Shown: positions 1-64,000 of the stretch, in pieces
Layout of the letters: each line of letters starts with the position of its first letter
How positions within the stretch are numbered: position 1 is the stretch's first letter
DNA from: Cymodocea nodosa
Lineage: Eukaryota; Streptophyta; Magnoliopsida; Alismatales; Cymodoceaceae
Length of the DNA: 64,000 nucleotides
Direction of reading: 5' to 3'
Assembly: GCA_036874045.1 (NCBI GenBank)
Contig: CM072345.1
Coordinates: 1,637,501-1,701,500 of the forward strand
Notes under the pieces: generated by a model
Databases searched by the model: none
What the model was told of the DNA's origin: nothing
Seen by the model: only the letters and a program-made list of their open reading frames with translations
Translations under genes and position numbers: made by a program

Positions 1-848
1 AAGGGGAAGAGGGGCAAAGCGGGAAAAGACAGAGGGAGGGGACGAAAGCTTGCTCGAAAAGGTATGGGGGGGGCCGGAGGAAGGTTTAGGGGGATCGACG
101 GAATCCATCCATAAACCCTCCAACTAAGTCCGTTCCCTTTCGCCAGGGGAGGAATGCCGGCAAGATATGATACCCTTCCACTTGGGATTTGCCTCCAACC
201 ACCTAACCAATGGAACAAAGCAGACGAAGTAGGCTGAATGGAAAAAGGAAAGGGACAAGGGCGGTCGTCGCTTGGCGCGAAGGCTGCAGGTTCGGGGGTA
301 GGATACGGTACTAAAGGTCCTCGGACTTCCAGGCGGTTTTTCTTTTGGGGATGTGAACCCTTGGATCTCGCCAATACAGCCTCCTATAGTTTTCGTTACC
401 GAGATATCTTTTTTTTCCCAGGGATTGATTGGGTAATCAGCTCCCATGCTGCAAACATACCCTGCTTCGTGCTTTTCTTTCCTCGTGGGCAGGAAGCACA
501 CCAGCAGCGTGCGTTGCGTGATTCCACTGTGTTTTTTTGCACTTTACTGGGTGGACAGTTGACCAGAAGAGGAATTCGATTCGCCCGACCAGCAGGCGGG
601 CGGCATGCTTATCTTGTGTGACAACACTACAGAGCGAGTGGCTCTTCTAGTCGGGCAGCTATGTGACAACACTCCAGAAAAAGCGGCGCTTTTGTGTAAC
701 ATGCTATGGTCTCAACGCCCTTACGAGGTAGTGATTAGTTTCACGCTAAGCCCGACCCGCGCGCAGTTAGGAAGATTGGCCGCAATCAGAGCGGTACCAC
801 CCATCCTACCCTACCATCTATAGGCGGCCGTCCGTCCTACAGCCGCCC
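1..848. other. Mitochondrial-like DNA, no gene recognised
   Basis: This stretch is clearly richer in G and C than the bulk of the window and continues without a break into recognisable mitochondrial exons, so it is probably part of the same organelle-derived segment. Both strands hold open frames of roughly 125 codons (124-501 minus, 238-621 plus), but neither resembles a protein I know and they overlap each other. A short imperfect direct repeat built around TGTGACAACACT occurs near 618 and 662. On the minus strand the part next to 849 should be intron sequence following nad2 exon 3. I cannot assign the rest. Confidence 0.5.
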
Positions 849-1009
849 GAAAAGGAACTGCAGTGATCTTGAATAGGGATCCTACAGCAATAGATAGAAT
901 CCCCATCAAAATACCACTAGATCGAGCACCAGTGATTTCGTATCCGGTCAAAATCTTGGCTAATTGATCAAAGTGGGTAGCTCCAGTAGACCCATAGATC
1001 ATGGAACAA
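849..1009 (-). pseudogene. nad2: nad2 exon 3, mitochondrial copy in nuclear DNA
   Basis: The minus strand encodes a segment of NADH dehydrogenase subunit 2 (respiratory complex I, inner mitochondrial membrane), from CSMIYGSTGATHF through the stretch ending ITAVPF. The length, about 161 nt, fits exon 3 of the angiosperm gene, whose flanking exons are joined by splicing and whose upstream junction is normally trans-spliced. The exon is preceded on the same strand by an intron 3' end with a domain V hairpin, and sequence after VPF departs from the protein, as expected at a 5' splice site. At least one residue (Ser where the edited protein has Phe, in AVGSLF) fits an unedited C, as in organelle DNA. 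No other nad2 exon is present, so it cannot make protein here. Confidence 0.82.
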
Positions 1010-1098
1010 ATAGGGTGGGTAGGCCCAACCACCACAAAACGCGTATAGACGCGAACCCCCCTCGTTACCGTACGTGCGACTCTCACCGCATACGGCTC
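1010..1098 (-). other. nad2 group II intron 3' end (domains V and VI)
   Basis: On the minus strand, 1098 down to 1065 holds a 34-nt hairpin beginning GAGCCGTATGCGGTGAGAG and pairing back with CACGTACGG. This is the near-invariant catalytic domain V of plant organelle group II introns. The ~55 nt between it and exon 3 would hold domain VI with the branch-point A. In plant mitochondria this is the 3' half of the trans-spliced intron 2 of nad2. Its position immediately before the exon supports both calls. Confidence 0.78.
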
Positions 1099-1725
1099 GC
1101 ACAAAGACTCCGTCATCCATCCCGATCTATAGATTCCACCTCTCCTCTCCTTAAATATAGCTTGCGAGCCGAGTTCCTCTCCTCTCCAATCCTCGATCAA
1201 AGGTCGCCCGAGGGGAGATTCAAAACAGATACCACAAGCTAGCGCGCAACGGTAATAAAGTAATGGGGCCGTTGCGCATCCGTACTTTAGTATTTAGTAA
1301 GTATTTAGTAGGCTTTTAATCCAACGAGTTACAGCGATAGCCCAATTGAGTTAGCTATTAGGTGGAGGCAAGCACTTATTACTTAAATGAAAATCCTAAC
1401 GTTTTGAATTTAAGTAATAAGGGCCGCCAAGGCCGCCATTATTACTTGATTACCCTTTTGAATCTACCTTTCAAAGCATTCCCATCCCTTCCAATAAGCT
1501 TCAGTTCAGCCCCCAGCAAGCAACGGCGTTCTTGGCTATTAGAGTCTAATCAAAGGCCTCCTCTCGCCCTTTTTGCTCTCCTCATAATAACTTGCGCTGT
1601 AACTCGTTGGATGAAAGCCGTTGCTAATAGCGCGCCATTATTACTTGATTACCCTTCGTTTTTCATCCTTTTTCCCTGCACCACCCCTCTTTTCCCCCGG
1701 CAGCGCCCCGGAAAAAAGCACGGAC
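1099..1725 (+). other. Probable nad1 intron 2 interior, rearranged
   Basis: This segment lies between the domain V of the nad2 intron (opposite strand) and the domain V preceding nad1 exon 3, so at least its right part should be intron sequence of nad1. It contains imperfect repeats of a phrase around ATTATTACTTGATTACCC (about 1436-1455 and 1638-1655). A long open frame (1362 onward) runs through it into the nad1 exon, but its upstream part shows no protein family similarity and is probably intron read-through. nad1 exon 2, which should lie upstream, is not seen, so the segment is truncated or rearranged. Confidence 0.45.
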
Positions 1726-1780
1726 GAGCCACATGCAGGGAAACTTGCACGTGTGGTTCTGGCCGGAGACCCCGGTATAC
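1726..1780 (+). other. nad1 group II intron 2 domains V and VI
   Basis: Positions 1726-1759 form a 34-nt hairpin: GAGCCACATGCAGGGAAAC pairs with TTGCACGTGTGGTTC in the classical domain V layout with a GAAA-like loop. The next ~20 nt (GGCCGGAGACCCCGG, then TATAC) form a small domain VI stem with an unpaired A close to the exon. The exon starts immediately afterwards. Confidence 0.85.
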
Positions 1781-1973
1781 TGTACTAATATGTGTAGGTC
1801 CCTGTAATTCGAGTGAGATTGTCATGGCGCAAAAGCAGATATGGTTCGGTATTCCCTTGTTCCCCGTATTGGTTATGTTCCTTATTCCTTGTCTAGCAGA
1901 AACTAATCGAGCTCCGTCTGATCTCCCAGAAGCGGAAGCTGAATCAGTTGCAGGCTATAATGTAGAATATGCG
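1781..1973 (+). pseudogene. nad1: nad1 exon 3, mitochondrial copy in nuclear DNA
   Basis: The translation from VLICVGPCN through [16 protein letters not shown] to AGYNVEYA is NADH dehydrogenase subunit 1 (complex I, membrane arm). About 192 nt fits exon 3 of the plant mitochondrial gene, whose 3' junction is trans-spliced. Where the edited plant protein, as I remember it, has SCNF, FFISC and APFD, this DNA encodes PCNS, FLIPC and APSD; each difference is one C that editing would turn into U. The copy therefore came from organelle DNA and not from an edited cDNA. After GYNVEYA the reading frame runs on into intron sequence. No other nad1 exon is present. Confidence 0.85.
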
Positions 1974-2850
1974 CGGGATGCGATCCTGGAGAGTTCACTG
2001 TTGGCGGAAGCCAATGTCCCGGGGTCCCGGGGACTCATTCTGACTGAAACAAGGGGTGGGTCTTTACCAACTTCCAAATCCAAGACTCCAGAGAAGAAAA
2101 AAGAGGGGCATTCTTCATCCTTCATTCGAAAGTCATTCATGTCGGGTCGGAGGGAGGGGGGGTTGGGTAAAGCAAACTCCCTCCTTGGACGAGCACGGGG
2201 CTTAGTCAAGTAGAACCGGGTTGCGCTGCTTGATGCTCCGATCGAAAACAAATCCGTGGAGCCATGCCGGTACGACAGAATATGCGTCCAAAAGGCCCCC
2301 CGTCGAACCCCCACCGGGCCGCCGAACTTTGGAAAAGCAGCCCGCCCGCTGACAGGGAACAATATCGTGGCAACGTAGACCTAAGTGGGTTTATTGGATC
2401 TTGGGGAACCATCACAAGTACGGCCGACCCCTCTTTGAACGAGAATGCCGTGTCGTCTAGCGGAGCTTAGAAGAAGGTGGGTGACTCGGAGCCTCAAAGA
2501 AGGTGACTCGCGCAGACAGCTGACTCCTTTGGAAGAGAAAGGAATAGCCAAACCAACCCTGCTGGCTGGTCAATCTCAGTGATCTTATCGGCCGGCAAAC
2601 CGGAGACGGACGACCACGGTCCCGACCGTCACCAGCACCGTGACGTTTACTAATCAATGAACCCCCCGAAACTTTCTTTTCTGACTCAACCAAGCCTTTG
2701 TTGGTTGATATTGATTGAGTTGGAGGGCCCCCCACGGAATCATCCAACAACCCCCCTTCGGGAACAAAGCCTTTTGCCAAAGATTACCCGGTCTGCCGGG
2801 GGGCAAGGAGGAGTACGTAGGAATGCCGACCCCCCGTCCCCGTGTCTGAG
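1974..2850 (+). other. Probable 5' part of trans-spliced nad1 intron 3
   Basis: This directly follows nad1 exon 3 and has the same base composition as the flanking mitochondrial DNA. The frame continuing from the exon (to 2213) encodes an intronic peptide-like stretch beginning [17 protein letters not shown], with no membrane character. The rest has G/C runs and short hairpins but no protein I recognise. The assignment rests on position. Confidence 0.5.
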
Positions 2851-4256
2851 GTGAGCAGCAAGCGGGGGAGAGGAGGGGGCGCGGAGCTTCAGCAGGCTTT
2901 TAGTTGTAGCGCGCGGGAGCGCCTTCCCTCACTTTGGAAAGATTTTTCAGTCTTTTGGGTCGAGAGAGTACGAAACATCGGTGTAAAAGATGGAGTGGGA
3001 TCAGTGAGGTTGTTATAGTGACAGCCTGGCCTAAAGTGCGCGGCTTACGAAAGACCCCCTCCAATTGATCAAGGGCTTTCCCTTTCGTTGGAGTGGAAAG
3101 CCTGAGAGATCCCATTGCAGCAATGGGATCAAGGATCAGAATCATCCCCCGAAGAAGAAAAAGAAAGGATATTGGCTGGATTGAAGGAGATTCTTCAACA
3201 GGAAAAAGCCATCGATGAGGGAAGGTATGATGAATCTCTTTTTCCTCTATACTCGGTTCAGTCAACGGAAGGGCTTTCAATTTGAATCAACAAGCTTTGA
3301 TTTTCTTAAAGTAAGAGTGAGTTTCTTGTTTCAGGAAGGGGGCCGGACAGAGATTCCCTTTTTTCTTTTTCCTTTTAGTCAAAACTCTCTGTAAAGGATG
3401 AGTTGATCTCCTCCTGAAGCTGATCGTAAGCCTTTGAACTTGAACTTGTAGGGGAATGTGAGCCAACCTCTGGGGCAGGATCGGATCCCATATGGTTCTT
3501 GTAATAGGCAAAAAGCCTTTCATGCTCGCGCTTAATGAATGGACGGCGATCTTATCTTCTTCCAGAGAAAGGGTGCATATCCAAGAATCAATCAAACTAT
3601 TGCGAATCCTTCTACTATTGCCTGTGCCTGCCAGTGCCAGCATCTTGCATTTTTCTAGGTTTTGTACTGTCTATAAAGCTATTTCAAATACGATGTCATA
3701 TGCCCGCCTCTCTCCTTCAATGAAAGTCACTAAAGGGATCAAACTCTCATTCAAGGCAAGCATCCCCCCGATATGGAGATCTTGCATCCGGACCCCGCTG
3801 ATAGTAAAGGGAGTTGACTTCTGATATTGAAAGATTAGATTCTCTATTTTAGTTCCATATAGCCTCCCACCCTTAAGAAGGTCTTTCATCTCCTCTTCCC
3901 ACTCTACTTATTCGCCATTGCCCTTTTTCCCTCTCTCCTGATATTGATATGAGAACTGACGGGAATAGAGAAAAAGAGATAAGAGATGAGAGAACAGAAG
4001 ACATCAATAATGTGGTATAGAGAGCAAATCAAGCGGGGGGCGAGGATGGGATAGTTGTTACTATAAGGAGTCGGAGACCCGCTTTTATAGACTAGCTGGC
4101 ATAAGACCAATTGTGCAGGGGAAAGACAGATGTCGAGGGGGCAAAGCCTGCTCGACCGATAGGGAGAGGGGGTAAAGCCTGGTCCTTTGGGGGAGCTTTT
4201 TTCCCCGCCCTAATATGAGTAGGCATTTTTTTCCCCGCCCAAATATTGGGGGCATT
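2851..4256. other. Mitochondrial-like intergenic DNA, no gene recognised
   Basis: Base composition resembles the preceding mitochondrial segment. Several frames of 60-126 codons are open on both strands (for example 2900-3280 minus and 3287-3643 minus), but they overlap in conflicting frames and show no domain I recognise. Around 4195-4255 a phrase near TTTTTTCCCCGCCC is repeated twice at ~33 bp spacing. It may be plant mitochondrial spacer; I cannot place it. Confidence 0.35.
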
Positions 4257-5990
4257 TTACTTGTACAAAACCCGGGGTGGGAAAGGTACAAACAAGTCAG
4301 AAGTGCGCCCGTCCCCCACGATATGCTTGATGCACCCAGCAGCAACTTCACGAACAGCAAAGACGTGTCTCCAAACAGTAAACCCGGCGCGGGGGGGAGT
4401 CAGAGTCCAAATGCATCTTCTAACTTGGTATTTGCCTTGCACCCATTTAACCCATAAGGATTCGTTCTTACTTGCCACCGGATCTAAGCATCCCAGCATT
4501 GTTCCAATCAGCAATCCTACAAAAACCCAACCCCCGACCAGCCTCCTATGTGTACGTGGGCGACAACAATCCTTCCAGCTCACTGCAGCCATCTTCTTCT
4601 CAAGCGAAGGCCCACCCACACGCTGATAAAAACACGTCTTTGAGAAGCCTCTCCATATAGGATCGTTCGCCGAGGGAGGAAGAATGCTGCAGTCCAGTGG
4701 GTTTGTAGGGAAAACAGAACAGACTTGATGAGCTCAATCCGCCGAAAGAAGGTAAGCTTTCCAGGCCTCCAACCCCCAACAAGCAACGGTGATAAAGTAA
4801 TAATGGCGCGCTAGCGCTCAAGTCGTATAGCGTTAGAACGCGCAGGAGTTTGATTGCTCCTCCTGACCTTGTCAATGAGCGGGCTACACATCTAATAGGT
4901 AAGTTTGCCCGGGAAGCCCAAGATACAAAAAACTGGGAGCACGCCTTCTTTCATGTCTAACATATCACATATGTGGATTTAGAAGGCCCACCAAAGAAAA
5001 TCGAGCTCTTCCTCCGCCGGTGGATGAATTTGTCGAGTACCTTACGCGCAGCCCAAGCGTTATCCACGGTCGCTTTGAGGAACAACATTAGGTCGTCAGC
5101 AAAGGCAATATGCGACACAGGGACCCCTGCACCAATATCCATAGCAATCAACATTCCCCGCTGCTCCGCCTTCCCGGCCGAGAGTGCCTCCATGACAATA
5201 GCAAACAGGTACGGCGCGATGGGATCACCTAGCCTAATCCCGTTAGAGGCTGAGAAGGGCTCCGAACTCGGACAGAGAAAGAAGGTGTACTTACACATGG
5301 AGCACCACTGAGGAGCAAATCCCATGCACTTCATCACGCGCAAAAGGAACCTCCTATCCACCATGTTATATGCCTTCCGAAGGTCCACCTTAATACACAT
5401 TCTCTGCTGCTCCCACGTTCTAGATGCAGGTTGTGGCATGCATAATTCGTGAGCTCGGAGGATGCTCTCCGTGATCTTCCTCCCTTTTCAAAAGGCGAAC
5501 TGGTTCGGACTTATCACTTTAGGGATAAGGCCTTGAAGACGGACTGTAAGCAACTTAGATATCACTTTATACAGAAAGTTGCACAAAGAAATGGGGCGAA
5601 AATCCTCAACTGCATCAGCACCTGCATGCTTAGGGATGAAAGTGATGAAAGCATGATTGACCAAGGAGTTTACCCGAACTAAGGAAGCTCTTGACCGCCT
5701 TGAATACATCCTCCCCAATCATAGTCCACGCCTTCTTGAAGAAGCGTGCATGAAATCCATCCGGTCCAGGCGCTTTGTCTGGGTTCGCCTCCTCGATGAT
5801 CTTGTCCACCTCTTCCTTGGGGATTTATTTAGACATAATAACTTTTTGTCTTCGGAAGAGACCAATAAGGGAAGGGGATGTCTTTAAGGCAACCTCTAGG
5901 TCAGTTCTTCTTAAAGAAGTCAACAAATCAATCTCGGAAACACAAATCTCTTCACAATTCTCAAGGGAAGTCCCCTCTCGATTGATCCGA
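4257..5990 (-). pseudogene. Decayed LINE (non-LTR retrotransposon) reverse transcriptase
   Basis: Read on the minus strand this is the RT and C-terminal part of a plant L1-type LINE ORF2. In order: a segment with NPDKAPGPDGFHARFF (about 5730-5800); FRPISLCNFLYKVISKLL (about 5560-5620); KVDLRKAYNMVDRRFL, matching the first catalytic Asp motif (about 5345-5400); LGDPIAPYLFAIVMEALS (about 5185-5240); and FADDLMLFL, the catalytic FADD box (about 5080-5110). Further left come RIELIKSVLFSLQTHW (about 4700-4745) and LWVKWVQGKY with GDGRTS (about 4290-4450), typical of the region after RT. The central part stays in one frame across a TGA at about 5488; other parts are frameshifted. No endonuclease domain or poly-A tail is visible. 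At about 5990-6020 it abuts an Athila-type protease sequence. Confidence 0.85.
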
Positions 5991-6004
5991 TGTATAGCGA
6001 AATT

Positions 6005-7180
6005 CCTACCCGATTATAAGCTAATTGAATAACCGTAGTAGTAGGAGTTAAGCCTTCTAATCCTAAGGATGCAAATATATCACTTGGCATAACATTTATA
6101 CCTACACCTAAGTTTATTAAGGTTCTTTCTAGAATGGTATTTCCTATGGTGCATGATATAACAGGGATTCCAGGATCAGATAACTTTTTAGGAATTTGTG
6201 GCAGAAATAGGGAACTACTTTGCTCAGCTAAAAAGAGATTTCTAAGAACTTTTCACTCTCTTTTCTTAGTACACCAATCCTTTAGAAATTTATCACAAGG
6301 TGGCATTTTCTACAATAGATCTAATAGAGGAATGTTAACTTGTACTTTTTCAAAAATTTCTCTAATTTTTTCTTGTTTTTCAAGTATTGTTTGTTGTAAT
6401 CTTTCAGGATAGGGTGCTAAAGATTGTGATTTAAAATATTCTTTTTCTTTCATTTGATTTGTTTGATCATTTTTAGCCTTATTAGTAGATTCAGATTATT
6501 CTTCAGTGATTTCTAGATTTTCAGCTATTACATTTTCATTATCATTTTGATTTTTACTCTTATCCACCTTCATATTATTTTCATTTTGTGTTCTTGATGG
6601 TATATCAGTTCTAGATCTTAATGTTACACATACATCTTCTAGATTTTCATTACTCTCATGATGTTTTTCTATATCATTTTCGTGATTATGATCTTCAATT
6701 GTTTTTAGTTTTAAAGTGCATTCTTTAAATTCTCTTGCATTAGTACTTTCTTTTGGCTGTATATCTTACAAATTATGCAGATCTATAACATTATATTTTC
6801 CATTGTCTTGTTGCATAACTTGTATTTTCATCCAATGCTTTTAGTTTTCTTTCCAGATCATCTAATCTCATTACATTCAATTTTTGATCAATTTTCATTA
6901 TGGTTTTTTCAGTTTCATAAATTATAGCCAATTTAGGTTCTGAATATGCTTCCTTATAGTTTAATTGGTTGACTTCCTGTTGCTGACACATAAAGTATTC
7001 TAGTTTGTCTAGGTTTTGCTCTATACTACGCTCTAGTCTATCATACCTATCCCAAACTTCAGTGTCTCTCAACATCTTACACATTCTATACTAACCATCA
7101 GTTGGGTAAACTATAGGATTCCCATACTCGGCTCTATTATATTTAAGATAATTCATTTGTTGTTCATGGGATCTAGCCAT
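6005..7180 (-). pseudogene. Left copy: 5' part of Athila-like protease-pol ORF, truncated
   Basis: On the minus strand this continues the zinc-knuckle ORF beyond a TAG stop. The first ~100 codons (7180 to 6791) start MARSHEQQMNY and include MLRDTEVWDRYDRLERSIEQ, a charged, coiled-coil-like linker. A low-complexity Asn/Glu-rich stretch (about 6450-6760) follows, and the part up to 6020 matches the start of the retropepsin domain (MPSDIFASLGL). It breaks off inside the protease at the LINE junction, so RT, RNase H and integrase are absent. It is homologous to 28746-29900 of copy B and shares with it a TGA in KKRE-stop-K (near 6256). Frameshifts and stops make it a pseudogene. Confidence 0.8.
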
Positions 7181-7285
7181 CTACAAACGTCTTAGTTTCA
7201 AACAATCAGAAATGTCGTGTCCTTTAGAATTGCAGAATTCACATATGCTAACTACAGGTTTCAGAAATCTTTGAGCATATGCCAT
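7181..7285 (-). CDS. 34-aa zinc-knuckle mini-ORF, stop TAG directly before pol
   Basis: The first ATG after the primer-binding site opens a 34-codon frame containing CEFCNSKGHDISDC, an exact CX2CX4HX4C zinc knuckle as found in retroviral and retrotransposon nucleocapsid proteins, where it binds RNA. The frame closes with TAG, overlapping ATG two bases on (TAGATG), and the same frame then continues as the protease-pol polyprotein. The leader between PBS and ATG is only about 75 nt. Copy B has the same arrangement and the same TAG. Either the stop is bypassed (readthrough or reinitiation) or it is an old shared mutation. In ordinary Athila elements the knuckle closes Gag; here it leads pol. Confidence 0.6.
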   Translation of the reverse strand: MAYAQRFLKPVVSICEFCNSKGHDISDCLKLRRL

Positions 7286-7360
7286 ATTCTCAATTATAGA
7301 AGAAAACACACAACACTCTGACTATTAAAACGTAACAGCTCTAACAGTTGCTTATATGAA

Positions 7361-7380
7361 TTCCCCAATAACGGCGCAAG
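7361..7380 (-). other. Primer-binding site, tRNA-Asp-like
   Basis: Seven bases beyond the LTR end, the minus strand reads TTGCGCCGTTATTGGGGAA, close to the TGGCGCCGTTGCCGGGGA site used by Athila/Tat elements (tRNA-Asp primer, from family knowledge). Confidence 0.7.
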
Positions 7381-7386
7381 AAAACT

Positions 7387-9414
7387 TGATTGGTTACCCA
7401 GCAACGTGCTAGAAAAACTTGGATTTGTTAACTTCTGTTTTTACTTAGTTAATTTATCTTTATGCCTATATCACTGAATTCCTTTTTAGAAGTAAACAAG
7501 CAACCTTTCACATAAATTAAATATTAATTCCAATTTGTATTTTAACTACAAGTGCATAGTGTCTATTGCATTAGTGTGCAAGTACAGGTCAATCCCACAG
7601 GGAATTGCTTAAGAATTGCGAACTGTTCTATTTTTAACAATCAAATTTATATATTCAATAAGATCTCCGTTGAGTTATAGTTAACTCAATAGACTAAGTT
7701 CGTTGAATTATGGCTAACTCAGCAGACTAACCTCATGGACTTAAGTTAACTCCACGAGTCTGTCTTTCCTATTTAATACTGCTATTTACAGAGGAATTCG
7801 GCCAACCATTAGGCAGTTCCATAGATTGTAAATAACATCAATTAAGCTCTTTAATGTTAGTAAACACTGGATTTATCATTAGGCAATACTAACATTCAGA
7901 TAATTGAAACAGTAACCATTAAAATCTTTAAGTCTATTGAACGAACCAATTTCAGTAAATTGTAAAACTAAAACAAACATAAAACATTCACAACACTAAC
8001 AAAGATAACATTAACCACGATACAAAACAAATAATACAATACCCAAATACAAAATACAAACACAGATAAGTTGTTTTTGGTATTTTTGTTTTGATATGAG
8101 CATGAAAATGAGCGAAAGGTGAAATGTAAAGTAATCTCAGTCGACAGTAAATACTTCTGTCATTACATGCGACGCGATTACACCACTAAAAATTAAACCA
8201 CTTACAATTCTATCTCCTCTCCTTATAGAATCGCGAGTCCAGAATTGCAAGATGATCTCCTCTTCAGCATATTGGCATCAACTCGAAACCAAGGCTAGAA
8301 GCTTTACGATCTCCTAAGATATGAGTCGGTGCTTGGTGAAAATGGCTTCCTTTCCCGCGACACGATCACTCCTCATAGTGGTTGTCAAGCATTATGTTTG
8401 GCTCGAAATCGACCTGACATTAGGAAAGTATCCTCACAGACCTTCGATGGTTGGTGATTATGGTGGTGGTAGTGATGGTTGGTGTAGTACTTCAGAGAAT
8501 TGCCGACGCTGCCTGCAGAAAGCTCGATGATCCTCCTCTACACACACTGGCCACACCCATCAACCACACACTTACTTCTTTTTTCTTCTTTTCTTTTATA
8601 TTTCTTCAGTGGTAATTGCTTTTGCTTGAATGATCGGTTGGATTTCCTTCATTCATATCAACGACGATGATTTCTTCTCCCTTCGATGAGTGAATTCCTG
8701 CGTGATACATGCGATTGTGGTTTTTTTCTTCTAACTGTTCTGTTCCTGCAATCGCTACAATGGCATATTAGAAAATAAATGGTCCAACAGACTTGCTTCG
8801 TTGATTTAACTATGAAACACGTGCATAAATTTAACTATTCGATGCTTAGGTGCATTTCGGATCCTTACAAACTTAACATTCGATGCCCAGATGCATTTCG
8901 AATAGTTACAGATAACTCACCGATATATAACTTAAGTCAATCTTCCAGATCACGACACGTATCATCAGCAGTTTTATAATAAAAGGAGATTTCGGAGAGT
9001 TACACATATAACTATCCGTTGCCTAGTTGCAATTTCGAATAGTTAGAGATAACTCACCGAAAGTCCACTTAAGTCATGCATTATGGTTTCAACACATGTA
9101 CTTCAGGAAATAATAAAATATTCTTTTAAAACATAATTGTTCGGTAATTTAAACATAACTCTTCGGTACATTAAGCATAACTATCCGAAATAACAAAAAA
9201 TTCGGATACTTAAGAATTTCACAGCTTGTAATTTATCGACAGTTCAGAAATGCACTAAATTAACATTAATTCCCCGAAATTAAGCAGATTCTTTCATTAA
9301 AGGATATAATAGTGCAATTGTAACATAATGGCTTAATTCTCATATGATAAGCTAAATATTATGTAATTAACCATCATATAACTGTTAATATTATGCACTT
9401 TTTCATTCTAAACA
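7387..9414 (-). repeat. Family F LTR, left copy (2,028 bp)
   Basis: The LTR begins on the minus strand with TGTTTAGAATGAAAAAGTGC at 9414 and ends CCAATCA at 7387, giving TG...CA termini. A polypurine tract lies outside the start (9415-9429) and a PBS outside the end (7361-7380), so element sequence flanks it on both sides. It aligns along its length with the other LTRs at 19516-21479, 26456-28524, 50264-52467 and 60233-62260. It holds many copies of GGATAGTTA/TAACTATCC near the U3 end and GTTGAGTTA/TAACTCAAC words near 7665-7760. Small frames inside it are not conserved genes. Confidence 0.9.
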
Positions 9415-10675
9415 CTCCCCCCATACCTAAATTCTTCCTTTTTCTTCTGTTCAGCATAAGAACTTGTATTATTATATAGATATTCTGTATGTTTCAGTAA
9501 TCTGTTTTAACATTGTTTTCTCCTCTTCAACCTGCAAATATACTTAGAATATATGCAAATTACATACAAAGTATATCATCATCACATAGGTGTTAATTAT
9601 ATTATCGTTTCTTCTTCTTTTCATCATCTGTCATCCTGAATTTTCCAATAAGATTTCTAGAAGAAATTTCAACAACATACGAATCAAAGTACAATCCAAT
9701 TCAATATGATTAAGACAAGTAGAATAAAGAATTGTATCTCCATTAAACAACTTCAAAGGTCAATTCTTAGATTCATATTTCAGCAATTCTAGATAACAGA
9801 AAATATACTTGATTCAAAAGATATCTGTATTTCACAAAACACTTGTATCTTTTCAAAATAGTATATGTATTTTTGTACTTTAAAAGTTAATTTGACAAGC
9901 TTGAATCATACAAGAGCTTTCTAATGTACCCATGTAATGAGCTTTTAGTCAACAATCCCAGATTTGATCAGGATCTTAGGTTGCCAGATTTCAAGAGTCC
10001 TTTTTCAAGTCAACAATCCTTACATACATATCTGCTCAAGTACAAAAGGCTCGTGATCAAACAAGTCAATAAACTCTCAAAGTTTTTTTTTTCTCTTTTT
10101 TTTTTTTTTTGACAAGCATTAATCACATATTGTATATGTACATATTTCATTAATACAAATGCAATAAAACACCAATCTCATATAATCCTGCTTCTATTAT
10201 TTACTGAAAATATGAATCCATATCAATAAGCTCATACTTTTTCTGTAGTTTAATAAGATCTACACATAAATCATTCTACAAGTTTAATCGGTCAAATTAA
10301 ATATATCTTTAATCATATGTGTTTCATTTAATCTAGAATTCACATCTCAACTCTTTCAAGACTTCAGATAATTTACTGATTTTTCATTAAGCACTCTGAT
10401 TTCATTTTAAAATTGTGAAACTGTTAAACTCATGAAATTCAAAAAAAAACATAAGATACTATATCTAGATTTGCATAAATAGTAAATTCTATAGCATCTT
10501 ATATAGCCTTCTAAATATAACATTCAAGTAGTTATAGTTTATAAAAATTTTATAGTCTCAATTATCGGATAGTTACGGCAAGTTCATAAAAAAATTTCAA
10601 TTTCCACAAACTTTTCAATACCATTTTAATTCCTTTAATTAACAAACTTACATGGCTATTACTTTAATTAATATG
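9415..10675 (-). other. Family F 3' tail with terminal polypurine tract, left copy
   Basis: On the minus strand, TAGGTATGGGGGGAG (9415-9429) directly precedes the LTR and is the polypurine tract that would prime plus-strand DNA synthesis. The remaining ~1.25 kb is non-coding, AT-rich, and collinear with 52481-53770 of copy C and 18178-19505 of copy A. Similarity stops at about 10675, exactly where those copies carry a second, internal polypurine tract. A T-rich run sits at 10082-10111. Confidence 0.75.
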
Positions 10676-10860
10676 CATTAGAAGTTTCATATGAAGATAC
10701 TTCTCAAGTTAAAGAGACTAAGATTAATATGTTAATTCATAAGTATGAACTCTTTTAAAAGTAAGATTAAAATATTTAGTATGAACTCTTTTAAAAGTAG
10801 TTCTATAGTGATAAGCTTTGTCGTCAACCCTTTTTCCCACGTGGGTTTTACGAATTTTAA
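10676..10860. other. Unassigned joint with a 22-bp direct repeat
   Basis: This lies between the minus-strand tail of the left copy and the plus-strand integrase of copy A and matches neither. It contains AGTATGAACTCTTTTAAAAG twice (about 10743 and 10780). I see no gene. Confidence 0.5.
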
Positions 10861-11388
10861 AATATAGATGCACTTTGGGCTTATAGAACTGCTTATAAGA
10901 CAAGCTTGAGTATGTTATCTTTTAGACTAGTATATGGAAAAAGTTACCATTTACCAACTTAAATTGAACATAAAGCTTATTAGGCATTAAAAACTTTGAA
11001 CACTAATTTAAATCAAGCTGCTGAAAATAGAAAAATGCAATTGATTGAATTAGAAGAATTTAGGAATGAAACTTATTCAAAAACTGTAAAAGAAAAAGAG
11101 AAAATGAAGTTCTAGCATGACAAGAAAGTTATTCCAAAAACTTTTGAAGTAGGACAAGAAGTATATCTTTACATGACCAAACTCCATAACCATCTAGGAA
11201 AATTAAGATCTAGATGGGCAGGACCTTACATAATTCAAAATATTTATTCCTATGGAGCAATTGAAATTGAATATCTTAAAAATCAGAATATATTTAAAGT
11301 AAATGGACAAAGACTTAGACCTATTCCAAAAAGTTCCTTTGGAATTATAGAAGTAAAAGTAGAGGATTACTCGAGCTTTACTAAGTAA
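10861..11388 (+). pseudogene. Copy A: C-terminal fragment of retroviral-type integrase
   Basis: The fragment starts inside the integrase core (ALWAYRTAYK-like, then [14 protein letters not shown]) and runs to the end of the polyprotein. It retains the GPY-type C-terminal module, RSRWAGPYIIQNIYSYGAI, about 11209-11265, which helps bind DNA during integration, and ends at TAA near 11388. An in-frame TAG at about 11114 interrupts it. The catalytic residues (D, D, E), RT and protease are missing because the copy begins at the joint at ~10860. It matches 32740-33272 of copy B. Confidence 0.85.
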
Positions 11389-12092
11389 AAAAAAAAATCT
11401 TATTTAAACATAGCCATGGTTCAACTAGAAGAAATTATCAATTTTACCGAAACATATATTAAAAGGAAAATATTGTTGTGGTCACACCAAAAGGATCCAT
11501 CGGTCTGACCGAAACATAAAAACATAAAAAAATCTATATGTTATATTGAGTACAATGTCGGTTTTACCGAAGCATGGTATCTGTTCAATCGATAGAAAAA
11601 AGAAAAAAAGTATTTAATTTCGGTTCAACCGAGGAATATAACGGTTTGACCAAAATTCTAAAATGTTGAAAAATTAAGAATCGATTAGACTGGAAATTCT
11701 TCAGTCTTGACCGAACTAAAAATTATTATTATAAGTATTTTTATTAGTTATAACTTTACGGGAAGTCCGTTGAGTTACGCTTAACTCAACAAACTTACTT
11801 TGTTGAGTTTAGGATAAGTTAACGAACTTACTCCATTGAGTTAACTATAACTCAACGGAGTACTGTATTTAAGTCCACAGACTTAGTTCGTGGAGTTAAC
11901 CGTAACTCCACAGAAAGGTAAGTGAGAGAGCGAGAGTTTGCATGGGAAAATGACTCAATTATCCGCCACAAACTTAAGGTTTATTTATACTAAAACTTAG
12001 GATTTAGGGGCATTATCTGCAAAAATCATTTAGAACTTAGAATAGTAGAGATTAGAGCAATTCATTCCATTCCATAATACCATGAAGACAAG
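11389..12092 (+). repeat. Copy A spacer between integrase and ORF1, two palindrome classes
   Basis: This is non-coding. From about 11430 to 11730 it holds at least six diverged copies of a self-complementary word built on CGGTYTGACCGAAACAT. From 11765 to 11920 it holds a cluster of GTTGAGTTA and TAACTCAAC words in inverted pairs. The same two clusters in the same order occupy the matching spacer of copy B (33350-33690). Confidence 0.75.
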
Positions 12093-13973
12093 ATGATGCC
12101 TAAGTTCTGGGAAGAAGTTGACACCACGAGATTTCTCAAAGAGTTTGAGGAATGGCATACAGCCAAGACCTTCAATTCCACCACCTAAACCACTAGAAAG
12201 GGTGGTAGTTATGGGGCCTTCTACTAAAGAAGAGTTGAGAGAGTTTAGAACTAGTTCAAGTTGGGAAAAACAAAGGAGAACCAGAAGATTTGGTAGTAGT
12301 TAAAGTACATCTGGTGTTTGATGCACTTCACAAAAGGAGGGTTGTAGAAAAGTTGAAGCCCAATACAAAGTTAAAGTTGAACAGCATCAAACAGCCACTA
12401 CCATACCTATTGCAAGAGAAACTGAAGTTGGTCCTTTGAGAGCAATAGTTATGGACAAAGTGAAACAAAAAGAGCCAATACCTATGGTTCAAGGGCCTAT
12501 AGAGCCCAGTTTTGTAGACTTAATCTCAAAGGAGAAAGAGGAAGATCAGGCACAATTAGTGAGAAAAAGGAAAGGAAAAGAGATAGTGTTTGAAGCTCAC
12601 ACAGAGATTAAACCTAAGCTTATAATATCAAAAGGGCCTAAAGAACCCATTTTTGTAGATCTACTATCCGAATATGAGGAGGAGCAGGGCAGCAATAGCA
12701 TGAGCAAAGAGAAGAAGAAAAACAGGTTGAAATTAGTCTATAGCTTGTACAAATAGAAGAAACTAAAGTTAGGGTAGAAGTTGATTTGCCCGTGACTCCA
12801 TCCTAATCTATCACAAAATCAGAAAGAACTGTAATAATGCAGATTGGTAGTCAAGAGGAAGAAGAAAGAGAAGAAGTTGGATAAGAACAACTAGAATAAA
12901 AAGGAAATGACTCAATAGATTCCACTAAAGAGGGAGAGACTCTTCAGCAAATTTTTGAGAGAATACAAGAAGAAAGAGTGGAGAGTTCTGTCAGCTCTCC
13001 ACCATAGATAAAAAGAGGAGCTGAAATGTAGAAATCTCAGGATCATTTCCAACAAACTCAAGTTCAGCAAATTAAAGAAGAAATTCAAGAACAAACCCCC
13101 CTAGAGCAACAAATTCAGATTCCTGACCTAGTTGAAGCAATTATTCTAAATGAAGTTCATTTTTGGAGTCAAAAAGCATATAACAAATATCAAGAGATAA
13201 AGGGGTATGATATCATTTATAGTAGGCTAGTAAACTAAGACGTTATGTAGGAAATTAAGGAGTTATTTGAGTCCCAAGGTCTACTGCAATTTATTTCTCA
13301 ACAAAGAGGGCATGTAGTATATGAAAATCTAGTGTCTTGTTTTTATGCCAACTTGAGAGAACGAGAAAGAGGATTAATTTCTAACGTGGAGCAAGCTGAT
13401 GTATAGATAACACCAGAGCTTCTCCACAATATTTTCAGATTGAAAAATGAAGGAATAAAAATTCTAGAGAGCACAACTATAGTCGAGTGGACAGAACAGG
13501 AGATAAAAGATTATTTAGCTATCAATCCTGGTGTGCCATTGTTAAATAGATTGAAGTACTTAAATGGTAAAGCACACATGATAGCTAACATTTTGATTAA
13601 AAATGTCTACCAATGACAAGGCCATGATATAAAATTAAGTCAGTTTGTTAAATGGGCCGCATATGTAGTTGTGAACAACATTCAAGTTAATTGGTCTGCA
13701 GTTTTTATCTCCAAGTTGAGAGCAGCACAGAAAAAATTATTTTATGGAGATCTGATTCCACTGTTAATGGAGGATAGTATTGATTTCATGAAATGGACAT
13801 TCAAAAGGATAAGATCTAGAGCCATTTCAATGAAGGAATATAGAAATTATGCTGCTACAGAGATGACTGTACCTTCTGGAGGCATTATAGGAGCTGTTGA
13901 ACGTACCAATCAATTAGAACAACAATTAGAAAAGCTCTAGAAGGAAGTAGATGAACTTAGAAAGAAGGATTAA
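12093..13973 (+). pseudogene. Copy A: ORF1 with putative plant transposon protein domain, broken
   Basis: It starts MPKFWEEVDTTRFLKEFEEW and ends EVDELRKKD. The N-terminal half is Glu/Gln/Lys-rich with repeated phrases of the type EPIFVDLLSEYEEEQ. The C-terminal ~240 codons (from about 13250) match the putative plant transposon protein (PTTP, Transposase_32-like) domain found in ORF1 of Ogre/Tat and some Sirevirus elements, with ENLVSCFYANLRE and KLFYGDLIPLLMED as landmarks. Its biochemical function is unknown. A short coiled coil (NQLEQQLEKL) closes it. Relative to copies B and C it has an internal deletion after the first ~30 codons and several stops. Confidence 0.7.
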
Positions 13974-14659
13974 AATGTATCGTTCATCTACTTGTATTGA
14001 AAAAAAAATTATCTAAATGTATGTGAATGTAAACTACTTATATAAATGAACGTTTGAATTTCAGATGTTTCTGAATTTGTGTAATTATGAATAAATGATT
14101 TAATCGAGAACTATATTGAATTGAATATTATATAGCTGTTTAAAGATTTGCAAGACTATTTAAAAGTTTTACAATTTTATGAATGACATGGTTAAATGCA
14201 CAATGATTGGTTAATGTTTGAATATATCTGTAAACTGAACAGTAAAATGTAAATTTTGCATAATAGGAAATGAACTATAAGTTAAATATGCATATAATGT
14301 TCAGATTTAAATGAGTTTAAATTAGAACACTACATTAATGACATGTATTTAACTTTAATTAAGTTGACAAAATGTAGAGAAAAAAATATAGAAATTAATA
14401 CGAGTAAGTTTTAGAAAAATTTAATAAGTGTTAACTCAACGAACTTAGTCCGTTAAATAACCTTAACTCCATGAGGTCAATAATAAAATATAAGGTCACT
14501 CCGTTGAGTTATTTATAACTCAACGAAGTTAGTTCGTTGAGTTAGAAATAGTAACCGAAGCTAGTTCGTTGAGTTAACTATAACTCAACGAGGTTAGTTC
14601 GCGGATTAAGCTGAACGGTTATTCTTTTAGCCACGAACAAAACTTCGTGGGTTTAGCAG
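13974..14659 (+). repeat. Copy A spacer between ORF1 and gag, palindromic words
   Basis: This is AT-rich and non-coding, with a cluster of GTTGAGTTA and TAACTCAAC words at 14430-14625, including stem-forming pairs separated by 3-5 nt (for example CGTTGAGTTAACTATAACTC). It ends in GTTTAGCAG, which resembles a 3' splice site directly before a conserved open segment. Confidence 0.7.
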
Positions 14660-14913
14660 TTACTAGAATTTAAAATTAGGAGTGAAACACATATCCATAA
14701 AAATAGGAACCATACTACATGTTATAGGACATGTTGTTGCAACGAGATTCATTTGCCTTATGGATGTGCATTATAAATATAGAACAAAATGTTATTTACG
14801 AGTTACCAGCACTTGAGAGGAGAAAAGAAAATTTGTTGGGGAATTAGAAGGAGAAGCAGCTAATTCAATTTCATCTGTCAACAACTATTTACTAAAAACA
14901 AAGCTTCAAACTG
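14660..14913 (+). other. Copy A: candidate 254-bp exon upstream of gag
   Basis: This is an open segment with no ATG at its head, bounded by GTTTAGCAG on the left and CTG-GTATGTAATT on the right, i.e. good plant splice-site sequences. The predicted peptide includes ATRFICLMDVHYKYRTKCYL-like sequence and an acidic end (GELEGEAANSISSVNNYLL). Copy B (36793-37046) has the same segment at exactly the same length and copy C (about 56904-57157) a decayed version. I know no family for it. It may be the N-terminus of Gag before splicing, or a leader exon. Confidence 0.4.
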
Positions 14914-14957
14914 GTATGTAATTAATTTTCTGCTATTTCACTTTATGTTAAGAGTTT

Positions 14958-16305
14958 ATGAGTAAATGAATTCATTCTCCTAGCACTAAACGATTAGTAA
15001 GAACACCTACATAGGATTATTCAACATAGAGGCGTACTAAAATACTTTCTGAATTGGACTTTAATGAAATCCTTAGGGGTGTAGCTAACTTTTCTTTAAA
15101 AGAGAATGAAGATATGGCTGCTCTAGTAGAAAAACCATTAGGGAAAATTCTGTATCTTGAACTAGTTGATGAACCTTCTTGTATTCGATTGCCAAACTTT
15201 GAGAGAGATAGGTTTCAACTGAAATCTAATTATATTAGTCAATTGCCACACTTTCATGGATTAGAAAGAGAAGATGCCTATTATTTCCTTAGAGAATTTA
15301 ACGAAGTTTGTCAAATGATGAAAATGCCGAACATGAGTGTTGATGCTATTAAACTTAGATATATCCATTTTGCTTTAAAAGACATAGCTAAGAGATGGTT
15401 ATATACTCTATCACTTGATTCAATTTCTGCATGGATTGAATTTTGCTTTATTTTTTTGGAAAAATATTATCCAATACACCAAACGATTAAAAAGAAAAGG
15501 AAATATTAATGTGTAGCCAAAAATAGGGAGAATCATTTTGGAAATATTTTGAAAGATTTAAAGATTTACTGACTTAGTGTCCACATCATGTAATGAGTAA
15601 AGCACAATTAATAGGTATAATTTATGAAGGCATAGATGTTTCAACTAAATCTTTATTAGAATCTACTTGTCAAAATGGATTTTTCAAACTATGTAGTGAA
15701 GAAGCATGGGCATACTTAGAAAACTTTGCAAAAAAAACTACACAATGGGAAAACTTAGCTAAAGCTATTACAAATAAGAGAATATTGCTAAGGGGAATGC
15801 ATGAAATAGATTCAAGTACTATGTTGGAAGTTAAATTAACTAAGTTAACAAAGAAAATAGAAGAGTTATCATTAAATCAAAAGCTAGAAAAAAGAATGCA
15901 AACATTAATGACTTAGATATTATTTATGCTAGAAGCTAGAAAGATAACTTTGGAAATTCTTATAACCCTAATTGGAGAAATCACCCGAACCTATCTTGGA
16001 GAAATAACAATTTCCAAGGAGGAGAAAATATAAATGGCAAAAATATAAGTTATGAAGCATTAATTGAACAAGGATCTAGAATAAAGAAGTTAAAAAAGAT
16101 AATTCAACAATTAAACAATCGTCTAGATCATGTATTTGGAAATGCTGTCATTTAGAATCAAAATATGAATAGAAATATACCCTCGAGATAGAAGGAATCA
16201 ATAGAAGTTAGACCTACTAGAGGATTGCCAATGCAAGCAGTACCTAACTCTGTCAATAAAACTGTTAATGAAATTGATACCTCTTATGAGAGGGAAACTG
16301 AATGA
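14958..16305 (+). pseudogene. Copy A: gag (capsid-type) gene, downstream of integrase
   Basis: This is an Athila-type Gag. The retrotransposon gag domain covers roughly codons 65-200, with YISQLPHFHGLEREDAYYF, EFNEVCQMMKMPNMS and AKRWLYTLSLDSIS. Later come a Lys/Glu-rich coiled coil (KLTKLTKKIEELSLNQKL) and NPNWRNHPNLSWRNN, a signature of Athila Gag that normally follows a zinc knuckle. No CX2CX4HX4C knuckle is present here. A frameshift near 15500 and several stops break it. It would form the particle shell that packages the element RNA. Its place after integrase is the reverse of the family norm. Confidence 0.85.
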
Positions 16306-16533
16306 AGCAGTATAACTAAAGCAACTATGTATAATATAGTAAGTAGAAAAATATAAAAAGAAAAAAAATGTAAGTTTAATTATAGTTAGTAATATCGTAG
16401 AGTTATTACTTAACTCAACGAATTAAGTTCGTTGAGTTATGACCTAACTCCACTAGGGTATGTAAGTAGTTATGTTAATTTTATCTTTGCTAAATTTTGT
16501 TTATGTTATACAGAATCACAACAGATGTAATTG
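16306..16533 (+). repeat. Copy A spacer between gag and F-box
   Basis: This is a short non-coding gap. It holds an inverted pair CTTAACTCAACGAA / TTCGTTGAGTTATG (about 16410-16442) and ends with TTATACAG next to the F-box start, a 3'-splice-site-like sequence conserved in copy B. Confidence 0.65.
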
Positions 16534-17665
16534 ATGAAATTACCACTAGATGCATTGAGGGAAATACTGAGTAACTTATCAACTAAAGATCTGTGTAGAT
16601 TATGTTGTGTGTCAAAAGAAATTAAAGAATATGTCAAAAAAAAAATATTTTCATGGACTACAAGCTGCAAAGAGGACTAATAGTAGAGATGGATTTTTAT
16701 GGAAGTCATTTAATCGTAGTTCAATCAGCTATGAATATCTGAATATGGAAGAAATTGTTGAAATTTTACCCAATACATTAGAAAGAATAGATCATATTAT
16801 AGGGATAGATGAAGGATTAATTATTTACAAAACCAAACCAAGGTATGCAATTCTATTACCTGATATTTTGATTAGAAATCCTATCACTAGAGAAGAATGG
16901 AATATAGGAAGGCTTAATAGATTTGAAGTACCAACTGAAAATTGTGGGTCAGCTTTAACATTTTTTGATAAAAATTTGACTATTCCTGAAAAATTGTATT
17001 ACTAGAGACCAACTAGAAATTGGGATGAAGATTTATGTTTAAGTGTGTATAATTTTCTAAATAGATCTTGGACTAAAAATACTATGATATATCTAGGACA
17101 GAAAGCATTAATTAACAACATACATGTCATACTTGATGGATATATATATTTAGTTTCGGATATATCAGTTGCATTTAGATCTGATTTATACATAGTAAGC
17201 ATAGATAGTTATGATGATGACTTTATAGAAATATTACCTATACTTAGTGATATAGCTAAACCACCATCTTCAAAATATGATAAAATTCAATTAGGAATGT
17301 GGTATAATGAATATGATAAGCCTACTTTATGTTTGATAAGATGGTCGGATGAAATGATGAAATTTCAAATATGGATTATAAAAGACTTGAATAAATGGAA
17401 GTGGGAAGAGGAATATATTGAAATATATGTAGAAATAGAAACAACTACATTATCTTGGAACAGAAGAGGATCCCTTTCTGCATTTCAATTCATCAATGGT
17501 AATACACTTATATTTAGTATTGATAACATACTACAAGTTTACAAGTTAAAAAAGAAAGCAAACTACATTAAAACAGAATTAATAGTAAGAAGAATTATGC
17601 CTAAAAAGTTTGCTTGGACTAACACATTTATTTCATTTGTCACTACTTTTCAATCATATTCTTAA
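16534..17665 (+). pseudogene. Copy A: captured F-box gene
   Basis: The frame begins MKLPLDALREILSNLSTKDLC, an F-box (the Skp1-binding module of SCF ubiquitin ligases), followed by an F-box-associated-like region with ILIRNPITREEWNIGRLNR and, near the C-terminus, LIRWSDEMMKFQIWIIKDL, typical of plant F-box/FBA proteins that select substrates for degradation. A run of A residues near 16636 carries a frameshift, and TAG at about 17003 breaks the frame again; after that it stays open to 17665. Compared with copies B and C the protein is collinear throughout. It lies between gag and the 3' tail, inside the element. Confidence 0.8.
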
Positions 17666-19515
17666 ATTATGATTTTATACTTTTAATGTTGTGTGTATTC
17701 TGCATTTATTTTTAGAAAAGAAAGAAAATTTTTATTTTATAAAAAGAAAAGAAAAGAAAACCAAAATATCAATCCAGTTTGTTGGTATCTGTTTTGGGAA
17801 ACTAACTGGCTTGCTTGTGAGCCACCAAAGGCATAGGAGCTTGGGTTCCACACAAGACACTGATTTAACAATTTATGTTTTGTTGTTAAATGTTATTTTG
17901 TTATATATTCTGCTTTTATGTGTCAATGAAAAGTTTTTTAGAATCAAAAGTCGGAAGATATTGATGGAGATACAAAAGAACAAGGTATGTAATTGATTAC
18001 TTATCCTAAATTTATATTCAAACTCAGTTCGTGGAGTTATTCATTAACTCAACGAATTAAGTTCGTTGAGTTAAGTGCTAAGTCAACGAAACAATATTCA
18101 TGCCTACTAACATTTACTATATTTACTGTAAAATCTTTTACATTGAGGACAATGCAAAATGTAAGTATGGGGGGAGGTAATTAGATTAAAAGCCAAGTAA
18201 TTTTGTTAATTAGAGGAACTAGGATTGTGCTGCAAATTTCTATGGAAACTGAAATTGAAATTTTTTTATGAATTTGCTGTAACTAACTGAAATTTCTTGT
18301 AACTACCCGATGATTAAGACTATCAAATTTTTAAGAACTGTAACTACTTAAATGTTATATTTAGAATCTTATGTAAGATGCTACAAAATTTTACTATTAA
18401 TACAAATCTAGATATAGTATTTTATGTTTTTACTGAATTTTATGAGTTTAACAATTTCACGATTTAAAAAAAAAAAAAGAAATCAGAATGCTTAACTAAA
18501 ACTCACTAAATTATCTAAAATCCTGAAAGAGCTGAAATGTTGATTTTTGGATTAAATGAAATACATATGATCAAGGGTACATTTAATTTGATTGATTAAA
18601 CTTGTAGAATGATTTGTGTAAATCTTATTAAACTATAGAAAAAGTATGAGCTTATTGATATGGATTCATGTTTTTAGTAAATTATAGAAGTAGGACTATA
18701 TGAGATTTGTGTTTTATTGTATCTATATGAATGAAATACATATATATATACTGTGTTGAAGAAAAAAAAAGAGGAAGAAAAGAGAAAAACTTTGAGAGTT
18801 TATTGACTTGTTTGACCACAAGCCTTTTGTACTTGAGTAGATAAGTATGTAAGGATTGTTGACCTAAAAAAGGACTCTTTATATCTGGCAACCTAAGATC
18901 CTAATCAAATCTAGGATTGCTAACTGAAATCTCAATACATGGGTACACTAAAAAGCTCTTGTATGATTCAAGCTTTTCAAATTAATTTTTAAAGTACAAA
19001 TATACATATACTGTTCTGAAAAGATAAAAGTGTTTTGTGAAATACAGAAATCTTTTGAATCGAGTATTTTTTGTTATCTAAGATTACTGAAGTATGAATC
19101 TAGATTGGACTTCAAAGGTTGTTTATTTGAGATACAATTCATTATTCTTCTTGTTTTAATTATATTGAGTTGAATTGTGTTTTGATTCATATGTAGTTGA
19201 AATTTATTGTGGAAATCATATTGGAAAATTCAAGATATAGATGTTTGAAAAGAAAAAATGATAATATAATTACCACTTATGTGATGCAAATATATTTTAT
19301 ATGTAATTTACATATGTTTAAATATATTTACAGGTTGAAAAGGAGAAAAAAATGTTAAAATAGATTACTGGAAAAAAAAAAGGATATCTTTATAATAATT
19401 TGATCTATGTATTCTGAAGAAAAAAATGAAGAATTAATTCTAACACTTTAGAAAGACTAACTAGTTAGATCTTAGTAGTTTGCTAAGAGACTAGTAAAAT
19501 TTAAATATGGGGAAG
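17666..19515 (+). other. Copy A 3' tail: conserved block, internal and terminal polypurine tracts
   Basis: This is non-coding. A block at 17781-17868 (GCTTGCTTGTGAGCCACC at its centre) is almost identical in copies B (39868-39952) and C (about 54048-54133) while its flanks have drifted. The word CATTGAGGACAATG at 18141 precedes an internal polypurine tract ATGGGGGGAGG (18167-18177), as in many Athila elements. About 1.3 kb further on, ATATGGGGAAG (19505-19515) is the terminal tract touching the LTR. A palindromic GTTGAGTTA cluster lies at 18027-18085. Confidence 0.7.
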
Positions 19516-21479
19516 TGTTTAGAATGAAAAAGTGCATAATATTAACAATTAAATGATGGTTAATTGCATAATATTTAGCTTATCATACGAGAATTAAGCC
19601 ATTATGTTGTAATTGCACTATTATATGCTTTAATGAAAGAAGTTGCATAATTTTAAAAAATTAATGTTAATTAAGTATATTTCTGAACTGTTAGTGAATT
19701 ACAAGCTTTTTAATTCTTAAGTATTTGAACTTTTTGTTATTTAAGAGAGTTACATTTCATGTACCAAATAGTTATGTTTTAAACGCTAAAAAAATATTTT
19801 ATTATTTTCTAGAGTACACATGTTGAAATCTTAATGCATGACTTAAGTGAATGTTCAGTAAGTTATCTGCTAACTATCTAAAATGCATCTAAGCATTGGA
19901 TAGTTAGGTTTCTAAGTATTCAAAACATCTGAACTTGTTAAGTTAGAATTATGCATGTGTTGAATTTAAATGCTTTATTATATCACGTGAACTGTACATG
20001 TATAAGTCGTTAAGTTAGCATAACTATACGCATTGAGTTACTTGAATATACACTAAGGTAACGTGTTGTGTTAGTAGCTTATAAGTTATTTCTTTATTGC
20101 ATGTGTTTTATAGTTAAGTCAATGAAGTAAGTCCATTGAGTTACATTAACTCCACAGACCATTTATTTTCTAATATGCCGTTATAACAATTGCAGAAACA
20201 AAAAATTTGAAGGAAAACCACGATTGCACATATCACATAGGAATTCACTCATGGAAGGAAGAAGAAATCACCATCGTTGGTATGAATGAAAGAAATCCAA
20301 CCAATCATTTAAGTAGAAGCAGTTATTACTGAAAGAAATATAAAAGATGAAGAAAAAGTGTGTGTAGAGAGGTGGAGAACGTGCTAACTACAAGAAGCGT
20401 CGAAAGTTCCCTAGAACTCCACAACCATACCACCAAAATCACCAACCATCAGAGGTCTATGAGGATACTTTCTAGATGTCGTGTCGATTCCAAGTCAAAT
20501 ACAGTGACTGACAACCATTGTGAGGAATGATCACATCACAGGAAGGGAAGCCATTTTCACCAAGCACCGACTCATATCTCAAGAGATCGTAAAGCTTCTA
20601 GCCTTGATTTCGGATTGATGCTAATATGTTGAAGACGAGATCATCTAAAAATTCTTGGTTCACGATTCTATAGGGAGAGGAGGCAAGATTGTAAGCGATT
20701 AAGTTTTCAATGGTGTAATCGTGTCGCATGTAGTGACGGAAGTTTTTACTATCCATAAAGATTTTTACATTTCACCTTTTGCTCATCTTCAAGAACATAT
20801 CAAAACAAAAATACCAAAAACAACAAATTATTTGTGTTTACATTTAGTATTAAAGTGTTGTATTGTTTGTTTTGTATCGTAATTAATGTTATCATTGTCA
20901 GTATTGTGAATGTTTTATGTTTATTTGATTTAGAAAAGAGAAAATAGTTTTATTGTTTACTAAAATTGATTCGTCTAGATACTTAAAGATTTTAATGGTT
21001 ACTATTTGAAATATCTGAATGTTAGTGTTGCTTAATGACAAATCTAATATTAACTAACATTAAAGAGCTTAATTGATGTTATTTACACTCTATGGAACCG
21101 CCCAATGGTTGTTGAATTCCTTTGTAAATAGCAGTATTTAATTGAAAAGGTAGGCTCATGAAGTTAACTTAAGTCCACGAGGTTAGTCCGTTGAGTAACT
21201 GTAACTCAACGGAGTATTTAACTGAACACATATAAACTCCAATATAAAAATCAAAATAGTAGATAATTCTTACTCAATCTTTGTGAGATCAACCTGTACT
21301 TGCACACAAATACAATATACACTGTGCACTTGTAGTTAAAAATACAAATTAGACTTAATATCTAATTTGTGTGAAAGGTTGTTTGTTTACTTCTAAAAGA
21401 ATTTATTAATATAAGCAAATCAAGGAAGTTTTCACAAACCTATACAAGTTTTCTGCTGCTGTTGCCGGGGACTTAATCA
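19516..21479 (+). repeat. Copy A 3' LTR (1,964 bp)
   Basis: It starts TGTTTAGAATGAAAAAGTGC after a polypurine tract and ends ACTTAATCA. It aligns with the other family F LTRs throughout. Immediately after the end, AGTTCTTTGGTGCCACCG (from 21480) looks like a decayed PBS, and another PBS-like phrase, GCTGTTGCCGGGGACTT, lies inside the LTR's last ~30 bp. GTTGAGTTA-type words occur near 20125 and 21185; the GGATAGTTA-type words are more decayed here than in copy B. Confidence 0.85.
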
Positions 21480-21680
21480 AGTTCTTTGGTGCCACCGAAT
21501 AGACAAGTTTCTGATTTAATTTAACAACTAAACAACCATCTAGCACTACTCTAGATGATAAAGATGCACAATTGCATAAGCGCAATGATAGTGTACACCT
21601 TAGGGGTTTGCAACAGTGAAAAAGGTAGTTCCTAAGAGGGGGTCGAGATTTGGGTGTCTATAGTATAGCTTGGATGATAG
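21480..21680 (+). other. PBS remnant and unassigned joint
   Basis: After the PBS-like AGTTCTTTGGTGCCACCG there is about 180 bp with no similarity to the zinc-knuckle/pol leader seen in copy B. No gene is visible. Confidence 0.4.
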
Positions 21681-22945
21681 CCACTGTAGGATCATTGTAT
21701 CGCAAGAAAGGGGTGAATTGTGTCTTTAGTAATTAATATTACCAGCAGATAAAATAAGAGCACAAAACACTCATAAATAAAATTCTACTCTTTATAAACT
21801 TTAAAGAAAGAATTTATAATTTCTTTTTAGCACAATTCCCTTCTTGTCAGTTTTGATATGGTAAAGTCCAATATACAATTCAAATAGAAAATGAAGTCCT
21901 TATTCTAAGCTAATTTCGAATTGTATAAAACTTGATCTTTATGCACGTAGATTCTTTTCCTTTTTCTTTTTTGCTTAGCTTCTGTATTTCTTCTTCTCTA
22001 GTTATCGAATTTCAAGACTTCTTGTGTTTGCATCTCTTTTTCTAAAATTACTTAGAATTCCAAACTTCTTCTGATGTTAGGGAATTTTTCTATATTTGAT
22101 ATGCAATTGAATATTTAAACTTAATTTTTCATATTGTGATTGGGGATTGGGATGATCGTAATGCAACTCATACTCTCTATTTATAGTAGTCGAACTATGA
22201 CTTCACATTCAACATGTTCATCCACTTAATCTATAATTCATGTACTAATTTTGAATTCAAATTATTCATGATTTCCACTATCTTTTTGAATTTTCACTAT
22301 GTCCACTCTCTATTTTGAATTTCTACTATCTCCACTGTCATTTTCAATTTCCATGATTTCATATCGTAGATCCACCAACACTTTATCATCCTAGAGATTT
22401 GTAGAATATCTTCTAAGTCACCGCTTTAGTCAAACATTTATCCTTTAAGTCTTGTAAAAACTTAAACACTTATCTGTAACTCTTCAAGTTTTTGCACTTG
22501 CAAAATACATGACTGAACAAAGAAAAGTTATCTATTCGTTAATCATTTTATAAAACTCGAATAGTTATCTATCCATGCATATAAAAACTCAAACAGTTAT
22601 CTAACTCTTCAATTTTCATTATCGAACACACATAGAAAACATGTGAAAACTTAAAACATTAAAAACACATGTAGATAACTTAACTATACGAGTTTTTAAC
22701 ATAATTCTTCGACTAAATTGAAACGTTAACTATCCAAAAGTTTAACTATCAAAGCTTAACTATCTGAAAACTTTAACTATCCAAAAATCTAACTATCAAA
22801 AAGTTAACTATCCAAATATTAAATGAAACTTTTCGATAACTTGTTAACATTTAATTACATGACTATTATACTTAGAAAATATTATTTAGACTTATTTATA
22901 AACTTTAATAAAGCATTTATCATCAAAACAAAATTCCTAACAACC
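21681..22945 (-). repeat. Sirevirus/Copia-like LTR, decayed
   Basis: Read on the minus strand it starts TGTTAGGAATTTTGTTTTGA (22945 leftwards) and ends near a CACCCC run (revcomp of GAAAGGGGTGAATTG at ~21705), the layout of Sirevirus-type LTRs whose 3' end carries ATTCACCCCCCC. It contains many TAACTATCC-type words at 22540-22830. No internal domain adjoins it in the matching orientation, so it may be a solo or rearranged LTR. Confidence 0.5.
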
Positions 22946-22969
22946 ACCATATTATCCTACACTATTTTT

Positions 22970-23445
22970 TAGAAGATAGGACATGTAGATGAATTAGAAA
23001 GGAAAGTCTACCAAGCTACTTATGTTGTGATGGCTGGTATTAATATTAACTAGGCAAAAGTGGTAATTACTTAGATTTCTCATCTGCAAAGTTTTCTATT
23101 CTATGGAGACTATATTTTCCATCTAATGGCCAAATATTTTGACCTATTGGGAAAACCTTTGAAACTTGTTAAGAGAAAATCTCTGAAATTGAGTGATCTT
23201 CAGAGAATGTCTTCAATAGATCCTGTAGAAGTCCCTACACCTTTTCAACCCACTGAGCATTAGAGTCCTCCTCTAGCATCATCTCCACCTACACTAGAAC
23301 CTACATTTTCTTCAGTTTACAGCTTAATAACTCTCTTGCATCAAAATGAGCTACTACTTCAGTACAATCAAATACTCTTGGGTCAAGTTGCTCATTTGGA
23401 ACAACTCTTAAGAGAGGGATGCAATTATTTGAGATTTACTACATA
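22970..23445 (+). pseudogene. Putative plant transposon protein-like ORF fragment
   Basis: The translation runs from ELERKVYQATYVVMAGININ through FLFYGDYIFHLMAKYF to a Pro/Ser-rich stretch and a C-terminal leucine-rich coil (LLHQNELLLQYNQILL) ending at TAA. The FLFYGD...HLMAKYFDL part resembles the C-terminus of the PTTP domain of family F ORF1. Stops near the start and in the middle break it. It is followed at ~140 bp by a Sirevirus-like polypurine tract, so it is probably the accessory ORF at the 3' end of a Sirevirus-like element. Confidence 0.5.
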
Positions 23446-23587
23446 AAATGTCATTTGAAAAATAGTTTTGTAATCCATTTGATTTTCTTCTTCTATCAAA
23501 TGTATACACATTCTTCTTAAATTGAAATAAAATCTTACTTTCCACATTTATGTTTGTCTCTTTCTATCTACTCTACACTTTTTAATT

Positions 23588-24066
23588 ATGACAAAGGGGG
23601 AGAATATTTATGTTAAATGTTTTGTCATCATCAAAAAGGGAAAGATTATTAGTTAATTATTTACAGTTTTAATTTTGATGATGAAAAATTGAGTACTTAA
23701 TATGAGATCAAATGTTTTCAGCACTTATACTATTAAAATTGAAATTACCTAACTGTTTTATATTCAGTAAACCTTTGAAAATAAGTTTCAAAATATTTCA
23801 ATTCTACTTAGGTATATTATCGGAGAGTTACACTAGAAGTCACCGAAGATCTAGGTAAATCAAATAGTTTACCTTTCACTCTTATATTCGAAGAGTTTCC
23901 TTTGAAAATATTTAACTATCAATGAGTTTCAATATTTCTACGTTCAGACTATTTTTATCTCTAAGTATCTGAAATGTCTTCTATTTTCGAAAAGTTTCAA
24001 TTTTATGTTTCGAACAGTTTAGTTTTTAAATGTTTTAAACATATTTCGTTTACTATTTCCAAAAGG
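23588..24066 (+). repeat. Sirevirus-like polypurine tract and partial 3' LTR
   Basis: GACAAAGGGGGAGAATAT (about 23590) and CATCATCAAAAAGGGAAAG (about 23623) are the tandem purine tracts that precede Sirevirus 3' LTRs. What follows (ATTAGTTAATT, then TTTTGATGATGAAAAATTG) is the LTR head. It runs about 420 bp and then meets an oppositely oriented LTR. Confidence 0.55.
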
Positions 24067-24069
24067 ACA

Positions 24070-25504
24070 CATGTCATGCGTTAGATCGAGAGGCACACTA
24101 GAGAGGGGGGGTGAATGGTGTGTGTGTATAATTTTAACTTCCTTTTAACTTAATCGATTGATTCAATTTATCTGTGATCTTAATTAATCAATGCACATAT
24201 AAAACAGTGAAAAGTAATGAACATAGAGATTTTTAGGTGGTTCACCAACTTGGCTAGTCCACCCTCAAGATTCACTTGGACTTCACTAAGTATATAAATA
24301 CTTACAACACTTGCTTTCGGGTTGAAGCAAGAAGCAACACTTGACCTTTCAGGTTAAAGCTCAGCAACCAACCTTTCTTCGAGCTTTCAAGTACAAGCTC
24401 TTAACCAATAGAGAGTTTTCAGGTAGAAACTCACAAACCAACACTTTAAACTTTGAAGCAGAGTTTTAGCGTAGGGAGCCTTTGTGTTGTAGTGAACTTT
24501 GAGAGTATTCCTGTATTCTACAGACTTGAGAGTATATCTGGAATTTTTTGAGTAGCTCATAGTATGTGATAATCGTTGTCATAATCTTCCCTATACTTCT
24601 CATATTTATACCAAGAAGTATAACGATCATATTTACTTCCAACGGATGTTTTCTGCTATACTTACTATGTAGTCAATCTCAAAAATAGTAAGTTACCATT
24701 CTGTATACTGTCTAGTATGTAACCTTTCGATTCCCTTTGATTTTCAGATGGTTAGCTGTGAACTCTCTGAAGAACAACCATAATTCACCGAAAATCCACT
24801 TAAGTCCTTTTGTCTATGTCACATGGGATTTTAAGTCACACACGTGAAGAGTCTTAAGTTCAGATGGTTATGGATGTTAACCTATCGAAAATCTTCAACT
24901 TTCAGATAGTTAGCTACAATAGCCTCCCAAATCCTCTTTTAAGCTTCCGACTGCTATCTTCTTATTTCTACACGTGCAAAATATAGTGACTTAAGTTTCG
25001 AATAATTAAATTTGTAACCTTCCGAAACCTCTTGTTTTTTAAATAGTTAACTTTCTAACTCTCTGAAAAATCATTTTAAGCATCTGTTCTAGATTTCTGC
25101 ACGTGGGAAATTTAATGACTTAAGTTTCGGATAGTTAGCCTTTCTAACTTTCCGATTTCGTTGAACTTCCAGATAGTTAGCACCTTAACTCTCCGATCAT
25201 TCAGCAAAGTATCTTTAAAACCCTCCGAAGGCCTTGTATTTTCGGATAGTTAATTTTCCAACCGTCCGATGGTATTTCTGTTGCTTAACACTAACTCATC
25301 AGATACTTAAACCTGGTAACTCATCGAAAATTTATCTCTTCTAGATAGTTAAGTCTGGTAACCTTCCAATTTTTTGTTTATCTCTTGCAACTTCTGAATC
25401 GACTTATCTACCTTCTGCTCTTTTTCTAAACTATCTAATCTATGAAATACAATTTGCTTCCTCACATAGGTTTTTGCATTATCAAAATACAAGAGTCCTA
25501 ACAA
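24070..25504 (-). repeat. Sirevirus/Copia-like LTR (about 1.4 kb), minus
   Basis: The minus strand starts TGTTAGGACTCTTGTATTTT at 25504 and ends through CACCCCCCCTCTCTAGTG near 24090. A polypurine tract (revcomp of ATCTCCCCTTTTTTGATAA, 25505-25523) lies just outside its start, so this is the 3' LTR of a minus-oriented element. It has dense GGATAGTTA / TAACTATCC words between 24740 and 25360. Confidence 0.65.
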
Positions 25505-25754
25505 TCTCCCCTTTTTTGATAATGACAAAATCCTTTACATTTAATTACATGTATTTCACTCCCTAGTTTATTTCTATACATTCTGTCACACAGAAAACAA
25601 GTAAAACAAATTGTACACAAAAATATCTCCCCTTGTCTATGTGCTAGGATTTTTCCCCCCGCCTTCCATATAATTTCTCTTTATACTTCTCTTAATCTAC
25701 ACAATGCCATGTAATTTCTTGTTATCCTTCTCCCCCTTTTTGTCATTAGTGAAA
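25505..25754. other. Short core between two inverted Sirevirus-like LTRs
   Basis: About 250 bp separating the minus LTR from a plus LTR fragment. Purine tracts appear as TCTCCCC-type runs at both ends (25506 and 25730: TCTCCCCCTTTTTGTCATTA). No coding sequence. Confidence 0.5.
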
Positions 25755-26455
25755 GAACCTCTAGATTTTGATAATGCAAAAATCAATGTGAGGAATCAAA
25801 TTGTATTTCTCAGGCTTAACAGTAAGCAAGAGAGCAGAAGTTGATATAGACAGTTCAAAGTGTGCTGCAAGTGATAAAAATGATTTCGGAAGATTACCAG
25901 GCTTACCTATCTGGAAGAGAAATATTTTCAGTGAGTTAATAGTCTAAGTATCTGAAAGGTAGTATAAAGTAGTAGCAACACTATCAGACAATTAGAAGAT
26001 TAAGTATCTGAAAGTAGAAGGCTTTCGGAGAGTTAGAAAGATGGATGTATGAAGAATCGGAAAGTTACTGTAGCTAACTATCCGAAACTTAAGTCATTGA
26101 ATTTCCCACGTGTAGAAATCCAAACAGAAGCTTAAAAGAAGAATCAGAAAGTTACTAGAGCTAACTATCTAAAAATTGAAGAGTTTCAGTGAGTTACAGG
26201 TATAACCATCTAGAACTTAAGTTAGTCTATTATGCACGTGCTGAATTAAATAAAGCAGTCGAAAACTTAACAAAGGATTTCAGAGGGTTACTATACCTAA
26301 CTATCAGCTAGTTAAATAATAGTTCGGTCAGTTACAACTACAAGTATCCGATTAAATGACAACTCTTTTGCACGATCTAAAATCCTACATGGCAAAAAGA
26401 CTTAAGTGACTTTTCGATAAGTTACAAGTATTTTTCGGAGAGTTACATGGCTAAG
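25755..26455 (+). repeat. Sirevirus-like LTR fragment, plus, inverted to its neighbour
   Basis: From CTAGATTTTGATAATGCAAA onward this repeats the head of the LTR at 24070-25504 in opposite orientation (the phrase ATGTGAGGAATCAAATTGTA is shared with few changes). It is rich in GGATAGTTA/TAACTATCC-type words and is cut at 26455 by the start of copy B. Confidence 0.6.
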
Positions 26456-28524
26456 TGTTTAGAATGAAAAAGTGCATAATATTAACGGTTAAATGATGGT
26501 TAATTGCATAATATTTAGCTTATCATATGAGAATTAAGCCATTATGTTATAATTGCACTGTTATAAGCTTTAATTAAAGAATCTGCTTAATTTCATGGAA
26601 TTAATGTAAATTTAGTACATTTTTGAACTATCGGTAAATTGTAGGTTGTGAAATTCTTAAGTATCCGAATTTTCTGTTATTTCAGACAGTTATGTTTAAC
26701 ATACCAAACATGTACCGGACAGTTATGTTTAAATTGCCGAACAGTTATGTTTTAAAAGAATATTTTATTATTTCCTAAAGTACACGTGTCGAAACCATAA
26801 TGCATCACTTAAGTGAACTTTCGGTGAGTTATCTCTAACTATCCGAAATTGCAGTTGGGCATCAGATAGTTATATGTGTAATTCTCCGAAATCTCCTTTT
26901 ATTTATAAAATAGCTGTGGACACGTGTCATGTTCTGGGAGAATGACTTAAGTGGATTTTCGGTCAGTTATCTCTAACTATCCGAAATGCATCTGAGCATC
27001 GGATAGTAAAGTCTGTAAGTATCCGAAATGCACCTGAGCATCGGATAGTTAAATTTATGCACGTGTTTTATAGTTAAATCAACGAAGCAAGTCCGTTGAG
27101 TTATCTGTAACTCCACGGACTATTTATTTTCTAATATGCCATTGTAGCGGTTGTAGAAATAGGATAGTTGGAAGGAAAAAAACCACGATTGCACGTATTG
27201 TGTAGGGAGAAGAAATCATCGTCGTTGATATGAATGAAGGAAATCCAATCGACCATTCAAGCAGAAGCAGTTACCACTAAAGAAATATAAAAGAAAAGAA
27301 GAAAAAGAAGTAAAGTGTGTGTGATCGATGGGTGTGGCCATTGTGTGTAGAGGAGGATCACCAAGCTTTCTACAAGCAGCGTCAGCAATTCTCTAAAGTA
27401 CCACATCAACCATTATCACCACCACCATAATCACCAACCATTGGAGGTCTGTGAGGATACTTTCTTGATGTCGGGTCGATTCCAAGCCAAACACAATGCC
27501 TGACAACCACTGTGAGGAGTGATCACGTCGCGGGAAGGGAAGCCATTTTCACCAAGTGCCAACTCATATTTCAGGAAATCGTAAAGCTTCTAGCCTTGGT
27601 TTCGGGTTGATACCTGTATGCTAAAGAGGAGATCATCTTGCAATTCTGGACTCACAATTCTATAAGGAGAGGAGACAAAATTGTAAGTGGTTTAATTTTC
27701 AATGGTGTAATCACGTCGCATGTAATGACAGAAGTATTTACTATCGACTGAGATTACTTTACATTTCACCTTTTGCCCATTTCCAAGCTCATATCAAAAC
27801 AAAAATACCAAAAACAACTTATCTGTGTTTATATTTTGTATTTGAGTGTTGTATTGTTTGTGTTGTATCGTGATTAATGTTATCTTTGTCAGTGTTGTGA
27901 TTGTTTTATGTTTGTTTTAGTTTTACAGTTTACTGAAATTGGTTCGTTCAAAAGACTTAAAGATTTTAATGGTTATTGTTTGAATTATCTGAATGTTAGT
28001 ATAGCCTAATGATAAATCTAGTGTTTACTAACATTAAAGAACTTAATTGATGTTATTTACAATCTGTGAAACTGCCCAATGGTTGCCCAAATTCCTTTGT
28101 AAATAGTAGTATTAAATAGGAAAGGCAAGCTCGTGGAGTTAACTTAAGTCCACGAGGTTAGTCCGTTGAGTTAGCCATAATTCAACGAACTTTATCCATT
28201 GAGTTAACTATAACTCAACGGAGGGCTTAATGAATATATAAATTTGATTGTTAAAAACGGAACAGTTCTCAATTCTTAAGCAATTCCCTATGGGATTGAC
28301 CTCTACTTGCACACTAATACAATAGACACTGTGCACTTGCAGTTAAAATACAAATTTGAATTAATATCTAATTTGTGTGAAAGGTTGTTTGTTTACTTCT
28401 AAAAAAGGAATAGGCATAAAGATAAATTAACTAAGTAAAAATAGAAGTTAACAAATTAAAGTTTTACTGGTGCGTTGTTGGAGATCCAAACAAGTTTTCT
28501 GGTGTCGTGCTAGGTAACCAAACA
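26456..28524 (+). repeat. Copy B 5' LTR (2,069 bp)
   Basis: It begins TGTTTAGAATG and ends GGTAACCAAACA. A candidate TATA box (TATAAAAG) is at 27286-27293, about two-fifths into the LTR. U3 holds palindrome pairs such as TTTCGGTGAGTTATC with TAACTATCCGAAA (26818-26850). GTTGAGTTA-type pairs lie at 27070-27120 and 28130-28225. The last ~70 bp contain two PBS-like repeats of about 33 bp. Confidence 0.88.
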
Positions 28525-28531
28525 AGTTTTA

Positions 28532-28549
28532 TGGTGCCATTGCCAGGGA
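28532..28549 (+). other. Copy B primer-binding site
   Basis: TGGTGCCATTGCCAGGGA, seven bases after the LTR, differs at a few positions from the TGGCGCCGTTGCCGGGGA site of Athila/Tat elements. It is the third in a row of similar repeats, the first two of which lie within the LTR. Confidence 0.72.
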
Positions 28550-28626
28550 ATTTATACAAGCAACTGTTAGAGCTGTTTTGTTTTAATAGCCAAAGTGTTG
28601 TGTGTTTTCTTCTCTAATTGAGAATA

Positions 28627-28740
28627 TGGCATATGCTTATGCTCAAAGATTTCTGAAACCTGTAGTTAGCATATGTGAATTTTACAATTCTGAAGGTCAC
28701 GACATTTCTAACTGTTTTAAACTAAGACGTTTGTAGATAG
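28627..28740 (+). pseudogene. Copy B zinc-knuckle mini-ORF, one base deleted
   Basis: ATG at 28627, about 77 nt after the PBS, starts MAYAYAQRFLKPVVSICEF, the same N-terminus as the intact 34-aa ORF of the left copy. A one-base deletion just after CEF removes the second Cys codon and shifts the frame; downstream, HDISNC and LRRL are present in the other frame, closed by TAG at about 28734. That TAG is shared with the left copy. Confidence 0.6.
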
Positions 28741-28745
28741 CTAGA

Positions 28746-31700
28746 TCCCATGAACAACAAATGAATTATCCTCAATATAATAGAGCCAAGTATGAGAATC
28801 CTATAGTTTACCCAACTGATGGTCAGTATAGAATGTGTAATATGTTGAGAGACATAGAAGTTTGGGATAGGTATGATAGATTGGAGCGTAGTATAGAGCA
28901 AAACCTGGACAAACTAGAATACTTTATGTGTCACCAACAAGAAGTCAACTAATTAAACTATAAGGAAGCATATTCAGAACCTAAAATGGATATAATTTAC
29001 GAAACTTAAAAAATCATAATGAAAATTGATCAAAAATTAAATGCAATGAGATTAGATGATTTGGAAAGAAAACTAAAAGCATTAGACAAATATACAATGA
29101 AAATACAAGTTATGCAACAAGACAATGGAAATTATAATGTTATAGATCTGCATAATTTGCAAAATATACAGCCAAAAGAAAATATTAATACAAGAGAATT
29201 TAAAGAATGCACTTTAAAACTAAAAACAATTGAAGATCATAATCACGAAAATGATATACAAAAACATCATGAGAGTAACGAAAATCTGGAAGATGTATGT
29301 GTAACATTAAGATCTGGAACTGATATACCACCAAGAACTCAAAATGAAACTAATATGAAGGTGGATAAGAGTAAAAATCAAAATGATAATGAAAATGTAA
29401 TAGCTGAAAATCTAGAAATCAATGAAGAACAATCTGAATATGCTAATGAGGCTAAAAATGATCAAACAAATCAAACAAAAGAAAAAGAATCTTTTAAATC
29501 AAAATCTTTAGTACCCTATCCTAAAATATTACAACAAATAATACCTAGAAAATAAGAAAAAATTAGAGAAATTTTTGAAAAAGTACAAGTTAACATTCCT
29601 TTGTTAGATCTATTGCAAAAAATGACACCTTGTGCTAAATTTCTGAAGGATTGGTCTACTAAGAAAAGAGAGTGAAAAGTTTTTAGAAATGTCTTTTTAG
29701 TTGAGCAAAGTAGTTCCCTATTTCTGTCACAAATTCCTAAAAAGTTATCTGATCCTGGAATCCCTGTTATATCATGCATCATAGGAAATACCATTCTAGA
29801 AAGTACATTAATAGACTTAGGTGCAGGTATAAATGTTATGCCAAGTGATATATTTGCATCCTTAGGATTAAAAGGCTTAACTCCTATTAGTACAATTATT
29901 CAATTAGCTGATAGAAGTATAAGATACCCTAGAGGAAAAATAGAGGATGTCTTAATTAAAATCAAAAACTTTATATATCCTATTGATATTGTAATTTTGG
30001 ATTCCCAACAAATTAAGCATAAAAATAGAGATACATCTTTAATTTTGGGAAGGCCATTTTTAGCAACATAAAGGGCTGTTATAAATTGTAAAAGTGGAGT
30101 AATGAAGTTAGCATATGGTAATGAGGATACTCAACTAAATATTTTCAAACTAGAAAGGTTTGAGGAGTTAGAAATGTCCTTACATACCATAGACTTTTTA
30201 GAGGATGAAGGAGATATGTTAGATGATGTGATTCAAGAAGAATTAAATAGGCAAATCAATTCTGAAACTTTAGAGGAAAGTGAAAGCATAAATATAGAAG
30301 GAGATCTGGAAGAAATTAATGTAGAAAATGATGATGTTCAATTAGGAGCTCCAGCTTCTGATGGGCAACATTTAGAATTAAAACCTTTACCTCCTGAATT
30401 AACCTATATATTTCTGGAAGAGAAATTAACCTGTCCAATCATTATTGCTTCAGATTTAAAAGATGATCAAATAGCTAAATTAAAAGATGTAGTAAAAAGT
30501 TATAAAGAAGCAATAGGATGGACTATGACTGATATAAAAGGGTTAAGTTCAACTTTATGCTGTCACTACATATATTTAGAAGAGAATGCTAAACCTGTTA
30601 GAATTCCTGAGAGGAGATTGAATCCAAATCTTAAAGAAGTAATCAGGAAGGAAATAGTGAAATGGTTAGATAATGACATAATTTATCCGATTTCTGATAG
30701 CTCGTGGGTTAACCCAATCCATGTAGTTCCCAAGAAATCAGAATTAACAGTTATTAGGAATGAAAGTCAAGACTTGATACCTACTAGAATTCAATCAAGC
30801 TAGAGAGTATGTATACACTATAGAAAGCTGAATGTTGTGACTAGGAAAGATCATTTTCCCCTACCTTTTATAGATCAAATGCTGGAAAGATTAGTAGGGG
30901 AAGAATAATTTTGTTTCCTAGACGGGTATTCAGGTTATAATCAAATTCCAGTAGCATTAGAGGATCAAGAGAAAATAACTTTCACCTGTCCTAATGGAAC
31001 TTATGCTTTTAAGAGAATGCCATTCGAATTATGCAATGCACCAGCTACCTTTCAAAGGTGTATGCAAGGCATATTTACTAGAATGACTGAAGATTTTTTA
31101 GAAATATTTATGGATGATTTTACTATATATGGCAACTCATATGAAGTTTGTTTAACCAATTTAGACCAAATATTAAAACGTTGTGTCGAAAAAAATTTGG
31201 TTTTAAATTTGGAAAAATGTCACTTCATGGTTAAACAAGGAATAGTCTTAGGGCATGTTGTTTCAAAGAAAGGGTTAGAAGTAGATAAAGCTAAAATAAA
31301 AGTAATTTCTAATCTACCAGAACCTAAATCAGTAAAAGATATTAGATTATTTCTAGGACATGTTGGTTTTTATAGAAGATTTATTAAAGACTTTAGCAAA
31401 ATAGCTAGACCTTTAACTAATCTATTAAAAAATGTCCAATTTAACTTTGATAAAAATTGCAAGGAAGCATTTTTCAAACTTAAAACTAGCTTAATTTCAA
31501 CTCCTATAATTCAAGCACCTAATTGGAGCCATCCATTTGAATTAATGTGTGATGCATCTGATTTTGCTGTAGGAGCAGTGTTGGTACAGAAGATAGAAAA
31601 ATCTCCTAGAGTGATTCATTATGCAAGCAAAACCTTAAATGATGCTCAAGTTAATTACACAACTACTGAAAAAGAACTATTAGCTGTTGTGTTTGCCTTA

Positions 31701-33272
31701 GAAAAGTTTAGATCATATCTGATTGGAGCTAAAGTAATAGTATACACGGATCATGCAGCTTTAAAACATCTAATAGCAAAAAAAGAGACTAAGCCTAGAT
31801 TGATCTGATGGATATTATTATTACAAGAATTTAATCTAGAAATTAAAGATAAAAGAGGTTGTGAGAATGTAGTAGTAGATCATTTATCAAGATTACAAAT
31901 AGAAAAATCAAATATTGAAATTAAGGATAATTTTCTTGATGATCAATTAATGACCATCAACACAATACCTTGGTATGCAGACATAGTTAATTACTTAGTT
32001 ACTAGTTTAACACCTAAGGATTGGAATAGACAGGATAAGAAATTATTTTTCTCAAGAGTAAAATATTACTATTGGGAAGACCCATACCTATTTAAGAAAT
32101 GTCTTGATTTGATTTTAAGGAGGTGTGTTTCAAAAACTGAATATCAGAGCATATTGTCTTTCTATTATGACCAAGCTTGTGGAAGGCATTTTGGCTTAGG
32201 GAAAACTGCTGCAAAAATTCTGCGATGTGGGTTTTATTGGCCAACACTATTCAAAGATGCTCATAAATATTGCTTAAGTTGTTTAAGATGTCAACAAATA
32301 GGAAGAATATCAAAGAGGAATATGACGTCTCTTAATCCTATTATTGAGGTTGAAATCTTTGATGTGTGGGGAATAGATTTTATGGGTCCATTTCCTATGT
32401 CTAATCAATTTACTTATATATTGTTGGGTGTGGACTATGTATCTAAATGGATAGAATTTATTCCTACAAAAACTAATGACAACAAAGTGGTAATACAATT
32501 TATAAGAACCAATCTATTTGCCAGATTTGGAATACCTAAAGCTATTATCAGTGATAGAGGAACTCATTTTTGTAATAGAAGTTTTGAAGCCTTAATAAAG
32601 AAATATGAAGTAAACCACAAAATTGCAACATCATATCATCCGCAAATAAGTGGACAAGTAGAAAGTGCTAACAAACAAATTAAGTTAATCTTAGAAAAAG
32701 TAGTAAATCCTAATAGAATAGATTGGGCTAATAGATTGATAGATGCACTTTGGGCTTATAGAACTACTTATAAGGCAAGCTTAGGTATGTCACCTTTTAG
32801 GCTAGTATATGGAAAAAGTTGTCATTTACTAGTTGAAATAGAACATAAAGCTTATTGGGCATTAAAAACTCTGAACACTAATTTAAATCAAACTTCTGAA
32901 AATAGGAAAATGCAATTAATTGAATTAGAAGAATTTAGAAATGAAGCTTACTCGAAGACTGTAAGAGAAAATGAGAAAATGAAATTCTAGCATGATAGGA
33001 AAACTATTCCAAAAAGTTTTGAAAAAGGACAAGAAGTATATCTTTACATGGCTAGACTCCATAACCATCTAGGAAAATTAAGATCTAGATGGACAGGACC
33101 TTACATAGTTTGAAATATTTATCCTTATGGAGCTATTGAGATTAAAAATCCTAAAAATCAAAATATCTTTAAAGTAAATGGACAAAGACCTAAACCTATT
33201 CTAAAAATACCAAAAAATTCTTTTCAAATTATAGAAGAAGTCAGAGTAGAGGACTACTCGAGCTTTACTTAG
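28746..33272 (+). pseudogene. Copy B protease-RT-RNase H-integrase polyprotein
   Basis: One frame from ~28746 to TAG at 33270, about 1,500 codons, broken only by nonsense codons (about ten). In order: a charged linker; an Asn/Glu-rich stretch; retropepsin with DLGAGINVM (about 29815) and LILGRPFLAT (about 30040); RT with [24 protein letters not shown] and the catalytic box FMDDF (about 31109); RNase H with [11 protein letters not shown] (about 31546) and [10 protein letters not shown] (about 31743); and integrase with a zinc-binding region (about 32160-32310, where the first His appears as Tyr), the D-D-E core at [10 protein letters not shown] (about 32370), ISDRGTHF (about 32548) and GQVESANKQ (about 32654), then a GPY module (RSRWTGPYIV, about 33085). 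It would copy and insert the element. No capsid domain precedes it, unlike normal Ty3/gypsy elements. Confidence 0.92.
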
Positions 33273-33850
33273 TAAGAAATCAGTTTTTATTTTATTTTTA
33301 TAAAAAATATATATATATATAAATAAATAAATAAAAATTTAAATTATTATTATAAAATATAAAAAATCGTTGTGGTTCAACCGATTGGATCCATTGGTAT
33401 GACCGGAACATAAAAGAATCTATATTAATTTTCAGTAAAAAAAATTTTGGTTTAACCGAAACATATTACCGATTCAACTAGGAAAAAATGTCGGTCTGAC
33501 CGAAACATAGTATCGGTTAAACCGGTAAAACAGAAAAAAAAACTATTATCTTAAGTTTTTTTTTTTATATATATCTGTTTGTACGGGAAGTCCGTTGAGT
33601 TACGCTTAACTCAACAAACTTACTCCGTTGAGTCTTGAGTTAGTCAATGAGCTTATTCCGTTAAATTAGTACTGTAGCTAAGACCACGGATGAGAGAGCA
33701 AGAGTTGGTTTGGGAAATGACCCGATTAACCGCCTAAACTTAGGGCTTATTTAGACTAAAACCTAGGGTTTTGGGGGCATTATCTAGTAGATCATTTAGA
33801 ACTTAGAACAGAAAGATCAGAGCGACTTCGTGTTGTTGTGTAACTCCACG
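33273..33850 (+). repeat. Copy B spacer between integrase and ORF1, two palindrome classes
   Basis: This is non-coding. It starts with an AT-rich simple repeat (33305-33340), then four to five CGGTYTGACCGAAACAT-type self-complementary words (33365-33530), then GTTGAGTTA / TAACTCAAC words (33592-33665). The layout is as in copy A. Confidence 0.75.
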
Positions 33851-36087
33851 ATGAGGAAGATGACACCCGAGTTCTGGGAAGATGCAATTGACACAACACA
33901 ATTTCTGAAAGAGTTAGAGGAATGGCACACGAGGCAGAAGATTCGGAATACGACAAGAGAAAAAGAGCTACAAAATGTAGAATCAAAACTCTTCAACTTG
34001 AGAAAATTTTTAGTTGATTTGGGTATACAAATACCCTAGATAGTAGAAACAAAAATCAAAGTAGCAACAGAAATTGCTTTAAGAAAAGAAAGAAAAATCA
34101 AGCCGAACAATGAAGTAGCCCTAGAGCTAATCCAGCACAAAGCCAGATTATGGTTCAAAAAGCACATTGCTGGTCGTGCAAGGGGTGCAATAAGGCGACA
34201 GCAACAAGTAGAGAAAGAACAAGAGGAGCCGACTACTGAAAGACCTATTCTTGAGGAACAACAACCAGGACCTTCAGTTCCACCATTTAAGCCGTTGGCA
34301 TAAATAGCAATGTTGGGGCCTTCGACTGAAGAAGAATTAAAAAAATTTCAAGGACTGGTTCAAGTTGGGAAAAACCAAGGAGAACTAGAAGATTTAGTAG
34401 TAGCCAAAGCACATCTAGTGTTTAATGCACTTCGCAAGAGGAGGGCTATAGAAAAGTTGAAAGTCCAATACAAAATCAAAGTAGAACAGCATCAAGAAGC
34501 TACTACCAAAACTGTTGTCAGATTTGCTGCAAGAGGAAAAGCTGAAGCTGGTCCCTCGAGACCAGCAAAAATTGAAAAAATTAATCAGGAAGAGCCAGTA
34601 CCTGTGGCTCAAAGGCGTACAGAGCCTTTGTTTATAAATTTAATCTCAGAAGTAGAAGAGAAAGACTAGGCACAATTAATCACACGAAGGAAAGGAAAAG
34701 AGATAGTGCTTGAATGTCAAAAGGAGATTAAATCTGAAGTACCAATATCAAAAGGGTCTATAGAGCCAATTTTTATAAACCTACTATCCGATTCTAAGGA
34801 GGAGCAGGAGCAACAGTAGCAAGAGCAAAGAGAAGAAGAAAATCAGGCTGAAATTAGTCTGCAGCCTGTACAAGAAGAAGAAACAGAAATTAGGGCAGAA
34901 ACTGAATTGCCCATGACTCCATCCCAATCTACTGTAGAATCAGAAAGAATAGTGACAGAGTGGATTAGTAGTCAGGAGGAAGAAGAAAGAACAGAAAATG
35001 AACAAGAGGCTGAACAAAGCCATTTGAACAAAAATGACTTTTCAGATTCCACTGAATAGCAAGAAACTCTTTAGCAATTTATGGAAAGAATTCAAGATAG
35101 AGTGGAGAGTTTTGTCGGCTCACCACCACAAACAAAAGCAGAAGCAAATGTTCAGGAATCTGCAGAACATGTTCAAGTGCAACCTATGGTAGAGGAAGAT
35201 TAAGAACAAACCCCTCTAGAACAACAAAGTCATATTCTTAACCCGATTGAAGCAACAGTTCCGAATGAAGTACATTTTTGGAGTCAGGAAGCTTATAATA
35301 AATATCAAGAGATTAGGGGTTTTGATATTATATACAGTAGACTAGTAAATTAGGACGGAATGCAAGAAATCAAAGAATTATTTGAATTCCAAGGTCTACT
35401 GAATTTTATTTCTCAAGAAAGAGGGCATGCAGTGTATGAAAATCTAGTGCCCTGCTTTTATGCAAACTTAAGAGAAGGAGAAGGAGGATTAATTTCCAAC
35501 GTGGAGGAAGCTGATGTACAGATAACACCAAAGCTTCTCCACAACATTTTTGGATTAAAGAATGAAGGAAAAGAAATTTTGGAAGACACAACTGCCGTTG
35601 AATGGATAGAGTAGGAAATCAAGGACAGTTTGGCTATCAATCCTGGTGTGCCTTTATTAAATAGATTGATGGATTTAAATGATAAAGCACACATGATAGC
35701 TAATATTTTGATTAAGAATGTCTATCAACGACAAGGCCATGACATAGAACTGAGTCAATTTGTCAAATGGGCCACATATGCAATTGTAAATAGAATTCAA
35801 ATAAATTGGTTTGTAGTTTTTATCTCCAAGTTGAGAACAATGAAGAAGAAATTGTTTTATGGAGATTTATTCCACTACTGATGGTGGACTATATTGATTT
35901 CACGAAATGGACATAAAAAAGGATCAGATCAAGAAACATTTTGGTGAAAGAGTATAGAAATTTTGTAGCTGTAAAGATTGTTGAACCTTCTGGAGGAATT
36001 ACAAGAGCTATAGAAAGGATTAACCAATTAGAGTAGCAATTAGAAAAACTCTAGAAGGAAGTAGATGAACTTAGGAATAGAGACTAA
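33851..36087 (+). pseudogene. Copy B ORF1: acidic protein with PTTP domain
   Basis: It starts MRKMTPEFWEDAIDTTQFLK and ends DELRNRD, about 745 codons. The N-terminal third is basic/coiled coil with AALELIQ-like helical stretches, the middle is Glu/Gln-rich with repeated phrases (EPLFINLISEVEEKD, EPIFINLLSDSKEEQ), and the C-terminal ~240 codons (from ~35350) are the putative plant transposon protein domain with ENLVPCFYANLRE and ITPKLLHNIFGLKNEG. ORF1 proteins of Ogre/Tat elements sit upstream of gag in the same way; their function is unknown. Several stops and a one-base deletion near 35865 break it. It follows integrase by ~580 bp. Confidence 0.78.
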
Positions 36088-36477
36088 TTGTATTGTTTGT
36101 CTACTTGTATATAACTGTATGAAAAATATCTGATTAAGTTGTACTGTAATTGATTCATATGAATGAATATATATTTTTCAGATATACTTTTCATGTGTGT
36201 TTTGAATGTGAAATGAATGGACTATACTGAATGTTATATAATTCGTGGAACATTATGCATGAATGTTTAAAAAGATTTACAGTGCTGAATGACAGGATTA
36301 AATAATAGATGCCTGAAAATATCTACATGCTACAAAGAAAAATGTAAATTCTGCATAACATGAAATTAACTACAAGTTAAATATTTATATAATGTTTATA
36401 TTTAAACGAATTTTGATTAGAATACTGTAGTAATGACATATATTTAACTTTATTTCAGTTAGTAGAGTGTAGGAAAA

Positions 36478-36514
<37 letters not shown>

Positions 36515-36792
36515 TAAAAACATAGAGGTACTTACGAAGAGTAAACTTAGAAGTTGCCAAGTGTTAACTCAACGAAGTAAGTTCATTGAGTTAAACTTAA
36601 TCCACGAGGTCAGTAATATAATATAAGGTCACTCCGTTGAGTTATCTGTAACTCAACGAAGTTAGTCCGTGGAGTTAGCAACAGTAACCGACATTATTCC
36701 GTTGAGTTATCTGTAACTCAACGAGGTTAGTTCGTGGATTAAGTAGAATAGTTATTCTTTTAACCACGAACGAAACTTTGTCAGTTTAGCAG
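36088..36792 (+). repeat. Copy B spacer between ORF1 and gag
   Basis: This is non-coding. An (AAT)n microsatellite at 36479-36512 is unique to copy B. A GTTGAGTTA / TAACTCAAC cluster fills 36560-36740 with at least three stem-forming pairs. It ends in GTTTAGCAG, a 3'-splice-site-like sequence also present in copy A. Confidence 0.75.
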
Positions 36793-37046
36793 TTACCAAA
36801 ATTTGAAATTAGTAGTGGTACACGTACCCATAAAAACAGGAACCATACTGCACATTGCAAGACACGTTCTTGCAACGAGATTTATTTACTTTATGGATGT
36901 GCATAATATATATAAAACAGAATGTTATTTACGAGTTACTAGCACTTTTAAAAGAAAGGAAAATGCGTTGGGGGAACTGGAAGGAGAACCAGCTGATTCG
37001 ACTTCATCCGTCAACAAATATTTACTGAATGAAAAGCTTCAGACTG
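36793..37046 (+). other. Copy B: candidate 254-bp exon upstream of gag
   Basis: It is open throughout, with peptide HVPIKTGTILHIARHVLATR then YKTECYLRVTSTFKRKENAL and an acidic tail ending NEKLQTG, where the next bases GTATGTAATTAA are both a stop and a strong splice-donor-like sequence. There is no ATG near the head. Copy A has exactly 254 bp between the same borders. The gag ATG follows 30 bp later in the same frame. I do not recognise the peptide. Confidence 0.42.
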
Positions 37047-37075
37047 GTATGTAATTAATCTTCTACTATTTATTT

Positions 37076-38419
37076 ATGAGCACATGGACTCATTCTCTAA
37101 GCACTAAACGATTAGTAAGAACACCTAACTAGGAATATTCAACATAGAGGCATACTGAAACATTTTCTGAATTGGACTTTAATGAAATCCTTTGGGGTGT
37201 AGCTAACCTTTCTTTAAAAGAGAACGTAGAGATGGCTGCTCCAATAGAAAAATCATTAGGAGAAATTCTGTATCCTGAATTAGTTGATGAACCTTCATAT
37301 ATTCGATTGCCAAACTTTGAGGGAGATAGGTTTGAACTGAAATCTAATTATATTAGTCAATTGCCACATTTTCATGGATTAGAAAGAGAGGATGCCTATT
37401 ATTTCCTTAGAGAATTTAACGAAGTTTGTCAAATGATGAAAATGCCGAACATGAGTATAGATGCTATTAAACTTAGATATATCCCTTTTGCTTTAAAAGA
37501 CACAGCTAAGAGATGGTTATATACTCTGTCGCCTGATTCAATTTCTACATGGACTGAATTTTACTCTGTTTTTCTGGAAAAATATTATCCAACACATCAA
37601 ATGATTAAAAAGAAAAAAGAAATATTAATGTGTAGCCAAAAATAAGGTGAATCATTTTGAAAATATTTTGAAAGATTTAAAGATTTACTAACTAAATGTC
37701 CACATCATGCAATAAGTAAAGCACAATTAATAGGTATAATTTATGAAGGCATAGATATTTCAACAAAATCTTTATTAGAATCTACTTGTCAAAATGGATT
37801 TCTAAAACTATGTAGTGAAGAAGCATGGGCATATTTAGAAAACTTTGCAAAAAGAACTGCATAGTGGGAAAAATCGGCTGAAACTATTGTAGATAAAAAA
37901 ATATTGCCAAGAGGAATACATGAAATAGATTCAATTACTATGCTTGAGGTGAAATTAACTGAATTAACAAAGAAAATAGAAGAGTTATCATTAAATCAAA
38001 AGCTAGTAGAAAAGAATGCAAACATAAATGATCTAGATATTATTTATGCTAGAAACCAAAAAGATAACTTTGGAAATTCTTATAATCCTAATTGGAGAAA
38101 TCACCCGAATTTATCTTGGAAAAACAACAATTTCTAGGGAGGAGAAAATGTAAATGAGAAGAATATAAGTTATGAAGCATTACTTGAACAAGGATCTAGA
38201 ATAGAGAAATTAAAAAAGATAATCCAACAATTAAACAATCGTTTAAATTTTGTATTTGGAAATACTGCAAACCAAAATATAAATAGAAATATACCCCTTA
38301 GGTAGAAGGAATCAATGGAAGTTAAAACTACTGGAGGATTGCCAATACAAGTAGTACCTAACCTTGTCAATAGAATTGTTAATAAAATTGATACCTCCTC
38401 TAGGAGGATAGCTAAATGA
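37076..38419 (+). pseudogene. Copy B gag (capsid-type) gene, downstream of integrase
   Basis: One frame of 447 codons, ATG at 37076 to TGA at 38417. The retrotransposon gag domain has LPNFEGDRFELKSNYISQLP, FHGLEREDAYYFLREFNEV and AKRWLYTLSPDSISTWTEF; a coiled coil (TELTKKIEELSLNQKL) and NPNWRNHPNLSWKNN follow, then a C-terminal coil (IEKLKKIIQQLNNRL). There is no zinc knuckle. Seven nonsense codons and no frameshift: TAG at 37130, 37145, 37862, 38135 and 38303, TAA at 37643, TGA at 37658. In copy C each of these positions reads Gln or Trp. It would form the particle shell. Its place, after ORF1 and before the F-box gene, agrees with copies A and C. Confidence 0.88.
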
Positions 38420-38607
38420 AGCAGTATAACTGAAGTAACTATATATGTATATATAAGTTTATTTATAGTTAATAGCATCGTAGAGTTAGTCCTTAACTCA
38501 ACAAACTTAGTCCGTTGAGTTATGCCCTAACTCCACGAGGGTGTGCAGTAGTTATGTTAATTTTTGTCTCCGCTAAAAATTTTGTTTGTGTTATACAGAA
38601 TCAGCAA
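38420..38607 (+). repeat. Copy B spacer between gag and F-box
   Basis: It contains CTTAACTCAACAAAC / GTCCGTTGAGTTATG as an inverted pair (38491-38523) and ends in TTATACAG, splice-acceptor-like, ten bases before the F-box ATG. Confidence 0.65.
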
Positions 38608-39744
38608 ATGGAATTGATGCAATTACCGTTGGATGCACTAAGGGAAGTACTAAGTAACTTGTTAGCTAAAGATCTATGCAAGCTGTGTTGTGTATCAAAG
38701 GAAATTAAAGACAGTGTTGGAGAAAAATATTTTCATAGACTACAAGTTGCAAAAATGACTAAGATTAGATATGGATTCATATGGAAGTCATTTAATTGTA
38801 GTTCAATTACCCATGAATATCTAAATATGGAAGAAACTACTGGAATTCCACCCAATACATTAGAAGGAATAGATCATATTATGGGGATGGATGAAGAATT
38901 AATTATATACAGGACCAGACTAAGGTATGCAAGTCTATTACCTGATATTTTGATAAGAAATCCTATCACAAGAGAAGAATGGAATATAGGAAGACCTAAT
39001 AGATATGAAGTACCAACTATAAATTGTGGGTCGGCTTTAATATTTTCTGATAAAAATTCAACCATTCCTGAAAAATTAGATTATTGGAGACCTATAGGAA
39101 ATTGGGATGAAGATTTATGCTAAAGTGTGTATAATTTTCTGAATAGATCTTGGACTGAAAATACTATGATATATCTAGGATAGAAATCATTAATTAACAG
39201 CATGCATGTCATAGTTGATGGATATATTTATCCAGTCACAGATATATCAGTTGCATTTAGATCTGATTTATACATAGTAAGCATAGATAGTTATGATGAA
39301 TATATAGAAATTTTGCCTATACCGAGAGAAATAGCTAAACCACCGTCTATAGAATTTGATAAAATTCAAATAGGGATGTGGTATAATGAATATGATGATC
39401 CTACTTTATGTCTGATAAGATGGTGGGATGAATTGATGAAATTTCAAATATGGATTATGAAAGACATCAATGAATGGAATTGGGAAGAGGAATATATTGA
39501 AATAGATGTAGAAATAGAAACTGCTACATTATCCTGGAACCGAAAAGGATCCCTTTCTGCATTTCATTTCATTAATGGTAATACACTTGTACTTAGCATT
39601 GATAATATACTACAAGTTTACAAATTAAGAAGGAACACGAACTGCATTAAAATAAAATTAATAGCAAGAAGAATTATGCCTAAAAAGTTTGCTTGGACTG
39701 ACACGTTTATTCCATTTATTTCTACTTTTCAATCACGTTCTTAA
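38608..39744 (+). pseudogene. Copy B: captured F-box gene (378 codons)
   Basis: A single frame from ATG (38608) to TAA (39742), the best-preserved of the three copies. The N-terminus MELMQLPLDALREVLSNLLA, followed by KDLCKLCCVSKEIKD, is a canonical F-box at residues ~5-45, which binds Skp1 in SCF ubiquitin ligases. The rest resembles plant F-box-associated regions: ILIRNPITREEWNIGRPNR near residue 125, SVYNFLNRSW near 175, LCLIRWWDELMKFQIWIMKD near 265. Only two internal stops occur: TAA at ~39121 and TAG at ~39181 (CAG in copy A). No intron interrupts it. It sits within the element between gag and the internal polypurine tract, so it amplified with the element. The source host gene and target are unknown. 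Confidence 0.85.
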
Positions 39745-41107
39745 GCTGTGATTTTGTGTGTTTAATGTTGTGTGTATTCTACATTTATTTTTAGAAAAAA
39801 AGAAACAATTTAGTTTTAATTTTATTTTATAAAAAGAAGAAAACAAAACAAAATATCAATCCAATTTGTTGGTATCTATTCTGAGAAACCAACTGGCTTG
39901 CTTGTGAGCCACCAAAGGCATAGGAGCTTGGGTTCCACACAAGACAATGATTTATAAATATTTGTTAAATGTTATTTTGTTATATATTCTGCTTTTATCT
40001 GTGAATGAAAAGTTTTATAGAATCAAAAATCAAAATATGTAGAAGGAGATACAATTGAAACAAGGTATATAATTGATTACTTATCCTAAATTTAGATTTA
40101 AACTCATTCGTTGAGTTAGGTGCTAAATCAACGAAACTGTATTCATGCCTGCTACAATTAATGTATTTATTGTCAAATCTTTTACATTGAGGACAATGCA
40201 AAATGTAGGTATGGGGGGGAGGTAATTAAAGTAACAGCCATGTAATGGTACTGCAAAGTTTTGTGGAAATTGAAAATTTTTTTTATGAACTTGCTGTAAC
40301 TATTCGATAATTGAGACTATAAAATTTTTATAAACTGTAACTACTTGAATGTTATATTTAGAGGCTATATAAGATGCTATAGAATTTACTATTTATGAAA
40401 ATCTAGATATAGTATCTTATGTTTTATTTTCTGAATTTCATGAGTTTAACAGTTTCATGATTTTAAAATGAAATCAGAATGCTTAATGAAAAATCAGTAA
40501 ATTATCTGAAGTCCTGAAAGAGCTGAGATGTGAATTCTAGATTAAATGAAACACATATGATTAAAGATACATTTAATTTGACTGATTAAACTTGTAGAAT
40601 GATTTATGTGTAGATCTTATTAAACTACATAAAAAGTATGAGCTTATTATTATGGATTCATATTTTCAATAAATGATAGAAGCAGGACTATATGAGATTG
40701 GTGTTTATTGCATCTGTATTAATGAAATACATACATATACAGTATGGGATTAATGTTTTTAATTTTGTAATAAAAAAAGAGAGAGAAAAAAAAAAACTTT
40801 GAGAGTTTATTTACTTGTTTGATCACGAGCCTTTTGTATTTGAGCAGATAGGTATGTAAGGATTGTTGACCTGAAAAAAGACTCTTGAAATCTGGCAACC
40901 TAAGATCCTAATTAGATTTGGGATTGTTGACTGAAAGCTCATTATATGGGTACATTAGAAAGCTCTTGTATGATTCAAGCTTGTCAAATTAACTTTTAAA
41001 ATACAAAAATACATATACTGTTCTGAAAAGATACAAGTGTTTTGTGAAATACAGATATCTTATGAATCGAGTATATTTTCTGTTATCTAGAATTGCTGAA
41101 ATATGAA
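39745..41107 (+). other. Copy B 3' tail with internal polypurine tract
   Basis: This is non-coding. It contains the conserved block 39868-39952, a GTTGAGTTA word near 40110, CATTGAGGACAATG (40185) and the internal polypurine tract ATGGGGGGGAGG (40211-40222). Similarity to the tail of copies A and C continues to about 41107, where the last part, the terminal polypurine tract and the LTR head are missing. Confidence 0.7.
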
Positions 41108-41570
41108 TCTAGAAACCATAATGCATGACTTAAGTGAACTTTCGGTGAGTTATCTCTAACTATCCGAAATTGCAGTTGGGCATCGGATAGTTATATGTGT
41201 AACTCTCCGAAATCTCCTTTTATTTATAAAATAGTTGTGGACACGTGTCATGTTCTAGGAGAATGACTTAAGTGGATTTTAAGTCAGTTATTTCTAACTA
41301 TCTGAAATGCATCTAAGCATCAGATAGTTAGAATTGTAACTCTCTGAAATGTTTCTTTTATTATAAAACTGCTGATGACATGTGTTGTGATCTGGTAGAT
41401 TTACTTAAGTTATATATCGGTGAGTTATTTGTAACTATCCAAAATACATTTGAGCATCAGATAGTTAAGTCTGTAAGTATCTGAAATGCACCTGAGCATC
41501 GGATAGTTAAATTTATGCACGTGTTTTATAGTTAAATCAACGAAGCAAGTCCGTTGAGTTATCTGTAACT
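41108..41570 (+). repeat. Copy B 3' LTR remnant
   Basis: It starts abruptly at AAACCATAATGCATGACTTA, equal to ~26787 of the 5' LTR, and follows LTR order to GTCCGTTGAGTTATCTGTAA (about 41550). The LTR head, and everything after ~27115, are deleted. It is rich in GGATAGTTA-type words. Confidence 0.75.
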
Positions 41571-41862
41571 TCATAGAAAAACTTCATAGAAAGATTGGTT
41601 GGAGCTACGACCTGAAAGTTCAATCAGTTTGGTTGGTTCTTGCTTTAACCTTAAATCAAGTGATTGTAAGTTTGTGAAAGTTTAGTGAAGCCCAAGTATC
41701 CCTTGGAGGTAGATTAGCCGTTAGTTGTGAACCACCTAAAAATCTTGTGTGTATTATTTTTATCGTGTGCTTGCTAATTCCCTATATTAATAAGCCATTA
41801 AATAGTTAAGAAACAAATTATTACCATTCACCCCCCCTCTAGTAAGTCATCAGGTCCTAACA
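41571..41862 (+). repeat. Sirevirus-like LTR 3' end
   Basis: It includes ACCATTCACCCCCCCTCTAG (about 41825) and ends GGTCCTAACA, followed by ATTAGATAAAAG in place of a clear initiator-Met PBS. It matches, in opposite orientation, the far end of the LTR at 24070-25504. Confidence 0.55.
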
Positions 41863-42429
41863 ATTAGATAAAAGAAGACTTCTGATATCTGTAATGTTCG
41901 ATATCTGATATCTGATAAAAGGAGACTGCTGATAAGTCCTGCATGATTACATGTTAGCAGAAAACATGCTCCCATATGGTGAGCTTGAGGGATAATAATC
42001 ATAAACCAAATATGAATGCATTATAAATCATGCAAAGAACATATGCCTAGATTTCTTCTAATATTATTAAATGTTGATTCATTTAGAGGTTTTATGAAAA
42101 TATCTACAAGTTGATTTTATGTTGGAACAAACTTGAGTGAGATGTGCCTTTTTTCCACATGATCTTTCAAGAAATGATGTTTGATCTCAATATACTTGGC
42201 TCTAGAATGAAGTACTGTACTCTTAGATAAGCTTATTGCACTGTTGTTATCACAAAATATATCTATATTATGAATTTTCAGTCTATAATCTGCTAAAGTT
42301 TGCTGCATCCATAAAATTTGAGCATAACATAGACCTATGTATAGATGATATTTGTGCACATTTTTATATGATAATTCATGCATTCTATGTCTTGAAACTC
42401 AAGTTATATGCACTTATACCAGAAAATAC
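41863..42429 (-). pseudogene. Copia-type RNase H C-terminal fragment
   Basis: On the minus strand from ~42400 to ~42015: LCYAQILWMQQTLADYRLKI, IFCDNNSAISLSKS and KYIEIKHHFLKDHVEK, then, after one stop, QLVDIFIKPL, the classical end of Ty1/copia RNase H (usually QLADIFTKPL). RNase H removes the RNA template during reverse transcription. RT, integrase and gag are absent. Orientation is opposite to the LTR end at 41571-41862, so the two are not from one intact element. Confidence 0.8.
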
Positions 42430-44116
42430 ATGTTAATCACATTTTTATGACATTGCATGAATATGTGCACAAATGCACCCCTTTAATGCAATTTTCACGA
42501 AACATACTATATGTTCATATGCGTGAATGTATGACTTAATAATGCTTAGGCCAAGAAAGAGATTTTAAAGTTCATCAAGGTATTGAAATAATTTGATATG
42601 GCCACATATATTTTATACACTATGGTTATGAACTTGTGGACATTAAATGCAATAATGTGACATTGGTTATGAATAATTTTAAATACATGTTACTAATTGA
42701 TTCATTCATGGATGAACTTACATTTCACATTTGTAAACATGTTAAAATGAATGTTACATACCTTAGAAATAAATATATTTCAAGTTCATAACTAGAGTTA
42801 TTTTTGGCATTATTACTAACATTACATGCATGACTTAAATAGATTTGATTATAGGTGAATGAGGGCCCTTAAATCAAGTATTGGGATCATCAATCCTTGA
42901 TGATCAAAAATCTCTATAAATAGGCCTTGTATTCCACAAGTTTTCCCCCCTTTCCAACTCCAAAATTTGGAATCCCCCTTGGTGCTCCAAGCAAGGAGGT
43001 GAAGGAGTTCCACTCATGGTGATTTCTCTTCCAAACGGCTCTTGGAGGTAGGTCTCTCCCCTCCCTTGTTCTCTCCACTTCCTTCTCCGGCATTCTTCAC
43101 CATTAGGGAGGTTGGATTGCTGCTGCAATTACTCCTTGAGGAGTTGAATCCGTGGAGGAGAGAAGCCTTGGAGAAGACAAGTTGAGGTGTAGTGAAGTAT
43201 CTTCAACAGTGCACTCCATTGTTCTACATGTTGCTGCACTCCTTTCAGCGTTGGACCTCCAATCCGTGGAAGGAACAAGCTGCATTAGGCGTGGAGAATT
43301 GGTGGAGAAGGTAGACATCTTTGGTGGCTGAAGCAAGGAGGTGACGTCTCATGTGGCAAGATCATTGGAGATGTGAGCTTAAGGTGAGGAGATGAACTAT
43401 GAGTTGAGATGGAGTTATTTGTATTTCATGTTTTGATGTTGTATGTTTGTTAATTGTTGTTGTTTGTGTTGTCCATATATTTCCCCTTATTGTCATGTTG
43501 AATTCTTGTGTTAGTTTCAATGAATTTCAATTCTAAGTTTAGTTTGAGTTTTTGCCTCTTATGTGTTTGATTTTGTGTCCTTGTGTGAATTCTTCTCAAA
43601 TGTTTGTTCCTCTAACTCTAACATAGTTTAGACATTTTTTACTTAACTCTAACCTCCTGATTTACTTGGTTTTGATTGTATATAGCTTGTACTTATTAGA
43701 TTAGAGTATACATGGATATAGATGTATGGTTATAAGTCCATGTATGCTAGTTTTATAATAGAATTGGTAGTTTGATGTAGTGTAATTTTATTTTCTATGT
43801 TTGTAGTGTAATAATTATTGTGTGATGCTTTCTCTTAAGTGATGGATAGAGAGGAATATGAATGAGGTTTCTCATTAATGATTCAACTCTATATGAAGTC
43901 ATTTCTAACATTCACATGATTGTTAAGACAAACATGTGATGAGAATGCATTTACACAAGGCATATCTATAAACTCTAGTGAATTTTGTATTTAATTGCTG
44001 ATCTCTGTGGACTCGACCCGTTCTTGCATGCTTTCTATAATTGACTCCATGCGCTTGCAGTTATAAATATTAAAACTCAGTTGTGTGTTAATTTCATAAC
44101 ATATAAACCCCGAACA
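42430..44116 (+). repeat. Element D 5' LTR (left border approximate)
   Basis: The end is set by the PBS (LTR ends CCCCGAACA). The start is a guess at TGTTAATCACATTT next to the Copia fragment. ATCTCTGTGGACTCGACCCG (about 44003) resembles the U5 region of Athila LTRs. Unlike family F LTRs it lacks the GGATAGTTA and GTTGAGTTA words. Confidence 0.6.
42915..42923 (+). promoter_or_regulatory. TATA box of element D LTR
   Basis: CTCTATAAATAGG is a textbook plant TATA box within the LTR, so transcription would begin about 30 bases on, near 42950. The downstream sequence is C/T-rich (TTTTCCCCCCTTTCC), as often at plant start sites. Confidence 0.65.
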
Positions 44117-44121
44117 AGTTT

Positions 44122-44140
44122 TTGACGTCGTTGCCGAGGA
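44122..44140 (+). other. Element D primer-binding site
   Basis: TTGACGTCGTTGCCGAGGA begins six bases after the LTR end and is close to the tRNA-Asp-type site of Athila elements. Confidence 0.75.
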
Positions 44141-45033
44141 TCGTGCCAATTTTATGTTTGAAATTTTCTAGAGTTTTTGATATGTTTCTTCTTTTGGAAT
44201 TCTGATTTCAAAGTGTTTTTGATGTAATAATGGTGTATTAGTATGTCTTGATTCTTTGATTTCATGAATATAATGTCATATGCTTTAATTGATTTAAGTT
44301 TCTTATGGCATTTGTGGACTACATGTTAGTAGCAGAATTTTCAGAGTTCTGAATTTTTCATCTCTGTTCCACGTGAATCTTCTACCAAAGGAATTTTCAA
44401 TGTGATGATTTTATATTTTTCTATGCAAGAAGGTTTTATTAGATTTCCATATTGTGTTTAAACACTGGAATTGGATTTTTATAGATTTTTGTATGAATTT
44501 TTGAAGTTCAGGTTGTTTTCAGATTACAGAACAGGTTTTTCAGAAAAGGTTTTGAGGTATTGTGGATTCTGCTGTGATTGGAGTTTATGAAACGTTGATT
44601 TGATATTTTTACTTGAAAGTATGGATGTTAAGCTTTCATACGAGTATTTGCAAGTTGAAATTGGAGTAGGATTGATAGGTTAATTAATTCTTAAGATACA
44701 GGGTATGATGCAGAGCAGTTTCCAGAATTCTGTTAGTTATATGCTTTTTATTTGGAAGTGCTTGCATAATCACTGTATGTTTTGTTTTAGTAGATATTTT
44801 TGTTGAAATCTTTGTTGAATTAGCTTTCCAAGCCATATTTGCATGCTCAATTCTGATGTGTATACATTTCTGAGTGAATTTTTTAGTACTGTTATGCTTA
44901 AACTACAATAGTGAGTGATGCAATTGAAATGATTGTAGTTATTTTATTATGTGCAGATTGTTAATTGCTCTTAATTGAAGATCTTAATAAAGCACCCTGT
45001 AGGTTAGCCTGAGATTAAGATTTTGATCTGATT
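44141..45033 (+). other. Element D leader, non-coding
   Basis: Nearly 900 bp of T-rich sequence without a meaningful frame lies between the PBS and the pol ATG. The corresponding leader of family F is only ~75 nt. No capsid-type coding sequence is present here, where gag would normally lie. Confidence 0.65.
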
Positions 45034-48000
45034 ATGGATAGTAATTTTAATTACCATAGTTCATATGATGCTTCATTTATGGTATTTTGTGCTAAATGTG
45101 GTTTAAATGATCATATTCTTAAGGATTGTCCTTTTTATATGTTAGATGATGATTTTAAAGAGTATAAGCATCCTGATTTATCCATATCAGAATATGAGAA
45201 TTTGAATGTACAAGCATTGCATGCTAAATTTCCTGCTGATAATGTTGCCAATGCCAATTTTTATGATGTTATTACTATTGATGATGATAATGATGGTTAT
45301 AGTGCTAATGTTAAGCTCAATAGAGCTATTGAAGAGGCTGAATTAGCTTTTCTGAACTTAGAGTTAGCAAGATGCTCTAATGAACACCTTAAGCCTAAAG
45401 CCCAAGTAGAGGAAAAGGTGGATGCCTTTGCAACTCTAAGAAGTGGTAAAGAGTGTATAAATTCTAAGGTTGTTATAGAGCCATCTTCTAGTTCTATTAG
45501 CAATCCTAAGTCGGTGGTGATAGAGGATAAAGGTAAAGAGGTCTTAGATGATATATCTAGTCCCTTAGACAATGTAACTCCATTTCCCCAAAGGCTTAAG
45601 GATACTAGCAATAACCACATAGAAGGAGGTATTAAAGAAATTTTTGAGCAAGTAAGGATTAACATTCCACTATTAGATGCAATCCAACAGATTCCCTCCT
45701 ATGCTAAATTTCTAAAAGAATTATGTACAAGGAAAAGGTCTAGGAAATTGCCTAAGAAAGTTTATTTAGCTAAAGTTATGAGTTCTTATTTTTCTGATAG
45801 CATTCCTAGAAAATATGGAGATCCTGGTACACCAACCATTTCTTGTACAATAGGAAACAAGTATTTTGACAAGGCCTTAATAGACTTAGGAGCTGGGGTT
45901 AATGTCATGACTTCTAGTGTTTATGTGGACTTAGGATTAGATGGATTAAAGTCGACTAGCATTTTTATCCAATTAGCTGATAAGTCCATAAGAACCCCCT
46001 TAGGCATAATAGAAAATCTATTAATTAAAATTAAAGACTTTATCTACCCTATAGATTTTATAGTTTTAGAAAATCAACCATCACATGGAAAGAAAGATTT
46101 TGTCCCTTTGATTTTAGGACGACCATTTTTAGCGACATCTGATGCTGTGATAGGTTGTAGAGATGGATCATTGCATATTTCATGTGGTGATTCTAGGGTA
46201 GAGTTAAACATTTTTAGTTCCGAGTCTAGTACCTCAAATGACAAAGTAAGTGTAAATTTAATAGAGATTTTAGAAGATAATATTTTAGATGAAGACTCTA
46301 CATTAGATGACATTGTAGAAAATTCTTTATTAGAGTTTTTAGATTCTATAGAAGATGTGGTCAGTATAGATAGTATTCACAATGTAGATTTAGTATGGTC
46401 TAATGAATCAATAGGAGATAAGCTAGAAAATATTTTGAAACCATCAATTATAGAACCACTTGTACTAGAATTAAAACCTCTACCTAAAAATCTTAAATAT
46501 GTTTATTTAGGAGACAATGAGACTCTCCCTATTATCATTTCTACTAAGTTATCTAGTGATCAGGAGAGGGCTTTATTAGTGGTTCTAAAAAGACATAAGG
46601 AGGCCATAGGATGGACCATGGCCGATATTAAAGGATTAAGTCCTAGTATAACTCAACATAGAATTAGGGTGGACCCTAATATAATTCCTACTAGAGACTT
46701 TCAAAGAAGATTAAACCCTGCCATGAAGGAGGTAGTTAAAAAAGAAATTCTTAAGTGGCTTGACCATGATATCATTTATCCTATTTCTGATAGTCCATGG
46801 GTCAGTCCCCTTCATGTAGTACCCAAGAAATCAGGAATAACCGTAGTTGAAAATAGTTAGAAAGAATTAATACCTACTAGATTGCAAACTGGGTGGCGTG
46901 TGTGTGTGGATTATGGGAAGTTAAATGCTGCCACTTGGAAGGATCATTTTCCTTTTCCTTTTGTAAATCAAATGTTAGAAAGATTAGCAGGGCAAGAATT
47001 TAATTACTTTCTAGACGGTTATTCTGGGTACAATCAGATTCCCGTAGCTCCTGAGGATCAAGAGAAGAGTACATTCACTTGTCCTTTTGGTACATTTGCA
47101 TTCAAACGCATGTTGTTTGGTTTATGCAACGCACTGACGACCTTCTAGAGATGCATGACAGGTGTCTTCTCTAATATGATTGATAGATTCTTAGAGATCT
47201 TCATGGATGATCTTTCAGTCTATGGGGATTCTTTTGATTCTTGTTTGTCTCACTTGGAGACAGTTTTGATTAGACGCAGGGAGAAACACTTCATTCTGAA
47301 CTGGGAGAAATGTCATTTCATGGTTCAGAAAGGAGTTGTTTTAGGACATATAGTGCCTAAGCAAGGTTTGGAAGTAGATCAAGCCAAAATAGATGTTATT
47401 TTAGGTCTACCATTCCCTCAAAATATTAAGGATGTTAGAGCATTCCTTGGGCATGCAGGTTTTTATAGAAGGTTTATTAAAGACTTTAGTAAAATTACCC
47501 AACCTTTGACACAGTTGTTGACTAAGGACCATAAATTTGAATTCACATTAGAATGTAGAAAGGCCTTTGATCAACTTAAGCTTGCATTGTCGCCTGCACC
47601 TATTATCCATCCTCCGCGATGGGATTTGCCTTTTGAGCTAATGTGTGATGCATCAGATTTTGCATTAGGTGTAGCTTTAGGACAACGTATAGATAGCTTG
47701 CCTCGAGTAGTTTACTATGCTAGCAAAACTTTAAATCATGCCCAATTGAACTATACAGTGATAGAGAAAGAATTTCTAGCCGTAGTTTATGCATTAGAGA
47801 AATTTAGACCATATTTGCTAGGTTCTCATGTTATAGTATATACTGACCATTCTACAATTAAGTATCTTCTTGCTAAGAAGGATGCGAAAGCACATCTTAT
47901 TAGATGGGTCCTTCTGTTGCAAGAATTTGATATAGAGATTAGAAATAAGAAAGGATGTGAAAATGTTGTAGTAGACCACTTGTCTAGAATAGTTATACCA

Positions 48001-49359
48001 TAGGATGAGATAGTTATAGACGATGCTTTTCCTGATGAGCAAGTTATGGCCATCAGTGCTGTTCCATGGTATGCTAATATCGTCAACTTTTTGGTGACAA
48101 ATCAAATGCCTAGTAAGTGGTCAACTCAAGAGAAAAAGAGATTTTTAGCCAAGACTAGAGAATATTATTGGGATGATCCATATTTGTTCAATTCTGGGCC
48201 TAATTGTGTGTTAAGGAGATGTATTCCTGACACTGAGGTCAGTAGTGTGCTTTTCTTTTGCCATGACCACGCTACAGGTGGTCATTTAGGTTCAAGGAAA
48301 ATTGCTGCAAAGGTACTTCAGTGTGGTTTCTATTGGCCTACATTATTCAGGGATGCACATTCATTTGTTAAGTAGTGTAGTGAATGCCAGAAAGCGAGTA
48401 GACTTACTAGAAAAAGTATGATGTTGCATTCACCTATTATAGAAGTTGAGTTGTTTGATGTGTGGGGGATAGATTTTATCGGACCATTTCCAAATTCTAG
48501 GGGTTATCTATATATCCTTTTAGCCATAGATTATGTCTCCAAGTGGATTGAGGCTATTCCTACTCGTACATGTGATTCAAAAGTAGTGATATCCTTTCTT
48601 AAGTCCAACATCTTTGCTCGATTTGGTGTTCCTAGGGCTATAGTGAGTGATAGAGGAACCCATTTTTCTAACAAAAGCTTTGAGGTATTAATGAGAAAAT
48701 ATGGGGTTACACATAAAATGGCTACTCCTTATCATCCACAAACAAATGGACAAGTTGAGAATGCTAATAGACAAATCAAAAGTATCTTAGAAAAGACTGT
48801 TGGACCATCTAGGAAAGACTGGGTAGATAGATTAGATGAAGCTTTGTGGGCTTACAGAACTGCCCATAAGTCTGTCCTAGGTATGTCTCCTTTTAGGACT
48901 ATATATGGTAAAGCCTACCATTTGCCCGTAGAATTAGAACATAGAGCTATGTGGGCAATAAAAAGATTTAATTTGGATTTAAAGGTAGCAAAGAAGAAGA
49001 GGAGACTAGAATTATCTGAATTGGAAGAAATCTGTCATGAGGCATATGAGAATTCTAGAATTGCAAAAGAAAAGGCTAAAATATTTCATGATAAGCATAT
49101 CTTGAGGAGAGAATTTGTGATAGGCCAAAAGGTTCTATTATATAATTCGAGATTGCACATTTTTCCTGGGAAGTTAAGATCCCGATGGATCAGACCTTAT
49201 TTAGTTAAGAAAGTTTATCCCCATGGTGCAGTAGATATAGAAAATATGAAAAGGGGGGACATTTTTAAGGTTAATGGTCATCGATTGAAATTATTCTTAT
49301 CTGATAAGAAGACTCCTAGTGGTGACGATATTACTTTAGATGAGCCTTTTTATACTTGA
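45034..49359 (+). pseudogene. Element D zinc knuckle-protease-RT-RNase H-integrase polyprotein
   Basis: One frame of ~1,441 codons. A zinc knuckle CAKCGLNDHILKDC (C19, C22, H27, C32) opens the protein. Then come an acidic linker with TLRSGKE; retropepsin with DLGAGVNVM (~284) and LILGRPFLATS; RT with [26 protein letters not shown] and the FMDD box (~724); RNase H with [10 protein letters not shown] (~871); and integrase with HHCC (FCHDHATGGHLG ... SECQK), D-D-E at WGIDFIGPFP (~1145), VSDRGTHFSN (~1204) and GQVENANRQ (~1240), and a GPY-type end. All four stops are TAG (46858, 47146, 48001, 48373). Otherwise it looks full length for the protease-to-integrase part of an Athila polyprotein, but capsid is missing from its head and lies downstream instead. 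Confidence 0.93.
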
Positions 49360-49599
49360 GCTAGGTTCGAATGTTTTAATATTTTATCTCACTCTATATA
49401 TGTAGTTGTATTTTTCTTGTTTCTTTTCTACTATGTGTTTTTAGTTTTATTTGTTTATATGTGTGTTTCTAATCAACAATTTGTGGATAGGTCTCTTGAG
49501 TGCTTAAGTCACATAGCTGATGTCAAGTACGTTTCTCTTCTATTTCATTGTTATTACCAAGTAGTGTATGCACAGTTCTTCATGGGTTAGAGATAGCTC
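49360..49599 (+). other. Element D spacer between integrase and gag
   Basis: Only ~240 bp of T-rich non-coding sequence separates integrase from gag. ORF1 and the palindrome clusters seen in family F are absent. AAGTACGTTTCTCTTC (~49527) is weakly donor-like. Confidence 0.5.
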
Positions 49600-50258
49600 C
49601 AATAGGCTCGCGAGAGTAGAGCAAACCCTTGAGGGAGTTGTTGACTTGTCCTGTGCTAGCTTTGATAGTATGGTTGACCAGTAGTTGCGACCTTTATAGG
49701 AAATTTGTTATCCTGTTCAGTTAGATCAGCCATCTTGTTTTATTCTTCCATCGTGTGTAGGGAAGAAATTTGAGCTTCATTCTAGTTATATTAGCCAACT
49801 CCCTAAGTTTCATGCGATTGAGAATGAGGATGCATACTTGTTTTTATGACTTTAATGTAGTATGCAACATGATTAACATCCTTGATATGCTTGCTGATGC
49901 CATCAAGTTGAGGTTCATTCCCTTGGCATTACAAGATGATGCCAAGTGTTGGATGTTCACTTTACCGGTAATTGGGACTTGGGCAGAATTCTGTGCCCTA
50001 GTTATTAAGAAATTCTATCCATTGCATTGCACGATCCAAGCGCAGAATGCCATAAAGAACATTGTTCAAGGATCAAAAGAGCCATTCTGGAAGTATTTTG
50101 AGAGGTTTAATAGAATGTTGGCTCGCTGCCCAAACCATGGGATCCCTCGTTCAAGGCAGTGTCAAATCTTATATGAAGGGTTGAACTATCCTACAAAGAC
50201 AATGCTAGAGTCCATGTGTCCTATGGGATTTATGAGGTATAATGAAGAACAAGCATAA
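49600..50258 (+). pseudogene. Element D gag, 5' part (capsid domain)
   Basis: The translation aligns with family F Gag: QPSCFILPSCVGKKFELHSS, YISQLPKFHAIENEDAYLF, then after a frameshift near 49846 VCNMINILDMLADAIKLRF, AKCWMFTLPVIGTWAEFCA, PFWKYFERFNRMLARCP and LNYPTKTMLESMCPMG. This is the retrotransposon gag domain, which assembles the particle. Stops occur near 49680-49700 and at 50255. The gene is cut at 50258-50263 by copy C and resumes at 62261. It starts ~240 bp after integrase. Confidence 0.85.
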
Positions 50259-50263
50259 ACGTT
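50259..50263 (+). other. Target site duplication ACGTT, left
   Basis: These five bases before TGTTTGC (left end of copy C) are repeated at 62261-62265 after TCTAAACA (right end). A 5-bp duplication is the norm for Ty3/gypsy integrases. Confidence 0.85.
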
Positions 50264-52467
50264 TGTTTGCTTAGCTAGCACGACACCAGAAAACTTGTTT
50301 GGATCTCTAGCAATGTATTAGAAAAACTTGGATTTGTTAACTTCTGTTTTTACTTAGTTAATTTATCTTTATGCCTCTTTTTTATTTATATAGAAGTAAA
50401 CAAACGACCTTTAATACAAGTTAGATATTAATTCCAATTTGTATTTTAACTGCAATTGCACAGTGTATATTGTATTAGTGTGCAAGTATAGGTCAATCCC
50501 ATAGGGAATTGCTTAAGAATTGAGAACTGTTTTGTTTGTTAACAATCAAATTAATATCTTTAATAAGCCCTCCATTGAATTACAGTTAACTCAACAGACA
50601 AAGTTCGTTGAGTTATGGCTTACTCAATGGACTAACCTCGTGGACTTACGTTAACTCCACGAGCCCGTCTTTTCTTTTTAATACTGCTATTTACAGAGGA
50701 ATTCGGTCAACCATTGGGCAGTTCCATAGATTGTAAATAACATCAATTAAGCTCTTTAATGTTAGTAAACACTGGATTTATCATTAAGCAATACTAACAT
50801 TCAGATAATTCAAACAGTAACCATTAAAATCTTTAAGTCTTTTGAACGAACAAATTTTAGTAAACTGTAAAACTAAAACAAACATAAAACAATCAAAACA
50901 CTGACAAAGATAACATTAATCACGATACAACACAAACAATACAACACTCAAATACAAAATACAAACATAGATAAGTTGTTTTTGGTATTTTTGTTTTAAT
51001 ATGAACATGGAAATGGGCAAAAGGTGAAATGTAAAGTAATCTCAGTCGACAGTAAATACTTCCGTCACTACATGCGGCGCGATTACACCACTGAAAATTA
51101 AACCACTTACAATTCTATCTCCTCTCCCTATAGAATCGTGAGTCCAGAATTGCAAGATGATCTCCTCTTCAACATATAAGCATCAACCCGAAGCCAAGGC
51201 TAGAAGCTTTACGATCTCCTAAAATATGAGTCGGTGCTTGGTGAAAATGGCTTCCTCACAGTGGTTGTCAAGCACTGTGTTTGGCTCGGAATTGACTCGA
51301 CATCAGGAAAGTATCCTCACAGACCTCCGATGGTTGGTGATAAGGTGTTGGTGATAATAGTTGGTGTGGTACTTCAAAGAATTGCCGACACTGTTTGTAG
51401 AAAACTCGGTGCTCCTCTTCTATACACATTGGCCATACCCATTGATCACACACACTTTACTTCTTTTTCTTCTTTTCTTTTATATTTCTTCAGTGGTAAC
51501 TGCTTTTGCTTGAATGGTCGGTTGGATTTCCTTCATTCATATCAACGACGATGATTTCTTCTCCCTTCGACGAGTGAATTCCTGCATGATACGTGTGATC
51601 GTGGTTTTTCCTTCCAACTGTCCTGTTTCTGCAACCGCTACAATGGCATATTAGAAAATAAATAGTTCGTGGAGTTATAGATAACTCAACGAACTTTCTT
51701 CGTTGATTTAACTATAAAACATGTGCAAAAATTTAACTATCTGATGCTTAGGTGCATTTCGGATACTTATAAACTTAACTATCCGATGCTTAGATGCATT
51801 TTGAATACTTACAGATAACTCACCGATATATAACTTAAGTAAATCTACCAGATCTCGACATGTGTCAGCAGCAGTTTAATAATAAAAGAAACATTTTGGA
51901 GAGTTATAAGTCTAACTATCCGTTGCTCAGCTGTAATTTCGGATAGTTATAGATAACTCACCGAAAATCTACTTAAGTCACTTTCCTAGAACTTGACACA
52001 TGTCCACAGCTATTTTATAAATAAAAGGAGATTTCAGAGAGTTACACATATAACTATTCGATGCCTAGCTGCAATTTCAGATAGTTATAGATAACTCACC
52101 AAAAGTTCACTTAAGACATGCATTATGGTTTCGACACGTGTACTTCAGGAAATAATAAAGTAATCTTTTAAAACATAACTGTTCGGAAATTTAAACATAA
52201 CTCTCCGATACATGTTCGGTATGTTAAACATAACTATCCGAAATATCAGAAAATTCGGATACTTAAGGATTTCACAACCTACAACTTATCGATAGTTCAG
52301 AAATGTACTAAATTAACATTAATTTACTGAAATTAAGAAAATTCTTTAATTAAAGCATATAACAGTGCAATTATAACATAATGTCTTAATTCTCATATGA
52401 TAAGCTAAATATTATGCAATTAACCATCATTTAACTGTTAATAATATGCACTTTTTCATTCTAAACA
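50264..52467 (-). repeat. Copy C 3' LTR (2,204 bp), complete
   Basis: The minus strand starts TGTTTAGAATGAAAAAGTGC at 52467 and ends GCTAAGCAAACA at 50264. Its outer border is fixed by the target duplication. Just inside the outer end are two PBS-like repeats (GTTTTCTGGTGTCGTGCTAG, and a second ~33 bp further in), so these repeats belong to the LTR itself. GTTGAGTTA pairs lie at 50570-50660 and 51660-51710; GGATAGTTA words at 51740-52260. Confidence 0.92.
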
Positions 52468-54242
52468 CTTCCCCATACCTAAATTTTGCCAGTCCCTTAG
52501 CAAACTAAGATCTAATTAATTGGTCTTTCTAAAAGTGCTAGAATTAATTCTTCCCCCCTTTTTTTTCTTTTGTTCAGCATAAGAACTAGTATATAGATAT
52601 TCTGTATGTTTCAGCAATCAACCTGCAAATATACTTAAAATATATGTAAATTACATACAAAGTATATCATCATCATATAGGTATTAATTATATTATCGTT
52701 TGTTCTTCTTTTCATCATCCGTCATCTTGAATTTTCCAATAAGATTTCTAGAAGAAATTTCAACAACATACGAATCAAAGTACAATCCAATTAAATATGA
52801 TTAAGACAAGTAGAATAAAGAATTGTATCTCCATTAAACAACTTCAAAAGTCAATTATAGATTCATATTTCAGCAATTCTAGATAACAAAAAACATGCTC
52901 AATTCATAAGATATCTGTATTTCATAAAACACTTATATCTTTTCAAAACAGTATATGTATTTTTTTTTTTTTTGTACTTTAAAAGTTAATTTGACAAGCT
53001 TGAATCATACAGGAGCTCTATAATGTACCCATGTAACGAGCTTTCAATCAACAATCCCAGATCTGATCAGAATCTTAGGTTGCCAGATTTCAAGAGTCCT
53101 TTTTTAGGTCAACAATCCTTACATACCTGTCTGCTCAAATACAAAAGGCTCATGATCAAACAAGTCAATAAAATCTCAAAGTTTTTTTTTTTTTTCTTTC
53201 AAAATACAAAAACAAAACAAAACATTAATCACATACTGTATATGTACATATTTCATTAATACAGATGCAATAAAACACCAATCTCATATAGTCCTGCTTC
53301 TATCATTTACTAAAAATATGAATCCCTAACAATAAGCACATACCTTTTCTGTAGTTTAATAAGATCTACACATAAATCATTCTACAAGTTTAATCAATTA
53401 AATTAAATGTATCTTTAATCATATGTGTTTCATTTAATCTAGAATTCACATTTCAACTCCTTCAAGACTTCAGATAATTTTTTTCATTAAACATTCTGAT
53501 TTCATTTTAAAATCGTGAAACTGTTAAACTCATGAAATTCAGAAAAAACATAAGATACTATATCTAGATTAGCATAAATAGTAAATTTTATAGCATCTTA
53601 TATAGCCTTCTAAATACAACATTCAAGTAGTTACAGTTTATAAAAAAAATTACAGTCTCAATTATCAGATAGTTATAGCAAGTTCATTAAAATTTTCACT
53701 TTCCACAAAACTTTGCAGTACCATTTTAATTCCTTTAGTTAACAAACTTACATGGCTATTACTTTAATTACCTCCCCCCCATACCTACATTTTGCATTGT
53801 CCTCAATGTAAAAGATTTGAAAATAAATACAATAATTGTAGCGGGCATGAATACAGTTTCGTTGATTTAGCACCTAACTCAACGAATGAGTTTAAATTTA
53901 AATTCAGGATAAGTAATCAGTTACATACCTTGTTTCGTTTGTATCTCCTTCTACATATTTCGATTTTTGATTCTGAAAAACTTTTCATTCATAGATAAAA
54001 GCAGAATATAAAACAAAATAACATTTAACAGATATTGATAAATTATTGTCTTGTGTGGAACCCAGGCTCCTATGCCTCTGTTGGCTCACAAGCAAGCCAA
54101 TTGGTTTCCCATAACAAATACCAACAAACTGGATTGATATTTTGTTTTTTTCTTTTATAAAATAAACTAAAACTAAATTTTTTTCTTTTTTTCTACAAAT
54201 AAATGCAGAATACACACAACATTAAACACATATAATCATAGC
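52468..54242 (-). other. Copy C 3' tail, terminal and internal polypurine tracts
   Basis: The minus strand has TAGGTATGGGGAAG touching the LTR (52468-52481) and an internal tract (revcomp of CCTCCCCCCCAT, 53771-53782) after CATTGAGGACAATG. The block at ~54048-54133 is conserved with copies A and B. One GTTGAGTTA word lies at ~53875. No coding sequence. Confidence 0.75.
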
Positions 54243-55379
54243 TTAAGAACATGATTGAAAAGTAGAAACAAATGGAATAAACGTGTTAGTCTAAACAAAC
54301 TTTTTAGGCATAATTCTTCTTGCTATTAATTCTGTTGTAATGTAGTTCTAGTTCCTTCTTAATTTGTAAACATGTAATATATTATAAATTCCAAATACAA
54401 GTGTATTACCATTAATGATTTGAAATGCAGAAAGGGATCCTTTTCAGTTCTAGGGTAATGTAGCAGTTTCTATTTCTACATCTATTTCAATATACTCCTC
54501 TTCCCACTTCCATTCATTTATGTCTTTCATAATCCATATTTGAAATTTCATCAGTTCATCCCACCATCTTATCAGACATAAAGTAGGATCATCATATTCA
54601 TTATACCACATTCCTATTTGAATTTTATCAAATTCTGCAGATGGTGGTTTAGCTATTTCTCTCGGTATAAGTAAAATTTCTATATAATCATCATAACTGT
54701 CTATGCTCACTATGTATAAATCAGATCTAAATGCAACTGATATATCTATGACTAGATAAACATATCCATCAAGTATGACATGCATGTTGTTAATTAATGA
54801 TTTCTGTCCTAGATATATCATAATATTTTCAGTCCAAGATCTATTTAGAAAATTATACACACTTAAGCATATATCTTCATCCCAATTTCCTATAGGTCTC
54901 CAATAATATAATTTTTCAGGAATTGTAGAATTTTTATCAGAAAATATTAAAGCCAACCCACAATTTATAGTTGGTACTTCATATCTATTAGGTCTTCCTA
55001 TATACCATTCTTCTCTTGTTATAGGATTTCTTATAAAAATATTAGGTAATAGACTTGCATACCTTGGTCTCGTCCTGTATATAATTAATCTTTCATCTAT
55101 CCCCATAATATGATCTATTCCTTCTAATGTATTAGGTGGAATTCCAGTAGTTTCTTCCATAGTCAGATATTCATGGTTAATTGAACTACGATTAAATGAC
55201 CTCCATTTGAATCCATCTCTAATCTTAGTCATTTTTGCAGCTTGTAGTCCTTGAAAATATTTTTCTTCAATACAGTCTTTAATTTCCTTTGATACACAAC
55301 ATAGCCTGCACAGATCTTTAGCTAACAAGTTACTCAGTACTTCCCTTAGTGCATCCAACGGTAATTACATCAATTCCAT
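54243..55379 (-). pseudogene. Copy C: captured F-box gene (378 codons)
   Basis: The length is 1,137 nt, identical to copy B with no net insertion or deletion. It starts MELM, then TAA in place of Gln, then LPLDALREVLSNLLAKDLC (F-box). The body stays open for 302 codons and includes CCVSKEIKDCIEEKYF, IFIRNPITREEWYIGRPNR and LIRWWDELMKFQIWIMKDI, as in other copies. Near 54450 TAG and TGA replace Trp and Arg (as read in copy B), with two more stops later. An SCF substrate-receptor function is inferred from the F-box; nothing shows the target. It lies downstream of gag as in the other copies. Confidence 0.84.
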
Positions 55380-55532
55380 TTGTTGATTCTATATAACACA
55401 AACAAAAATTTAGTAGAGACAAAAATTAACATAACTACTGCACACCCTCGTTGAGTTGAGGACTAACTCTACGATACTATTAACTATAAATAAAATCATA
55501 TATACACAGATAGTTGCTTCAGATATGCTGCT
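55380..55532 (-). repeat. Copy C spacer between gag and F-box
   Basis: This short gap carries one half of the palindrome pair (CGTTGAGTTGAGGACTAACTC, near 55450) and an AG-ending acceptor-like site before the F-box ATG (minus TTATATAG). Confidence 0.55.
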
Positions 55533-56874
55533 TCATTCAACTACCCTCCTAGAAGAGGTATCAATTTCATTAACAGTTCTATTGGCAGGGTTAGGTACTG
55601 CTTGCATTGGCAATCCTCCAGTAGGTCTAACTTCCATTGATTCCTTCTGTCTAAGGGGTATATTTCTATTTATATTTTGATTTACAGTATTTCCAAATAC
55701 AAAATCTAGACGATTGTTTAATTGTTGGATTATCTTTTCTAATTTCTCTATTCTAGATCCTTGTTCAAGTAATGCTTCATAACTTATATTCTTCTCATTT
55801 ACATTTTCTCCTCCCTGGAAATTGTTGTTTCTCCAAGATAAATTCGGGTGATTTCTCCAATTAGGAATATAAGAATTTCCAAAGTTATCTTTCTGGTTTC
55901 TAGCATAAATAATATCTAGATCATTTATGTTTGCATTCTTTTCTGCTAGCTTTTGATTTAATGATAACTCTTCGATTTTCTTTGTTAATTCAGTTAATTT
56001 CACCTCAAGCATAGTACTTGAATCTATTTCATGCATTCCTCTTGACAATATTTTTTTATCTACAATAGTTTCAGCCGAGTTTTCCCACTGTGCAGTTCTT
56101 TTTGCAAAGTTTTCTAAATATGCACATACTTCTTCACTACAAAGTTTTAGAAATCCATTTTGACAAGTAGATTCTAATAAAGATTTCATTGAAACATCTA
56201 TGCCTTCATAAATTATACATATTAATTGTGCTTTACTCATTGCATGATGCGAACATTGAGTCAGTAAATCTTTTAATCTTTCAAAATATTTCCAAAATGA
56301 TTCACCCTGTTTTTGGCTACACATTAATATTTCTTTTTTCTTTTTAATTGTTTGATTTGGTGGATAATATTTTTCCAGAAAAACAGAGCAAAATTCAGTC
56401 CATGTAGAAATTGAATCAGGCGATATAGTATATAACCATCTCTTAGCTGTCTTTTAAAGCAAAAGGGATATATCTAAGTTTAATAGCATCTATACTCATG
56501 TTCGACATTTTCATCATTTGACAAACTTCGTTAAATTCTCTAAGGAAATAATAGGCATCCTCTCTTTCTAATCCATGAAAATGAGGCAATTGACTAATAT
56601 AATTAAATTTCAGTTCAAACCTATCTCCCTCAAAGTTTGGCAATTGAATACATGAAGGTTCATCAACTAATTCAGGATATAGAATTTCTCCTAATGGTTT
56701 TTCTACTGGAGCAACCATCTCTACATTCTCTTTTAAAGAAAGGTTAGCTACACCCCAAAGAATTTCGTTAAAGTCCAATTCAGAAAATGTTTCAGTACTC
56801 CTCTGTGCTGAATATTTCTGGGTAGGTGTTCTTACTAATCGTTTAGTACTTAGAGAACGAGTCCATGTGCTCAT
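55533..56874 (-). pseudogene. Copy C gag (capsid-type) gene
   Basis: It has the best-preserved N-terminus: MSTWTRSLSTKRLVRTPTQK, followed by the retrotransposon gag domain (FELKFNYISQLPHFHGLERE, EFNEVCQMMKMSNMSIDAIK), then after a two-base deletion near 56453 the rest: QGESFWKYFERLKDLLTQCS, TELTKKIEELSLNQKLAEK, NWRNHPNLSWRNNNFQGGEN, and a final coiled coil. No zinc knuckle. Apart from the frameshift it is open and serves as the reference for the stops in copies A and B. Sense-strand neighbours are the candidate exon upstream and F-box downstream. Confidence 0.88.
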
Positions 56875-56903
56875 AAATAAATAGCAAAAGATTAATTACA
56901 TAC

Positions 56904-57157
56904 CAGTCTGAAGCTTTCCATTCAGTAAATATTTGTTAATGGATGAAGTCGAATCAGCTACTTCGCCTTCCAGTTCCTCCAACGCTTTTCCTTTCTTTTA
57001 AAAGTGTTGGTAACTCGTAAATAACATTCTGTTTTATATATATAATGTACATCCATAAAGTGAATAAATCTCATTGCAAGAACGTGTCTTGCAACATGTA
57101 GCATGGTTCTTGTTTTTATCGGTATGTGTACCACTATTAATTTCAAATTTTGATAAC
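56904..57157 (-). other. Copy C: decayed candidate exon upstream of gag
   Basis: The same peptide as in copy B (HVARHVLAMRFIHFMDVHYI, then YKTECYLRVTNTFKRKE) with a frameshift afterwards. The donor-like GTATGTAATTAA is kept but the acceptor AG has become GCGG-like on the minus strand. Confidence 0.4.
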
Positions 57158-57821
57158 CGCTAAATCGACGAAGTTTCGTTTGTGGTTAAAAGAATAACTG
57201 TTCTGCTTAATCCACGAACTAATCTCGTTGAGTTATAGATAACTCAACGGAACACTATCGGTTAATGTTGCTAACTCCACGGACTAACTTCGTTGAGTTA
57301 CAGATGACTCAACGGAGTGACCTTATATTATATTATTGACCTCGTGGAATTAAGCTTAACTTAAGGAACTTACTTCGTTGAGTTAACACTTAGCAACTTC
57401 TAAGTTTACTCCTCGTAAGTACCTCTCTACTTTTCTTTTTTTTCTTTTCATTATGCTAACCAAAATAAAGTTAAATCTATGTCATTAATGCTTCATTCTA
57501 ATCAAAATTCATTTAAATCTGAACATTATATAAATATTTAACTTGCAGGTCATTTTATGTTATGCAGAATTTACATTTTACCTTGCAACATGCAGAAATT
57601 TTCAAGCATCTATCCTGTCATTCAGCAAATTGTAAATCTATTAAACATTCATTCATAATGTTCCACAAATTATATAACATTCAATATATTCCATTCCATC
57701 ATTCTAAACACGTATGAAAAGTATATCTGAAAATTTATATTCATTAATATGAATTAATTTATATTACAAGTATATCATATAATTTTCATACAATTCTATA
57801 TAAGTAAACGAACAATACAAT
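57158..57821 (-). repeat. Copy C spacer between ORF1 and gag, palindromic words
   Basis: The GTTGAGTTA / TAACTCAAC cluster at 57180-57395 has at least three inverted pairs, with spacing matching copies A and B. The rest is AT-rich non-coding. Confidence 0.7.
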
Positions 57822-60038
57822 TTAGTCTCTATTCCTAAGTTCATCTACTTCCTTATGGAGTTTTTCTAATTGTTGCTCTAATTGATTAATTCTTTCTACA
57901 GCTCCTATAATTCTTCTAGAAGGTACGGCTATTCCTGCAGCTACAAAATTTCTGTACTCTTTCACTGAAATGGTTCTTGATTTGATTCTCTTTGATGCCC
58001 ATTTTGTGAAATCAATACAATCCACCATTAGTAGTGGAATCAAATCTCCATAAAACAATTTCTTCTTTATTGTTCTCAGCTTGGAGATAAAAACTGCAGA
58101 CCAATTTATTGGAATTCTATTTACAACTGCAAACGTGACCCATTTGACAAATTGACTCAATTCTATGTCATGGCCTTGTCGTTGATATACATTCTTAATC
58201 AAAATGTTGGCTACCATGTGTGCTTTACCATTTAAATGCTTCAGTCTGTTTAATAAAGGCACACTAGGATTGATAGACAAACTGTCCTTGATTTCTTGTT
58301 CTATCCATTCAATGGTAGTCGTACTTTCCAAAATTTCCTGCCCTTCATTTTTTAATCCAAAAATGTTGTGGAGAAGCTCTGGTGTTATCTGTACATCAGC
58401 TTCCTCCACGTTGGAAATTAATTGTCCTTCTCTCAAATTTGCATAAAAATAGGGCACTAGATTCTCATATACTGCATGCCCTCTTTCTTGAGAAATAAAC
58501 TTCAGTAGACCTTGGAATTCAAATAATTCTTTGATTTCTTGCATTCCGTCCCAATTTACTAGTCTACTGTAAATGATATCATAACCCCTAATCTCTTGAT
58601 ATTTATTATAAGCTTCCTAACTCCAAAAATGTACTTCATTCAAAACTGTTGTTTCAGTCGGGTCAGGAATGTGACTTTGTCGTTCCAAAGGGGTTTGTTC
58701 TTGATCTTCCTCTACCATAAGCTAAATTTGAACATGTTCTGTAGATTCCTGAATTTTTTCTTCTGCTTTTGTCTGTGGTGGTGAGCCGGCAGAACTCTCC
58801 ACTCTATCTTGAATTCTTTCCATAAATTGCTGAAGAGTTTCTTGCTCTTCAGTGGAATCTGCAAAGTCATTTTTGTCCAAATGGCTTCGTTCAGCTTCTT
58901 CTTCATTTTCTGTTCTTTCTTCTTCCTCCTGACTACCAATCTACTCTATCACTGTTCTTTCTGATTCTGTGGCAGATTGGGATGAAGTCACGGGCAATTC
59001 AGTTTCTGCCCTAATTTTTGTTTCTTCTTCTTGTACAGGTTGTAGACTAATTTTAGCCTGTTTTTCTTCTTCTCTTTGCCCTTGCTGCTACTGCTCCTGC
59101 TCCTCCTCAGAATCAGATAGCAGGTTTATAAAAATTGGCTCCACATACCCTGTTGACATTGGTACTTCAGATTTAATCTCTTTTTGATACTCAGGCATTA
59201 TCTCTTTTCCTTTCCTTCGTGTGATTAATTGTGCCTATTCTTCCTCCTCTTCATTTGAGATTAAATCTAAAAATAAAGGCTCTGCACACCTTTGAACCAC
59301 AAGTACTGGCTCTTCCTGTTTAATTTTTCCAATAATTGCTGGTCTCGAATGACCAGCTTCAACTTCTTTTGCAGCACTTGATTTAGCTGCTGCCTGATGC
59401 TGTTCAACCTTAATTTTGTACTGGGCCTTCAACATTTCTTCGACCCTTCTTTTCTTAATGGCATCATATAAAATATGTGTCTTAGCTGTAGCTATTCCTT
59501 CGTCATCACTTTGGTCTCTTGTTGTTTTGACCAAGCTAGCAAACTCTTTCTCTTCTTCATCAGTTCTCGGTCAAGCAAATGCTACTCGTGGCAATGGCTC
59601 TGTTGGCTGAACTAGAGGTCCTAACTACTGTTCCTCAAGAATAGGTCTTTCAGCAGTTGGTTCCTCCCGTTCTCCTGCTTGTTGCTGGCGCCATATTTCC
59701 CAACTTCCACGACTAGCAATGCACCTTTTGAACCATAATCTGGCCTTGCATTGGATTAGCTCTAGGGCTACTTCATTGTTCGGCCTGATTTTTCTTTCTT
59801 TACTAACTGCAATTTAAATTGCTACTCTAATTCTTGTCTCCATTATCTGAGGTATTTGTATACCACAATCTACTAATATTCTTCTTAATCTAAAAAGTTC
59901 AGATTCTACCTTCTGTAATTCTTTTTCTCTTGTTGTATTCCGAATCTTTTGCCGCATGTGCCATTCCTCTAATTCCTTCAGAAACTGTGTTGTGTCAACT
60001 GCATCTTCCCAGAACTCAGGTGTCATCTTCCTCATCAT
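57822..60038 (-). pseudogene. Copy C ORF1: acidic protein with PTTP domain (738 codons)
   Basis: One frame without frameshift from ATG 60038 to TAA 57822, broken by about seven stops. It starts MMRKMTPEFWEDAVDTTQFL. N-terminal coiled coil (TTREKELQKVESELFRLRRI), basic helical stretch, acidic middle with EPLFLDLISNEEEEE and EEEQEQ-type runs, then the C-terminal PTTP domain (58544-57822): ENLVPYFYANLREG, ITPELLHNIFGLKNEGQEIL, KKLFYGDLIPLLMVDCIDF, ending in a leucine-heptad coil (INQLEQQLEKLHKEVDEL). The function of PTTP is unknown; it occurs in ORF1 of Ogre/Tat elements and in some Sireviruses. Confidence 0.8.
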
Positions 60039-60232
60039 GGAGTTACACAACAACACGAATCACTCTGATTTCTACTGTTCTAAATTCTAAATGGTTTGCC
60101 GGATAATGCCCCCAAAACCCTAGGTTTTAGTTTAAATAAGCCCTAAGTTTAGGCGAGTAATCGAGTCATTTCCCGAACCAAATCTCGCTCTCTCATCCGC
60201 AGTCTTAGCTACAGTACTCCGTTGAGTTAACG
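60039..60232 (-). other. Copy C deletion joint (ORF1 leader to LTR)
   Basis: The minus strand leader of ORF1, with GTTAACTCAACGGAGTACTG at ~60225, runs directly into LTR sequence (CACTATGCACTTAC) at ~60233. In intact copies, the LTR end, PBS and ~4.7 kb of pol lie between. A TTAAC microhomology sits at the joint. Confidence 0.7.
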
Positions 60233-62260
60233 TAAGTGCATAGTGTATATTGTATTAGTGTGCATGTACAGGTCAATCCCATAGGGAATTGCTTAAGAAT
60301 TGAGAACTGTTCCGTTTGTTAACAATCAAATTAATATCTTTAATAAGCCCTTCGTTGAATTACAGTTAACTCAACGAACAAAGTTCGTTGAGTTATGGCT
60401 AACTCAACGGACTAACCTCGTGGACTTACGTTAACTCCACGAGCCTGTCTTTTCTTTTTAATACTGCTATTTACAGAGGAATTTGGCCAACCATTGGGCA
60501 ATTCCACAGATTGTAAATAACATCAATTAAGCTCTTTAATGTTAGTAAACACTGAATTTATCATTAAGCAATACTAACATTCAGATAATTCAAACAGTAA
60601 CCATTAAAATCTTTAAGTCTTTTGAACGAACTAATTTCAGTAAACTGTAAAACTAAAACAATCACAACACTAACAAAGATAACATTAATCATGATACAAC
60701 ACTCAAATACAAAATACAAACACAAATAAGTTGTTTTTGGTATTTTTGTTTTAATATGAACATGGAAATGGGTGAAAGGTGAAATGTAAAGTAATCTCAG
60801 TCGACAGTAAATACTTCCGTCACTACATGCGACGTGATTACTCCACTAAAAATTAAACCACTTACAATTCTGTCTCCTCTCCCTATAGAATTGCGAGTCC
60901 AGAATTGCAAGATGATCTCCTCTTCAACATACAAGCATCAACCCGAAGCCAAGGCTAGAAGTTTTACGATCTCCTGAAATATGAGTCGGCGATTGGTGAA
61001 AATGGCTTTCTTTCCCGCGACGTGATCACTCCTCACAATGGTTGTTAGGCATTGTGTTTGGCACGGAATCGACCCAACATCAAGAAAGTATCCTCACAAA
61101 CCTCCGATGGTTGGTGATAAGGTGTTGGTGATAAGGTGGTGCTGATAATGGTTGGTGTAGTACTTTAGAGAATTGTCGACACTGTCTGCAGAAAGCTTGG
61201 TGCTCCTCCTCTGTACACACTGGTCATATACCCATTGATCACACACACTTTACTTCTTTTTCTTCTTTTCTTTTATATTTCTTCAATGGTAACTGCTTCT
61301 ACTTGAATGGTCGGTTGGATTTCCTTCATTCATATCAACGACGATGATTTCTTCTCCCTTCAACAAGTGAATTCCTACGTGATACGTGCAATTGTGGTTT
61401 TTCCTTCCAACTATCCTGTTTCTGCAACCGCTACAGTGGTATATTAGAAAATAAATAGTTCGTGGAGTTACAGATAACTCAATGAACTTTCTCCGTTGAT
61501 TTAACTATAAAACACGTGCATAAATTTAACTATCCGATGCTTAGGTGCATTTCAGATACTTATAAACTTAACTATCTGATGCTCAGATGCATTTCGGATA
61601 CTTACAGATAACTCACTGATATATAACTTAAGCAAATCTACCAGATCTCGACACGTGTCAACTATAGTTTAATAATAAAAGAAACATTTCGGAGAGTTAC
61701 AGGTCTAACTATCCGATGCTCAGCTGCAATTTCGGATAGTTATAGATAACTCACCAAAAATCCACTTAAGTCACTTTCCTAGAACATGACATGTGTCAAC
61801 ATCTATTTTATAAATAAAAGGAGATTTTGGAGAGTTACACATATAACTATCCGATGCCCAGCTGCAATTTCAGATATTTATAGATAACTCACCAAAAGTT
61901 CACTTAAGACATGCATTATGGTTTCGACATGTATACTTTAGGAAATAATAAAGTATTCTTTTAAAACATAACTATTCAGCAATTTAAACATAACTCTCCG
62001 ATACATGTTCGGTATGTTAAACATAATTATCCGAAATATCAGAAAATTCGGATACTTAAGGATTTCACAACCTGGAACTTACCGATAGTTCAGAAATATA
62101 CTAAATTAACATTAATTCACCGAAATTAAGCAGATTCTTTAATTAAAGCATATAACAGTGCAATTATAACATAATGGCTTAATTCTCATATGATAAGCTA
62201 AATATTATGCAATTAACCATCATTTAACCGTTAATAATTTGCACTTTTTCATTCTAAACA
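60233..62260 (-). repeat. Copy C 5' LTR, lacking its inner ~180 bp
   Basis: It aligns with 50450-52467 of the 3' LTR. The minus strand starts TGTTTAGAATGAAAAAGTGC at 62260. The inner end with the two PBS-like repeats and the PBS are deleted. Confidence 0.88.
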
Positions 62261-62968
62261 ACGTTTTATCAAGATTTAGTTGAGCGCACTATGCAAATGG
62301 AGAGTTCAGTTAGGAGCTTTGATAGATCCCTCCCAACTAGAGGAGTTCATCGTGTTGATCTGATGACTGGGGTTGAGGCACGTGTAACAGCGATGCTGAA
62401 GAAGATGGAGGATTTCATGATTAGGGGGCCTACCAAGAGCCCTAGTATTAAGTGTGTAGGGTGTGGGGCACTAGGACATGTAATTGAGACTTGCCCTGCT
62501 GTCACTGGCATTGATTCTTATATGACTGAGGATGTTAATGTCATTAAGGCAGGTTATAGACCCAACCCTCCGTCACAGTATTATCACCTAGGATGGCGGA
62601 ACCATCCTAATTTTTCGTGGCGACAACCTGAGCCTCCTAGAGAGAACCCACCACCATCATTTCTGAGCACTTCTAGAGCACCTTTTCCGTCGTCCCATGA
62701 GTCGCATACTTCTATTGATAAGCGCCTTGTTGATCTTGAGAAGGGTATTGCGTCTTTGCTAAAGATAAGTAGCCAAGCTACACCCATCTTAGCAGAGCAT
62801 GGGACTGCTATTAAGAACATAGAAGCTCGTTTGGATCAGATTGCTTCCACATCTGGAGGACATGATAGAGGTTCTTTACCTAGTTCCACCATTCCCAACC
62901 CGCATAACACTACCGTTCATTCTGTGCAGGACACTACACCTGCCGATAGACCTTCCACTTTTGGTTGA
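62261..62968 (+). pseudogene. Element D gag, 3' part with zinc knuckle
   Basis: It resumes after the ACGTT duplication as FYQDLVERTMQMESSVRSFD and stays open to TGA at 62966. It contains CVGCGALGHVIETC, a perfect CX2CX4HX4C zinc knuckle, then GWRNHPNFSWRQPEPP, the Athila Gag signature, a Pro/Ser-rich stretch and a C-terminal coiled coil (RLVDLEKGIASLLKISSQ). So in D both Gag and the head of pol carry a knuckle. It ends without any protease: pol is upstream. It is the continuation of 49600-50258. Confidence 0.88.
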
Positions 62969-63837
62969 TGTTCTTTTATATGTTTTGATGCATTTGTGTT
63001 TGTATTTTTACATTTCCTTTTATAGAATTGTTTGATGTGTTTGTTCATGTTTTCAGTTACAAATTCTTACTACAGCGCAGGTATGCATTTCATTCTCCTT
63101 ATATATTTTTGTGCTTCGAATGTTCACTTTCATATTGGTAGCATGCATGTAGGAGTCTACTGCGATACTATCCTGCGTTTGTTGTGACTATTCGTGCTCG
63201 TTTTGTGTTGCTTGTTGTTTTTGTTTTGTTTTTGCTTCCCAGGTTTACCAATTTCATACTTACAAGTACATTGGGGACAATGTACAAGATAGGTATGGGG
63301 GGGTGGCTGTGAAGTGTATTTTGCATTTTGTGATTGACAATATTCCTATTAACAAGCTACTCAATCTCCTTGTTTGTTCTTAGGAATGTTTTTAGTCGCA
63401 TCTTTTGTCGATTTATTTTTTGTTTGGTGTCTTTTGTTGGCATACCTAAGGTCTTAATTAATGAAGTGCTTATTTAAGGTTTATTAGTTGAATCTTAGAG
63501 GTAACACTAATAGGATAATACCCTTGAACCTAAAGGTAAGAACTTAAGAGTAAATTCAATTTTCATTCATATGTTTATTCTATATAGGTATTGCACAACC
63601 ACGAGGCCTTAACTAAAAAAGAACATAACTAGCTTATTCCTTTTTGAAGTGAAGCTTATGTAATAGTCTAAAGTGCTATCTAATGGGTTGTCTTTCGAGA
63701 AGGGTAGTAAAAAGGGAATAAGGTGATTACCTGTTCTTACAAAGGACACTTAGTAGCTGGGTATGGAGGCTAAGCAACCTCTTAATATTCGCATAGAACC
63801 ATGTTTCTAAGTAGGAGGTAATCCTAAGAGTAGAGGT
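62969..63837 (+). other. Element D 3' tail with internal polypurine tract
   Basis: This is non-coding. ACATTGGGGACAATG (63269) followed by ATGGGGGGGTGG (63295-63306) is the same signal that follows the F-box gene in family F. In D it follows gag by ~330 bp with no F-box gene between. Confidence 0.7.
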
Positions 63838-63985
63838 AGGAAGAGAGTTAAAAGAAAGAGAGAAAAAAAAAAAAAAAAAAGAAGAAGCGAGTTATTAAAA
63901 AGGAGAAAGAAAAAAAAGGAAAGGAGAAAAACAAAAGAAAAAAGAAAACAAAAGAAAAAAAGAGAGGAATAAAATAAAAGAGACA
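63838..63985 (+). repeat. Purine-rich low-complexity tract
   Basis: About 150 bases almost wholly A and G, including a run of about 18 A. It is within the D tail. I see no gene. Confidence 0.75.
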
Positions 63986-64000
63986 ATGTACTAGAGGATA

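Follow-up and report, generated by a model that had tools for sequence, protein, structure and literature searches.

The capsid gene (gag) lies after the enzyme genes in two related Ty3/gypsy families of Cymodocea nodosa, which is the reverse of the standard order. The analysis covered a stretch of 64,000 nt (GenBank assembly GCA_036874045.1, contig CM072345.1, positions 1,637,501-1,701,500, forward strand), referred to here as the window. The order published for Ty3/gypsy elements is GAG-PROT-RT-RH-INT (PMC6317226, in the part of the text available), in agreement with the first-pass annotation, which had called the order a departure from the usual gag-before-pol. In contrast, the pol domains precede GAG in all three elements in the window that contain both. 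These elements are probably the decayed remains of an Athila-derived Ty3/gypsy lineage with pol first and gag last, a single origin, and a Pol that would be expressed and packaged separately.

Gene order in the window

Copies were established by self-comparison, Pfam, a scan for primer binding sites (PBS) and tblastn with a classical gag-pol protein, and their features are listed in Table 1. All are decayed, and the window contains no intact copy with two full LTRs, a target site duplication (TSD), pol and gag. Copies A-D belong to one Athila-like family, and a second family, E, was missing from the first-pass annotation.

Table 1. Positions of element features in the window
Element	Feature	Position	Strand	Remarks
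D	Tail 10670-9430, LTR ~9414-7387, PBS 7379, pol ATG 7285, cut at 6015	6015..10670	-	
A	IN fragment 10864-11388, ORF1, gag, F-box 16.52-17.67 kb, tail, LTR ~19516-21445, PBS 21454-21471	10864..21471	+	
B	5' LTR (TG...CA)	26456..28524	+	Repeats in C, D, A
B	PBS, tRNA-Asp type	28532..28549	+	15/18 to the presumed Athila PBS
B	pol: knuckle, LRSG linker, PR, RT, RH, IN; internal stops	28626..33272	+	
B	Palindrome CGTTGAGTTA..TAACTCAACG, IN/ORF1 boundary	33593..33616	+	
B	ORF1, end approximate	33850..36100	+	Weak PF20167
B	Palindrome cluster, ORF1/gag boundary	36565..36723	+	
B	gag, ends approximate; no knuckle; internal stops	37074..38420	+	PF03732
B	Palindrome cluster, gag/F-box boundary	38479..38537	+	
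B	F-box gene, two open pieces	38608..39744	+	PF00646
B	Tail, 3' end deleted; motif pair 40109-40133	39745..41111	+	
B	3' LTR fragment	41112..41570	+	Self-comparison
E	PBS	44123..44140	+	15/18
E	pol: ATG, knuckle CX2CX4HX4C, LRSGKE, PR, RT, RH, IN; four in-frame stops	45034..49359	+	
E	gag, first part; one frame change; start approximate	49588..50258	+	PF03732
C	TSD, ACGTT	50259..50263	+	
C	LTR 62260-60229, ORF1, gag, F-box, tail, LTR 52467-50264; no pol	50264..62260	-	
C	TSD, ACGTT	62261..62265	+	
E	gag, second part, past insertion C: knuckle, LPSSTIPNP, stop	62266..62968	+	
E	Tail, to window end	62969..64000	+	

Gene order was probed by tblastn of the intact 2004-residue ORF of locus L001, a classical gag-pol with gag first, against the window. 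Pol was followed by gag in each of the elements with both halves (B, A and E). In copy B, L001 residues 668-1992 matched at 29358-33251 and then residues 86-419 at 37223-38119; in copy A, residues 1823-1979 matched at 10867-11337 and then 108-344 at 15174-15868. The pol of E matched residues 713-1973 at 45580-49290, and its gag residues 102-286 at 49712-50255 and then 290-547 at 62267-62917. A single L001 match spans RH-IN in B and in E.

Directly after the LTR and PBS in B and D is pol (knuckle-PR-RT-RH-IN). In B and E, no other recognizable gene comes between the PBS and pol, and the pol ORF carries a CCHC knuckle of its own at the N-terminus. The gap between the PBS and the pol ATG is only 75-76 nt in B and D and includes no upstream ATG; there is too little space for gag upstream of pol in these copies. 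In A and B, integrase is followed by ORF1, gag and an F-box gene, which upholds the earlier placement of gag and ORF1 downstream of integrase. In E, gag also follows integrase, starting about 230 nt on, and in B it starts only behind ORF1. The PF20167 match in ORF1 is weak (18.3 bits for a B piece and 24.8 bits for C, with a Pfam cut-off of 45). In A and B, palindromes are found at the boundaries between integrase and the tail.

The order first described for copy B, LTR-PBS-knuckle-PR-RT-RH-IN-ORF1-gag-F-box-LTR, was recovered, but not as a clean full-length copy, as its tail is truncated at the 3' end and its 3' LTR lacks the beginning and stops at 41570. No TSD was seen for copy B. The structures given for copy A (IN-ORF1-gag-F-box-tail-LTR) and for the left copy, D (tail-LTR-PBS-knuckle-pol), were confirmed, with the additions that a PBS lies behind the 'right' LTR of A, at 21454, and that the LTR of D sits between an element tail and PBS-pol. 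Copy C (LTR-ORF1-gag-F-box-tail-LTR) is bounded by a 5 bp TSD as described, and is the only copy with a TG..CA LTR pair, a polypurine tract (PPT) and a TSD. Its LTRs are identical at 1862 of 1994 aligned bases, and a purine tract, found by eye, precedes the 3' LTR. However, its 5' LTR lacks approximately 180 nt at the 3' end, and the PBS and pol are also gone. Because the PBS and 5' LTR end are missing, copy C reads as a deletion derivative, formed later from a B-like element. When a C gag piece was compared to the protein database, none of 758 candidates was a relative at an E value of 0.001, and an F-box piece compared by sequence to solved structures gave one chance match (E value 0.99).

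In family E, the 5' LTR is expected to end just before the PBS at 44123, and no 3' LTR was recognized before the window end. The segment at 63.0-64.0 kb was considered as a 3' LTR and rejected, as it had no significant match to 41.57-45.03 kb, the expected place of the 5' LTR. The 893 nt leader of E gave no gag match with 121 query proteins, whereas the E gag used as a control did match. A gag remnant upstream of E pol was also rejected; the sole leader match, from P0032 residues 567-601, had an E value of 0.07. The leader contains 27 ATGs, which is awkward for simple scanning.

Relationships and the gag/protease linker

The gag of E includes its own CCHC knuckle, reaches the LP....NP signature that precedes LRSG in many classical proteins, and then stops. 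The N-terminus of E pol is different and contains a second knuckle, followed by LRSG. In family B/C, gag extends to the signature as well but lacks its own knuckle, and the E and C gags both end shortly past LP....PNP. The pol starts of E, D and B share a CCHC-type knuckle, with the first Cys at residue 15-19, and then a linker to LRSG; the knuckle is intact in D and E, and one Cys is changed in B. Gag thus stops in the linker where classical gag-pol continues into LRSG-protease. Judged from these motifs, the cut falls in this linker from gag to protease rather than between capsid and knuckle. Among 59 rows in which 60 or more residues precede LRSG/LRNG, 42 had the signature (LPxx..NP). The remaining 17 had a Gag-like coiled coil or a signature variant by eye, all but P0013, which may be a third member.

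No relative of E pol residues 1-130 was found among 110 candidates, even at an E value of 10. Only one of 120 rows (120 of the 2420 matches listed, from 8000 candidates scored) aligned before E pol residue 92, and it did so at its own gag knuckle. Four scans of viral contigs revealed no relative.

The RT-RH of B is 64-69 % identical, and that of E 59-64 % identical, to the nine best-scoring rows for each, many of them unnamed, which we take from their look to be Athila; both families thus appear to have Athila-type RT-RH. The E integrase is 63 % identical to that of L001. Between RT and IN, Pfam detected only RT_RNaseH(_2) and no additional RNase H (aRH). A tRNA-Asp-type PBS lies behind the LTR, with 15/18 matches in B, E and A and 14/18 in D to an 18-mer that is presumably the Athila PBS; a match of at least 14/18 turned up one time when a single strand was shuffled 20 times.

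Trees, built without Tat or another outgroup, placed E with C for gag (96/97, or 98/95 with L001 included; 11-12 classical rows, all found through pol) and E with B for protease (94/93, from bootstraps that had not settled). When P0013 was added to the protease tree, E and P0013 joined first with B outside (97/84, then 98/89). For RT-RH, E and B were together at only 54/81, and the B piece at 30072-30800, which precedes the catalytic part of RT, joined E in 0 % of 200 bootstrap trees, with long branches. Taken together, the gag and protease trees unite E with B/C, the RT-RH tree gives this grouping weak support, and one segment gives it none.

For gag, F-box and two ORF1 segments, 15 of 16 comparisons gave dN/dS values of 0.18-0.64, and the other (gag2, B-C) gave 0.80. 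Between A and C, the values were 0.33 (0.16-0.51) for the second gag piece, 0.40 (0.20-0.74) for the second F-box piece and 0.20 (0.09-0.39) for ORF1a. The third ORF1 segment gave 0.44-0.91, with ORF1c at 0.86 (A-B) and 0.91 (A-C). Values near or above 1 were obtained for a B-D protease piece (0.96) and an integrase piece compared between A and B (2.22, 36 codons). Several intervals extend to 1, and saturation of dS precluded B-E estimates for RT-RH and gag. These values suggest past selection on gag, F-box and ORF1 segments.

Alternative explanations and possible expression

A misassembly that fused two elements near 33.3 kb, raised in the first-pass annotation, is extremely improbable. Nothing speaks for it except that the region is repetitive, and there is no join at 33.3 kb because copy A has the same IN-ORF1 junction at 11.4-11.9 kb, diverged from that of B (44/75 to 70/84 aligned bases of the spacer identical per 100-column block). 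The IN-gag order is also shown separately by E, where copy C was inserted into gag and the reading frame is in phase across the empty site, with one in-frame stop there. The circular permutation that had been proposed, with the LTR and PBS landing between capsid and zinc knuckle and splitting Gag, would account for a knuckle in pol and none in the B/C gag. It is very unlikely and such a split is not supported, because the downstream gag of E retains its knuckle, together with the Gag C-terminal signature, and pol carries a separate N-terminal one in a stretch with no database relative among 110 candidates.

A bipartite system is unlikely. Mobile pol-only and gag-only (TR-GAG-like) elements would complement each other, and the pol-gag composites would be recombinants, so that the gene order seen in A, B and E would serve no function of its own. 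TR-GAG elements are known in plants, copy C has gag but lacks pol and is flanked by a TSD, and the placement of the LTRs of D and A between a tail and a PBS points to frequent recombination in the window. However, the loss of the PBS and 5' LTR end marks C as a probable later deletion, the IN-ORF1 junction is common to A and B, and E, whose protease is only 55 % identical to that of B, likewise has gag following IN. If instead local recombination put gag behind pol by chance in B/A and again in E, with no shared ancestral architecture, the low RT-RH value, the segment upstream that does not join the two, and the presence of ORF1 between IN and gag in B and not in E would be understandable. This is more doubtful still, given the gag (98/95) and protease (94/93) trees, the similar knuckle and LRSG linker at the start of pol in E, D and B, and the similar gag ends in E and C.

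For the favoured reading, a pol-first lineage of single origin, the order would have arisen once, before E and B split. Genomic RNA would act as the mRNA of pol, and no Gag-Pol fusion would be made. Shorter transcripts would encode the Gag, ORF1 and F-box proteins, arising either through splicing or at internal promoters close to the boundaries marked by palindromes. Pol would be packaged through the binding of its own knuckle to genomic RNA and not through fusion to Gag, perhaps in a way comparable to foamy viruses, in which RNA mediates the packaging of Pol (PMC7828637, from the portion available). We tentatively put forward the broader possibility of a whole plant lineage without Gag-Pol fusion, in which genomic RNA would encode Pol alone, capsid and accessory proteins would come from downstream palindrome-delimited cistrons, the zinc knuckle of Pol would mediate its packaging, and an F-box gene, once captured, would be a standing accessory gene, possibly acting against host silencing. 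Such a lineage may be widespread and overlooked.

Comparison with known elements

The present elements resemble Athila/Calypso/Diaspora in RT-RH (58-69 % identical to the best-scoring database rows), in the PR-RT-RH-IN order inside pol and in the tRNA-Asp-type PBS, a type that the literature, as far as it was available, supports for Athila-clade elements. Additional ORFs downstream of pol are also known in relatives. The present elements differ in that gag is a separate gene after integrase, and in that the start of pol has a knuckle of its own and an N-terminus for which no match was found. In classical members such as L001 and Diaspora, gag and pol form one ORF with gag first, and neither family B nor family E has this trait.

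Copy C is TR-GAG-like in being LTR-bounded, with gag, no pol and a TSD. It differs in also having ORF1 and F-box, and in the absence of a PBS and 5' LTR end. Ogre/Tat elements have a gypsy-type pol, extra ORFs and a large size (partly in PMC6317226), as do the present elements. However, Tat is set apart by aRH (PMC6317226), and Pfam found none here.

Gag after integrase in an LTR retrotransposon is not described in the titles and abstract openings among the matches listed, where subscription journals are mostly absent. In the available part of its text, a reference survey of plant LTR elements discarded unexpected domain orders as likely mispredictions (PMC6317226), and pol-first elements such as these would therefore have been filtered out. 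Gag-first classifiers would discard the structure and, if the reading given here is true, the lineage may be widespread and overlooked, exposing a blind spot in such surveys.

The Gag-Pol fusion of orthoretroviruses sets the Gag:Pol ratio. It also brings the enzymes into the particle (PMC7828637, portion available). A pol-first lineage needs another solution for ratio and packaging, so that 'why is gag first?' becomes testable by comparison. In spumaretroviruses, gag precedes pol, and they differ from the present elements in this order, in host and in sequence; the comparison is with how they work and not one of membership. Their Pol is made from a spliced RNA (PMC7828637, same portion), and the likeness would be a Pol synthesized separately from Gag and packaged via RNA, which is described there and may apply here.

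Elements in the window and their domain order

The window holds nested, AT-rich plant retrotransposons beside about 6 kb of GC-richer DNA. Self-comparison and domain scans bore out the earlier recognition of four pieces of one Athila-like Ty3/gypsy family (copies A, B, C and D; family B/C), and decay is evident in every copy. Copy C is inserted within the gag gene of a second, related element, E, which shares 69 % DNA identity with B over 2.2 kb of pol. Placing the two flanks of copy C next to each other leaves the E gag frame in phase across the site, save one in-frame stop. E pol has four in-frame stops, and no 3' LTR of E was recognised within the window. The PBS of E was scored against a sequence that we take to be of the tRNA-Asp type. 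A PBS of this type is given for Diaspora and Calypso in the text of PMC1142308.

Features of the window
Element	Feature	Position	Details
B	5' LTR	26456-28524	
B	PBS	28532	
B	pol	28626-33272	Followed by ORF1, gag, F-box gene and tail, in that order
B	3' end		LTR fragment of 459 nt, after tail
A	F-box gene	16520-17665	
B	F-box gene	38608-39744	
C	F-box gene	54450-55420 (-)	
C	Target duplication	50259-50263 and 62261-62265	ACGTT, 5 bp
E	PBS	44123	15/18 match to the presumed tRNA-Asp-type PBS
E	pol ORF	45034 (ATG) to 49359	Knuckle, LRSGKE, protease, RT, RNase H, integrase
E	gag	About 49588 to 50258; 62266-62968	Resumes past copy C
	Palindromic CGTTGAGTTA/TAACTCAACG clusters	e.g. 33593, 36565-36714, 38479-38528, 40109	

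Other sequences were also seen. A tRNA-Asp-type PBS (21454-21471) follows the supposed 3' LTR of copy A, indicating that this LTR was formerly a 5' LTR or part of a tandem array. The GC-rich stretch 1-6010, which contains a nad1 fragment and two matches to group II introns, adjoins the cut end of copy D (6015), and may reflect mitochondrial DNA transferred to the nucleus or the opposite case. Upstream of E, the translation of 42117-42398 (-) resembles, on inspection by eye, a Copia-type RNase H fragment.

The yardstick for domain order was the intact classical gag-pol protein of L001, aligned to the window. L001 and L002 are two contigs, each with one open gag-pol frame, from a scan of prokaryote assemblies. 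The order in L001 is capsid, knuckle (residue 363), LPSQPISNP (534), LRSG (569), protease, RT and integrase. The two contigs, very similar and Athila-type, come from bacterial assemblies of CPCC strains and are presumably plant contaminants. The L001 protein aligned in permuted order in all three elements that have both halves (B, A and E), and D and C each hold one half. The first-pass annotation was right to place gag downstream of integrase. There is no space for a hidden upstream gag, since in B and D only 75-76 nt separate the PBS from the start of pol, and a search of the 893-nt leader of E found no match to gag though the control matched.

Where gag was cut, and the number of origins

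The first-pass annotation had split Gag between capsid and knuckle; gag was found instead to end in the gag/protease linker. E gag keeps its own knuckle, CVGCGALGHVIETC; in family B/C the knuckle of gag is lost. E gag terminates shortly past LPSSTIPNP, and C gag shortly past LPMQAVPNP. Such a signature stands immediately before LRSG or LRNG in 42 of the 59 database rows that have at least 60 residues before that motif. In E, D and B, pol begins with Met and then a knuckle with its first Cys at residue 15-19 (one later Cys is changed in B), and the linker from knuckle to LRSG is present in E and B pol and lost in D. As the gags of E and C end after the signature and pol starts with its own knuckle and linker, the sequences indicate that gag is severed in the gag/protease linker and that pol carries a different front end. 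A database search found no relative of E pol residues 1-130.

E and C grouped together in gag trees (support 96/97, or 98/95 with L001 included). In protease trees, for which the bootstraps had not settled, E and B joined at 94/93 without the database protein P0013; with it, all three formed one set (98/89) in which E and P0013 joined first (97/84). RT-RH joined E and B weakly (54/81), and the segment upstream of RT-RH, where branches are long, did so in 0 % of 200 bootstrap trees. Taken together, these trees suggest that the pol-first order of E and family B/C probably had a single origin. In P0013, a metagenome protein grouped with E (and B) in protease, LRSG is not preceded by the C-terminal signature of Gag; this protein may represent a third member with pol first.

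Probable past selection and boundary palindromes

Stop-free pieces were compared between copies (Nei-Gojobori, 100 bootstraps). The dN/dS was 0.33-0.57 in the A-B and A-C comparisons of gag, 0.80 for gag2 in B-C, 0.18-0.33 for ORF1a and ORF1b, and 0.86 (A-B) and 0.91 (A-C) for ORF1c. For integrase, it was 0.15 in B-E, with dS near 2, and in A-B 2.22 on 36 codons and 0.23 on another 48. Protease B-D gave 0.96. Several intervals span 1, and the RT-RH and gag comparisons of B with E were saturated. These values fit genes that experienced selection as long as the family was mobile and decayed afterwards. The F-box gene (0.40-0.54 in A-B and A-C; 0.26-0.64 across three copies) has been retained by each of the three copies extending into that part (A, B and C), and is probably a captured host gene turned standing accessory gene. 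An F-box-associated match in A was at chance level.

The motif CGTTGAGTTA, allowing up to 1 mismatch, has 87 matches, often arranged as inverted pairs, versus 3-7 in five simulated sequences. None of the 45 matches internal to copies A, B and C falls in coding parts, which were drawn by hand and make up 58-75 % of body length; one B match lies just 5' of the ORF1 start. Clusters occur in the LTRs and at ORF1/gag, gag/F-box and F-box/tail in A, B and C, with a further cluster at IN/ORF1 in A and B; the LTR/ORF1 junction of C retains one motif (60220). E has a lone isolated match (46649). Cluster stretches fold as hairpins (folding without a shuffled control), and these palindromes may be marks of promoters, of RNA processing or of sites of recombination. 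A second motif, CGGATAGTTA, has 67 matches versus 2-5 in simulations and is common to LTR repeats (U3 parts) and the 22550-26440 stretch, as if one hairpin-repeat family had spread across several elements.

Comparison with known elements and likely expression

A survey of plant LTR lineages (PMC6317226) gives the Ty3/gypsy order as GAG-PROT-RT-RH-INT, and its filter removed elements of unexpected order in every case as likely mispredictions. A review (PMC7264820) on the additional ORFs that plant LTR elements carry places gag and pol after the 5' LTR, and F-box does not occur in the available part of its text. In the order of that survey gag comes first; B, A and E have pol first and gag behind integrase. 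As the latter order was not described in titles or abstract starts among the matches listed in literature searches, we consider it new, within an otherwise known kind of element.

In B and D, counting from the PBS onward, the first ATG is that of pol, which suggests that genomic RNA probably doubles as pol mRNA. The E leader contains 27 ATGs, and E would require splicing or another bypass. Gag, ORF1 and F-box would be made from other RNAs. With no Gag-Pol fusion, Pol would need another packaging route, the most obvious candidate being the knuckle that it carries itself. Foamy virus has a separate RNA for Pol and packages Pol through genomic RNA (PMC7828637), and by analogy Pol of these elements may likewise be packaged via RNA.
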